A DNA stretch of 64,000 nucleotides from Incurvaria masculella. Lineage: Eukaryota; Arthropoda; Insecta; Lepidoptera; Incurvariidae. The position numbers and the translations under genes are program-made. This document shows positions 1 through 64,000 of the stretch, piece by piece (the first letter of the stretch is position 1; the number at the start of each line of letters is the position of its first letter). The notes under the pieces are model-generated. The model was given only the letters and a program-made list of their open reading frames with translations, was not told the DNA's origin and searched no databases. The stretch lies in assembly GCA_946894095.1 (NCBI GenBank), contig OX335641.1:11922501-11986500 (forward strand), read 5' to 3'.

Positions 1-424
1 ATTTAAGTTCTGTGGTTTGACACTTGATTTCATTGGGAGTATTTGGGAGCGCAGCGACTTCTCTGAACTCTTTGTTTCATTGTCCGTGTTTTGTGTTCAG
101 CGTTGCCACAGCCTTCTCTATTGTCTTGTCTTGTCTTGAGACGAGAGAGACAAGTAGAGGAGGCTGTGGCGTTGCCAATTACCACTCCTCGAAATCCGTT
201 AAAATTCGGAATAGGAACCAAGTTTTCATTAAAAATTTCGAATGAGGAAAAAAAAAGGGCGTATAGCCGACGGCCGTCCAAACGACTTTCGGGAGAAGTT
301 GAAATGCAAAGCTATCCCGATTGCTTCAATATTCGTAATATTCTTCAAATGACCAAAACAAAAATGTCATGCAGCAAACAATGAAAAATTAAGGTTAAAT
401 ATTCGGTATATTTTTGGAATGATT

Positions 425-662
425 TTGGACAATCCACATAAAACTGTATGTTCCCTTCCTTACCTACTTACTAGGTGGTAAGGTTAATCCCCTCCGGGTT
501 GGTACCATCGCATTGAATAAACGATGGTCGAAGCGGCAATAAAAATTGTCCATGTTTTCCATCCAGTTCAATGTAGCAAGCACCTAGTTTCCATGAGGTG
601 CGTTAGGCTAATATCTGACGGTCAGTTTGTATTAGTCGTTCATTTCCAGTTACATAAAAAAC
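425..662 (+). mobile_element. SINE, 3' body only
   Basis: Contains the shared SINE body: cgggttggtaccatcgcat, gatggtcgaagcggcaat, gtgttttccatccagtt-like and a tail ending cataaaaaa. Head missing. Confidence 0.75.
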
Positions 663-1039
663 CGGCCAAGTGGCCTATACTTTACAATAGTATAAGGCTA
701 GCGCGCTTTTAAGTCAACAAGATAAAAAAATGCGGGCATTTATAGCACGTAGAATGGCAATTCTCAGTATGCTACATATCGACTGTACCATCGACCGGTC
801 ACCACGCATGACGCCTTTGATGGGTCATGTCATCCAACAAGCCAAGGCGACAAGGTCATGTTATCAAGACTGCCGCCGCAACTCACCTACGCAGCTCCAG
901 CGTGGTGTGTGCTAAGCTCAGCCACTAAGGGCCGAGTGCACGAAAGAACAAACAATCAAAATCAACGTCAACGTCTGGTTAAACAGGTCAATTTCTATGG
1001 ACAGTATGGAAGGGACTCCATGCGGTTCACTAAAAGTGA

Positions 1040-1340
1040 CGTGTTTGAACACTGATTAACTCGGCTGTGTCGTCGTGCAATCGGGGCTAAGAGGAAAGGT
1101 CCAGGTCCAGCAAAACGGCACCCTCAGCTTTATAGTGGGGGTCGGGCGTTACTTCAGAAATGATGTAATCGCCAACGACGTGCAGATGCCAACGGTGGAG
1201 GAATTTCTTGTGAAACTCGCGCGCCGCATATTCGAGCGCGCCGATTTTTACCTAACCATCTTTGCCCCCTTGCAGGCACGGCCGCCCGAAGGACATCAGA
1301 TGCCCCTAGAGCTGCTGCTGTGCTCCCAGTCGCCCGACCA
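1040..1340 (+). pseudogene. LINE ORF2 C-terminal fragment
   Basis: The frame contains RNDVIANDVQMPTVEEFLVK, then LARRIFERAD and a late RPPEG block, resembling jockey-type polymerase C-termini. A neighbouring 70-bp stretch (about 1010-1085) recurs at 42920-43000. Confidence 0.55.
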
Positions 1341-2511
1341 GGAAAGCATTGGTGTAACGCAGTGCCTACTCGAAGTCACGATGAGATGATGCTCAACACG
1401 CCGCGAGCATTCCGAGAAGCAGCCTGGGTAAAATACACGTGCATCTACGGACCTTCAATGCCACAGTAGGGATTGGAATTTGCAAGGAAATCATATGTGG
1501 GTCAAAGTTCAGTGTGTGCTTTGTGTCCAATAGGTGATGCCGTTGTACATTAAACCGTGCACAAGACCCAGACAACGAAATCGGGACGGTCGTGAATACA
1601 GAACATATGATATCCTGTCGTGAACGCGTAAATTGCTGCGGTCTTGTCTACAATGTACGAATTTCGGAACGCACGGCTTTTGACGTTTGTTGACAAATGT
1701 TTTGACACAAAAAAGATTGGAGCACGCAAATGCGGTCTTGCCTTGATTTTAGTTTTCTTTCTACTAAACGAATCTCACAGCCTAATTAGCATTCATTTAT
1801 ACTCGATGGACTGTTGAGTCGATTGCATATTGAAATACAAACGGGGGGTTTGTAAGTGTTGTTCCCATTACGCCGACGTGCTATGTCGGAGCTACAAAAG
1901 AGACTAATGAAGAAAATGCCTCCGAAATGTCCTCGGTCTACCGGCCCTAAGTATGCCGCACATATTACAAGCTCTATAGATCGAACTACGTCATAATATC
2001 TCAAATCCGCTATTCATATTTGTCGACTTTTTTGTGGTTAGGTTCCGGTCATTGCCGCTCGAACGAACATGGTTCATTTAGTGCCCAAACTAGTCTACTT
2101 AAAAAAACGTAAAACACATAAATGGCTCCCGAGCACGTGCACTCAGCGGGTGAATAATGTTAACCTCATTTTTCCCAACATAATGATGTTTTTAGGCACA
2201 TTTCGGTGTGCTGTAGAAAGGTTGAGGTTGCAGCGAAGGGGGGAGGGGGTTTTCGTTTGGGGGGTACACTTCCCTGTGGAAGTGGAGGGGGCAAGCCTTA
2301 CCCAACCTAAACTAAACTAACCTAACCTTACCTAGTCTAACTGGTCCATGTCGGGTGGCGCATGCCAATCTTTAATTAATTAAATTAATTATTGTACTGA
2401 TGTGCTGGAATAGGGAGCCTCAACTGTATTTGGCTTCTCTTCGCTTATATTAAAAAAAATCCTAAAGTACAAGTCTCGTGCAGAAAAATAATTTTGCCAT
2501 AAGATTCTCAG

Positions 2512-2557
2512 ACCCTCATCTACTAGTCCCAGTTACTAGGGACTAGTAGATGAGGGT
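2512..2557. repeat. Perfect 19-bp hairpin
   Basis: Arms accctcatctactagtccc (2512-2530) and its exact complement (2539-2557), 8-nt loop. Confidence 0.9.
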
Positions 2558-2799
2558 TATTTGGCAAATAATTTCGTATTTTTTTATGATATATGATCTT
2601 ATCCTCTTTATCAGCTTAATAGTTCCTAGGTGGAAAGCATCACCATAATTGTAATTTAATGTTACGGATTTGATTTATATAAATTGTACTGAGTAGGAAT
2701 ATTAAATTTATGTTTATTAATAGCTGTGATACCGACAACAGGGCCTAATTTGGACCGGTCGGGTTAAGGTTTACTTATAAATTTCTGAATTCTCTATTT

Positions 2800-2839
2800 T
2801 GACCTTTTTTTTATCACACACATGATAAAAAAAAGGTCA
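2800..2839. repeat. Perfect 17-bp hairpin
   Basis: Arms 2800-2816 and 2823-2839 (tgacc, eight T, atca and its complement), 6-nt loop cacaca. Confidence 0.88.
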
Positions 2840-3329
2840 CAATTGTAAAAAATATGAAAAGTTTGATTCATTAATTGAACTTGATAAATGTTTCTCGTCA
2901 AAAACATTCCTATAAGATCAATATTACACCCTATCATTCAGCAACTTCAAAATAGATGGTCGAGTAACAATAAACCCCCTTTTCATAATATTTAATAGCC
3001 TGTAAGCCATGTTATTAATATTATTATTTTATTGACGAATGAGCAGTCGAGGAATGTTCAATTAGTTCAGATTTTATCAGATTTTTTATAATAATCTGTA
3101 ATATGCCATGCCTGCCAATAATTTGAGAAGCAAAACACCACTTAGAAACCACCACCACGAAAATCTTACGTTAACCGTCCAGAACCAACAACCCATGGAA
3201 TATTATTTTCGCAGTTATTGCATCAGTCTTTACATTCATAAAATTTTGAAATATTCTCGAAGAAAATATTTCCAAGTGTCCTGTTATGATGGCAGCCACG
3301 ATATAAGACACGTACTCGTACAGCTCGGG

Positions 3330-3622
3330 ATCTAAGGGGTTGCCTTTCACTTGCCTTTAATGTGAGAGGTTGTGGGTCCAAATCCTCGCCTTGGTCATGC
3401 ATTTCTCTTTCTGAGTTGGATAAGTGCATTTCCTTACAAATGCGAGCTTTTCCATGGTTCAGATCCCATATAAAAGTGTAGGTCCTCTACTCGGTGGTAG
3501 ATGCTCATAAAGGGATGTTCCTGGCACCTAATTCCTTCAGGAATGTGGAGCATTGGGCTAATACCATAACGGTAGTAGTGTGGTATTAGCCATCCATGTC
3601 AGGTTGCATAAAAATAAACTAT
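3330..3622 (+). mobile_element. SINE with tRNA-like head
   Basis: Head has a B-box-like ggtccaaatcc; then ctgagttggataagtgcat, and a shortened body ending with agccatccatgtcagg and ataaaaat. Confidence 0.65.
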
Positions 3623-3736
3623 TTGGCACTTGGTGGGTCGAACAGCCCATGTAAACCAGTCCACTATAAAACATTTACATTTCGTAAACCAGTTAATAGT
3701 ACTATCCGTCAACATAGTTTGAACTTGCGCTGCAGG

Positions 3737-3937
3737 ATGGCACCACTTGGGCCGGGCCGCCGCCGCGACTACGCCCCGGTGTCGTGGCGACGCTACTTCT
3801 CGCAAGCGGCGGATGTGGAGACCCATAGCGGCACGTTCCGCGTGTACCTTACACCTGAGCCGCCACCGACGCAGCGGCTGCGCGTCGTCACGCTCCACGG
3901 CGGGGGATACTCGGGGCTCAGCTGGGCGCTCTTCACG
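3737..3937 (+). CDS. PPME1: PPME1 exon 1 (visible first coding exon)
   Basis: Reads MAPLGPGRRRDYAPVSW and ends at LHGGGYSGLSWALFT, the N-terminal strand and oxyanion region of PPME1. The donor is cacg|gtatgg, phase 0. The exon is much more GC-rich than its surroundings. The upstream context ctgcag|gATG looks like a splice acceptor. Confidence 0.88.
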
Positions 3938-6900
3938 GTATGGACTCGGAGTGGCCCGCAATGATAAAAATGACAACATGAAGTATAACAGTTTGTTGAA
4001 GAACAACTCTATGTAACTCAGTTTAGTTAGCGCAGTGGGCATCCCATTCGATTCCAGATGAATGTTGAACTGTAAATGAGCAAATATTTTTCTGCTCTTT
4101 TTTCAAAATCCAGTTAAAGTGCTTTACTGTAGATGTCGCTGTTTAATCTCGTATGATTGTAAAGAAATATTGAACGAATGATTTAATTGTTTCTTTACTG
4201 AAGGAGTAGCTGAAACAAATGTGTCTGTGTAATAAGTTACTGAGTTCATGTTTAACGGTTATTTATTATTAGATTTTTAGTGTTTTAGGTTTCCGTACCC
4301 ATAGGGTGAAAACGAAACCCTATTACTAAGCCTCCGCTGTCCGTCCGTCCGTCCGTCTGTCACAGGACTGTATCTCATCAACCGTAATAGGTAGGCAGCT
4401 GAAATTTTCAGAGAGTGTGTATTTTTTTGCCGCTATAAGAACAAATAGGTAAAATAAAAAAATAAAAAAATGAATGTTACAATCATACAAAAAATGTCAA
4501 TTTTTTGTTTTTAATCTTGTACGATGGTACGGAACCCTTTGTGTGCAAGTCCGACTCGCACTTGGCCGGTTTTTTCCATATTGCGAGAGGTCCATTTAAC
4601 CAACACTCATTGAGTAATTTTTTTCTCAAATGCTCTCAATCTGACACTTTCACATGAGATGAATTTTTTTATGTTATAATGTCAAAGTTGGAATTATTAT
4701 AATTAAACTTGGCTATGAAAATTAGAATGTTGTATTACCTTGTTGAGTGTATGTATGTGCTCTCAGGAGGAACTTCTGAGTGTGGTGCAGTGTCAGGTGG
4801 TGTCCATCGACCTACGCGGGCACGGCGAGACCCACACTGGAGACGAGGACGACCTCAGCGGTGACACGCTCGCCAAGTGAGTGTCACCTTGTTTAATGCT
4901 TTTGATTTATATCCATTAATTTACTCTACTTGTAAAGCATCTAAACTTCGTTGAGGCGATAATAGAATATAGTGGTTCTTAATGTGTGCAAGAGAAATGG
5001 TTCATGCCATTTACGAAGCTGTCCTGCAGATGTTTTTATTAAAGGATTGGACGCCAGAACTCTCCTAAATTAGACTGAAATTTGATAAACAGACAATTTT
5101 ATTGCTGCGTCTATTCAATGCGATGGCACCAACCTGGGTGGACTGTAGGCTTGATCTAGTAGGGAATGGGACCTTCAAGGTTGCATGTGTGAACCATCAA
5201 GTGACCCATTCCACGAAAATTCGCATTGAAATTTTAGATAATCAGGAAACCGATTCATACCCTCGACATACAACTATAGGCATTAACCCTTTCTGGGCTA
5301 CTCGTCACGATTGAGTTATAACACAAAGTTTGGTATCGCAGCGACGTATCGGAGGTGCTGGTGAAGCTGTTCGGCGACCAGCTGCCGCCGACGATCCTCG
5401 TGGGCCACTCGATGGGTGGCGCGGTGGCGGTACGCGTCGCTTCGCTGCCCACGCTCTCCTCCTGCATCGAGGGCGTCGCCGTCATCGACGTGGTCGAGGG
5501 TGGGTACCCGCTATGTGCGGAAGGGGCGTGTGAACCATACCCCTCACATTCAAAAAATAATAACCCACCGATCTTATATCGATAGGGTCGGGAACCTATA
5601 TATTCCCCTATCCATAGGGGAATGTCATACCCGAAAAATGTCTATTCAATATATTTTCAGACTCAAAACGTTTCAATGAAGGTCATTGGACAAAAGGATT
5701 TCCCATAAAATCGTAGCTTTTGTTTATTTGAGGCTAAACAAAGAACGAGGCGTCCAAACATTAACCTTATAAAGTCAATTAAAGGTTAATGTTTGGATGC
5801 GAAACCCTTAAGGGTACACTAGTAAAATTGTTCCATTATTAAGGTTAAGGAATCTTAAGATAAATGGTTACAGGCTGACCTGTAAGTAATGTTTCTTATT
5901 ACAAAAAACATACATAGTTAAGAAATGATTTTAATACCACTGTGCCTGATTTACTTCGTTTGTTGTATCAAACATCAATCAATTCAAATTGATGTCTGCT
6001 TATAAATACTGCTGCTAAAAAAATGGATTTATAGATAACTAAAATATGAATTGTACTGTATTTTGACTCTAGTGTCATAAAAAAAAGTTGCCTGGAAAAA
6101 AGACATAAAAAACATTTCCTGAAAAAAATTCATATCATAGTTCAAAATCGACTAAAAAAAATTTTAGAAAAAATTCTTTTTTTAAAGTAATCTAATTATA
6201 TTATTAGGCAACGAACCACCTACATATGTCGAGCAGAGTCCGTTGTTCGCAGGCACGGCAATGGAATCTCTGGCGAGCATGCAGAGTTTCTTGCGCAGCC
6301 GGCCCACGCACTTCCGCAGCATCGAGCACGCCATCGAGTGGTGGTGAGTGGAACCGCACCGCCGCCGAGCACTTTGGTGCCGCTTTTGCTTTCATAGTGT
6401 ATTGCCATGGAAGATGGGTAGGTTTAGTAAAAAATACTGTCTGTGTAACCACATGCATCCTTAGGTTTGCACATACTGATTAATTTGCATACTTATTTCT
6501 TTCCGGTGTGCCGGGCTGCACTGAGCCTTAATATTTGTTATATGGTAAAAGCAATTATTGACTAACATACAATTTATTTATTTATTTATTTATTTATACA
6601 ATATAATTATAATTTTATAATATTATAGAAAATATATTGCCAGCCGAGGTAGTCCAGTGGTGCGATGCCTTGGTGTTCTATCATCGAGGTTAAGCAATAC
6701 TGGGCGTTAGAGGATGGCTGTGGTTCTGATCCAACATAAAACTGTGGGTACCCTCCTATCTTACAAGGTACCATTACATTGAATGAAAGGTGGTCGAAGA
6801 GGCTATGAAAATTGTTTTTGTTTTCCATCCATTTCAATGTGGCCATGCAATATAAGAAAGATTCTGGCATGGCACTTAATTCCTATGTGACGTTTAGTTA

Positions 6901-9900
6901 ATATATGGCAGTAGGTGTGGTATTAGCCATCCATCTCCAGTTCCATAAAAAAGTATGAATGATACCTAAATCTTTCCACCCAAGATTTCCAAATTCCAAA
7001 GAATTACTTATTTACATTTACTGATACTATAACTATTCTGTTTTTATTCTTAGTTTTAGGCCTGGTAACAAAAATAAACATTATTAATACTATAATTACT
7101 TCAATGAACGATTAAATAAATATTTTTTTCAAAAATTATTTCAAAAAGCTAAGTTGACTCCATACATTTCACAAAAAAAAACTTGCTTATTCAAACATTG
7201 GCTTAATCTTATAGTTGATGTCTCTTTCTGCAGCCAGGCCTTCATATCCTTACTTTCACAGTGTGCGGAGCGGTCAAGTGCGGAATGTGGAGTCTGCAAA
7301 AGTGTCAATGCCGAGTCAGATCATAAAGTAAGTCACAAGGTAGCTATTAAATACCTAGTTTAACAATAAAAAAAAAATGTGAACTGCACATAAGTCCAAT
7401 CATATATCCATAAAATATATCATGATCTCTAACTTTTGAATAGAAGACATTAGACAGTTATTAGGGAACTGGATAGGTGAACATTTTGGACCACTGTTTA
7501 AGCTGGCCATGGTTCGGATTCCACGTAAAACTATAGGACCCATCCTTACTTGGCGGTAGGGGTAACGCTCGAGGTGGTACCATCACCTTTTTTTTAAAGT
7601 AGTCGGAGCGGCTATCCAAATTGTCCGTATTTTCCATCTGTTTTAATGTAGCATATATCAGGAAGGTCCCGACATGGTCCCTAATTCCTATGTCTTGTGT
7701 TAGTCATAATACATAACATAAGTAACAATACTCATGAGGTTCAACTTATTAGAGATCTTGATGTTATAGTTGATGCAAAGCTGCGTTTTCATAAACACAT
7801 TGATCATATTGTTAGCAAATCTCTAAGAATGTCTGGTTTATTTATAAGGAATATGAAGCATTTTAAGAACTCAAATACCAAACTATACTTGTTTAATGCA
7901 TTGTGCAGAAGCACCATAGAATATTGTTCGCCAGTATAGAATCCTAATTACCAAATTTACATAGAACGGATTGAAAGAGTGCAATGCAAATGTTTACAAT
8001 GCGTGTTTTATAGTTGTCGTTTATTAAAAGCCCTTCCTGCTTAAAATGACAAATTACGTTACGGTTGGTATAGTTTATTTTGAAAATTGGTAACAATCTG
8101 GCATATCTCCTTCCCTTTTATCTATGGATCTGTCCGATGGGGCTTGAGTACACATACCTTGTATATTTTTCCACCCTGTTACCGGTCGGTATATGTTAGC
8201 TGCGCGAGCGGCCTGCTCGCGACCCGCGAGCTCGACGACTACAACCCGCCGGAGTCGCCGGACGGGGAGCCCCACGCCGCCGCGGCCGCGCGCGTCGACT
8301 CCATCGCCGAGGAGGCGGAAGACGAACAGGTTGGCGTAATGTGATCCGTGTGTCGAGGGACATGACATGTTCAGGTATTTCTTATTAACCGAGCCGGATG
8401 ACTTTACTTGTTCTGCCAAATATTTAAGTACAAGCTTTTCGTAGGTATTTGAAGCCAAAACAAGGTCAGAGTTATCAGTAACTAGCTGCGGTGGATTAGT
8501 ACAATGCACTATTAGTGTATGTATGTAAATACGAATTATTATGGTCTTGTTCAATGTTTTTATTCTTATTAATTTAGTATACACTGGCAGTTTTAAGCTG
8601 ATGTGTGTACTTTAAACGTTAATATTTTGTGTGCACTTCTATTATTATTAGGTTTTTAGTTAACTTTAATATTATTAAGGTGTTTGTCTAACTGGTTTTT
8701 ATTAAAACCATTTACTGTGATAGCACTAATCACTTCTTGAGGCCATTTGTTTGAGGAGTCCATTACTCTGTTTCAAAGAAAGTAATTCCTACTGTTTGAA
8801 TTAAACCTGGTTTGATTAAGGTTTAGCGAAGCTAGATCAGCTGCTATCCCACCTATAGAATACGGTTGATACCCTTGTTGCTAAGCAGCACGTCATATGC
8901 TTGCAAGAATAGGTTTTGTAGGATAGGTGATTATAAAATTAAACCCTGTCCACTGACACATGAATGTGATAGCATTATTACATTTTCCCTGACTCTATTG
9001 GTTAGAGCTTAAAAATATAATTGGCTGAAATAGGGTTTTGAATGAACGAAATCACATATTAATAAATTCTATAATATTTACTTTTACAGAGTACTATCGT
9101 ATATTAATAATAATTTTCTAATAATTGGCAGGGTGGACTTGGGTCGGTTCCCTCCCTACGCAGGACGAAAACACGTTCAGATTCGGTTTCTGCGCAGCTG
9201 GTTGCGCTTGGAGGGTACTGGCCAAGATCCACTCCGGCAATAATACTTATAGGTATTTTAAATATCATATTTTTTACTGCAATGATTGAGATATTATTAT
9301 GAGCATATAAACGAAGGTACAGTAATTTTCGTATACTGCTTTAGGTGAATGTCCATACCTCACATCTTTTTTCTCATTTTCAAAATTGAAAAACAATTAT
9401 GTATGTAGTTGTTGCATTAAATTATTATTTCACGAATAAGTATTCTTGTCACTTGAGTGTCAGTCAGCATTGAATATTATTGTGGCTTTTGACTGATTTG
9501 ACTATGTACCCTTTGAGAGATGTAATCTTTTAAGTATGTATAGCTTTGGTTGAAAATACAATGAAAAATTTTAACGGTTGTGTACAGGGTACCGAAGAGA
9601 CAGGGAGCTGCGCGGAGCAAGAAACAATATTCAAGCCACCGGGAGACCTAGCCGTTGGTGGGTGAGTGATCGCCTCATGCACTTAAGAATTAGAAAACCC
9701 AACTTGTAGCATCGGTCATAACAAGAACAAAAAGTGTTTGTCGATGCATTTGTTATCCCGGCCACCCCTCCGGGTCGATGACAATGGAAGTCCCCTCATG
9801 GTAAACGTGGACCATCTAAAGTTCCGTAAAAGGTTCCAAAACTAGATAAGTATATTACGCTCAAACAGAAGTAACTAAGACTATTTCCGACGCAAGCGAC

Positions 9901-12900
9901 CATCAGCTCGGTCGCGCGACCCGCTCAGTTCCACGCCCTGGCGACGGGCGCACCGGGCCCCTCGCGCAGCGCCGCCGCCGCCGCCTCCACCTCGCCCACC
10001 TCGGGCAGGCTGCGGTACATGAGCGAAAGGTGGCCGCTGCTCACCGTGCGCACCGCCACGTACTCGCCGACCTGTCGTCCGTCCGGCGTACACTACATTA
10101 GCTGCTGTCACTGAAGAGAAAGGGAGGGGAAGTTGCGTGCGGTCGATATCGCGGCTCCGCCATGGTCATAGATTAAAGAGAAAGGTATGGATATCTAACG
10201 TCATACAACGTACAAAACTCGACGATGAGAGCTTATTTTCGCTGGTACTATGAAATTTCTAACCAGCGCCATCTACCTCCGCCATAACTGCCTTAATTAG
10301 TTACACCGTTATTAAAGTAAGTTTAATTTAAAATGTTGCCTAGGTAGGCATGATAAATACGCTACATTTTAACTATAAATGAACGAATGGCATTATTATT
10401 CATTGGTTTCTATTTTATGTATTCTGAATGTGAACAGCAACGCCACCTGTGGACTTTTATGATCCCTATTCAACACTTTTATGACGTTAGCATTCTATCC
10501 CTTGACTTTAATCTATGGCCATGGCCAAAGTGGCCGCACTCCAATGTACTCTCAAAATGCTTTCATCAAGTCAGTTCCCACTACAAACCCCTTCAATAAT
10601 ACATCAGTGACTAAATTTGCCTGTGGCATTTGCTTTTCAAGTTGGGTTGGTAGATTTTGATAATTGGAGACAGCGGGGCTCATAGTAGGCGCGCTAGATG
10701 GCATATCTCCTTCCTTCCTGTCTTCCTCCTTACTATCTATGGCTACAGTCTGTAAGTTCGTGGCTCAAGGGTGGGTGAAATTGCCTTTCATCCAGGTCTG
10801 GGTTGAAATACCCGCCCCGTTCAGTCTCTTTTTGAGTTGGCTAAGTGCATTTCGTTACGAAGGTGAGCTGTTCCATCGTTCGGAATCCATGTAAAACTGC
10901 CGGTGACTTCCCTTACTAGGTGGTGGGTTTAAGCCCACTCGGGTTGGTATCATTGTATCGGACGAAAAGATGGTCGAAGCGGCAATGTTGTGCTAGCCGC
11001 AAAATTGTCCGTGTTTTCTATCCATCCATGTCTAGTTCCATAAAAAAACGGTTTTACAAAGAAATATAAAAAGGGAATTATTTCATTACATTCACCAATG
11101 ATAAGATATTATTAATGCTTAAATATTTTTTTAGTGCTCTTATTTTAACATCAATATATATCACAAACTAGCAATGTACATTGCTGCAAGTCGTAGCGTA
11201 TTGGACAGGTATCTTTTGTAAAGTTTCTTTGCAGATTCTTCTTTACAGAGATGATCGAATCCGTTTCAGTTTTCTATCAGTTTTTTTCCTTACTTAGTGT
11301 AGTTTTGACTACCAAAAATGCAAGCCTACTCGTTCATTAGCATGCAGCGCCCAGTTCCAAAGCATGGCTTTATTATGTAAATTTATGTACTACCAGGCTT
11401 TTACAAAAGTAACTCTCTGCGAGGTATGCCGCCAGTGAAGTATCCAGTTTTATTAATTTTGTATTATCTTTGAGTGCTATACTTTTGCCCTACACTTTGT
11501 GTGCACATAAATGTACATACCTGTTGATACCGGTAACGCGGTGCCGCATCGCTGCGGTGCCACACCAACGAAAATGCCCCGTCGGTGTCCTCCTGCACTA
11601 GGAAGGATGGCGCATCGCCACTGCCCGATGGGATCAGTTTCACCGAATATTTAACATTGGCCCAGTCCACGGTGGGGCCGGACCATCGACTCCTGTGGTC
11701 GGCGATCTCTGCCGGCGTTAAGGCCTTGTAGCGGATGTTCCTTCGCCGCTCGCTCGCGGGAATGGCAGGCCAGCTGTACACGACGGTCCATGTTCCCTTT
11801 AGAATGCTCGCGTCGAAGGTATTGGCGTCTGTGAATGATGAGGGGCTGAGAATCGCTAGAGCGATCGCAGGAATTAGTACCGTAACAGACACCATTTTTA
11901 TATATTGTTAATGCCACATATGTGATTATTGTTCACTCAAAATTAGTACTGATCTAGCTTGCTGGCGATTTGTCATGCGACCGTTATTCGAATGACGAAT
12001 GCTTTGATGACAATGGCCCGGGTTAATACGTTATTTATGTTTAATTATTAAATATACTATCTAGTGTCGCGAGCACAGGTCAATCTGATTGGTTGTTATG
12101 TATAAAAAAGAAAACACGTTACGTAATTACATAAATATGTTTTCTTTTATTTTATCTGGAATTTCATGTTCTTTCCGGTTCAAGATAAGGTAAATATTAT
12201 GGGATGTAAACATGTTGTTATCATGGGGCTCTGAATGCGACTCAAACATTATCATCCAAATAGCGCATTCTTAGTAGTATAATTTTAGTATTTAGTCCTT
12301 TTACAACAATTATTTTTTGTTTAGCGCCACATATGGCATACGCCAGCCCTCAAAAATGTGCCCCACTGCCAAAACCATGCCAGCCGGCCAGGTGCTTCTT
12401 CACACCATGTTTGAAGTTACCCAGGTTGTACTTTGGGGGTTGTACTACTACTCATTGCTATAAATAAATGATCTAAAGGATAGGTTGGTTCCAATTCGAG
12501 GAATTTAGACAGTGAATGGGTGTATTCCCTGCCTGTTGCGCGATGAGCGGTAGTATAAGGGTAGAAAGGCATTCGTTCTTTTTAACCACAAAAGATCCTA
12601 GTCAGCAGTAATCTTGTGGCAAAACACATTTCGATTATACGTTGTAGGTTTTGTTACAGGCAGTCTCACTCAGTTGGTGTGATGCGTTGTGGGACACCGT
12701 ACCCTAGATCCAAATCTACTAAGTTGGGTTCCTCACGAATCGACGCTCGTATTGTGGTCCTATCAACAATAACGAAAAAAACAAACATCAATAAGATTGT
12801 ATTATTCTGCACTCTGATTGGTAAACCAGTTTATGTTGTTGAATCGACGAGGCGTGTTTGCATCGACAGGTACCGTTGGCGTATAGACCTGTCGCGGAGC

Positions 12901-14137
12901 GAGCGCCACTGGCCGGGCTGGTTCCGCGGCCTGTCGGCGGCGTTCCTCGCGGTGCCGGCGCCGCGCCTGCTGCTCCTCGCCTCCATCGACGGGCTCGACC
13001 GGGAGCTCACCGTCGGGCAGATGCAGGGTGAGTGCTGAAGACTAAGTCCGCTATTCGGCCGTTTTTTCGGCGGTATCTCGACTAAGAGTTAAGGTGCTAG
13101 GACTAGCCAACTACTCGCGCCCTACAAATGCACCTTTAAAAAAAAATTTTTTTTTTATTTTATTTGGAGAACAAACAGAAACAAGAAATAATAAACACAG
13201 ACTTAAATACATAACAAGTAAAACACTTTACCTGTCTCCTTAGCAGTTCTCACTTAAACACTAAAAATATAAATACCAAGTTTTCAATCATCAAAATAAA
13301 TAACTAGTAGTAGCAAAAAGTACAATAGCAAAGATTTAGTCATTAACAATAATGTAAAAATCCCGACAAATAACAGTAAAATAAACTGAAAACACTGTAA
13401 ATAATGTGTGAAATGTAATAATATGTAGTGAAACGCCTCAGTAAGTCGAAATAGAACTCCAGGCTGATAATGGATTGTTAATATTTTTTGATTCCATCAT
13501 TTATTTTAAAAAAATAATAATAAAAAAGTCGATTTTTCACATTAGAAATCTGAAAGTAATATGATTGCTAGATATAAGCAAAAACAGCATCTATGCATAA
13601 ACAAATAAATCCATTTGCTTTTAGATTTCTACATTTAGTCAAAAAAGTTCGGAAATGGACACCATTGCCGCAATGTATTTTCTATAGAAAAAGGAAACAT
13701 ACATTTCACGAAAATAGGTTGATCCCTAGACAACGAATCATATATTATAAGAATGACACTTCTAATCGTCGGACTTAGTTAACTTGGGGTGCCTCGTCTA
13801 ACTTTGCGATTTGGATAGTAACAGGGTCTTAAGCTAAAATGCAACTCTTTTGATAACTCAAAAAATTTAAATTTAAACTTGTATAGAGTTTGACGTTTTT
13901 ACGTAACTTCGAAGTTCCGTAAACGCCAATTTAGGCGAGAACTCGGACTGAGCACTTTGAACGCCGCTCTCGCCCGCAGGCAAGTTCCAGATGCAGGTGC
14001 TGCCGCGCTGCGGTCACGCCGTGCACGAGGACCGCCCACACGAGGTGGCGCGCGCGTGCGCCGTGTTCGCGCTGCGCTACCGCCTCACCGAGCTGGCGCC
14101 GGGCTCCGACCTGCAGCTGACGCTGCCCGAGTGCTAG
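3737..14137 (+). CDS. PPME1: Protein phosphatase methylesterase 1, nine exons
   Basis: This enzyme removes the carboxymethyl ester from the C-terminal leucine of the PP2A catalytic subunit; it is a soluble alpha/beta hydrolase. I joined nine exons with GT-AG introns in consistent phase: 3737-3937, 4767-4876, 5342-5499, 6253-6343, 7262-7327, 8200-8329, 9588-9661, 12870-13027, 13980-14137 (1146 nt, 381 residues plus TAG), close to the roughly 386 residues of the human enzyme. Visible features are the oxyanion LHGGG (exon 1), nucleophile elbow GHSMGG with Ser127, IDVVEG with Asp153, an acidic loop (exons 6-7), and CGHAVHED with His342. The ATG lies one base after a possible acceptor (ctgcag), so either a 5'UTR exon or a further coding exon may lie upstream; I could not find one. 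Introns carry SINE, LINE and MITE debris, and intron 7 holds an antisense lipocalin-like gene. The family call is firm; exact ends of the small exons are inferred. Confidence 0.93.
4279..4578 (+). mobile_element. Lepidopteran-type dispersed repeat with (TCCG)n core
   Basis: ggtttccgtacccatagggt ... tattactaagcctccgctg, then gtccgtccgtccgtctgtca, ending gacttgcac-type text and ttggccggttttt. Non-autonomous, in PPME1 intron 1. Confidence 0.6.
4767..4876 (+). CDS. PPME1: PPME1 exon 2
   Basis: Begins after tctcag and ends AA|gtgagt (phase 2). Encodes VVSIDLRGHGET, the strand and loop typical of the alpha/beta hydrolase fold in this family. Confidence 0.9.
5342..5499 (+). CDS. PPME1: PPME1 exon 3, catalytic Ser and Asp
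   Basis: Acceptor tcgcag, donor G|gtgggt (phase 1). Contains the GHSMGG nucleophile elbow and the VIDVVEG segment holding the acidic triad residue, so two of the three catalytic residues sit in this exon. Confidence 0.93.
5548..5610 (+). mobile_element. Short LINE remnant in PPME1 intron 3
   Basis: Matches part of the LINE at 40028-40085 (aacccaccgatctt ... atagggtcgg). Only about 60 bp remain. Confidence 0.45.
5750..5800. repeat. 19-bp hairpin in PPME1 intron 3
   Basis: Arms gcgtccaaacattaacctt and aaggttaatgtttggatgc, paired with one G-T, loop of 13. Confidence 0.85.
6253..6343 (+). CDS. PPME1: PPME1 exon 4
   Basis: Acceptor cgcag, donor TG|gtgagt (phase 2). Encodes TAMESLASMQSFLRSRP and then FRSIEHAIEW, a conserved PPME1 lid helix. 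The preceding intron (5500-6252) holds a short LINE remnant and a hairpin. Confidence 0.9.
6640..6952 (+). mobile_element. SINE with 5S-rRNA-like head
   Basis: Head resembles 5S rRNA (atcatcgaggttaagcaat, then ctgggcg); body contains ggtggtcgaagaggc and ttttccatcc, ending in ccataaaaaa. Confidence 0.65.
7262..7327 (+). CDS. PPME1: PPME1 exon 5 (66-nt small exon)
   Basis: A 66-nt exon after ttcacag and before gtaagt. It encodes VRSGQVRNVESAKVSM, the conserved SGQ-RN-ESA-VSM block of PPME1. The longest open frame over this stretch is a different, non-coding frame, so the exon is easily missed. Phase 2 at both ends fits its neighbours. Confidence 0.88.
7465..7715 (+). mobile_element. SINE fragment, 5S-headed type
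   Basis: Carries ctggataggtgaacattttg (derived from the 5S 3' part), gctggccatggttcggattc, and a diverged body; abuts a LINE fragment. Confidence 0.6.
7695..8045 (+). pseudogene. LINE reverse-transcriptase C-terminal fragment
   Basis: Reads EVQLIRDLDVIVDAKLRFHK, then LFNALCRSTIEYCSPV, stop, then IERIERVQCKCLQ: the typical thumb-end motif of non-LTR reverse transcriptases. In PPME1 intron 5. Confidence 0.8.
8200..8329 (+). CDS. PPME1: PPME1 exon 6, acidic variable loop
   Basis: Acceptor tgttag; donor CAG|gttggc, a weak donor. Encodes an alanine- and acid-rich stretch ending RVDSIAEEAEDEQ that matches the variable acidic insert of PPME1. Exact boundaries are less sure than for other exons, but phase agrees on both sides. 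Confidence 0.75.
8640..8900 (-). pseudogene. LINE 3'-end fragment
   Basis: The minus strand encodes RNYFL, stop, NRVMDSSNKWPQEV then VNGF and LDK, matching the R-N-x-F ... R-V ... W-N-x-L-P-x-x-V tail of CR1/jockey-like ORF2. Broken by a stop. In PPME1 intron 6. Confidence 0.7.
9588..9661 (+). CDS. PPME1: PPME1 exon 7 (74-nt small exon)
   Basis: Flanked by gtacag and GG|gtgagt. Encodes GTEETGSCAEQETIFKPPGD, continuing the variable linker. It is called because it is the only open segment with good sites that links phase 0 of exon 6 to phase 2 of exon 8. Confidence 0.7.
9925..10071 (-). CDS. Lipocalin-like gene, exon 2 and stop
   Basis: A GC-rich 147-nt block in AT-rich intron sequence; acceptor gacgacag, reading VGEYVAVRTVSSGHLSLMYR and ending RAWN then TGA. 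An alanine-rich run (EVEAAAAAL) precedes the end. Confidence 0.5.
   Translation of the reverse strand, partial: VGEYVAVRTVSSGHLSLMYRSLPEVGEVEAAAAALREGPGAPVARAWN
9925..11895 (-). CDS. Secreted lipocalin-like protein, two exons, nested in PPME1 intron 7
   Basis: Two exons on the minus strand, 11895-11521 and 10071-9925, join in phase 0 (CAG|gtatgt to gacgacag|GTC) to give 173 residues and TGA. Residues 1-23 form a hydrophobic signal peptide. The mature start has KGTWTVVYSWP, the G-x-W motif of lipocalin strand A. The second exon reads EYVAVRTVSSGHLSLMYRSL, resembling a late lipocalin strand. Length suits a lipocalin, which would bind a small hydrophobic ligand outside the cell. Unusually, I see no cysteine in the predicted protein, whereas many insect lipocalins have disulfides. 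It lies wholly inside a PPME1 intron on the opposite strand. A missed middle exon is possible. Family assignment rests on the fold motif and is moderate. Confidence 0.55.
10745..11050 (+). mobile_element. SINE with tRNA-like head
   Basis: B-box-like gggttgaaatacccgc, then gagttggctaagtgcattt, the body gatggtcgaagcggcaat, and a ccataaaaaa tail. Confidence 0.65.
11521..11895 (-). CDS. Lipocalin-like gene, exon 1
   Basis: Start ATG at 11895, signal peptide MVSVTVLIPAIALAILSPSS, then KGTWTVVYSWP. The donor after YRYQQ is CAG|gtatgt, phase 0. The open frame past the donor ends soon afterwards. Confidence 0.6.
12330..12450 (-). pseudogene. LINE C-terminal fragment
   Basis: The minus strand reads PPKYNLGNFKHGVKKHLAG, nearly the same as the tail of the LINE at 40120-40170. 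In PPME1 intron 7. Confidence 0.75.
12870..13027 (+). CDS. PPME1: PPME1 exon 8
   Basis: Acceptor cgacag, donor G|gtgagt. Encodes YRWRIDLSRSERHWPGWFRG and then LTVGQMQG, a strongly conserved PPME1 block. Confidence 0.92.
13980..14137 (+). CDS. PPME1: PPME1 exon 9, catalytic His and stop
   Basis: Acceptor cccgcag; reads KFQMQVLPRCGHAVHED with the triad histidine and ends LPEC followed by TAG at 14135. The C-terminus is close in length to the human protein. Confidence 0.92.
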
Positions 14138-14310
14138 CCGCGACGGGAGCTTCGTCGGGCCATCCAGACCCTCGCCGTACTCTCTGGAACGACCGGCCAT
14201 CCAAAACCCCAGTTGGACCTACTCAGGATACTCGCCAGACCATCTGGAACCCTCGCCGGGCAGTTCGGGATCCCTGCTGGACCATCCAAGACACTCGCAG
14301 GACTTGACCA
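14138..14310 (+). repeat. 21-bp imperfect repeats in the PPME1 3' UTR
   Basis: Directly after the PPME1 stop there are variants of a roughly 21-bp unit (ccatcyrgraccctcgccg-like), clearest as three units at about 14231-14300. The frame is open across them but lies after the stop and has no start context. I regard it as 3' UTR minisatellite sequence. Confidence 0.45.
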
Positions 14311-17300
14311 TTTACCCTACAATTACAAACCATTTCCTAGTTCTGCCAATTCTCGCAAAATAAGTGTCAAATTTCTTCAGGGTTTTAAATGTTTTCGAAA
14401 TGTATTCGATATATCATGTAAATGGTCTTCGCAAATAGAGTACATTCACTATTATCGCTTTCTTTCAGAGTTTACTTCGAGCTAAAAGTGGCAAATACTA
14501 AGAAAGATTTCTTGAATCGAGGTCATTTGTTCCGGGGATAAATAGACATATTTTTATAATTATGGTAACTTTCAGTTAAGTAAACAAAGCCTAATTCAAT
14601 TCTTTAAACGAGACATTTGTATAAGATATAAATGTATAAACCGTTTTCAACACTTTCACAATATATGTACCAATCGCTCGTACTAAAAAACGATGCATCT
14701 TTTGTGTACCTGTCACCTATGTGTAGTTTTCGCTAGGTATGTGTCCAGAATCAATGTAAGATATAAGTTTACACCCATGATTAATGTAGTTTTCGGTCAA
14801 AATGTATACATATTTTTTTTGGGGCTTTGCTATAGTGTATGATGACTAGGTTGAAGTTTGACACTGAAGAAGCGATCCTGGGGAACTAAGCCCTTAGATT
14901 TTTTTTAGCTATTCTCTCAATTGCATTGTAGATCTGAAAGTTGTTAAATGTTAGGCTTAAGAAATCTGTTAAATTTACGAAAACAACTATTTAACCTAAG
15001 TTAATGTTCTCTTTCGGACTTGTATGTTTTCAGGTTTCGTCATTTCTGACTCGGTCAAACTTATGCCTGCTTTTATATGTATTCTTCTCTATTTATTTAG
15101 GCAGTCTGTTGATAAATTTAAGCAACTATGATGCTTCCTATTAATATTAATAGACCTCAAGGATTCAGTTTAGCTGGCCTGACAAAACCCGGCCATTACA
15201 GTACAATCTGAACAGTGAGTCGACGCTAAAGTGGCTTAAAAGATCTAATATCAAATTAACATACCTGTTATTTTCGTGTTAAATATTTTCACAGAAAGAA
15301 CTGTAAACTCTACGAACTAATTTGATGTTAGATTTAATTGTGAGTTGTAATTTTGCATCAATGTCAATTCAATTTGTACTGTGATGCCACCACCCTAAGG
15401 TTGTTAGTGTCTTATAACGTACCCAGTGAGAAAAAGAAACCTTTTGGGGTTTAAATTAATAAAATTTACTAATTTCATTAATAAAGATTAAGCATGTAGA
15501 TCAGCGAGTAAGGAAGTATGGGAGTGGCGACAGAAACTAGTTTACACGGTGGCGGCGTAGCCACTTTTTAGTGAAAATACATACACAGACGGTGCCCCGA
15601 CTAGTAAAACGTTCACTTCTGATATTCTCGCATTCAGTTTTTCAAATTCGTAAGCGAACTATCACTACCATCTGTCCTAGCACGTGGCTACGCTGCCCCT
15701 ATACAAGTGGGTTACGGTTCCCTATCCCGTCCTTACTCGCTGATGGAGATCGATGATTTGGAACCTCATTGATGCCTCTTAGCATTTGGTATGAATTTGC
15801 ACGAAAATGTTTTGTTAGGGTTGCAGCTCGCACAGCAGCTATTGTGAGTGAGACAGGCCCGGATCCAGGAGGAGTGCGATGGGTGCACAATTACCGCCCG
15901 CTCCCCTGAGTCACGACAAAAGCACTTCATTGCAATCAAGTTATGCAGTTGTCCCTATTTGGATCCATCTCCATGGTAACCTGGCATTTTTTTAAATTGC
16001 TCGATCAAGCTCATGCCACGGCATTGCATGCACATGTTTAAAGGCCTAAATTGTCTGTAAAAAAGGGTTTATTACAGACAAGGTTTTTAGTGCTAAAAGT
16101 ATCAAAAAGTAGTTTTTACTTACTTTCTTTGCCATTGTATACCTATCAAAATTTTCGTTTGTCGACTTTTTCCCATAGATATCTTGATTACATATATACC
16201 TTTAGTTTATCTCACTCTGTTTGGCTTTTTTCGTAGCCCAATTTGTATGAGTGCTGTCATGCAAGGAAATCCAATACGGCTTATTTAATGGAATAGAATT
16301 AGTTATTGTATTTAAATTTTAGCTGAAAGCTAAGTATACGGTTGTGGTTTCACAACATCTGCTGGCAACGTTGAAGTGTTTTGTTGCATCAAGTGCCAAG
16401 TGATCCGATCAACATTTTACGCTAACTGAAGCAGATCTTGTGGACAAACCTAACTCATAGTATTATTTTAATGGCAATATGAGAATTTTATTGAAAACTA
16501 TTTTATGAAAAAAATTAAAATAAAGATTATTGCTTTTCATTGATTCACCTATACATGCAACAATTTATTTAGTTGTGTGTAGCAGTAGAGTTAATTTATT
16601 ATTTAACGGATACGACTAACGTTATCTCATTCATTGGAGGTTATGCAACGACATTTACATTGTAACATAAAGCAGGATCCTGCTTCCGACGAATCTCCAG
16701 ACCAAAACCGATTTCTGATTATTTTCAAGATCCGACTACTTCTTCTGCTTCAATATAGTTGTCGTTGGATAACCTAAAATTAATTAGTTTAAGGTAACAA
16801 ACATAGAGAAGTTCGCTGTCCTGAACAATAAATGCATTGTTTTGAGCACAACTTCCAGCGAAGCTTCGTGGCAGTTCTTCGCTGTGATGTATGACAAATC
16901 CGAGTGCCGTGTACTGCCTGGATGATGAATAAACAATACCAAATCGTTCACTTTAAACGAATAAAAATTTGGCTATGCCTGCCGAAAGCATCAAATTCAA
17001 TTATCGGCTACAACACGGACGCTATTCCTACTGTACAACCACTGGTTAGAAAAGAAAAGTCCATTGTCTTTGAGATTTTTAATGGCGATTGACAATTAAG
17101 AATCCTGACTGGGGAAAATCTTATAAATTAGTCGAGATGTAAATTTAATTTCATGAAACTGTCTGAAATAAAAAAAAACATATTCAAATCACGAAATTCC
17201 GCAAATAAAATTATAGAAAGACAATTTTTTATCAAAATAACAGTATCATGAACATATTATAAAAAGTTTCATTTTAATCTGGGGTGACCGACCTAAAGTC

Positions 17301-17875
17301 TGAAAAAATAATTGTGAGGTAATTCGATCAATTCTGCACCAATTCTAACCAGAAGCGTTATGCTATAACATATGTGCTCTTACTCGGTGGAATATTTTAC
17401 ATTCACTTCTGATTGATACAGAATTTATCGAATTCCCTCACTTATTCTCTAAAAATTTAGTTCAGTCCCTTGGGGGAATATGTTGCAGGCCCTTCCCGCT
17501 TCAATAGTTTTATGATCATATAGCAAAAGGTGGAGTTATTTATTACTATTAGAGAGACAGAATTACTAAATTCAAGGTTTGCAAGTATAAATTGAGCTTA
17601 AGTGGTGAAAGAACCAGAGAATGTTTAGGTTGATCTCTCTTCGATTTGTGGGTCCATAATTTCATACAGGTTGAACAGGGAACAATATTGCAACTACATT
17701 TGTTAGGCGCTCATCATACTGGAGCGACACATCAGTAAAGAAACCACAGATGTCCAGCAGTATTTGCAGGTACCTACCTAATTAAGTTATTTTTAAACTC
17801 TGCACTGATGAAAATAAAAATAAAATCACAACAATGCACAATTCAACAGCACATTTAACAAGCAAACTTAAATAA
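14311..17875. other. Intergenic between convergent genes, 5' part
   Basis: AT-rich; one candidate MITE and scattered AATAAA motifs (for example 15458-15463) that could end PPME1 transcripts. No coding sequence supported. Confidence 0.5.
15498..15755. mobile_element. Candidate MITE with 18-bp inverted ends
   Basis: Left atcagcgagtaaggaag, right ccttactcgctgat. Inner parts also share cgtagccac as an inverted pair. Confidence 0.45.
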
Positions 17876-18808
17876 TAGGTCGGGGAAAAAGTCTTTTCGC
17901 ATTATAGTATGTATGAACTTGTAATAAAATCTCTTTGGCTATACTATTTGTATCTGGCTGGTTTTGGTATCATTGAAAGTTTAAATTTTCAAGAACATAA
18001 TTCCAAATTCAAATTAGGAAAATGTGTGATTCTCATTTGTTTTTCGTACTGTCAAAATGAGTGAATCTAATGAAGAAATTCGATACATTTTAAAATTTTA
18101 CTACAAAAAAGGTAAAAATGCAACGCAAGCCGCGAAAAAAAATTGCGATGTTTATGGACCTAGTGCAGTGTCTGTGAGAGTAGCACAAATTTGGTTTAAG
18201 CATTTTCAATCCGGAAATTTTGATGTCAAAGATGCACGTCGCTCTGGTCGCCCTATTACGGATAAAATGGATGCCATTTTTGAAAAAGTGGAGTAAGATC
18301 GGCATATCAGTAGTTACGACGTAGCTGAAGAACTAGGAATTGACCACAAAACAGTTTTGGCGCATTTGAAAAGAACTGGGTACACAAAAAAGCTCGATAT
18401 TTGGGTACCTCACGAGCTCACTGAAAGAAACCTAATGAACCGGCTAGACCTCACACATCTTTAGCCACTCAGCAAAAACTAAGAGAGTTTGGCTGGGAGG
18501 TGTTAATGCATCCGCCGTATAGTCCTGACCTTGCACCTTCAGATTTCCACCTGTTTAGGTCTCTTCAGAATTCTTTAGGCAGTGTCAGGTTAACATCACG
18601 AGAGGACTGCCAAAACCACTTGTCGCGGTATATTGATCAGAAGTCCCAATATTTCTATAGCAATGGGATCATGTCCCTACCTACAAGATGACAAAAAGTT
18701 ATCGAACAAAATGGTACCTACATACTTTAGTTAAATGTAAATAAACCATATTAAAAAATGTTTTGAATTTTCTTAAAAAATGCGAAGAAACTTTTTCCCC
18801 AACCTATT
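17876..18808 (+). mobile_element. Internally deleted mariner element
   Basis: Ends carry inverted repeats of about 28 bp (ataggtcggggaaaaagtc on the left, its near complement on the right), flanked by TA-rich sequence. Between them is a Tc1/mariner-class transposase relic. Edges are approximate. Confidence 0.85.
18057..18720 (+). pseudogene. mariner transposase relic, catalytic core deleted
   Basis: Starts MSESNEEIRYILKFYYKKGK with the paired helix-turn-helix region (AQIWFKHFQSGNFDVKDARR), reaches a stop near 18296, continues with SSYDVAEELGIDHKTV, then jumps to the C-terminal HPPYSPDLAPSDFHLF. Only the last catalytic Asp block remains; the segment with the first two Asp residues is gone. 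Not functional as an enzyme. Confidence 0.88.
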
Positions 18809-19928
18809 ATACGTTTATTTCAACTCAATAAATATGAAGTTCCTATTTATAAATAAAAACAATTTCAACAGATAATATGCTTTCCTTACATTTAATGACT
18901 AGCTGGCAATAATCTAAGTAACAGCCGTGTTTGCTTTGAGTTTGATACAGTTGGATTATTGGCAAGTGTTCATCTTGTTACATACAGCTTCGTAATAATG
19001 TTGAAACAAATACATATCTTTGCCAGCAGCAAATTAACACTGAAATCCGATGTCTCGGCTAAGTCATAGCATCATTGGTCACTGCCAAACATGTATGCAT
19101 GCAATATGGAAATAGCCAACTGTAACATTCACAACACTGATAATGACTAATAAAGTAAAAACATTTTTGAGATTATTTCTTGGAAATATTGAGATTATGG
19201 AAACTTGAAATTGTTAATTATATTTCACATGAATAGCACCGAAATTAATTATTTAAGTAATCAGATCTACTTCTATTATAAAAGTAAATTGATATCAGCC
19301 AATGGCAGCTAGAAGAATATACATACATAATGTGATAAGTAGAAAGCACGAATAATTAACTGATTAATAATACAAAGGTTTACATCACAAAAGGCAAAAA
19401 ATCCGAGTTGGCAATGTAAATATGCAAACCTAGAATGTCCATTTGAAATAAATATAATACATTGAACATGTTAAAATATATCGCCCTTAGAAATAAATCA
19501 ATTCTTTGCGTGTAATAACCTAACAAAAGTGGCTAAACCACGGATTACATTCCTGAAAATCAACATTGCAACGCAAAACCCATGAAAGGTCGAACCACAG
19601 TATGGGGATGGAAACATGAGGCTACCATGTGTCTAGTATGGCATGGCTAGTATGTATCTTTTGTGTATTATTTTTTTGTGTATCAAAATATAATTTTTTG
19701 GAAACATTGAAGTAAATAATTTCTAATCCATTTTGAAAATAATTAAATGCCCCTAAATGCCTAGCCCAAGCAGTGGGCACAAATAAAGAGAATATAGATT
19801 TTTGATACATTGAGGCATAGTGAGGAGAATATAATCAGTGCCAGAACGCATTGGTTAAATATTGGCCCAAATTCTTAAAATTGATTTATAAATCTATGTG
19901 ACATGTAGGGCTGAAATCAGGTACAAAT
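18809..19928. other. Intergenic, MICU3 3' side
   Basis: AT-rich, no exon seen. It probably includes the MICU3 3' UTR and its processing site. Confidence 0.45.
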
Positions 19929-20000
19929 CTACACTGAACTCTTCATTTCCTGCTTGACGCATGTCTTGAACGCTTCCCAGCCTTCATTCTTTGCGTACGA
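19929..20000 (-). CDS. MICU3: MICU3 last exon
   Basis: Acceptor tatttcag; reads SYAKNEGWEAFKTCVKQEMK and ends SSV then TAG, matching the short C-terminal tail of MICU3. Confidence 0.88.
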   Translation of the reverse strand, partial: SYAKNEGWEAFKTCVKQEMKSSV

Positions 20001-23000
20001 CTGAAATAAATTAGCATTATGAATTGTTAAAACCTGTTCAAAACATCGAAGGAATGGTAAACAGAAATTTTGTTTAGAATCACTTGTACCAAAAAAAACA
20101 CAATCAACGAATCTTGTAATCAGAATTAAACTGATTTGACTGAGGAAACTTTATATTTCGGTCATGTCACAAGCCATGTAACCGTTTTCAATCGTGTTGC
20201 ATTGATGTTATCGTAACAGAAATGTAAGCAAAGTTCTTTCTGTTCTGTATATTGGATGCATGAAATGTCTACATTGATTTTAAGTCAGGAATACCGTAAT
20301 GAATGTCCGTTCATAACTTTTAGTGTTTTAATAGGTCACAGCGTTGATTAGACCAAGCGAAAAAGCTTACCTTAAAGCCGCGATGCAGTCGGTCTTTCAT
20401 GATGGCGATAAACTCTTTATAGCTGAGCAGCCCGTCTCCGTCTGCGTCGAATATCGCGAAAACGGTGGAAACGAGGTGCGCCGACTGCGCTATGCCAGTG
20501 CAGATCTTGACCGCTCGATGAAATTCATCTGTTTAATCAACCGCATAATATTTAATAATGCATGAATTTGTCATGAATGGTAAACTCACAGGCTACTAAC
20601 TTCATAAACAAAAATAACCTTTTAACAAGTTCATGGCAGAAGTAATAGTATTAAAATTTTTCTTGTTGCCACTGGAGTAGTGCATAGCTTTAAGGTTTAA
20701 GCACTTGCCGCTAGATCTTACCAATTACTGCCAGTATAGTCATGTAAATTTCATTTCATTCATAGAGGTCAAGTTTTCAAGCATCTAGCGGCAGTTGAAA
20801 GGTTGTCGAAGGTTTACAGCCTTGGTGACGCTTGGTTTGGGTCACCTCTTAACCTAAAATATGGTTGAGAGAGGCGATGGCTGTACCCGGCGTGATGCTC
20901 GTGGACAGGTCCTATTTGTGGAGACTGGCCTGCTCCAATTGGCCACATGTTAGATGGCGGGTATAGTCTTTGCATGAAAAGGTGATATTAGTTATGTGGT
21001 ATGAATTGTTCGTGAACTCACATTAATTCAGTGTTTATCCCTGTTTGACTCCTATCAACAATGGTGCAGTACCTGGCAGAAAATGATGCACATTGGACGT
21101 TGGAAAGAGACAATCGGCTAGTTTCGGCTTTGTGTGTCATCTCTCTCGTACGTAGTATATAGGTACTGAGTGACAGCGATGACGCTCTACTATGCCGAAA
21201 CTAGCAGATTGTCTCATTCCAAGGTCCAATATGCATTATTTCCCAGCGAGTACTGTAAATACTTAATGTACACAAGGGATTTGGCAAACTCTTTTGTAAA
21301 CTGAGACTATGTTGACATGGCAAAAAAGTCCAGCAACGTTTCTTGCCAGGTTTTTGCTGTGATTGTTGAGCTGGTGCTAATTAATGATAAAATACGACAA
21401 ATCCAAGTGCGAGTGTATGATGAATAAACAATAAACAGAACGTAGAAGACCTATGTGTCATGTAGCAGGGCAGTTTGCAGGAGGACTAGTGAGATGGAAG
21501 GTTCACCTTTGGAGATGGGATGGTCGGCGAGCGTGTACATGCGCATGGCGATGGTGAAGTCCTCCAGGTTGTTGAGGAACTGGCAGAACACCTTGAACTC
21601 GTCGAAGGTGATGCCTCGCTCGACCTTCTCTCGCTCCAGCAGCCGGTCGAGGTACATGTCGTACTCGTCTGTGTCCAGGTACGTGTAACGGAGCAGGATC
21701 TTCGCGAAGTCCACTTCGGAGATCGTCTCGTGACCTAAAACAATAATTACTGAAGATCTAGGCGTGATACAGGAATACAGATTGTCCCGTAAACCTTCGA
21801 CAACCTTTCAGCTAGATACTTGAAACTTGACCTCTATGAATAAAATTAAATTTACATACTTATACTGGCAATACTTGGTAAGATCTAGCGGCAAGTGAAT
21901 GGTTTATGGGACATCCTATATTTGTGTATTCTTGCAGATGAGTGACTTAGTATGTCGAACGTATGTGGTTGATGGTGTGTGACAACAGAAGAGAAAAGGA
22001 AGGATAAGTGTCATTTGGGCGTTACGAGGGTTTCCGCCATAAGGTCATATTGTCCGTGGGAAGTCGGCAGTGCGTCATGCGCCAAACAGTCTAACCATCG
22101 CAGCCGTGCGCGTATGTACTCATACGTCGACCAAGTCAGTTCGCACTGACACAAAGCATCCAAAGCGTTTGCTCCTATGTATGTATGCGGGTAGCATTTA
22201 CGGTGAGGTAGAGTTTGGTAGCTTCAGAATTCAGGATGGATTTTAATTCCTCGCGACTCTTACCTTTGGCGAACTCCTGAAACTCCAGCTCGAGCACCTC
22301 GGTCTGCAGGTTCTCCATGAACTGGCGGAAGCCGTCGAACTTGAGGTCCGACGTGCCCTTCTTGCCGAAGAAGTGCACCGTCAGCATCGTGTCGACTGCG
22401 TGGCGCCGCTGCAGACCCTGCACATAGTCGGAGCCGTTCTCGGAAGTTATTTTTTCGTATTTTATTAGCTGCAGTAGTATTAGGATAGGATAGTAGGGAT
22501 GTCAATTAACTTAGGTTAGGTAAGGTGAGATATTTGCCATGATAGTATAGTTAAAGATAGTTGGAGTTGGGATAAGTTCTGTTCCTTCACGCCGTGTTTA
22601 AAGGACCCCTGTTGAACTTTAGAGGAAATACCTCGGCAGATAATACATTCCAAAGTTCAGCAAACGAGGAATTACTCCATGACGCGGAGGGGGATATTTT
22701 AAATAACATGATCAACGACCCGAAAGATGGTTCTTGAAGAGACCTGGAGTATTACCAAGGTAAATTCACTTGCCGGGTGAACCGTAAGTGAGTGATTAAG
22801 TCTAACCTTTAGTTGCATTTCCATGATTACTAGCAAATTTGAGTTCACTTGGCCAAATATTGTTGGGACAGTTCGACTACTATGAGAACGTGACTGTGAT
22901 TGATGGCCAAAATCATGGTAACTCTAGCGAGATGCCTGGTTCCGTCGAAACGTTTTTTTTCGGGAGTGTACATTCCTATTGCAATAGTATTACACATATT

Positions 23001-26000
23001 ACTTGCAAGGTCGTACCTGCTCGTCGTCGACATAGTTGTCGTGAGGCTGCAGCGCGGCGTCTCCCCCCGCCCCCGCCCCCGTGCCCCCCTGCTCCGTCAC
23101 GCCGCGCTTGCCGCGCCACGCGAAACTGAAGATCTTCTCCATCTGCGGTCACGCACCCACAAGGCTCAACAGATTGTGCGAGATTCGAAAAACCTATACT
23201 CTCACGCGCGCTCGTCGCCGCCTCAAATTGCAAATTCCATTGAAATTAAGTTTCGTCAGTTACATACCTAGTAAATATTATTATATCAAATTCCCGTAGG
23301 TCAGGACAAGTTTGACGAATTGGCGATTTGTTGTTGTAGTAATAGTTCTTGATGCAAAAGAAGTGACTGTGTAAACTTTAAGACAAAAGAGTAACATAGC
23401 CATAAGTATGAATATATGACGGCGACAAGCGCGCGCTAGTGAAAAGAGATGGGCATTTCTAACTTATTCCCAGTTGTGTTGCACTTCTGCTAATAAATAT
23501 TTAACATTAAGTTTGATTATACTAACAAAAGCAATCTTTTATTTACACTCATTTGCTGGTCTTTTTTTTCGCTACATAAAGGATATGGAAATGTCGTCAC
23601 ATCTTTACGAGATCAGTAGTACATCTAAAGTCCAATTTCAGACAGCAAAGTTTCAATTACGTTAATGTGCAATTAGCGCAGTTGCAGACATACTTACATA
23701 CAGTTGCAGAATTCAATGTTAAAATTACATTAATGTGTGACTGACCTAGTTGTATACATAAAAGTTACAATTGTCTAGTTTGATTGGCCCAGTTACAGAT
23801 ATCAAGATTAAAATAATATTAAAGTGTGATAAAACATGTCACTTTTTGTGAATCTCAAGGAGTCAAATAGGCTTTCTCTAATACATTTAAAGAAAGAAAC
23901 ATGTTTTGGGATTACGAAATTTTAACACTGACATTTCTTTTTGCGACTGCACTTGCAACGGATTTTTTTTAAACAATATTTAGCGACAAACAAACGCATG
24001 CAGTTGCATTTTATTTATTCAAAAGTATTCAAACACAATTATATTGCCCTTTTTTTAAATATTTTTAAAACATTTATTTAAATACACTCGGAATTAATGT
24101 TGCATGCCTGTAAATTTTTATGTGTAATTTAACATTTGCAGTTGCTTCAAAGTTCGGTTGACTTTGAATCAACTATGAAAACAACAAAAAAAAACGTTAT
24201 CACTGAAAACGATCCGAGTCGAAAACAGTTCGTGCCAAAATTTAATGCGTAAAAGGTGTACTATGAACTTATCTCAAGAGCGTTTTTTGTACGCGCGAGG
24301 TGCGTAAAGTTTGGCGCGAACTGTACATTTAAGTACACAAACAAACATATTCAGTATAAATGTGCAGTGATATTGTCGAAGATGTGATATTATAATTTCA
24401 CAAGTGATATTCTAATTTCATGGATCTTCTGCGTTCCTTACAATATCGCAGATATGTTTCAGTGATCTATATTAATAATAAATCTGTAAGGGGTGTTCAT
24501 GGAGTAAGTTGCTTTGTTTTCTAAGATACTGCGTTTGTAGACTTTATGTATGATACTAAAACTAAATTGACGATTTTTAGAAATATGTATGTATGTAATT
24601 ATGTAAGTTCGTCCATAACTCTTAAACCAATCATCCGAATTAGATGAAACTTAGTACACGTACATTTAACTACTCGGGACACAGGATAAGCTACCTAGTA
24701 TTTATAATAAAACTAGTTAGATTGTCATGTCGGCGCGAAAAGTTTTAGGCGTGAAATAAGGTCGAATTTTATTATTAAAATATAACCTACAGCTGTATGA
24801 TTTGAATAGGTTTAAGTTATATATTCATGTTAATATGTGACCATTCCATTTGACCAAAATCACTAGTGAAATTACAGCATCACGGTTTAGAGACAATGTC
24901 AGTGCGACATACATACATATTCAATACGAGATAAATGACAAGAAAATAACCACATACAATTAATTCCAGCCAAGTTCATACAACAACAAAACAAAAAAAA
25001 CAGATGTCCACACAAACAATTTGCAATGTCACGTCGCCGTTGACAATTCGACTCACAAAAGAAGACTTAGCGCCGGCTTGTGCTAGGGACGGCTCATTCC
25101 TCTTCTTAGTGCTGCTCTGCACTAAGGATAGCAGCTACGAACCCACGAGCAGTGGACGGCACAAAAGTTGTATTAAAATATGCATGACTATAAAAATTGG
25201 TATAAGGTATAATTAAATAATGTTCAAATGGTATTTTGAAAATAAAAGCATTGTGAATGTGAAACAAGTAATACTTAAATGTATTAAAATAATAGTAATT
25301 TAGTAGTTTACAAAAAAAATATAAAATGTGGAAAGTGTATGAACTTGAATTATTGCATCAGTGCAGTGTGTCCTTTGGGGAGTAATTTTAAAAGCAAAAT
25401 TTAACTACTTTTTACTATACATACTGCTGTTTTTCAAAATAAATATTTTTTCCGTAGCGTCAAAGATTTAGTTTAAACGCAGTACGTTCTGTGGTAGGGT
25501 TTCTTTTAAATACATAATAGTAAAAAGCAGTTTCGATTTAATCCAAGATTCACTTCCCCACGTTAATAGTGATGTGAATGTAACCCTGTATATGGTGATA
25601 CAATCGTATCTAATAAATTATGAATTGAATGGAAGTCTGGTTCGGTTAGTGACGCTAAAAATAAAAATAAATCAACAAAAATATTATAAACTTGAAATAT
25701 TGGTGTGTGAGGTGATATTTAAAAATAATTACCAAGATAACTAAAAAACAATACACACGGAAGCATTAGAAGAATTTAGTGCCGCTAAAGTATGAAGAAA
25801 TGTACATAATATTATGAAATGAAAAAAAAAAAACAAAGAACTTAAAACCTTCAACGCGATTTTTTTTGCTTTAAACACTACCCTGATATCTATGAGCATA
25901 TGATATGGTTTTGAATCCAAAATGAATTACATATTACTCTAGATTTGAAAAAATATTAATTACTTACCATAGAGGTAAACAATGTACAGAGTTTTTTCTA

Positions 26001-29000
26001 TACCGATATGATTTGTTATTAATGTATTTTTGGAATGAGTGTTGATATTGTATCCAGTTTCACTGGACATAAGGCAAAAAAAGTAGATAAAACAGCTATG
26101 TATTCTGCAAACAAAGAAATCAATTTCCTCGACCTCGATGTCTTGCCAATGCAAACTTTTAAGGATTTAAAAATGTTTATTATTGTACACCATAGAACAG
26201 CAATTCTAGCTGAAATCAGGGAACAAAAATGAAACAAAAAAAGAAGACATATATATCACAGAGCGGCACAAAGCAGCGTCACACACTCACAGCTTCCTGG
26301 CTCTTAGTGTCCAAGTCGGTGCGTTGCTTCAGTGACCCACCGAGCAGTCGCTGGATCTAGATCGCATGCGTCACGTGATACAACGTAACAGAGGAAAGGG
26401 AAAAATAGAAAACAAATTAAATCAAAACATAATAAATAAAAATAAAGAACATAAATACGTGGGTGGGTGTGCTTTAATATCTGTTAGTGCTCTATTCATT
26501 GGTGTGGATTACATATTGCTATGTTTACATACAGAGTGCAAATTAGATATATTAACCCTGTGTACAGTTAAGTATTTTTATGTGTCACTATAAAGAAAAA
26601 TAATTCCTATTATTTACCGTCTACTAAAAGGTCGACATCAATACGAATGGTCTCTATTTCCAGTATCAATTTACTAATATACATACATTCCAAAGAAAGT
26701 GCTACTATATTGGTGTGAAAATACACATCAGAGTGTATATAAGCATCGTGCTTCTTTAAAACATTTTGGCTGGAGTGAACCATTTCTGATTAACGTTAAT
26801 CTTTAGTTAAAGACATAAGAAGAAAGAAGACAGATATATATTATAACCAATGGTGCTCACCCCTTATTTCTGCAAAAAAAATTGGCGGTAGAACTTAAAA
26901 AACTAACAAAAATTAGTTTAACCAAAATATTCGTTTTTAAGTTTACACCATAACCGGGCAACGTCGGCGAAGCCAAAATTACTACACCTATCAACCGTAA
27001 GTGTTAATCGCCATATTTTATGATAGTTAAGATAAGATAGTTTGGTTTTGAAATTGGTCGAAATGAAGTGAGTCAGTGGTAATTGATGGGGGACGGACGC
27101 GGAATGGGGCCTTAAAAAGAACCGTATCAAGAGCCGATATAAGTATGCTATATGCAATATTGGAACAAGGATGATAATATATTGGAGGCATCAAGAAGCG
27201 ACACTTACGACTAGAAACTCGTTCTTGTCGACACGCTGATTACCGTCCGTGTCGAACATGTTGAACGCTATTTGGAAGCCGGACGCTGGCTCTGAAATAA
27301 CGACATAATTTTGACAATAACTACTTTAAGTAATAAGAAAAAAGTTCTTGTTGTTAAATTGCAAAATAAGGCTCTCTTTGGTGACTTAGGGTCTCTTCCA
27401 CCAAGCACTGATTTGCTTATTTCTCACATTAAAGGGCGTTTCTTGCCATCTCGCAATAGATAACAGCATAAAATAATCAGCACTTTAGTAATAAAGGCCC
27501 TTTAAGTGTTGATTAAACATAATCAGCATTTGGCGAAATGTAGCCTTATTACCTTAAGGTGCTTGATATTTCTTTTGTTCTTTGTTCTATGCTGTTCTAC
27601 GAAAAAAAAGGGTTTTGTTGGTTTACGTATTATAACATAAATGCATTGACGTACATAAAGTTATTTGTTGTTTTTCGGAATTGTTTCTTCGTAATTTGCC
27701 CGGTGTTTGCTATCTTTAATTTTTTGAAATTTGATCTAAAACTATTTTACTAAAGTAATTATAACGAATATCACGTATTTAAGCAATCGTGTTGATAATT
27801 AAGAAAACCAAAACGTATTCAATAAGCGGGCAAATTAAAATGGAATAACAGCAACACTCGTATGTTTCGCAATGGTGGTACGGACGTTTGTATGGGGATC
27901 TACTCTGATTGTCGGTCTATTGCTTTGGTCATGTCGATGCATAAATGTCGATTTGATCAGTGAAGGTTCTTTCCGGGTTCTTACTCACTGAGGTAATAGG
28001 ATCTGCGGATCAATCAATTTGTGACGTAACTTGGTGTAGTTTTACCACCAGAAGATAAAATAAATTTAATACGAGTTAAGAGTGCAAGCAAGTTAAAAAA
28101 AATCATGAAGTTTCAAAATATGTACTTACTAGTTAAAATTGATAGAAGAAACAGGTACTCCGTATAAGAGATGATTCCTGGAAACAATCATTTCGGACCA
28201 TTCGTTTAAATTTATTCTTAAAAGATATGCATTTATCATGTACTGAATTCTGTGCCGACCCCTATTATGTAGTCGCGATCACGTAGATATGATTAAAAAA
28301 TACAGGTTGAAGATCAGAAAATGCATAAATATTAGTTTAATGAACATGGTTAAGAAAAATATGAACCAATAAAAAAGTATTTGGTGCATGAGTTTCGGTA
28401 CTCTGTGACAACGTACATATTACGATGTAGCCTGAGTTTACTAACAGTAGACTGTGATGCTTATTTTTAATAATTTAAAATAGTAGGCCCCAAGTGACTA
28501 GAGACCATGCCAGAAAATTCCCTATATTAAGTCTGAACAACGTTTAAAGGACGATCCAATTCAACTATATTTCCGTTTAGCATTGAATGCGATGGAAGAT
28601 ACCAAACGCCTACCAGCTAATAAAACCTACATGGACTTTTACACGGGTTCCAAATTTTATTGCTTAATTAAGTGGACATTTCTAACTTACAAGGGAAATA
28701 AAGAGGATATGCCAGTAAGTTTAAGCCCGCCTGGCTTGATACCGTTGCATTGTCTCGGTAGCTCAGTGTGCGACGCCTTGCGAATTGATAAGGTGGGGAA
28801 GCACCTCTGAGCGCGGTTATGTTCTGGATGGGTGACCATTTTCAACCGTTGAGGCTGGCCGTGGTTCGGATTCCACGTAAAACTGTAGGTCCCTTTCCTT
28901 ACTTACTAGGTGCTAGGGTTAATCCCGCCCGGGTTAGTACCATCGCATTAAATGAACGATGGTCGAAGCGGCAATGAAAATTGTCCGTGTTTTCCATCCA

Positions 29001-31341
29001 GTTCGATGCAGCCGAGCAATATAAGGAAGGTCCTGGCATGGCACCTAGTTCCCATGTGGTGTGTTAGGCTAATATCTGACGGTCAGTTCTGTATTAGCCA
29101 TCCATGACCAGTTACATAAAAAATATATGAATGAAAGCGGCACTTGGGCGTTTGGGGAGCCGGCGGTGTGATATAAGCCCTGGCCAGTCATATAGAAGAT
29201 GTAGCGACCCACCCCTGTCGCGGAGGCTCCTAAAGAGTTGCGTGGAGCCCTTGCGCAGCGCCGGCGTGTTGTCGCGCAGCTGCTCGATCTCCTTCGTTGT
29301 CAGCACCTTGCGCTTCAGTCGAGCTGCAACGTGAGAAACGTATACCTGCTCAACTAGCAAAGCGTATGTGCACACAATGGTGAGATCGGGTGCTAAATAA
29401 CAAAACACCATCACGGGTAGCACAGCACGAGTATCTAGTATTATCTACATAGTATATGAAACATCACTGAATGAGTGGATTTCTTCACGATGTTTTCCTA
29501 CATCTTAACCGGTTTGGTACAAAAAAGTTCCTGGTGAGTAACCAGCCGATACTACTTGTAAGGAAATTTAGTGTAGTGTAGACCTGTTAATCAACTAAAC
29601 CAGAAGAGATCTAGTATAACCTTCTGCTAAGAATACATTGCATCGTGGCGAAACTCACGGCGCGACTCCTGCTGAACCACCGACTCGAGAAAGTCCTGCG
29701 GCGTCATGTAAAGATGGCCGTTGTACTCGGAGGAGGCGAAATTGTTGAAGCGGCGCTCCCGCAACGTCACCTTCACCGACTTGGTCCGCTCTGGTCGCCG
29801 TGGAAGTGTGAACTTGTGAACTTATATGCTAGCAGGAAGACATCGACTCACGACGCGGCTCCTGCTCGACCACCGACTCGAGGAATTCCTGCGGCGTCAT
29901 GTAAAGCTGGCCGCTGTACTCGGAGGAGGCGAAATTGATGAAGCAGCGCTCCCGCAACGTCAGCTTCACCGACTTGGTCAGCTCTGGTCGCCTTGGAAGT
30001 GTGAACTTGTCAACGGATATGCTAGCAGGAAGACATCGACTCACGGCGCGGCTCCTGCTCGACCACCGACTCGAGGAAGTGCTGCGGCGTCATGTAAAGC
30101 TGGCCGTTGTACTCGGAGGGGGCGAAATTGATGAAGCGGCGCTCCCGCCACGTCAGCTTCACCGACTTGGTCAGCTCTGGTCGCCGTGGAAGTGTGAACT
30201 TGTGAACTTATATGCTAGCAGGAAGACATCGACTCACGACGCGGCTCCTGCTCGACCACCGACTCGAGGAATTCCTGCGGCGTCATGTAAAGCTGGCCGC
30301 TGTACTCGGAGGAGGCGAAATTGATGAAGCAGCGCTCCCGCAACGTCAGCTTCACCGACTTGGTCAGCTCTGGTCGCCTTGGAAGTGTGAACTTGTCAAC
30401 GGATATGCTAGCAGGAAGACATCGACTCACGGCGCGGCTCCTGCTCGACCACCGACTCGAGGAAGTGCTGCGGCGTCATGTAAAGCTGGCCGTTGTACTC
30501 GGAGGGGGCGAAATTGATGAAGCGGCGCTCCCGCCACGTCAGCTTCACCGACTTGGTCAGCTCTGGTCGCCGTGGAAGTGTGAACTTGTGAACTTATATG
30601 CTAGCAGGAAGACATCGACTCACGACGCGGCTCCTGCTCGACCACCGACTCGAGGAATTCCTGCGGCGTCATGTAAAGCTGGCCGCTGTACTCGGAGGAG
30701 GCGAAATTGATGAAGCAGCGCTCCCGCAACGTCAGCTTCACCGACTTGGTCAGCTCTGGTCGCCTTGGAAGTGTGAACTTGTCAACGGATATGCTAGCAG
30801 GAAGACATCGACTCACGGCGCGGCTCCTGCTCGACCACCGACTCGAGGAAGTGCTGCGGCGTCATGTAAAGCTGGCCGTTGTACTCGGAGGGGGCGAAAT
30901 TGATGAAGCGGCGCTCCCGCCACGTCAGCTTCACCGACTTGGTCAGCTCTGGTCGCCGTGGAAGTGTGAACTTGTGAACTTATATGCTAGCAGGAAGACA
31001 TCGACTCACGGCGCGGCTCCTGCTCGACCACCGACTCGAGGTAGTCCTGCAGCGTCATGTAAAGCTGGCCGTTGCACTCGGAGGAGGCGAAATTGATGAA
31101 GCGGCCCTCCCGCAACGTCAGCTTCACCGACTTGGTCAGCTCTGGTCGCCGTGGAAGTGTGAACTTGTGAACTTATATGCTAGCAGGATGACATCAACTC
31201 ACGGCGCGGCTCCTGCTCGACCACCGACTCGAGGAAGTCCTGCGGCGTCATGTACAGCTGGCCGTTGTACTCGGAGGAAGCGAACTTGATGAAGCGGCGC
31301 TCCCGCGACGTCAGCTTCACCGACTTGGCCAGCTCGTCCGG
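19929..31341 (-). CDS. MICU3: Mitochondrial calcium uptake protein 3, 5' end not found
   Basis: EF-hand regulator of the mitochondrial calcium uniporter, acting in the intermembrane space. Exons in transcript order: 31341-31203, then a cassette array to 29659, 29323-29213, 28177-28130, 27291-27209, 26356-26291 (possibly alternative), 23142-23017, 22468-22264, 21734-21507, 20528-20371, 20000-19929. Without array copies and the 66-nt exon this gives 389 residues plus TAG. Signatures are YMTPQDFLESV, ISYTEYLFLLSIL, EF-hand 1 DTDGNQRVDKNE, TVHFFGKKG with FMENLQTEVLELEF, ITFDEFKVFCQFLNNLEDF, EF-hand 2 DADGDGLLSYKE, and FIAIMKDRLHRGF. These match MICU3 better than MICU1 or MICU2, especially FFGKKG, ILLRYT and FLNNLEDF. 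Calcium-coordinating positions of both loops are intact. The mitochondrial targeting exon(s) must lie above 31341 and were not recognised. The gene is convergent with PPME1. Confidence 0.92.
20371..20528 (-). CDS. MICU3: MICU3 exon with EF-hand 2
   Basis: Acceptor taaacag, donor AAG|gtaagc. Contains VFAIFDADGDGLLSYKEF with all ligand positions, then IAIMKDRLHRGFK. Confidence 0.93.
20690..20824 (+). mobile_element. Small MITE in MICU3 intron, copy 1
   Basis: About 130 bp (taaggtttaagcacttgccg ... ggttgtcgaaggttta). An inverted relative is at 21785-21912. Confidence 0.55.
21070..21250. mobile_element. Hairpin-forming MITE in MICU3 intron
   Basis: Inverted arms of about 55 bp: ttggacgttggaaagagac, ggctagtttcggc on the left against gccgaaactagc, attgtctcattccaaggtcc on the right. 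Confidence 0.6.
21507..21734 (-). CDS. MICU3: MICU3 exon
   Basis: Acceptor tgttttag, donor AAAG|gtgaac. Reads DFAKILLRYTYLD, then GITFDEFKVFCQFLNNLEDF and ADHPISK; closest to MICU3. Confidence 0.93.
21785..21912 (-). mobile_element. Small MITE in MICU3 intron, copy 2
   Basis: Reverse relative of 20690-20824 (taaaccttcgacaaccttt ... ctagcggcaagtgaatgg). The two flank a MICU3 exon. Confidence 0.55.
22264..22468 (-). CDS. MICU3: MICU3 exon, core helical domain
   Basis: Acceptor tactgcag, donor G|gtaaga. Reads LIKYEKITSENGSDYVQGL, then MLTVHFFGKKG and FMENLQTEVLELEFQEF, a diagnostic MICU2/3 block. Confidence 0.92.
22735..22870. mobile_element. MITE family 3 copy
   Basis: ttaccaaggtaaattcactt ... 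agtgagtgattaagtct; similar text at 37860-38020 and 56530-56710. Confidence 0.5.
23017..23142 (-). CDS. MICU3: MICU3 exon with Gly-rich linker
   Basis: Acceptor gaccgcag, donor CAG|gtacga, phase 0-0. Reads MEKIFSFAWRGKRGV and then a glycine/alanine-rich run ending NYVDDEQ. Its start fits the exiting helix of EF-hand 1, like the K-I-I segment of vertebrate MICU3. Confidence 0.82.
23143..26290 (-). other. MICU3 intron, nothing else recognised
   Basis: AT-rich intron of about 3.1 kb; several short frames but none with family similarity. Confidence 0.55.
26291..26356 (-). CDS. MICU3: MICU3 66-nt exon, possibly alternative
   Basis: Acceptor gatctag, donor GCT|gtgagt, phase 0-0. Reads IQRLLGGSLKQRTDLDTKSQ. 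It can follow EF-hand 1 directly, as can the next exon (23142-23017), so the two may be alternatives or serial. Codon-like composition and good sites support a real exon. Confidence 0.65.
27209..27291 (-). CDS. MICU3: MICU3 exon with EF-hand 1
   Basis: Acceptor tatttcag, donor GTC|gtaagt. Reads FQIAFNMFDTDGNQRVDKNE, a complete EF-hand loop with Asp, Asp, Asn and Glu at positions 1, 3, 5 and 12. Confidence 0.92.
28130..28177 (-). CDS. MICU3: MICU3 48-nt exon
   Basis: Acceptor gtttccag, donor A|gtaagt. Encodes GIISYTEYLFLLSILT, the conserved block before EF-hand 1. Too short to appear in an open-frame scan; recognised from family conservation and phase. Confidence 0.9.
28752..29122 (+). mobile_element. 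SINE with 5S-rRNA-like head, near full length
   Basis: Best copy. The head carries gaagcacctctgagcgcgg and ctggatgggtgacc, a clear match to the 5S rRNA segment aagcaacgt..ggcgcgg..ggatgggtgacc. The body has gatggtcgaagcggcaat and gtccgtgttttccatccag, with an A-rich end. It lies next to a MICU3 exon. Confidence 0.8.
29213..29323 (-). CDS. MICU3: MICU3 exon after the array
   Basis: Acceptor cgttgcag, donor G|gtgggt. Encodes RLKRKVLTTKEIEQL then LFRSLRDRG; starts in phase 1, so it joins any array copy. Confidence 0.88.
29659..29790 (-). CDS. MICU3: MICU3 array exon copy 1 (3'-most, divergent)
   Basis: 132 nt, acceptor gcgaccag, donor CGCC|gtgagt. Private changes: RTKSVKVT, RFNNFA, NGHLYM and VVQQESR. 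Downstream of its donor the sequence leaves the repeat and becomes unique intron. Confidence 0.7.
29852..29983 (-). CDS. MICU3: MICU3 array exon copy 2 (type A)
   Basis: Type A sequence with intact splice sites; last A unit before the divergent copy 1. Confidence 0.7.
30045..30176 (-). CDS. MICU3: MICU3 array exon copy 3 (type B)
   Basis: Type B sequence with intact splice sites; last B unit of the three A/B pairs. Confidence 0.7.
30238..30369 (-). CDS. MICU3: MICU3 array exon copy 4 (type A)
   Basis: Same type A sequence as copy 6; open frame and both splice sites present. Confidence 0.7.
30431..30562 (-). CDS. MICU3: MICU3 array exon copy 5 (type B)
   Basis: Same type B sequence as copy 7, as far as I can compare by eye; both splice sites are kept. 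Confidence 0.7.
30624..30755 (-). CDS. MICU3: MICU3 array exon copy 6 (type A)
   Basis: 132 nt, intact sites. Type A protein: TLRERCFINFASSEYSG and MTPQEFLESV. Confidence 0.7.
30817..30948 (-). CDS. MICU3: MICU3 array exon copy 7 (type B)
   Basis: 132 nt, intact acceptor and donor. Type B protein: TWRERRFINFAPSEYNG and MTPQHFLESV. Confidence 0.7.
31010..31141 (-). CDS. MICU3: MICU3 array exon copy 8
   Basis: 132 nt, acceptor gcgaccag, donor gtgagt, open frame. Carries private changes: REGRF, SSECNGQ and YMTLQDYL. Its 61-nt upstream intron is shared in form by all later copies. Confidence 0.7.
31203..31341 (-). CDS. MICU3: MICU3 array exon copy 9 (5'-most, canonical)
   Basis: Acceptor gtccccag, donor CGCC|gtgagt. 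A 139-nt exon, phase 0 in and phase 1 out, reading PDELAKSVKLTSRERRFIKF then YMTPQDFLESVVEQEPR. It has a unique upstream intron and matches the family best, so I take it as the ancestral exon of the array. Confidence 0.9.
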
Positions 31342-31526
31342 CTGGGGACAAACGTATCTGTTAAAATCCCCTCGACTATATGTTTTGGATACAAAAGCTT
31401 TTATTTCCAATTCCCTTGCTCTCTCGACAAATAGAGACAGATCTATCAGACAATAGAGGTAGCCCGAATTTAATTTCTTGTTTTGGATGCTTTCAATGGT
31501 TCGAAATCTTCATTGAATCTGGTACG

Positions 31527-31774
31527 CTGCCAACGAGGACAGCTCAATCCGTTCCCACGGGCAGTTCACACGACGCACCAGATACCAACGGGTCGTACGA
31601 CACGGGAACCGCCACAGGCAACCAAGTCACCGATTGACCATCGATAAAAACTGCCAAATCTCATCGAACCGCAGTACGTGCTGACACTTGAAAGCAACTC
31701 TAAAGCGACGTTTACAAACGTATGTGTACCAATATTGATTGGCACACATACGTTTGAAAATGGCCCATAAACAT
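31527..31774 (+). repeat. 248-bp local duplicate R, copy 1
   Basis: Same length and sequence by eye as 32112-32359. Contains an internal inverted repeat (aaacgtatgtgt / acacatacgttt). Confidence 0.85.
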
Positions 31775-31775
31775 A

Positions 31776-32112
31776 AAGTATTTAATTAAAAAATCGATTG
31801 GTTATTGTTGCATAATGAATAGGTATCAATGTTTCTAGAAAATCAATACATTCATCAGCAGGTACATTCCAACATCTATTTTATATAGCCAATCTAGATA
31901 ACGCAACCACTTGGAACAGGCAGACCGACATATTTAGTATCAGAGATTCTAACCTGTGAACCAAAATTCAGCAATTTACCTTATCGTGACCAAAAATGTC
32001 GTGACCTCCCGGAATAATACCTTCTTTGATCCGTTACAAGAAGCTGCTCCCGTTTTTGCAACGGTTTTTTTCGTTGCATTTTATGCTTTGCTATTTTATG
32101 AGGTGAAAGAAC
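31776..32112 (+). repeat. 337-bp local duplicate S (half of a MITE plus its flank)
   Basis: Same as 34239-34575. It includes the right half of MITE family 1 and about 100 bp of flanking sequence, so it arose by DNA duplication, not transposition. Confidence 0.82.
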
Positions 32113-32359
32113 TGCCAACGAGGACAGCTCAATCCGTTCCCACGGGCAGTTCACACGACGCACCAGATACCAACGGGTCGTACGACACGGGAACCGCCAC
32201 AGGCAACCAAGTCACCGATTGACCATCGATAAAAACTGCCAAATCTCATCGAACCGCAGTACGTGCTGACACTTGAAAGCAACTCTAAAGCGACGTTTAC
32301 AAACGTATGTGTACCAATATTGATTGGCACACATACGTTTGAAAATGGCCCATAAACAT
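32112..32359 (+). repeat. 248-bp local duplicate R, copy 2
   Basis: Second copy of R, following the S segment. Confidence 0.85.
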
Positions 32360-32584
32360 TTCGATGCAAATTTGTAAAGGCGTGTATAATGGATAAGTAC
32401 AGATATACAAATAATCAAAACGGTCGATCACGCCATTATGCTCTTAAATAAGCCATGTAGTCAAAGGTTTCCGGGCGCACCACATATAAAAACTCCAAGG
32501 ATGGATCGAATGAGCTGAGTGTGAGGTCACGGTTGGACTAAATCCTCGAATTTGATTTTGTTGTTATGCAACGGACATGGACAG

Positions 32585-32805
32585 CCATAATATTTCACGT
32601 AATGTCAAGATATTAGCCCAACACACCACAGGGAACTAGGTGTCATGCCAGGACTATATATCGCACGGCTGCATAGAACTCAATGGAAAACCCGAACTTG
32701 CCGCTTCGACCAACGCTCGTTAAATGCGATGGTATCAACGCGGGCGGGATTAACACTTCCGCACCTAGTAAGTAAGAGGACATACAGTTTTACATGGAAC
32801 CCAAA
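32585..32805 (-). mobile_element. SINE body, reverse
   Basis: Reverse complement of the shared SINE body (attagcccaacacaccac, gcatagaactcaatgga, gcgatggtatcaacgcggg). Confidence 0.65.
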
Positions 32806-32873
32806 CCAGGAACGACTAGTTCTTAATTCGCCGATATGATTATATGACGATAACTTGTGTGAAGAAGCACCTG

Positions 32874-33420
32874 GGTGGCCCATCCCGCTCATCTCCCCAT
32901 ACAAAAGGGGAAAGAAGATCACGCCCATATTTCTTGTCTGAGATCCAAAATTTTGCTCTAAATAGCTTGGTTTGATCGAACTAGATGTCTGATGACCATT
33001 GGCATTGTAAAATTGTGTTTGGTTTCTAAGTTATAAGGTCCGAAAGTTCGCATTTTTCGCGCGTTTTATATAATAACTTTGGAGGTGGATTACGCAATGA
33101 TAAAGTAAGAACATCTTAAAAAGATTAGTCATCAGACATAACTTATTTAATCAAGATTTATGATCTATTTGGTTTTTGTTCGATTTATTACTACAGCAGT
33201 CGTGGTTTACTTTTAGCTATAAGTCGTTTTGAAATTAAAATTTTCGTAAATCTTACCAAATCATACACTATGCACATTGTCTTTTTTGTGGACATGTTGC
33301 ATCTTCCTCATCACGGAGCCTGTCTTATTTTTTGAAACAGAGAAGGTCCCAGAGCGCAACAGCACGGTTTTGTACCGTGCCCGCGAATGAGTTAGGGCCG
33401 CCGGGTTGGGCCACCTTAAA
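32874..33420 (+). mobile_element. MITE family 2, near full copy
   Basis: About 545 bp, starting ggtggcccatcccgctcat and ending gccgggttgggccacctta; short inverted ends. Interior is AT-rich and without a frame. Confidence 0.7.
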
Positions 33421-33930
33421 AGTTCGAAAGCTCATGGGCGTCGTCGGGCACCTTGAGAGGTCCTCGCGTACGCCATGTGCCGCGCTTTACATAAAAAAAA
33501 ACTTGTTGTTTGATACTCAAAAGCAAGGCACGTGCCCAAATCGAATCCCCCTCCCTGCATTAAAACAACATAGGTCCAGCCTACAGTTCAACAATTGTAT
33601 GTATGATTGTAATTTACATTCGGTGCATTCGAAATACTACCCCAAAAACCTCGGAGACCGTGCGAACTACACTTAAATAACAGGGAAACAAAGCTGAAGA
33701 GAAATATATGTGGACGAGCCCTTAATCGCAATGAAATCCACAAACCCGTTAACTCCAAGAATCGGACGCGCAAAAAGCCACTACGCATCGCGTGTGCGGA
33801 GACGGCGCGCCCCGACATCCTGCAATTAGCGGGTATTACCGAAACGGCAGCGAGGACTTCAATCATTTCGTTGTACTTTTTCAACGATTCCTCGATGATT
33901 GACGCGGTCTTATCGAAACATAATATAGAC

Positions 33931-34475
33931 TAGGAGGTCGCGACAAAAATGGTAACGATAACGTAAACAGCTGAAACTGGGTTCACAGGATAAAGTCCAA
34001 CCCTCTGAAGCTAAATGTGTCAGTCTGCCTATTCCAAGTGGTTGCGTTAAGTAGATAACGTGCCTGAAAAAGTAGATATGGTGACAACAAATATATATTA
34101 TAAGGTAAATGTATGCAAATGACGAAGCATGAAAGTATCAGTACATACTTTGTTAGCAATAGAAAAACTGAACAAACATTTGATTGCATATCAAAATTAT
34201 AGGCGATTTAGGTCACAGATATAAATTTAGGTATATTTAAGTATTTAATTAAAAAATCGATTGGTTATTGTTGCATAATGAATAGGTATCAATGTTTCTA
34301 GAAAATCAATACATTCATCAGCAGGTACATTCCAACATCTATTTTATATAGCCAATCTAGATAACGCAACCACTTGGAACAGGCAGACCGACATATTTAG
34401 TATCAGAGATTCTAACCTGTGAACCAAAATTCAGCAATTTACCTTATCGTGACCAAAAATGTCGTGACCTCCCGG
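33931..34475 (+). mobile_element. MITE family 1, full copy
   Basis: About 545 bp with long imperfect terminal inverted repeats (left taggaggtcgcgacaaaaat, right ggtcacgataaggtaaa-type complement), each near 150 bp. No coding capacity. Confidence 0.75.
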
Positions 34476-34575
34476 AATAATACCTTCTTTGATCCGTTAC
34501 AAGAAGCTGCTCCCGTTTTTGCAACGGTTTTTTTCGTTGCATTTTATGCTTTGCTATTTTATGAGGTGAAAGAAC
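34239..34575 (+). repeat. 337-bp local duplicate S, source copy
   Basis: Here the segment is continuous with a full MITE on its left, which suggests this is the original. Confidence 0.8.
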
Positions 34576-36109
34576 CGTAAGTTGGATTGCACAATACAGC
34601 TCATTGGGAAAAATAAAGACGCTAGGCCGAGTCAACTTTTTAGTCTCACATAAATATACCTTCGATTATTTTTTTTAATAATGTGCAGTGAAACGCCTCG
34701 TTAAGTTCAAATGAACCACTGGACTAATAATTGCTCGTTGGTATTTTTATTGCACGATTGTATTGACTTAATGAATGTCCCTTTTCTTCCTACTGCTTCA
34801 CAGTTACACCCTTGTGAAACTAATTTCCCGAGAACAAACCGTTTTTACGAACCTACCCCCATTCGCGCCTAGCGAGTGAAAAACTGTGGGTGGTGAGACT
34901 CGTGGCAAATGTCGATGTCGGCGGGCGTTTTGCTGGCTTTGCACATCCTCAAGTGATCCAAATTCTATGGCAACGTTCGTATCCTTCGTGTTGGGGGTTA
35001 TCCGACCCGCGTAGCGTCTACGCACAACAAAAACGTGAAGACTGTGAGTGCCGTGCACGGAACCCTGGCGGAGACGGAAACCGAGGAGTCGAGAGGGCTG
35101 CAGACCACACTACGACACTGGTGAGTCCTCTCCTATCCTGCCTGTAGTCCGTTCCAGTCTGGTTGAAATTGATCAAAGTTTTTTTCTCTACAGTCCACTA
35201 ATCGAAGTAGGTATTTGGGTAGCGACCCATTTGCGGCTGACGCACCACACCATGCAACGATTTTTTAAAATGCTTTCATTCGCTTGCTAGTGTCAAACTC
35301 CATACGTTTCTTTTAGAAAACAACTTATGTGTTTCGGGATTATTTCGATTCTGGTAATTTTCGTATTTTTATTATATCTTCGCAAATGTGGGTACTTGGG
35401 TCAAATAAAAAATTTCTCTAATCACAACCTCATACCGGATCTCAAAATAAGAATAGTGCTTAAGTTAAAGTAACTTACTTACACACATACGGTTGTACTA
35501 TAATTTTGTCTTGTGCACAAGGATGTAAGATAGAGACGAGTATCCTTGAGGATGCCCAATCTTGGCAGTAAATCTATGCATTTCCCCGAAATTCCAATAA
35601 AAGTCCTTATAAACTATCTCCAACAGTGTTTGGCACTTAATAGCCATTTTGTCGCAAGGATACAGATAAATAAATCGTGGGCGCACACGAAATGATCCTT
35701 AAAAGGAGACATAAATTATATGGGGTCCTTTGTCGCACGGATCTAGACACGCGCCATGTAAAGGGTGTTAATGAAACTGCAGGGGGTGGGGTCAAATCTA
35801 CAACGTTTGAATTTAAATGCACAATTATTGTAACCAAATGCGTTCATCGCTAAGAATCGTTAACCTTTATAAAACTAGTCGATTTTATTTGGGCAAGGCC
35901 AGGTTCGTGGGACCCTTACTTGAAGAACACGTATGAAGAAAGTATGGTGTGATTGCACCGCATGGCCCCTAATTTCTCCGTGTCCACTTGAAAAACTTTA
36001 AGTGCTTAAACATTTTTTTAAGAGAATGTGGAAACTCTTGAATGGAATTTCATAACGCCATTTTCACTACCTCAACTTGAAAGCTCCTTTCCCAGAGAGG
36101 TAAGCAGAG

Positions 36110-36332
36110 CGCCATACGCTATACAGCATACTATTCCTACACACAGTTCCGCTGAGCGGCCTAGTAAGTGGCGCGGAGACTGGCCTAGCGTACCAGAGGT
36201 CTGGGTTCAATTCCTGGCCCCGACATGCACCCCATAAGCCCGCCTTTGCGCCCCACTTATGTTGTTTTTGCACTATACTTTCTTTTGTAAATTGTTTTTT
36301 TTTTGTGGCGTAATAAAGAATTTTAATTCAAT
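36110..36332 (+). mobile_element. tRNA-derived SINE of a second kind
   Basis: ggcctagcgtaccagaggtc followed by tgggttcaattcctggc carries a perfect B-box (ggttcaattcc) and an A-box-like upstream part; ends T-rich then aataaag. It lies directly upstream of another SINE. Confidence 0.6.
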
Positions 36333-36334
36333 CA

Positions 36335-36668
36335 ATCACTTTCTTTCTCTTTCTGAGTTCGATAAGTGCATTTCGTCACGAATGCGAACTGCTCCATGGT
36401 TCCGAATCCATGTAAAACTGTAGGTCCCCTTCCCCTACTAGGTGGTAGGGTTTAAGCTCGCCCGGGTTGATACCATCGCATTGGATGAAAATATGGTCGA
36501 AGCGGCAATTAAAAATTGTCCGTGTTTTCCATCCAGTTTAATGAAGCCGTGCTCATAAAGGGAAGATCCTGGCATGGCAACTAATTCCTTCGGGAATGTG
36601 GTGTATTGGGCTAATATCATAACGGTAATTGTGTGGTATTAGCCATCCATGTCAGGTTGCATAACAAT
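36335..36668 (+). mobile_element. SINE, tRNA-headed body type
   Basis: ctgagttcgataagtgcatt, tggttccgaatccatgtaaa, tggtcgaagcggcaatta, ending catgtcaggttgcataac. Confidence 0.7.
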
Positions 36669-36953
36669 TTTTCATACATGCTCTACGTGGCCGCCCGCTC
36701 ACGACAGTTCCACCCGCTTCCCATCTTTAAATCTGCTTCGTCATTATTCCGTCACTTATTCGTTTTAGATGTCCAAACAACCTCAACATACTCCCCTCGA
36801 TTCTCGTCATTTATATCTTCTATCATTTGTCAATGCTCTGTATACTATCGCGGAACTTGTCTGGAACACTCTCCTGAAACCTTCATTATTAATGAAAATA
36901 TGTATGTCTGTCTGTAGAGCGAAATAACAATAAAAAATGAAAAAATGTGGTCA

Positions 36954-37002
36954 GGGTGAATTCATCTTTCAAGTCCCCCTGACTTGAAAGATGAATTCGC
37001 CC
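36954..37002. repeat. 22-bp hairpin
   Basis: Arms 36954-36975 and 36981-37002 around a 5-nt C-rich loop, with one G-T pair. Confidence 0.88.
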
Positions 37003-37859
37003 AGTGGGGTGATAAGTCGAGGTCTAGTGAGGACAGGCTCCAATTCGATTACAATAATACAGCCTAGACCCAGCCCAATTACTTCCCTGGATCCGCCTTG
37101 GATGTGATCGTACCGTAGGGCGCTCCTTCATTTCTGCCCTACCCCTCAGGGTAAGCGGGGTGAAAGTATGTATGATATCTTAAATAGGTACCCGCGATCA
37201 ATCGGCCTTTCATGTGCATGGTATGGCCCCTCGTCATTAGAACTATAGCATTTTGGAACACATGTATTTTCTTAACGAAAAAAAAACAATACTTAAGCGA
37301 TGCCGGTTCTCACAGCTAATTCACCTAAGTCGATCAGACGTTAAAATGTTTGCCGTTGAAGTTGCTTTAACAAAACGCGCGCGGCAGAGCCTCAAAGAAG
37401 GAAACCCACAAAAGGACAAACCGAACACAATTTATGTCTCAATCTTCTTTATTGGCAATCAAATCTTATCACCAGATCTGTCGTACTTCCTGGGTAATGT
37501 ACGAGCTTAAGTAAATGAGTTCTGTGGACGGGGTAATAAACGAGATAGTCACCACCCGGAGTATTAGACAAGTGAGCACCTACAAAGTAATACGATGCGC
37601 AGGGACAACACCATAATACAGCGACCTGGCTAATTATATTGACCAATTTTATCGGAGATATTGAACAGGTTGCTCGGATATTGTTGGTGTTGAAATGGCA
37701 TAATTTTCGCTTTGAAAGCTGATTTTAAGGGTATATAGTTGCCACCTCTCCCAGATATTCGGGAGTCTCCCGTAGTCAGACCAGAAAAAATATTATTTCC
37801 TCCGTATCCCAAGAGTATTTAGTAATGTTAATTAGAGATTATGGAACGATATCTATTAA

Positions 37860-38020
37860 AAACATTGCGATCGGGGGATGGTAAATCACTCGCCAAGGGA
37901 ACAGACAAGTGATTGATTAAATCTGAAGTTTAGTTGCATTTCGTACCATGATAAATGACAAAATTCAGTTCACTTAAGAAATTCGACTAGTTAATTTACC
38001 GTGGTAACCCCTCAGATTTA
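37860..38020. mobile_element. MITE family 3 copy
   Basis: atggtaaatcactcgcc ... aagtgattgattaaatct ... ttaccgtggtaacccctc. Confidence 0.5.
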
Positions 38021-38200
38021 GATAATCATTAATAGATAATGAAGATAAACATTCAACAAAAATATCTATTTAGTAATCATCGAAAGTTCTCGGGGTATAA
38101 AATACTATTATTTCTCTATATCATAGTTTTAGAACGCGAGTTTGAATCCAGTGTGCATGCTACTTTTTCTTTCTTCCCGAGTTTTAAATGTTCATTTTCC

Positions 38201-38702
38201 TTAAGGTGGCCCAACCCGCTCATTTCCCCATACAAAAGGGGAAAGAAGATCACGCCTATATTTCTTGTCAGAGATCCAAAATTTTGCTCAATATAGCTTT
38301 ATTTGATTGAACTAGATGTCTGATGACCATTGGCATTGTAAAATTGTGTTTGGTTTCCAAGTTATAACGTCCGAAAGTTCGGATTTTTCGCGCGTTTTAT
38401 ACAATTACTTTGGAGGTGGATTACGCAATGATAAAGTAAGAACATCTTAAAAAGATTAGTCATCAGACATAACTTATTTAATCAAGATTTATGATCTATT
38501 TGGTTTTTGTTCGATTTATTACTACAGCGGTCGTGGTTTACTTTTAGCTATAAGTCGTTTTGAAAATAAAATTTTCGTAAATCTTACCAAATCATACACT
38601 ATGCACATTGTCTTTTTTGTGGACAGGTTGCATCTTCCTCATAACGGAGCCTGTCTTATTCTTAGAAACAGAGAAGTTTCCAGAGCGCAACAGCACGGTT
38701 TG
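38201..38702 (+). mobile_element. MITE family 2, right end missing
   Basis: Starts ttaaggtggcccaacccgct; the sequence stops matching after agcacggttt. Confidence 0.7.
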
Positions 38703-39309
38703 AACTCATGGTACCCTGCAGGTTCCAAATATTATGGAAATCTTTGGTAGGTTCCCTTACATAGTTACTAGGTGGCAGTGTTATCTCGCCCGGATTAATG
38801 AGACTGTAACTGAAACTGTTAGCACGAACGTTAATATTTCTACAAGGCAGCAATTATGTCTCCAGTGCGTTAGAATAAAAAAATGTAGCACCCACGGCCA
38901 CTCTATGAAGCCTCAGGTAATGGGATGGATGCAAACAAAAATACGATAAAGATTAACACTTTTCCATGTAATAGAATTAATTAAGCGCGTTCGCGTCAGA
39001 TTCGATTTGTCCACTGCATTTCACGTTTAATTTGTATTTACGTACGCATTGGAAGCTGCAGTCAGCCACCTAAATATCATTTGTCCGGTGGTCCATTAAA
39101 TGGCGACCGACGACGGACAAGCAGCGGTTTGTTCCTATGTTGGCACATAAATTTTCGAAAATGGAATCCACGCCCGCCCCGCCGGTAGAGCAACGCAACT
39201 CGAAAAGGTTCAACAGGATTACATTTGTTTCGTAGATTTTTAGGACTGTTTTGTATTAAACCAAGGTTGTGGGTACGCGGTGAATAGTTTTAATAGTTTT
39301 TTGGAAAAC

Positions 39310-40225
39310 GTTGTTGTGCGGCCGGGCTATCGCGAAAGCATTTGACCGGGTCTGGCACAAGGCACTCTGCCCTCTTATGGCCTTCCACCCGAGCTGTGTG
39401 ACTGGATCGTCGACTTCTTGCATGCCTTCCTTTTTAGACTCGAAGAGACCCTGGAAAAAGTTTCCGGATGGGGTCTCCAGAATCTCGGCGAGTTTAACGC
39501 GAGCAAGACACAGGCGTGCGTATTCAGTGCGAAGCGTACTCCGTTCAATGTGGCTCCGACCTTCCAGGGAACAACTCTGTACATTGACGACCACTTAGGG
39601 ATTCGACCTGACGCATGTCCTTATTTACGGACGCCATATCGATGATAAAGCCAAGCTCGCCTCTAAAAAGCTGGGATTCCTCAACAGGGAGGGTCAGTAT
39701 TTCACTCCTGACCAAAAACTGCTCCTTTACAAGGCGCATATAGGGTATTGCGTGGAGTATTGTTCGCATATGTGGGACGGCTCAGCTAAACACCTGCTTG
39801 GCTCCCTGGACTCGATACAGCGTCGGGCCGTGCGTCTCGTCGACGATCCCGAAGTGTCCCTGAATTTAGAGCCCCTTCAACTCCGAAGGGATGTAGGGTC
39901 TCTCTCTCTGTATTCTATCGTCTTTACCATCGACAATGCTCGTCGATGCTGCATAACGCTGTACCTCCGTCCCCTTTCTACCTTAGTTCAACGCGGAACA
40001 GGGAGAAAATGCACATATTTACTATCGACACTCCAAAAATAAGAACCCACCGATCTTGTAGATCCTTCATCTATAGGGTCGGAAAACTATGGAATGAACT
40101 CCTTTCCGAGATATATCCCCCAAAGTACAAACTGGGGTCATTCAAACATGGTGTGAAGAAGCACCTGGGAAGGATTTATTATTTTTTCCGTACAATACCA
40201 TTAACATACTGGACATACTGAACCA
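39310..40225 (+). pseudogene. Non-LTR retrotransposon reverse-transcriptase relic
   Basis: Frameshifted fragments of a jockey/CR1-type LINE: AKAFDRVWHKAL, LEKVSGWGLQNLGEFNASK, ASKKLGFLNREGQYF, VEYCSHMWDGSAKHLLGSLD, IQRRAVRLVDDP, and the C-terminal FIYRVGKLWNELL then FKHGVKKHLGR. Several frames are needed, so it is dead. Confidence 0.85.
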
Positions 40226-40990
40226 ACCCAGAAATTATGGGCATGTTTTTTGTACAACACAGGTATACGCACAACACAGGTGCAAAGATACACGGCACAG
40301 CACTCTTCCTCGAAGCCAATACCCAAAAAGCATATGATGTAAATCAGGCATGTCTCGATGTAAATTTGTCCCATAGAGCGACCCATTAAATCCTCAGTTT
40401 GAGCAGCTTCTTCGGCAACACAAATATTTGTACAAAAGGGTCAACTGCCGACGCGTCACCCGCGGGATTTATCGTGCCATGAACACATTGAGTTATGGCG
40501 GCGGCACGCCGGGCGGGACACGGCCGCCGCGCCGCTTTGTTGGCTACAAGAGCATGTTAAACGAATTTGTTCAAATATTATCCGAAGACACTCTAAAGAG
40601 GTGTGAATTTTGGAATTCGAACCGATAAATGTTGAGTGAATAAAGTAATTTAGTATTCATTTGAACAATATAGAAACCAATTCCAAACGCTACACAACAA
40701 TTGTGAGCCAAACGAAACACTGAGCCATAATTGTTGAAAAATCATGGGTTGACTAGAAGAAATAAAGTTTTATTATTGTTTTTATTGGTTTTCTGTAACT
40801 TTTTTATATGCTGCACAATAGATAATAACATACGAAACCAGCGATTAAAATAGACTGTAAATATGAGAAGACGGAAATTTGCTTTCATAAAAATAAATTA
40901 GTGAATAAAGGATGCATTTGGAAAATAGTGTAGGTGCCATGGAAATCGTCGATCTCCGTGATAGGTATAAAGAGAAAAGGGTCTCATATT

Positions 40991-41540
40991 CCGGGAGGTC
41001 ACGACATTTTTGGTCACGATAAGGTAAATGGCTGACCCTGGGTTCACATGTTAGAGACCAACCTTCCGATGCTAAATAAGTCAGTCTGCCTGCGCCGTGG
41101 TTGCGTTATCTAGATTGGCTATATAAAATAGAAGTTGGTATGTACCTTCTGATGAATATGCTGATGGTTTTGGAATATTGATACCCAATAATTATACAAC
41201 AATAACCAGTCGGTTTTTCAATTAAATACTTAAATATACGTATAAATATATCTGTAACCTAAATCGCCTGTAACTACGAAATGCAAACAAGGATTTGTTC
41301 AGTTTTGGTATTACTAAGTAAGTATGTACTGATACATTCATGCTGCATTATTTGCAGCCATTTACCTTTTCATATATTTTTGTTGTAACGATAACTAATT
41401 TTTCAGGCGCATTATCTAGGGAACGCAACCACTTGGCACAGGCAGACTGACACATTTAGCTTCAGAGGGTTGGTCTTTATCCTCTGAACCCAGTTTCAGC
41501 CATTTACGTTATCGTTACCATTTTTGTCGCGACCTCCTAG
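40991..41540 (-). mobile_element. MITE family 1, full copy
   Basis: Same element in the opposite orientation: starts ccgggaggtcacgacattt and ends gtcgcgacctcctag. Confidence 0.75.
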
Positions 41541-43006
41541 TCTATCACCATGGCGGCTGTGCACGGCGCAACTAGTTCTGTGCAAATCGCAGATTATGCC
41601 GGAGATAGAATACTAAAAAAAAATTAAGGTATTTTGCATTTACATCCCTTATTCCTCCCCACCCAACAGATAGATATACGGAGCATTCGCAAACAACGAT
41701 CAGAGCAACCTTTTGTGCCACGGAGAACACACCGTTTCTAAAATTGCTTTTCTGTCGACCCGCCAGGTTGTGAAAATGTCTGCCGGCGACTGCCTTTCCT
41801 TACACCGTCAGCGGAACCTACAGAAATCTGAATACACTCAGATTCTGTGGCTGAACCTCGCTGAGAGTGGTATCGCGAGGAACATCGGAGGGCGGTGGAT
41901 TGGCTGTCAAGCTAGTTTATTTGTGCCCCGTCTTAAGGAGACGATCAGTAGTGCGATGACGAAGCGCGACATGAGGTGTGGGTGCCGCACCTACCCCAAA
42001 TTGACGGCTTTCGAGTACAAAATATGTCAGTTTAGGGTACTAATCGCACCCCTACGTCTTATTTCGCGCTTCGTATTCGCACTGCGTTTGCCGGTGATTC
42101 CATTTCGTAAACGCAATAGCTGTCATATACAACCAACCTCCCCCGTTTCGTGCTTCGTAATCGCACTGCAGATGGGCAACCTTTCATATAAAAAATATAT
42201 ATGATGAGACGGCAAGACCTACTGAGCTATAGCCCCCACTGGCGTTTCGGCGTCGTTGCGTCGCTGGTAATTTGTTTTTATGTGTCTCAACATAAATTGC
42301 TAATACCACACCAACCTTTAGTAGTGAAGATTTGAACTCAGACCTCTAATATGCAAAGCAAGTCCCCGTGCCATTAGTAGTCGCCGCCGTAGAATAGTGT
42401 GCGAAAACGTAAAATGTATTTTTCACAGTGCCTTCAAACACCGCTTGCTCAAGTTATTCTGATGCGCACTGTACAAACACAGAGATGAAAATAAATTGCA
42501 GCGCCGCGCAAGCGTTCATCTCTCGTTTCTTTTTTTCGTTATTCTAGTTCAGCCTAGCAGCGTAGCGAAGTAGGCGGTGTTCACAGGATCCGATGATTAA
42601 CTGATCCCGCGATAAATACGGGTGTTAGGAGCTACGCCATTCTCGCACCCTTTGTGGCCGCCGGCGCCGAGGATCGGACACCTACTGCGTTATACACTAT
42701 TACTTATTCTGTGTTTACACTGTCACACATATGGAAAGTGAGCTGTCTTCCAATTCAATCTACTCCGCCCGATTGCTAGGGTATGCCGAACGGAATCGGA
42801 GGATTCCTCTTTTCCAGAATCCGTCGAGCATACCATCTCAGAACATACCCTCTGCAATGTTTCGTGGAGAATACTGTGTCGTCGAAATGTTGTAATTCGT
42901 ACGGAATAACCTAAGTAAGGAAGGAACTCCATGCGGTTCACTAAAAGTGACGTGTTTGAACATTGATTAACTCAGCCGTCTCTTCGTGCAATCGGGACTT
43001 AGTCTT

Positions 43007-43370
43007 GGTAGCTCAGTGGTGCGACTCGTTGCGGTTCGATAAGCTGAATGAAGCAACTCTAAGCGCAGATGGGTTTTAGATGGGTGACTGTTTTCGACCG
43101 TTGAGGCTGGCCATGGTTCAGATTCCACGTAAAACTGTAGGTCCCGTTACAACTTACAGGTATAGGGTTAATACCGCTCGGGTTGGTACTATCGCATTGA
43201 ATGACAGATGGTCGAAGCGGCAATGAATATTGTTCGTGTTTTACATGCAGTTAAATGTGGCCGAGCAACATAAGGAAGGTCCTGGCATGGCACCTAGTTT
43301 CCATGTGGTATAGCTAATATCATGACGGTCGAATTGGTATTTGGTATACTTGCCCACTTACATAAAAACA
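43007..43370 (+). mobile_element. SINE with 5S-rRNA-like head
   Basis: gaagcaactctaagcgcag and tagatgggtgac in the head; the body has gatggtcgaagcggcaatg; near full length. Confidence 0.75.
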
Positions 43371-44277
43371 TTATATATGAGGTAAAACAGAAGGAAAAAA
43401 ATGTGGCAATTTTTGTAAATCAGGATTTTTTTCAATTAATTAATCATTATTCTTTTATAAGCATTTTGATCCATGTTTTTATAGGCGTATATCATGGATA
43501 TAAGTTAAATTATTCAAAAAATAAAAGCGTGCAGACACAGCACTCAGCTGATTTATTGAATGTGCAGAATTTCAGAACAATATTTCTTGATTTGACTAAG
43601 GAAACAGGCACGAGCCATTGTATGGAACTGGATCACCTAATTATCCTCATAAAACTCGATACAATTTGCCCATTCAGTACGTTATATCAACATTTACATA
43701 CATTTCAGAAAATATTTCTGGCGAGATAGGAAAGCATTTTCTTTCAAATAATGGAAGTAAGAACATCATAAAACCTAAAAAACCAACAATAGAAGGGTTT
43801 AAGCCCGTTCATAATGTATTTTAATTGAGAGCTAAAGGAAAATGAAACTTTAGTAAAAACTGTTTGTAAATATTTTCGATCCAAAAAAGGTAAATATGCG
43901 GCCTATATTATTTCAGTATCGTATCGACATCTCAATACTTTATTACAGCGAAAATTAGGCCAAGATCTTTCGACAAACATAAATTGCCAAACAAAAGCTC
44001 ACGCTTCATACTTTGTCGCCACGAGAGGAATTTTCAAAGAGTGTAAACTGTCACACAAAGTTAAACACACGCTACATACGCCCTCGCAGAAAATCCGCAT
44101 TGTTGAATTTCGCATAGAGTTGGATGTACGAGTTGTTGTTATCCGTAAATCCATCCAACGTCAGTTCGTTCGTTCGTGCGCCTGTGAGAGGGATGACATG
44201 ACGTCGCGCGTCTCCGCACCACAGACGACGCGCAAACGTCAAAACATTGTACTCAGCTTTACGACGAAATAGTGCAC

Positions 44278-44827
44278 TTAAGGCGGCCCAACCCGGCGGG
44301 CCCAACTCATTCGCGGGCAGGGTACAAAACCGTGCTGTTGCGCTCTGGGACCTTCTCTATTTCAAAGAATAAGACAGGCTCCGTGATGAGGAAGATGCAA
44401 CATGTCCACAAAAAAGACAATGTGCTTAGTGTATGATTTGGTAAGATTTACGAAAATTTTAATTTAAAAACGACTTATAGCTAAAAGTAAACCACGACCG
44501 CTGTAGTCAAAAATCTAACAAAAACCAAATAGATCATAAATCTTGATTAAATAAGCTATGTCTGATGACTAATCTTTTTACGATGTTCTTACTTTATCAT
44601 TGCGTAATCCACCTCCAAAGTTATTGTATAAAACGCGCGAAAAATTTGAACTTTCGGACCTTATAACTTAGAAACCAAACACAATGGTACAATGCCAATG
44701 GTCATCAGACATCTAATTCTAATAAATAAAGCTATTTTGAGCAAAATTTTGGATCTCTGACAAGAAATATGGGCGTGATCTTCTTTCCCCTTTTGTATGG
44801 GGAGATGAGCGGGATGGGCCACCTTAA
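44278..44827 (-). mobile_element. MITE family 2, full copy, reverse
   Basis: ttaaggcggcccaacccggc at the left and gatgggccaccttaaaa at the right. Confidence 0.72.
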
Positions 44828-44828
44828 A

Positions 44829-45298
44829 ATGTTGCTCAAAATAGCTTTATTTGATCGAACTAGATGTCTGATGACCATTGGCATTGTAAAATTGTGTTTG
44901 GTTTCTAAGTTATAAGGTCCGAAAACTCGCATTTTTCGCGCTTTTATACAATAACTTTGAAGGTGGATCACGCAATGATAAAGTAAGAACATCTTAAAAA
45001 GATTAGCCATCAGACATAGCTTATTTAATCAAGATTTATAATCTATTTGGTTTGTGTTCGATTTTTTACTACAGCGGTCGTGGTTTACTTTTAGCTATAA
45101 GTCGTTTTGAAATTAAAATTTTCGTAAATCTTACCAAATCATACACTATGCACATTGTCTTTTTTGTGGACATGTTGCATCTTCCTCATCACGGAGCCTG
45201 TCTTATTCTTTGAAACAGAGAAGGTCTCAGAGCGTAACAGCACGGTTTTGTACCGTGCCCGCGAATGAGTTAGGCCCGCCGGGTTGGGCCGCCTTAAA
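44829..45298 (+). mobile_element. MITE family 2, left end missing
   Basis: Follows the previous copy directly in inverted orientation and ends gggttgggccgccttaaa. Confidence 0.7.
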
Positions 45299-48200
45299 GT
45301 GAAGAAGGACTCTGTAAAATAAGTTATGAGCCCTAAACAGTACTTTTAAAACTTTATTCAAAAAAATCCGTAACCCCGTGAATATAAAGAAGTAAAAAGC
45401 GATGTCAATACATATATCATGCAAGCAGTCTTGCATACTAGCGGGAAACGTAATATTTGCTGTAACGAAAGAGAGTAGATAATAGATGCGCCATGTTTTT
45501 GCCTCCTTTAATATTAATAACGACAGAATACAGGTATAATAGGTATTCTTTGGCGTGCTACCTAATTACCTGAAATGAAGGTCTAAAATCAATTCAAATT
45601 CAACACAGAAATATAGCCCTTTATACCGCATTCTGGAAATAACTAGGTGCCATGACAGAACCTTACCTTTTTTGAGTTTAACTGCAGTTACCTATTCTGT
45701 GAAGGCAGTCGGCCGGAAAACACTGGTAATTTTCTTTAGAGCTTGACCATCTCTCAACCAGCGGTATTAATCCGGTAGGGCTTTTAAACCTACGACCTAG
45801 TAAGAAGTTAAGGGTAACGGTGGGTTCCGAAACGTGAAGCACCGCAAAATCGTAGTCAAAATGCACATTCCGATCTCTGGTGAGAAGTAAAGAAATGTAA
45901 AACGAGATACCCCAAGCCACTAGAATCCGCCTTTTTGTCTATATCTCCATGTGTATATTACATCTTCTGGGTAATCAAAAGTGTAAGATTGTATCTGTAC
46001 TTTCACTACCGCCACCCACAGATCGCCCTTAGCGCCACAGCACTCGTTCTGCGCCTGCGCCTCCCGAGATAATATCGACTTACTGTGAGATCTCTCGCCA
46101 CGATACGGAAGTCCGATGAAGACAGCACTCCTCCACGGCTGTTCCTTGACCCTGCCGATGTTAAGGCCCATAACATCGGTCGACCAGACGCGTGCGAGGG
46201 GCAAGGATCCGGCATCGGCATAGATATACACTCGGTTACTAATCAACCCCGATCATCCTCTGAATATTTATACAATGTTTATCGAAACTGAATGGCAATG
46301 CAAAGGATAAACCACTGTATAACTATTTAGAGGACGATTTGGTTTTATAAGTAACGGGGACAATGTATAGCGACCATTCTGGGAAGCTTTTGGAAAAACG
46401 TTAATATGCAACTAAATTATTTTATATCTCTTACATACAGAGGTGTCCCAGGAGTGCGATTCAATCCACGTATTCTATATAGGCATGAAAATAAAAATTA
46501 AAAGATAAATAATATGAAACTGGATAATCTGGAGATTTCATTTTTCAATAGAGAACATTTCGACTGATTTTATTTCGATATTTACCTTCAGCAAGCCCCC
46601 TAACCACCCTAACTGCCTTATACTATTGATGCCAAACTGAAATGTGGGTCCAAAGTGCACGCAGAATATAGAGCTAAAGGAGTTAGGCTTGCGGAAGAGG
46701 GGCTTCCACAGTGCTCCACAACCGAACTCCGGGACCGAATCGGTTCAGTAGTTCCAAAGATTACCGCCCTATAAACAAACACGAAAACAAACCTTACCTC
46801 TTTATATAATAGTGTAGAAAACCCTGTATTATACGTGCATGCACAATACTCGTCCTCGGAGCTTCAGTGAGTCTTACAGGCCGCTTACAACAGCATCTTT
46901 TTGCGCAGCTGAATGAGCACGTACCATGTTAGCATATGTCCTGTCGGGATGTTCCGGGGCAGGAAGGAACTTGGCGCGTTGTAAGTTTTACTTTACAATC
47001 CTTGTTTTCCTTGACAAAATAATTCCCGCATGTTCCTTGCTACACGACCGCGATTGCGGAAACAACGCACACTCGTGACTGCATACGTGCTCCAATTCAG
47101 TTTCATTGTCGTCTTGTGACTACGCTGCCATTCCGCTTCTTAGTCGCCTTCGTGATTACATGCCCTATTTTAATGTCACCTGGTATTTAGAAGTATTACA
47201 CTAAAGGCACGGCGGAAACCGGTCGCCATTTTGTATTTAGACTACCAGTTCGTCCTCCCCTTAGAGCCCAGAACCATAACATTTCTGAAGGATGTTATTG
47301 TACATTGAAATGTCTAAACAGACTGTACTGTATAGTAACTACTAGAATGCTGTGCAAGAATACAGAGTGCTGCATCCAACCACAAACTCAAAAGTCTATC
47401 TACATCGGAAACCCAACCGTTTTCTCATAAAATAAATATAACATTTAAAAATAAGGGACAGCAAGCAACATCACAAAAAAGTTTTAAGGCCGATATAATT
47501 TAAGGTATAGTTATGTAGCCTAAAGAGACTCCTGATTTAACTTGAGAGGTCAAGTTTAGACGCTCAACTGTTCGCTCTCAAGCATCCATCGATGTTTCAA
47601 AAATTTCAAATATATTTTTTAAAGCATTTCTCAACTGATTTCATATCCGACACAATTGGATCTCCTACATGGATGGGATTTTATGCAAATGCATCTTGCA
47701 TAATATAAGTTTAAGAAGAGTGAAAGGATAAGTTGACTATGCAACGCCAGCCATCACTGGCATCCCGACAAGATAAAGGGACGCCCTAGAAATACAAAGC
47801 AGGCACGTTCCTAGGTGAAAGGCGAACCCCGCAGCGCCCTGTCATGTCTTCTCAACACAATATTTTTGTGACTGGTATGAATTGTTAGGGAGGAACAAAA
47901 CAGGACATACGAATGTAAACAAACACGTTCTTTAAATTTCATAGCTATATTCAATGATCCGAATTATATCCGCCTTGATGCACTCACGGTTGTTTTGTCC
48001 GTAGTTTTGGGATATCAGAACTAACCTTGGTGGAACATGAAATAATTTGTAAAGATTGGGAAGGGGGTCATGCCAGGCCATGCACAGGAAAATAAAATTA
48101 TATAATATTTTGAAAATGACAGTTCCGTTTTCCACGGGAATCTTTCAGAGGATTCTTTCAAGAGCTTCTGCCCATACAAACTAGTCGTAATATTTTTTAC

Positions 48201-50579
48201 AAAATTATAAACCGCATTTGTTTTCTACAGCTTTCGTTAATCGAGGTGAATATGACTAATAAGAAACAGCTATAAAAAAAAAGTTATGTGCATCCATTTG
48301 CAGTAGCTGATCAAAATCTGTCAAGTGTGTTCTGCTTGGCTTCAAAATTGCTTTCTTTCCGATATGCAATAATTGCATTGCATTTCCTCTAGCTCTCAGA
48401 ACAAGCATACGTTGGTCCTATGAACATATTCCAGGATTAGAACCATTCCAAGGTTCAAAGAGCGTTTCAGGCACATAAAAGGTGTGGTAAGTTCATCTGA
48501 TAGAACCTAACTCAACTTAAGCGTCACCATTAATAACGTTATTTTTTTAACGATTGGTCACCATAGTGCATAGGCAGTCGAATAGGCGAATCGGAAACTC
48601 AACAGTTCCGATGATTCGCCCGATATGGGCGCAAAGAAGATATCCATGTCCAATAACGTCGAGAGCTATTATATTGTTTTCTGTCAGCCAAGAGATGGTT
48701 TATTGCCTTTGGGTCATTTATCAGCCAGCGGCGCGGGCTAAGCGGTCTAATCTGCCAAGTAGGTTACGTTCACACGGTTTGGCTAGCGATATCTTTGTTT
48801 TTGAATGAATGTCAGAGGAAACAAGTATCCCAAGAAAGTTTCAGTTGTTAAGAGTCCAAAATTGGCTAACCTGACCCTGTTGGTTTCCTAGATGTTTCCC
48901 TTCCATTAAAAGTTTAGACATATTTTCCACTAAACAAATCTTTGGAAATATTTCCATTATACTAATTATTTTTTTTAAAACATTACATATTAGAAAATTG
49001 TAAAATATATTACAACCAAATTCGTTTATCCATACTTACAGACGTTAGTGCCCTATCGGTTTATGCCGGGTTTTTTAAACGGGAGGCAAGAGTTCGAAAC
49101 TAGGTGCTTGCACCACTGTCTTTCTCGTTTACACTTGTATAATTGCATTGAATATATTATGTAGCACGAATCATCGTAAGTAAAGATACGGTAAGTAAAG
49201 GAAATCATTGTGAGGTAACCCACCTTTTCGGTGGTGTTAGGCTTTCTAGCAATAGCTAGATGACACAGCTAGGGCACGCCACATACGTGGTGTACCTAAA
49301 ATGTGTGCGACACGAGGTTGCCACCGCAGAGACTGAATACTGCAGGTGCGGAAGCCAGAAATGGCTTCGTAGCATATGAAAAACTAGCGGTGAAATTTCG
49401 GTTTGACCAAAGATTAATTTAACATTCAAAAGGATAGTTCAGTTGGTTTAGCAGCCCCCTTGAAAGTTCGAAAGTTCATGGCCAGCGTCGGGCACCTCTT
49501 ATGTGAGGTCCTAGCCGTACGTCATATGCCGCGCTTAAAATAAAAGAAAATGTATCCGATAGTAGCAAGCAACAGGGTAAAGTTGTATTGTCATCTGGAT
49601 TTTCCATACGGAACACGGTAAACATGCCTATTTTTAACCAACTTCAAAAAAGGAGGAGGTTCTCCATTCGTATGTATTTTGTTTTATGTTTTTTACCTTA
49701 GAAGTTTAAAAAAAATATTCATAGTGAAATTACCAACCAAATTTAACCATTTTTGCTTAGAAAGCTTAATTAAATTCACGCGAATCTTTATGTATGTGAT
49801 GTTGGGTAACTAAAACCACACAACATGGTATAAGTTTGAGTTTGGAGCTAAATTCAACTATATTACCCGATTGTGTATATATTGTGTGTATGTTATTGAA
49901 TAGGTTATACAATAATACATCCTCGAGATATTGGAAAAAAATCACATTGTTCAAATAGGAGCATCATAACATATAATGTTTCACTTTTGATTTTATACAT
50001 ACTTTATAATTGCATCTTCGAGAAACATTTTGCAAAAATAACAAGTAGCCTAAACAGGTCGTTACCAAAATATGTATGTGACCTACAAATGCACACCAAA
50101 CATAAACGTGCTAACTGAAGGTACATTTTGAATGTTTCCGGGCAGCGTTTTTCGTTCGTGTGAAACGTGCCTTAGACCATGCGTGGAGTCATCGCACATC
50201 GTCAAAGAAACGTTCTGCACTCTATTAGCCGATTTGCCACGGAACAATAATGTCTTCATTTACCGCACGAACTCTTTTTGCTTCTCTCTTTTGTATTGCA
50301 TGTATTCTTGAACTGACGATTGTCCTTAACTTTATTATGGAAATAACACTTAAAATATTAATATTTCTAATTGTGTAGTGCTTTGCATATTAACAATTAA
50401 GTATGTTATTATTAAAGTTGCTTCGGAGTAAGGTATATATAATGTATACATGTATATGTAAATTATGTATACATGCATAAATAATGTATATGGTAGTAAA
50501 GTTGTAAATTACGTTAACTTTAACAATTTATTTAATGACAAATATCCAGAAAAGACAAGTTTTCTGGAAATTTGTTAGT
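45299..50579. other. Gene-poor stretch with unidentified remnants
   Basis: Contains the LTR relic noted separately, a trypsin-like snippet near 45800-45895 and an odd open frame at about 45990-46245 (minus), but no gene I can support. Confidence 0.45.
47960..48135 (+). mobile_element. Diverged LTR relic of the same retrotransposon family
   Basis: Contains the purine tract gattgggaaggggg followed by tcatgccaggccatgcaca and later gacagttccg, matching the inner flank and LTR start of the element at 57386-63943 but with many differences and in the other orientation. Truncated on both sides. Confidence 0.65.
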
Positions 50580-50700
50580 TTTTGACAAATCACGGACAAT
50601 TTTTTGTTACCGCTTCAAGCATATTTTAATCCAATGCAATAGTACCAACCCGGGCGGGCTTAAAACCCTACCACATGCCACATTCTGCTTGGCTAAATAA
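50580..50700 (-). mobile_element. SINE fragment, reverse
   Basis: Reverse complement of the SINE body centre (caatagtaccaacccgggcg). Confidence 0.55.
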
Positions 50701-51194
50701 TTTCGGGTAGTTGATGAAAGGGACAGATATAGGTTTAACATTAACTTTGAATGAACTTTACAATTTTTACACGAGTACACGCTTTGTCTTAAATGCTTAT
50801 TTTGGTCGCATACTTACCTTGCGAAAAAAAAACTTTTCAAAACAAAGAAAGAAAAATCTCCGTTTGTCATGAACGCAGCCATTACAATTTTCTCACAGAG
50901 CACCGCGACCACCAAACATGGCTTAATGTACCCAAGAAAGTAGCACTACCGTCCGACTTGCCAGAAAAGTGACCCCAATCGAGTCAATAACTCAATTAAT
51001 GCCCGCTAAAGCGCCGAAGGAAAGCCGATAAGACGGATGGACGGGCGCCCATTCGCCCCTACACGGCGCAAGCAAATTGCATACTTCAGCAGTGTGATGC
51101 ATGGCCTTGCTGCAACACACGGCATATTCTTTGACGCGGCGCCAAGCGAAGATTTTTTAATGTAATTGGACATGGCAGATTTAAACCCCACCCA

Positions 51195-51315
51195 CTGTTA
51201 TGATATTAGCCCAATACAACGCATTCCCGAAGGAATTAGGTACCCTGCCAGGACCTTCCCTTTATGAGCACGGCTACATTGAACTGGATGGAAAACACGG
51301 ACATAGCCGTTTTGT
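51195..51315 (-). mobile_element. SINE fragment, reverse
   Basis: Reverse complement of the SINE 3' body (tattagcccaatacaacgc, gaactggatggaaaacacgg). Confidence 0.6.
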
Positions 51316-51533
51316 CAATTTTTTCATGCGATATGAGATATCGCCGGAATCACACGACATTGTGCCAAATTTTATGTTATCTCATACGCCAAAGCTCGAA
51401 AGTGGAGTTATCTTTTAGGGGACTGCCACAGAATAAGTAGTAGCCCTTTTCTGGCCGAATGCCCTGCCGTCACACCGTCGCTGTTTACGTACGTACGTTC
51501 TCACTTCACGCTCGACACTCCGCAGTGTATATT

Positions 51534-52085
51534 CCGGGAGGTCACGACATTTTTGGTCACGATAAGGTAAATGGCTGAATCTGGGTTCACATGTGAGAGA
51601 CCAACCCTCTGATGCTAAATATTTCGGTTTGCCTGCGCCAAGTGGTTGCGTTATCTAAATTGGATATATAAAACAGATGTTGGTATGTACCTGCTGATGA
51701 ATATACAGATTTTCTAGAAACATTGATACCTATTAACTGTGCAACAATAACCAGTTGTTTTTTTAACTAAATGCTTAAATATACCTAGTTATATCTGTAA
51801 CCTAAATCGCCTATAACTACGAAATGCAACAAAAAAAAATGTTCAGTTTTTGGATTGCTAACCAAGTATGTACTGATACTTTCATGCTTCGTCGTTTGCA
51901 TCCGTTTACCTTATCAAATATATATTTTTGTCTCCATAACTACTTTTTCAGGCGCCTTATCTACGTAACGCAACCACTTGGAACAGGCAGACTGTCACAT
52001 TTCGCTTCATAGGGTTGGTCTTTATTCCGTGAACACAGTTTCAGCCATTTACGTTATCGTTACCATTTTTGTCGCGACCTCCTAG
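51534..52085 (-). mobile_element. MITE family 1, full copy
   Basis: Third copy, ccgggaggtcacgacattt to gtcgcgacctcctag, about 550 bp. Confidence 0.75.
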
Positions 52086-52589
52086 TCTAGTAGGTCATTT
52101 CGTTACAAAATTAACATTCCAAAAATAAATATGATAGAAAAAGACGTCGCCGTCGCGCGTCCCAATAAGTTAATTAAATTTGAAAAGATAAATTTTAAAA
52201 TGTTTTATATTTTAGTAATGTCTAATAGTATGTTAATGATTTCCGTCTGTGGGACAATACAAAATAACAATAGTAGTCATTACAATTGTATCTGAGCCTA
52301 CGCTTCAACAAAACATATGTTTTCCTAGTATTTGTTCGCTCTGGGCTGTTTTTTTCTGCCATTAAATTACAATTGATTTATTGTGTATTAATTCAACTTT
52401 AGTAAGTGAATATTCAAATACAAATAAAACAACTCAATTCTAAACTGTGTGCAGCGTATTCCGTTAAAAGGAACTCCATTGTCGCCAGAAAATAAAGTTG
52501 TCAACTATAAATCAAGCAAACACAAATTTGGTGGACATTCGCGAAGATTTATCTCAGTAATGAAGCAATCTTAATGTTGTTCGGGCACG

Positions 52590-52685
52590 CCACAGAGCGC
52601 GGCGGTGAAGCGGAGGTGAAGTGGAGGCGGCGGCGCGGGGGCGCGCGGTCAGCGGCGCGTCGGCGACAATGCGACACGCCCGGGA
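52590..52685. promoter_or_regulatory. Isolated CpG-rich island
   Basis: About 95 bp of GC-rich, CpG-dense sequence (gcggcggcgcgggggcgcgc) in a very AT-rich field. It could be a promoter or first untranslated exon of MICU3 or of an unseen gene; no splice or start evidence fixes this. Confidence 0.25.
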
Positions 52686-53757
52686 AACTAAAAACTTTAT
52701 TAAAAAGTTTTATTTAAATGCTCTAAAAAGAAGAAAATAAACTTTAAATTAATTCAAACTCATCAACTTATTATACCATTGATGTATATGATATAAAAAG
52801 CTTGTCGCGATCATAAACCTGTAAAAATTAACTTTATGGAATACGTACATATTTTTTTCCTTACAAAAAAACTTGTTTATTTATAAAGGTTTAATATATA
52901 TTGATAAATATCACATTACTTGGAATAAGCGACGAACTTGCTTAGTACGAACAAGTATGAGAACATTCGTCAATCCGGTCGTGTTATGTTCTAAAATTAC
53001 AAAAGGAAAACTAACACGCTGAAACAATTGAGTGTAATCATTAGCGTTTACATAAAATTATAATTTTACTAAAAAAAACTGTGTCCATATAAAAAAATGG
53101 GCGGAATTAAAACTGCGCACGGAAAAACCTAACGGCCCAACCTATCGTCTCTGCCTACCCCTGCGGAGAAGCGACGCGATGATATTAATGTAAGATTTCA
53201 ATTCATATCTTAATAACAAATTCGAAGCGATACATTTGATGTTCTGTAATGGTTTAGAAATTATTTTTATTTATGTACGGCTTCGGCCGCGTGAGGTCCG
53301 TCAAATAAAAGTAACTTGTTCCCTAACTTCTCTCTCATTTAACTACACTGCCCCCCCCCCCCTCAAAGACAATTTAGTGTGACAATAAGTAGCCTATACG
53401 CAAATAGATAAAAAAACATCAATATAGGGTGATTTGTTTGAGGACTACGTGCAATTTACACGAGTTTGTTTGGTAAAAATATACAAAAATAAATATTTAT
53501 CTGGACTTTGGATAAGAAAATAATCCATAGTTTTGCTCTAGAAAGAAACGATTTTTAAAGCATCCGGTACAGCCGTGTATGTATAAAAAATATCAGAGAC
53601 ACTGAAAATGCATCACGAAATTAAAACATCATACATGAACAAAAATAATTCAAACACGAATATAAAACTGTTGACAAGAAATGAAGATTTCACGTTAATG
53701 TACAAAACAACACATACAAAATAATACAATAATAATAATAATACAATCCCACTGGAC

Positions 53758-54004
53758 AACCGCTTGCGACCGTCGAGGCTCGGGTTCTCGATGGGTGACC
53801 GTTCGACCGTCGAGGCTGGTCGTAGGTCGCATTTCGCTTAAGATTTTACAAAAAAGGTCCCTCTTCTTTACTTACTAGGTGGTAGACCAATTACCGCCCG
53901 GGTTGGTGCCATCGCATTAAATGAACGATTGTCGAAACGGCATTGAAAATGTCCGTGTTTACCATCCAGTCCAATGTAGACGCGCAATACAAGGAATGTG
54001 TGAC
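53758..54004 (+). mobile_element. SINE with 5S-like head, partial
   Basis: tcgatgggtgaccgttcgac, then gcccgggttggtgccatcgc and gtgtttaccatccag. Confidence 0.6.
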
Positions 54005-54109
54005 ATTCAGTACATCAATGTTACAGAACACCTAAAAAGAAAATGTGGACAAGAAAATACAGAACCACAGAAAGGATAATAAAAAATCTACGAGCAGTCC
54101 ATTCAATTT

Positions 54110-54240
54110 ATTGGAGCCGTGATTATATGGGTAAGGCCCTAGCATATCACCTAATAAAATTCCTTCGGGAATGCGTTCTGTTGGGCTAATATCACGACGG
54201 TAATGTAGAATGGTTTATCCATGTCAAATAAAAAAAAAAC
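54110..54240 (+). mobile_element. SINE 3' fragment
   Basis: gggctaatatcacgacggtaa and a poly-A end; only the 3' third remains. Confidence 0.5.
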
Positions 54241-54679
54241 AAAGAACCAATCTAATAATGCGTTCAGTAATAACGTAATCAAATGATTACAACTATTGCA
54301 GCCGCGGCCACAAGTGAATTGTATCCAATGGTCAGTCACTAGTCAGTACTCGGACTGAAGATATCATAACCTGATCATTACGCGCCCCCATTGTAAAGTG
54401 ACGCTCGCCTTTGTTACGGGAGCTTATGATCGCGCCGATATACAGTGAAAGTTGATCAATCAGGTGGAATATGGAGAGATGCGGATCGGCATATCGTTCG
54501 TAGCTAGAAGAATCACAGGCATCTTTTCGAGGATACCATTTTTTCATTTGAATCTTAAATAAAAAAAGTTAAATACCCGAAAACAATCCTGAATACGTGA
54601 ACCCGATGGATATAATTTTAAGCCAATAACATCGAATAAGTGACTGATTAAGGACTTTAACTTTAATAACTTTAATTAT

Positions 54680-54992
54680 TTCTCTGTCTGAGTTGTTTAA
54701 GTGCATTTCGTCATGAAGCGTGCGAGCCGTTCCATGGTTCGGAATCCATGATAAACCGTAGGTCCTCTTTCCCTAATAGGTGGTAGGGTTAAGCCTGCCC
54801 GTGTTAGTAATATCGCATTTAATGAAAATAGGAAGGGGCAATGAAAAAATGGCTTTCCATCTAGTTCAATGTAACCGTGATCATAAAGTGTAAGTCCTGG
54901 CATGGCACTTAATTCCATTAGGGATGCGGTGTGATGGTCTAATATCAAGACGGTGGGTGTGGTTTTAGCCATGCATATCCGTTACATAAAAA
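54680..54992 (+). mobile_element. SINE, tRNA-headed body type
   Basis: ctgagttgtttaagtgcattt, ccatggttcggaatccatga, tcctggcatggcac and a taaaaaaac end. Confidence 0.65.
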
Positions 54993-55024
54993 AACTTCTC
55001 CCCTTTGAAACTCCTTCTCCAGTA

Positions 55025-55625
55025 CTTCGTTTTTTTAGGGTTCCGTACCCAAAGAGTGAAAACGGAACCTTATTACTAAGCCTCCGCTGTCCGTCCGTCC
55101 GTCCGTCTGTCACGGGGCTGTATCTCATGAACCGTAATAGGTAGGCAGCTAAAATTTTCACAGAGTGTGTATTTATTTTGCCGCTATAACAAATAGGTAA
55201 AATTAAAAAACCGGCCAAGTGCGAGTCGAACTCGCACACGAAGGGTTCCGTACCATCGTAAAAAATAAAACAAAAAAATCAGGTTTTTTGTATGGGAGCC
55301 CCCTTTAATTTTAATTATTTTTTATTCTTACCTATTTGTTGTTATAGCGGCAAAATAAATACACACTCTGTGAAAATTTCAGCTGTCTACCTCTTACGGT
55401 TACTGAGATACAGCCCTGTGACAGACGGACAGACGGACGGACGGACGGACGGACGGACAGCGGAGGCTTAGTAATAGGGTTCCGTTTTCACCCTTTGGGT
55501 ACGGAACCCTAAAAATTAAAAATAAATTAAAGGGGGTCCCATACAAAAAAGGGGATTTTTTTGTGTTAAATCTTGTACGACGGAACCCTTCGTGTGCGAA
55601 TCTGACTAGCACTTGGCCGGTTTTT
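55025..55625. mobile_element. Two (TCCG)n dispersed repeats in inverted orientation
   Basis: The left copy (about 55028-55200) runs forward and the right copy (about 55205-55625) runs in reverse (gacggacggacggacggac). Both contain cctccgctgtccg or its complement and an accggccaagtgc-type end. Confidence 0.65.
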
Positions 55626-57385
55626 ATAGAACTTTGGCGGGCGATCGATCACCCATATACCCGCCTATATGGACACTTCTTTTGCGTCCAAGGGCCCACA
55701 GTTTATTAAAATAACAGGAAACCAGTCGCAGAGATCGACTGGAATCGAAACTACCGAGATGAATTTGCAGCAGATTCGATTCCAGTGCAACCGCTGTTCC
55801 CGCTACTATGGAAGTCGTACCGTAGAGGGTACGGTAAAATCCTATTAAGTCAAGAATGCCTCGATGAAAGTTACGACACCGATGCGACAGATTTGATGTA
55901 TCGCTTTTGCTGGCCCATCCATCCTCCGTCCGAGATCTTCTATTTTGTGGTTTACCAACACAACACGACCATAATCGGTTAGTAATTAAAGCAAGAAAAG
56001 GAATCTGAGGTTGCTCGACTAACCGAAGCTTAGGATTGAAGACGTTAACGTTTCGAACTGAACTAGTAATTTCTTAATGTTAAGACATTGTAAAGTTCAA
56101 TTGTAGATCCCATCTCCGATTGATACCCGAATTACCTTTTCTAGTTGATTACATCATTCATGTGATAGACACGATGTGAATTTTCTTTGAGCCAATAATA
56201 ATTGCAAGCGCTAATAGCCGCATCACAAGCTTTCGTTACGATTCTTTCAAAAATACCTCTGTAATTTGACATTCGTCTGCAATGAGGACGATAAATGTCA
56301 AGTAAAACGAACATTTTTCAGCCCGCCGCTTAAAAACATCAACGGAATCAAAAAGTGTGATCCTGCTATAACTTCCAGAAAGTTTCCTATTATGTCGTTG
56401 GGAATCTACGTGTGTTTTAGCGTCAATCGTCATATTTCGATCCACCTCTTCGCCACTTGGTATGAGCACATTCTTCGATCGTTTAGCTTGTTCGGCGGCA
56501 ACTGGTCCCAGAAGTTGCCTGATAGATGCAACAGGGGGTACTCAGGGGTTACCATGGTAAATTCACTCTCTGGTAAATTAACTGTCAGCGACGTGTTATT
56601 GGGCCAAGTTTACTGAAATTTACCAGTTATCATGATACTAAAATCAACGAAATCACTCACTTGACCGTTCACCCGACGGGTTTATTTAGCATGGTAACCT
56701 CTACAGAACCAGCTACCTGCTGGGAACCTGTGTGGATTTCAGGTTAAAGGCACGTTAACTGTTTTCGTATGGTTCTGTATTTGCAGATTTAAAGTGATGG
56801 TGCAACGTCTGTCCATATGTCTATCAGAATATTCTTACCCTTATCTAGTATATTATAATTCTGAAGCTGAAAAGAAAATAATAATTCATTTAAATAGAGC
56901 AAACAATAACTCTCTTTGCAGTTGTCTGCCTCTGGACTTTAGTTTTCCGATGCGTGCTTTAAAATGCAATGGAGTAGAATACCAGGCACCCAATTGTACC
57001 ATGGATTCTTCGATAATTTGGTTCCGGTTAAATTTCGTGCGATTGTGCCGTTCCCAGTCTCACCAAGCCAGTGTCGTGTGGCCACTGCTGCAGGTATTGT
57101 TATATTATTGTAACTGATTGTATGCCGTAACGCAACATGCTTCGATTGAGTCGTATCCAACGCGACAGTTGGGCCGCGAGGAATTCAAATATAATTAAGT
57201 ACTTACAGAGTGGCTCGGTCGTCAGATTCCCTGGTTTTGTTTCATTCAGAGAAATATTTTTTTTACCTGAAGTTCAGTGTTCAGGCGACGTATATTCACA
57301 ACCCCACAGTTTTATCTAAGGGTTCAAAACTATGACCGAATTAAAAAATATATTGTCAGTAAAGCGTAGTTCATCTAGAATTATC
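55626..57385. other. Spacer before the LTR retrotransposon
   Basis: Short frames only, plus one MITE family 3 copy. No supported gene. Confidence 0.45.
56530..56712. mobile_element. MITE family 3 copy with clear inverted ends
   Basis: Left caggggttaccatggtaaa, right agcatggtaacctctac. Confidence 0.55.
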
Positions 57386-57586
57386 TGTCACGTCTTGGCG
57401 TGCTCGGGGGTGGCGTAGCTCAGTGAAAATCCAGATCATCGGGAACCAGAACTTTATTTGGCAAAATTATTTTCTAAAAACAAAACTCTCTCCGATCCGC
57501 TTTTTCTAGTCTCTCTTCGAACACGGAACTGTCATTTTTTTTTAAACTATTCTATTTTATTTTTATGTGCATGGCCTGGCATGACA
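57386..57586 (-). repeat. 3' LTR
   Basis: 201 bp, TGTCA...TGACA ends. The purine-rich tract gatagggaaggg on the minus strand abuts its inner edge. Confidence 0.93.
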
Positions 57587-59426
57587 CCCTTCCCTATCTT
57601 TACAAATTAGTTTATGTTCCACCAAGTTTAGTTCTGAGGTCCCAAAACTTCGAGGAGTATTTGCTAACTAATTTAAAGAACTGCCCGAGTGGGGCCCTGT
57701 GTCCCATATTCATTTGTGAACACAGTTTGACCGAGTAAAACCTCGTCAAAATCTCAGTCAGAATCCTTGACCTGACAGTCGAGCAGACAGACATTTATAT
57801 TTATAGAAAACGATCACTAGATCTGCTCGCAAGAAGCTAGTAACAATTTATAATATATACTCTATACTCTATGACTCCTTACAGACCTATGAAGTAATTG
57901 CCTTGTGTGGCCGTTACTTACTATCAACTCTGTGACAGAAGACTTGAAACTCTATGGATCATTGTATGCTGTCTTCTGAGACTGGCCGCTGGCCGGACAG
58001 ACTAGACGTTTGACAGGTTGTCATACGTCACTTTGTAACATGAATTATTTTAAACTTCACAACCCACAACATAAATTATTCTACATAGTTAAACATAATC
58101 TTTTATAGGCCTGAGATAGAAAGCTAGAGCCATACGGGCTCCTTAAACATTTGCTTCGTCCTGTTTGCTTCGTCCCGATTTTTTTTCGGTTGGTTGATGA
58201 GTGCATGACTCCAGCCTGAAGACGCTCCCAGCCGCCGACTCGAAGACGACCGAGCGAACGCCGAGGACCAGCGTGCTTTTGAAGCTCAGCACCCAGCATC
58301 GGAGGGTAGCGCGTTCCAAACTCGATGGCATCACACAACAACATATTAGACTAAGTCTTACGAGTCCTTTGTCTATTTACTAAGATGATACTACTTAATA
58401 GAATACATGTACTTACGTAAAATTATTCTATTTATTTAACTAATATGATAAACCTAATCAGGTATGGACGATGGCACATAAGCCAAAATATTACAAATAA
58501 ATCAATTAATAATATTGAATTAAATAAAATTTGGTCTATTTCACTAGAATATTATTTAAAGTTACGGATGAAATCAAAGGAAAACATACTTATGTTATGT
58601 TATCTAGAGTTATTACTAGAGTTATAATTAAAAAATATGTATGATTATAGCTATGGTACAAACATAATTATTTTAAGTACAAAAATCATCCATGGATGAC
58701 AACCAAATTAGGATAATATTATGCTAAAGAAAGGTAATACAAAGAGTGAAAAAGATATTTAATAAATGAGATGATACCTTTCATTTCGAACATTCTGAAT
58801 GCAATATTATTGGATACGAAGGTTTTCGCCTACACCTGGGTGTGCTACCGAAGTTATCTATGTTTTCTTCAGAGAAAACTAAATATGAATATGAACATAA
58901 TCGAATCAATATATCTATACATTTCAGTCAGATGAAATTAGATAAAATAGACCCTAGTACGTTGCAAATTCTAACCGGAAGTTACCGCACATCGACCCCA
59001 TCGTTATTTACTCCAAGAATAAAATGCTCTGAGTAGACCATGAAATTAAAATAATTCAACAATTCTACAAACTTATATACTTGAGACCCTTCTCGTACAC
59101 ACAAACTTAATCAGTAAAAATAATAGGCAATCAAATAAAATTATAATATATTCCTAACAGGAACAGATTCAAAATAATTACTAGCCTAGATTTATTCGCA
59201 TTCAGAATTATTCCAAATATGTCACGGTTAAGACCAAATGGATATTTTTGAATTTTGGGAATGGCTCTTTACTTGACCCTACCCTATTATACTAAAGTAA
59301 AATAACATAAGTACATACTACGAGTGCGGTGATTGTACAACAAAATAAAGATCTAACTACTAATATATGCACATGACATATTATTAGAATCAAGACATGG
59401 TAAAAAAAAAGGATTATTGGTATCAG
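57587..59426 (-). other. Long 3' noncoding part of the LTR element
   Basis: No convincing open frame. Mostly AT-rich, apart from a GC-richer island at about 58190-58340. There is no recognisable envelope gene. Confidence 0.6.
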
Positions 59427-62400
59427 TTACGCACGAATGTAAAAAGGTTTCATTCTATTCATGTGAATATTTTGTTCGAATTTCAGCTTATCATTTAGAC
59501 TTTTTATTTTGTAATTCACTGGAGATAATCGAGCTGTGATTCTATAAGGACCTTCGTACATGCGTGCCAGTTTGGTCTTTTTCCCAATGATTTTACATGG
59601 GTTCTGAACTAAGACCAATTGTCCCGGTTCGAAAAGCATCGACTGTCTTTTCCTATCAAAGGTTTTCTTCTGTGCCTTCTGACTTTTTGTGATATTTGCT
59701 TTAGCTTGTTGTTTTAACTTTTCGATGAATTCAATTTTCTCTGTTAATGTTAATTTTGTAGCATTACTCGAAAAATCAGATGGGAATAGGGGTTGACGAC
59801 CATAGACGAGCAAGAAAGGGGAAATATGTGTTGAAGATTGATCAGCTGTATTGTAGGCAAACGTTACCAAAGGTACATATATATCCCAGTCTCGCTGATC
59901 CTGTCTTACATACATCGAGAGTGCCTGTACCAGGGTACCATTAAAACGCTCGCAAAGGCCATTTCCTTGTGGATGGAAAGCCGTAGTCAGAATAGAATGC
60001 GAATTCAACAATTCGAGTACGTTCTTGACTAACTTTGAAGTGAAAACGGAGCCTCTATCTGATATTATCTCCTTTACTACTCCATGCCTACAAAATATAT
60101 TTTCTATCAAGAAGTTAGCTACCGATTCTGCTGTCGCTTTCTCTAAGGGTTTCGTCTCAGCCCATTTTGATAAATAGTCGATCGCGGTAATTATATACCT
60201 ATTTCCCGTATTTGATTTCGGCAGAGGCCCTATTATGTCGATACCTATTTTATCGAAAATTCCGGCCACTGGTATGTTAATCAGTTCACCGAATGGTTTG
60301 CCTGAACGATGTTTCTTCTCCTGACATATTTTGCACGTCTTGACGTAGGACTCTACCTGTTTTGCTAAACCTGGGAAATAATATTTTGAGCTAATCTTTC
60401 CTAAGGATTTAGCTAACCCTAAATGACCTCCTGTTAAGGCTTCATCATGAGCCTCTTTCAGAATATTGTTTACCCTTATTTGTGGAAGCACTATTAAAAT
60501 GTGTTCCCCGCTGGTTACTTTGACCCTTTTCTTTAAAATACCCTGATCCATAAAGTAACCCTTGAATGCGTTGCTATGATGGTCCTGTACTTTCTTTATT
60601 ATGGCGGCACAGAAATGATCATTTAATTGATCTACGGATAAGGAATGATTACGTAATATATAGCTATCCTGATGTGGTTTTCCTTGAGGTTTTATAAAGT
60701 AAGTTGGAATCTCCACGTTTCCTACCTCTTGTTCCTCCTCCGTATATTGGATTCTAGATAAGGCGTCCGCTACGAGGTTTTCCTTCCCTGGACGATGGAT
60801 AATTTCCATTTCCACATCTTGTAATTTAAGAGACCAACCAGCTAACCGTCTATTCATATCCTTACACGACTGCAACCAACACAAAGCTCTATGGTCTGTG
60901 ACCACCTGAATTTTCCTACCCCACGTAAAATGTTTAAAATAATCGAAAGCCCAGATAATCGCTAAACATTCCTTCTCTGTAGTGTTATATTTCTTTTCTA
61001 ATGAACTTAAACCTCTTGACGCGAAAGCTATTGTTTTAAATTCTGATGGTTTATTCTGCTTTGATCCCTGCATAACATGTGCACCAAGGCTCTCATTACT
61101 GGCATCGACAGCAATCCTTATAATCTCCCCTTCATCCTCGGAAAAATGACTCAAACAAGGTGGTTTCACCAACTCTTGTTTTAGCCACTGGAAAGCTGTC
61201 TGTTCTTCTTCACCCCATCTAAACTGAACATTATTATGCGTTAACGCGGTCAACACTAAACTCTTCTTGGAAAAGTTTGGTATAAATTTTCTAAAGAATG
61301 ACGCTAACCCTATGAACGACCTTACCTGTTTTGCTGTTTTCGGAGTGGGAAAGTTTACTATCTTCTCTATATTCTTTTTCGCTGGGGATATCCCTACTGC
61401 GCTTACCTGATGCCCTAATATAGCTACTTCCCTGACACCAAACGAACATTTATTTGGTTTTAATGTTAGCCCCGCTAACCTTAATTTATTTAAGACGTTA
61501 CGGAGATTATTTAAAAATATCTCATATGACTTACCATATACCAGGATGTCGTCTAAGTAGACGATCGCACCGTGATATTTTAATTCCCCTAATACCCTAT
61601 CCATCAACCTTTGAAAAATTGATGGACTCGTTTTCAATCCAAAAGGTAGTACGTTAAATTCATACAGACCCGAAGACGTGCAGAACGCAGTCTTTTCCCT
61701 ATCCTGCTCGGCGATTGGTATTTGCCAATAACCGGCTAATAAATCTAGCGATGCGAAATAAGTGGCACCCTGCAGACACGACAATAAATCATCAATACGG
61801 GGCATCGGATAACAGTCATTCTTAATCAACTTATTTAAAGGACGGTAATCGACGCAAAATCGCCAGGTTCCGTCACCCTTCTTTACCAGAACTACCCCCG
61901 ACGAATATGCACTCTTTGAGTGTCGAATTATATTATTACCTAACATTTCTTCTACCTGAGTATTTATAATATCCCTTTGCGCCATTGACACTCTATATGG
62001 TGGTCTGTGAATGGGTAGGGTATCTCCCGTATTTATTTTAACTTCATGGTGGGTTGTTTTCCCGATGTCTCCGTTGGAGTACGCAAACCTATCTCGATAT
62101 TCATATAATAACTCATTTAATATAGTCTTCTGTGTTTTATTTAAATTCTGTCCTATTTCGTACGTAGTGTTAGGCTTCCTTGAGCTCGTGGTAAACACAT
62201 ACCCCACCGATGGTTTCGCATTAATGAAATAGTTTCTGGTTTTATTATCGATTGGGATATTCACTTCCTTCAAAGTACACTCACTAAAAGAAAATGTTTT
62301 ATTTAGTCTGTGTAGGATTATCTCCTGTCCTGAGTAATCGACCATGGCCCCTGTTTCTTTGAGAAAGTCTACCCCTAAAATAAGTTCTGTTGGAAGGTCC

Positions 62401-62666
62401 TTTATCACAATCACTTCTAATATAAAGTTTAAATTCTGGATGAGCAAATTAATGGTAGTAAATCCAGCAATGTTCAATGAATTATTCGAAGCACTTTTTA
62501 ATGTAAAGTTTTCTGGTATTTCAAACAAATGTCTCCCTTTAACCACTTCATAGTTTATGCAGCTTTTCACTGCTCCCGTGTCAACCAAACCCGCAATTTC
62601 CTTGCAAAAATCACATGAGTACATGGGTAAATAGAGTATCGTACCTTCCTTTATCACGGGCGACAT
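59427..62666 (-). CDS. pol: Retrotransposon Pol polyprotein
   Basis: 1,079 residues from the first ATG of the frame; the true entry is probably the upstream open segment by frameshift. Protease LVDTGA (active Asp29); reverse transcriptase with FCVDYRPLN, WQIPI and YLDD (370-373); RNase H with acidic residues at VDAS, TDHRAL and ADALSR; integrase with an HHCC finger (His740, His748, Cys778, Cys781) and D,D35E residues Asp810, Asp870, Glu906; GPY/F-like module YEGPYRI near 1037. No stop or frameshift is seen, so it may be active. Confidence 0.96.
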   Translation of the reverse strand: MSPVIKEGTILYLPMYSCDFCKEIAGLVDTGAVKSCINYEVVKGRHLFEIPENFTLKSASNNSLNIAGFTTINLLIQNLNFILEVIVIKDLPTELILGVDFLKETGAMVDYSGQEIILHRLNKTFSFSECTLKEVNIPIDNKTRNYFINAKPSVGYVFTTSSRKPNTTYEIGQNLNKTQKTILNELLYEYRDRFAYSNGDIGKTTHHEVKINTGDTLPIHRPPYRVSMAQRDIINTQVEEMLGNNIIRHSKSAYSSGVVLVKKGDGTWRFCVDYRPLNKLIKNDCYPMPRIDDLLSCLQGATYFASLDLLAGYWQIPIAEQDREKTAFCTSSGLYEFNVLPFGLKTSPSIFQRLMDRVLGELKYHGAIVYLDDILVYGKSYEIFLNNLRNVLNKLRLAGLTLKPNKCSFGVREVAILGHQVSAVGISPAKKNIEKIVNFPTPKTAKQVRSFIGLASFFRKFIPNFSKKSLVLTALTHNNVQFRWGEEEQTAFQWLKQELVKPPCLSHFSEDEGEIIRIAVDASNESLGAHVMQGSKQNKPSEFKTIAFASRGLSSLEKKYNTTEKECLAIIWAFDYFKHFTWGRKIQVVTDHRALCWLQSCKDMNRRLAGWSLKLQDVEMEIIHRPGKENLVADALSRIQYTEEEQEVGNVEIPTYFIKPQGKPHQDSYILRNHSLSVDQLNDHFCAAIIKKVQDHHSNAFKGYFMDQGILKKRVKVTSGEHILIVLPQIRVNNILKEAHDEALTGGHLGLAKSLGKISSKYYFPGLAKQVESYVKTCKICQEKKHRSGKPFGELINIPVAGIFDKIGIDIIGPLPKSNTGNRYIITAIDYLSKWAETKPLEKATAESVANFLIENIFCRHGVVKEIISDRGSVFTSKLVKNVLELLNSHSILTTAFHPQGNGLCERFNGTLVQALSMYVRQDQRDWDIYVPLVTFAYNTADQSSTHISPFLLVYGRQPLFPSDFSSNATKLTLTEKIEFIEKLKQQAKANITKSQKAQKKTFDRKRQSMLFEPGQLVLVQNPCKIIGKKTKLARMYEGPYRITARLSPVNYKIKSLNDKLKFEQNIHMNRMKPFYIRA

Positions 62667-62686
62667 TACACGTGTCTCAGTCCTTA

Positions 62687-63436
62687 CTAGTACTGTCGCC
62701 CTTTCCCGTTTGGGTGTACTGGTGCACCGGAATGGTGACCGTACGTCCCAGGGGCGCCCGCATGGCCTTCGTTAGGACGTGTCCTGAAGTCGTAACGTCC
62801 CGGGACAGGCCTTTGACGTGACGACGCCGCCAGATGCCGGTCTGCTACGCTAGCTGCCTCTGGGTTCACAAAACAATTGTCTGGGTACCACGGTTGAGGT
62901 GTTGCTACCATCTGTTGTTGCAAATTGTTCGAAGACGTATGGATAGGTAACTCGTATGTAACGTCCTCGGCATTATTGTTTTCGTAGTATTGTATATCTT
63001 GAATTGCTGCTTTCAATTCAGAGATTTTAATAATGTTCCTTCCTATCAATTTATGGGCCGCATATGGTTGAAGCGCAGATATAACGTATTTACATATTTT
63101 CTCTTCGTCGTCAAGCTTTGCTTTTGTAGCGAAGTTCAACATTTTATAGGTGAAGGTAACTAAGCCTTCATCCCTTTGTTTCGTCGTGGTCAGTAGAAGA
63201 AAATAATCTATTTTCGATGGAAACTCCTCGGTCAGACTATTTTTTATTTCCTGGTACGTACGATCCTTAATACCCGCATAAAAATAAGCTGCCGCTCCCT
63301 TTAGGTAGGCGGGGAGTGCTCCCTTTTTTATTTCCTCTGACCAAGCATATCTTGCAGCTATGTTTTCAAAGGAATATAGAAACTCTTCCACATTGTCCTG
63401 GCCATCGCCCCCAAATTGAGACATAATTCTCTCCAT
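62687..63436 (-). CDS. gag: Retrotransposon Gag-like protein
   Basis: 249 residues, the structural protein expected to form the virus-like particle. It begins MERIMSQFGGDGQDNVEEFL, followed by a helical segment typical of Ty3/gypsy Gag. The C-terminus is rich in Arg, Gly, Pro and His but lacks a CCHC zinc knuckle. It ends at TAG just before pol; the pol frame is open across the end and lies in the -1 frame, so Gag-Pol probably forms by -1 frameshifting. Confidence 0.85.
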   Translation of the reverse strand: MERIMSQFGGDGQDNVEEFLYSFENIAARYAWSEEIKKGALPAYLKGAAAYFYAGIKDRTYQEIKNSLTEEFPSKIDYFLLLTTTKQRDEGLVTFTYKMLNFATKAKLDDEEKICKYVISALQPYAAHKLIGRNIIKISELKAAIQDIQYYENNNAEDVTYELPIHTSSNNLQQQMVATPQPWYPDNCFVNPEAASVADRHLAASSRQRPVPGRYDFRTRPNEGHAGAPGTYGHHSGAPVHPNGKGRQY

Positions 63437-63742
63437 TTTTCAGAATAGAACCCTAATCAAACCCTACATAGGAAAAATAGCACCACACCAATTAATGTTC
63501 AAGATGAGAATACACACATGAGTTCACAATGTTCAAGAAGAAATACTCACCAAGGAAAGTCCATATTCCCAACCCTTTATATACTAACACCCGACGTTTC
63601 TGGGCGTCGTCTCCTTCGCACCGTGCGCTACACGTGCAGCAGCGGTAGCCCGAGCAGCAGTGGTACGCGAAGCAGCGCAGGCCTTCTACGGCCTAAACTT
63701 CGACTCCTCCGACGATCTAGGCGATCTAGGCGCCTCCACCAA
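63437..63742 (-). other. Leader of the LTR element
   Basis: About 300 bp between the 5' LTR and gag. Its LTR-proximal half is rich in GC and in short repeated triplets; no start codon leads into gag in frame. Confidence 0.6.
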
Positions 63743-63943
63743 TGTCACGTCTTGGCGTGCTCGGGGGTGGCGTAGCTCAGTGAAAATCCAGATCATCGGG
63801 AACCAGAACTTTATTTGGCAAAATTATTTTCTAAAAACAAAACTCTCTCCGATCCGCTTTTTCTAGTCTCTCTTCGAACACGGAACTGTCATTTTTTTTT
63901 AAACTATTCTATTTTATTTTTATGTGCATGGCCTGGCATGACA
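63743..63943 (-). repeat. 5' LTR
   Basis: 201 bp, same sequence as the other LTR including a run of nine T. Inward on the minus strand the next bases are ttggtggaggcgcc, a candidate primer binding site beginning TGG; I could not name the tRNA. Confidence 0.93.
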
Positions 63944-64000
63944 TTATCCTTAATTTCAATCAAGATATTTAATTTTAACAGACACTTTTAAGCGCTACAG

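Follow-up and report, generated by a model that had tools for sequence, protein, structure and literature searches.

Tandem arrays of exons are usually encountered as old and functional structures. The Dscam exon arrays of arthropods consist, according to the cited sections, of one exon repeated many times in tandem, every copy having splice sites of its own (PMC1397879, PMC3236188), and the cited section on LRR genes of Tetrahymena describes arrays of 90-bp exons with one phase at all borders, for which unequal crossing-over was proposed (PMC6564038). The sections cited for Drosophila report variable numbers of extra exon copies in Y-linked genes, with an unclear effect on the protein (PMC8794474), and lineage-specific tandem exon copies in Gr39a, with relaxed selection on the duplicating exons and decay of some of them (PMC2204066). 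Within the MICU proteins, the passage on MICU1.1 reports that an extra micro-exon can change calcium sensing (PMC8909990). Here we describe an exon array in MICU3 of the lepidopteran Incurvaria masculella, located in a window of 64,000 nucleotides, the whole stretch of DNA analysed. Among open-licence PMC papers, none was found that combines MICU3 with either Lepidoptera or tandem and exon duplication.

Tandem Repeats Finder detected one array at 29653-31335, with a period of 193 bp, 8.7 copies, 94% matches, 0% indels and a score of 3002. It resolves into nine copies of one MICU3 exon on the minus strand (31341-29659), with an exact 193-bp period, as the original prediction had stated. Chance falls far short of explaining an array this large and this similar between copies. 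Copy 1 has 139 nt and copies 2-9 have 132 nt each; the latter lack the 7 nt with which copy 1 begins and start in a different phase. The nine copies have in common a block of 139 nt that extends from GAGCTG to GTGAGT; between copies, a spacer of 54 nt occurs eight times. The eight introns between the copies are each 61 nt long and of the GT..AG type, with GTGAGT at the start and GCGACCAG at the end, and a GTGAGT donor is also found after copy 9. The locus is a tandem exon duplication of adjoining homologous exons with their own splice sites (GT and AG at each of the nine copies), and 0/9 frames contain a stop codon, which confirms the open frame, acceptor and donor first read in every copy.

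The nine copies show five sequence types. Copies 3, 5 and 7 (type A) are identical, as are copies 4, 6 and 8 (type B), over the 126 nt compared and the introns; types A and B differ in 7/126 exon bases and 4/61 intron bases. Together they form three 386-bp dimers that are 100% identical over 386 bp, making 1158 bp without a difference. Because copies 3-8 are three identical dimers, the expansion is recent, and the proposal of a recent duplication holds for this part of the array. Copy 9 is the most diverged, with seven private changes in 126 nt, and the intron after it starts differently. Coordinates are given in the table.

Table. Features of the MICU3 exon array and of the downstream coding exons. 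Positions are those of the window; on the minus strand, each exon starts at its higher coordinate.
Feature	Position	Strand	Description
Copy 1	31203..31341	-	Coding exon 2 of MICU3, the ancestral copy; 139 nt, phase 0 to 1
First inter-copy intron	31142..31202	-	First of eight 61-nt introns; contains the 54-nt spacer, which occurs between copies only
Copy 2	31010..31141	-	132 nt, phase 1 to 1
Copy 3	30817..30948	-	Type A
Copy 4	30624..30755	-	Type B
Copy 5	30431..30562	-	Type A
Copy 6	30238..30369	-	Type B
Copy 7	30045..30176	-	Type A
Copy 8	29852..29983	-	Type B
Copy 9	29659..29790	-	Most diverged
Three identical 386-bp dimers	29791..30948	-	Each formed by copy A, intron, copy B, intron
Exon 3	29213..29323	-	111 nt, next exon after the array
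Exon 4	28130..28177	-
Exon 5	27209..27291	-
Exon IQRLLGGS...	26291..26356	-	Missing from some isoforms of relatives
Exon MEKIF...	23017..23142	-
Exon GLQRRH...	22264..22417	-
Exon HETISEV...	21507..21734	-
Exon DEFHRAV...	20371..20528	-
Last coding exon	19929..20000	-	SYAKNEG...MKSSV and stop

The best solved relative of the gene is human MICU3 (6agi, E 2.5e-15), and insect MICU3 proteins match the moth gene exon for exon, starting with exon 2 and ending at the stop, in agreement with the original identification. Exons for the whole MICU3 protein were located, with exon 1 about 54 kb upstream and outside the window. Exon 2 by itself matched no Pfam family. A decayed MICU3 gene was rejected, since exons 3 to last are open, with splice sites, and conserved; in the rest of the protein, the copy 1 part included, 9/302 conserved columns differ. 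An exon search of the 552-Mb assembly (31 contigs) gave, among the matches listed, these nine and no second MICU3 locus as a source of the copies, and the spacer was likewise not found elsewhere in the assembly among the matches listed. Within the window outside the array, no match to the spacer exceeded the shuffled level (best 25, shuffles 20-27). Among related proteins, 251 of the 256 examined (the best 120 of 3495, another 23 taken from among the best 120 of 1112, and 113/113) have one copy of the exon, five have none and none has more than one, in records where skipped copies are invisible, so that the survey does not prove related genomes to be without an array. Two proteins with high scores, P0144 and P0145, were rejected as multi-copy candidates, both being single-copy proteins.

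Exon 1 ends in phase 0 and copies 2-9 start in phase 1; for this reason, these copies can be added to copy 1 but not exchanged for it, unless a GAG acceptor, with its AG two bases further on, is used, through which each of them is in frame after exon 1. In the computed combinations, all 256 sets with copy 1 are in frame, as in an additive array, and with the CAG acceptor each of the 255 sets that omit copy 1 runs into a stop, which does not fit a mutually exclusive array. Retention of any of the eight short introns also leads to a stop. The expandable MICU3 proposed originally is thus possible on paper, copies 2-9 having 132 nt and phase 1 at both ends; from the proposed set of splice isoforms, one-copy swaps drop out with the 255 stops, and added-copy isoforms or swaps through the GAG acceptor are left. 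The donors of copies 2-9 match that of copy 1 and their acceptors are on a par with some of those at the ordinary exons of the gene, with T-poor acceptor tracts (4/18, versus 6 in copy 1 and 8 in exon 3).

Private changes in copies 2-9 are 15 nonsynonymous and 3 synonymous, at the intron rate. This ratio is expected without selection (p 0.17-0.34) but not with an omega of 0.2 (p 1.4e-4 to 1.2e-5), and variable sites by codon position are 8:6:8. Copy 1 is conserved, with a profile score of 139.8, versus a family median of 138.7, and only residues that also occur in the 88 family segments; copies 2-9 score 92-114, at the low end of the family range (minimum 88.4), and show 3-6 unseen residues each. 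This pattern suggests that copies 2-9 are neutral and that selection acts on copy 1 alone.

Because the changes look neutral, open frames in copies 2-9 are unsurprising. For 18-23 distinct exonic changes, a complete lack of stops has a chance of 0.35-0.53, and 30 changes would leave all four GT/AG bases untouched with a chance of 0.53. The chance of no indel is about 0.42 or 0.16, according to the indel:substitution ratio of the other repeats in the window at identities of at least 90% (4 gap openings per 133 mismatches) or at least 85% (29/451), and only about 0.07 or 0.03 once older pairs are included (61/655 at identities of at least 80%, 153/1248 over all 33 pairs), these repeat pairs being overlapping and not independent. 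The measured ratio weakens the argument from the lack of indels, and does so most strongly at identities like that of the array. Given how many stops and indels are expected, the preserved frames were rejected as proof of function, and the original argument that preserved frames and sites speak against decay is not supported. The absence of frame or length damage in eight copies leans slightly to a kept frame, with an indel chance of 0.03-0.42 depending on the repeats chosen.

The locus is probably a young, still-changing array of MICU3 exon 2, in which copies 2-9 would be mostly skipped or a tolerated in-frame addition. One duplication may have copied the block from GAGCTG through GTGAGT, leaving a 54-nt filler at the junction, and the filler together with a few altered bases at the block start could have provided the new acceptor (gcgaccag). 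The second copy would then have drifted before amplification in 193-bp steps; in the latest stage, a two-copy unit of 386 bp would have been amplified to three identical dimers, for which unequal crossing-over is the simplest route. Copy 1 presumably stays the working exon, normally joined to exon 3, and copies 2-9 would evolve free of protein constraint, mostly skipped or occasionally added after copy 1. A unit spliced in by mistake, having 132 nt and both starting and ending in phase 1, would add 44 residues without shifting the frame, and this is perhaps the reason why the array was tolerated. Against this reading, the donors and acceptors of copies 2-9 may allow inclusion, and the profile scores of these copies still fall inside the family range.

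Regular inclusion would make a co-spliced repeat protein, with some or all of copies 2-9 added after copy 1; the N-lobe would gain as many as eight units of 44 residues (352 residues), and their number may vary. This possible but rather unlikely outcome agrees with the 256 in-frame combinations, with donors that match the one of copy 1, with CAG acceptors and the lack of stops or indels, and with introns whose 61 nt exceed the minimum of 34 nt given for Bombyx mori in the cited section (PMC3755909). In the AlphaFold model of the relative P0001, which is poor (mean pLDDT 50.4) and whose best PDB matches are MICU3 (EFHA2) chains, the exon is predicted as one helix-hairpin-helix with ends in coil. 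However, copies 2-9 lack protein constraint while the gene is constrained, a second copy was found in 0/256 relatives examined, and the acceptor tracts are T-poor. A MICU3 family with one to nine N-lobe helix-hairpin-helix units, the copy number varying between individuals, is a consequence of splicing as added exons that we consider less likely again.

A wrong copy number through assembly error, above all in the three dimers, could explain their complete identity, but it is improbable: the 552 Mb in 31 contigs, with a host contig of 36.3 Mb, suggest reads long enough to cross the 1.7 kb, the window contains no N, and the five unit types and differing introns oppose a wholly false array. More improbable still is an expression brake, in which exon 1 would be spliced directly to copies 2-9, or a short intron retained, and stop-bearing messages would lower MICU3 output; every set without copy 1 and every retained intron do give a stop, but copy 1, which has the better acceptor tract, would have to be skipped, and the copies show no sign of selection. 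Choice of one of nine copies per message, as in Dscam, is extremely improbable. Tandem copies with their own splice sites, and in frame after exon 1 through GAG, would be in line with it; with the CAG acceptor each replacement of copy 1 meets a stop, exon 1 ending in phase 0, and three of the types are near-identical repeats without sign of kept diversity, so that mutually exclusive splicing was rejected by phase, save through the GAG acceptor.

As a young array, the locus is a case inside a strongly conserved gene in which the ancestral copy, the filler-bearing junction, the diverged units and the fresh identical dimers can all be read. It illustrates how an array of in-frame exons may originate, and the symmetric phase could let it persist. 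Given the identical dimers, copy number is likely to vary between individuals. If any copies are translated, the locus would be a natural experiment on the tolerance of the MICU3 N-lobe to insertion, and if they are regularly added, a conserved non-repeat calcium sensor would have been caught turning into a repeat protein.

In comparison with the systems described in the cited sections, the MICU3 array resembles Dscam in its tandem copies of one exon with their own splice sites. However, Dscam is reported to use one copy per message, and its copies are described in those sections as old, diverged and without signs of gene conversion, whereas in MICU3 replacement breaks the frame with the CAG acceptor and the array is young, some of its copies being identical. 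The Drosophila Y-linked genes share the presence of additional exon copies, described as Y-linked and mostly at gene ends; the MICU3 array is internal, evenly spaced and fully in frame. Tandem exon copies under relaxed selection are also reported in Gr39a, where large first exons with alternative use and an old history are described, in contrast with the short internal exon of MICU3, which has no decayed copy. The MICU1.1 report likewise concerns an exon added in a MICU protein, there a conserved one of four residues in MICU1, while in MICU3 whole-exon copies of 44 residues would be added. Finally, the LRR genes of Tetrahymena share the equal-length exons with one border phase, so that any number is in frame; these are reported as thousands of genes, in phase 2 and encoding a repeat protein, whereas MICU3 has one array, in phase 1, and its relatives are not repeat proteins.

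One exon of MICU3 is repeated at an exact period of 193 bp, and the nine in-frame copies of the original prediction were confirmed by direct reading of the period, frames and splice sites. The MICU3 frame is stop-free in all nine copies, every donor is gtgagt preceded by GCC or GTC, and the eight introns between copies, of 61 nt apiece, begin with GTGAGT and end with GCGACCAG. Five unit types were distinguished: copy 1, copy 2, type A (copies 3, 5 and 7), type B (copies 4, 6 and 8) and copy 9. The exon, used as query against the 552-Mb assembly (31 contigs), gave at least nine matches, every one at the MICU3 array locus on contig C1 (36.3 Mb), where the window occupies C1:11922501-11986500. 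The anatomy is that of a tandem exon duplication.

Coordinates of the MICU3 array and of other features (window positions, except for exon 1 on contig C1)
Feature	Position	Strand	Size
Array, nine copies	31341-29659	minus	
Copy 1	31341-31203	minus	139 nt
Copies 2-9		minus	132 nt each
MICU3 exon 1	C1:12007966-12008169		
MICU3 exon IQRLLGGS...	26291-26356		
MICU3 stop codon	19931-19929	minus	
Intron 1 repeat	31527-31774 and 32112-32359		248 bp
Intron 1 stretch, recurring	31776-32112 and 34239-34575		337 bp
Imperfect palindrome	44278-45297		about 1 kb
Stretches like the palindrome arms	32874-33420 and 38201-38701		
LTR retroelement	57386-63943		
Pol-like frame	59427-62771		
Frame in the retroelement	62687-63439		250 aa
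Open frame	11464-11907	minus	147 aa

The array exon is the second coding exon of MICU3; among solved structures, its best match is human MICU3 (6agi, E 2.5e-15). Downstream exons for the remaining protein follow on the same strand up to a stop codon. Exon 1 was not found within the 64-kb window; it was located some 54 kb upstream of copy 1, which makes intron 1 very long. Exon 1 reads MASLGRG...VHALKVK and ends in AAG followed by gtaag (phase 0). The exon joining adopted here is predicted by homology. Compared with 95 MICU3 relatives, nearly all from moths or butterflies, the gene departs from 9 of the 302 columns that are conserved, the sixth highest value among the 96 rows (three diamondback moth rows have 11 differences each), which argues for a MICU3 that is somewhat diverged but not decayed. 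Elsewhere in the gene, ordinary alternative splicing affects the exon IQRLLGGS...: in the protein records of other moths, part of the MICU3 isoforms have it and others lack it. Just upstream of the array, intron 1 carries a repeat twice, and the stretch between its two occurrences recurs, both with 100% identity; these are a second very recent duplication set, within 3 kb of the array.

The relative P0001 has a weak AlphaFold model (mean pLDDT 50.4), in which the exon corresponds to residues 70-115, with a helix (81-89), two strands (92-94 and 97-99), a helix (102-110) and ends in coil; thus, in this low-confidence model, each copied unit would be one helix-hairpin-helix.

Copies 2-9 start in phase 1, after GCGACCAG, and end in phase 1; they are phase-symmetric and any number of them stays in frame, as in an in-frame additive exon array. 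Copies 2-9 can follow copy 1 in 256 combinations, from none to all, each of which is stop-free into exon 3, and all eight extra copies together add 352 residues. When reading instead starts in phase 0, the phase in which exon 1 ends, 255 of 255 non-empty subsets hit a stop, and with the CAG acceptor none of copies 2-9 replaces copy 1 in frame, as mutually exclusive exons would. These phases and stops indicate that natural use of copies 2-9, if any, would be addition to copy 1 and not its replacement. The set of splice isoforms originally suggested may arise by addition, and phase rules out swapping unless an AG two bases on (GAG) is used, which would allow replacement in frame for all eight copies and would break addition. 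Retention of any single inter-copy intron (8/8) leads to a stop.

Intact frames had been taken as an argument against decay; they prove little. The chance of zero stops among 18-23 changes is 0.35-0.53, and that of the four GT/AG bases escaping 30 changes is 0.53. The array holds 29 distinct substitutions (23 exonic, 6 intronic), and gap openings per mismatches in other repeats of the window were 4/133 (>=90% identity), 29/451 (>=85%), 61/655 (>=80%) and 153/1248 (all); from these ratios, the no-indel chance is about 0.42, 0.16, 0.07 and 0.03, respectively. Since the array stands at the 90% level, its intact look is not surprising for young neutral copies, and some slight preference for retained frames is possible. 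Private changes (nonsynonymous, synonymous) were 4 and 0 in copy 2, 3 and 0 in type A, 3 and 1 in type B, and 5 and 2 in copy 9, summing to 15 against 3, a tally that leaves out one further nonsynonymous change in the first bases of copy 9. Random single changes would be 68-73% nonsynonymous without selection, under which at least 15 of 18 has p 0.17-0.34; at omega 0.5 p is 0.01-0.04, and at omega 0.2 it is 1.4e-4 to 1.2e-5. Of the 22 variable sites, 8 are at first, 6 at second and 8 at third codon positions. Copy 1 has a profile score of 139.8 bits, with a family median of 138.7 (88 distinct segments, scored against a profile containing themselves); the other unit types score 92-114, inside the family's low tail (minimum 88.4), and have 3-6 residues unseen in the 88 segments, against 0 in copy 1. 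The extra copies look unconstrained, whereas the MICU3 gene does not, and skipping or tolerated minor inclusion of copies 2-9 is therefore the favoured reading, the sequence alone being compatible with skipping or inclusion. The 18-position tract before the acceptor has 4 T in copies 2-9, 6 in copy 1 and 8 before exon 3, and 4 T also occur in one of six other MICU3 acceptors. The array introns are short, yet above the 34 nt given in an excerpt of PMC3755909 as the shortest intron reported for Bombyx mori.

Over 126 nt, copies 2-9 have five differences from copy 1 in common (three amino-acid changing, two silent), and therefore most likely come from one already drifted duplicate. The nine copies share a 139-nt block that begins with GAGCTG inside the exon and ends with GTGAGT, and the 54-nt spacer between them occurs eight times for nine copies. 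Neither the sequence before copy 1 nor that after copy 9 resembled the spacer beyond shuffled level, and in the genome an 81-base query around the spacer had at least eight matches, all at the array. This count and distribution fit one duplication with junction filler followed by amplification. A single duplication would have left the filler at the junction, the 193-bp unit would then have been amplified, and the 386-bp pair of A and B would finally have been amplified to its three copies, which show zero differences; unequal crossing-over would be the simplest mechanism. Types A and B differ at 7/126 exon and 4/61 intron bases. Relative ages are firm, the A-B split (about 6%) predating the dimers (0%); dating in absolute terms would require a mutation rate together with an outgroup that evolves neutrally.

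The window also contains an LTR retroelement whose 201-bp terminal direct repeats are 100% identical, so its insertion was probably recent. Its Pol-like frame has reverse transcriptase, RNase H, integrase and protease domains, and its 250-aa frame had no Pfam match. The arms of the palindrome (89.7%) are 94-96% like two other stretches and it therefore belongs to a dispersed repeat family. The 147-aa frame, which starts near a signal-like stretch, had no Pfam match at E 0.001; by eye, we take it to be lipocalin-like.

No second exon copy was found in 256 related proteins (the best 120 of 3495, 23 further from the best 120 of 1112, and 113 of 113), records in which skipped copies are invisible. 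A literature search of open-licence PMC papers found none describing such an exon array in MICU3. As described in excerpts of the cited papers, one copy replaces another in the Dscam arrays (PMC1397879, PMC3236188), and the MICU3 array works otherwise. It resembles the 90-bp exon arrays of Tetrahymena, where any number is in frame and unequal crossing-over was also proposed (PMC6564038, in part). Extra exons of uncertain effect in Drosophila Y-linked genes (excerpt of PMC8794474) are similar, and the array can be likened to the lineage-specific exon copies of Gr39a under relaxed selection (excerpt of PMC2204066). Within the MICU family, MICU1.1 is a known case of a protein changed by an extra exon (PMC8909990, in part).
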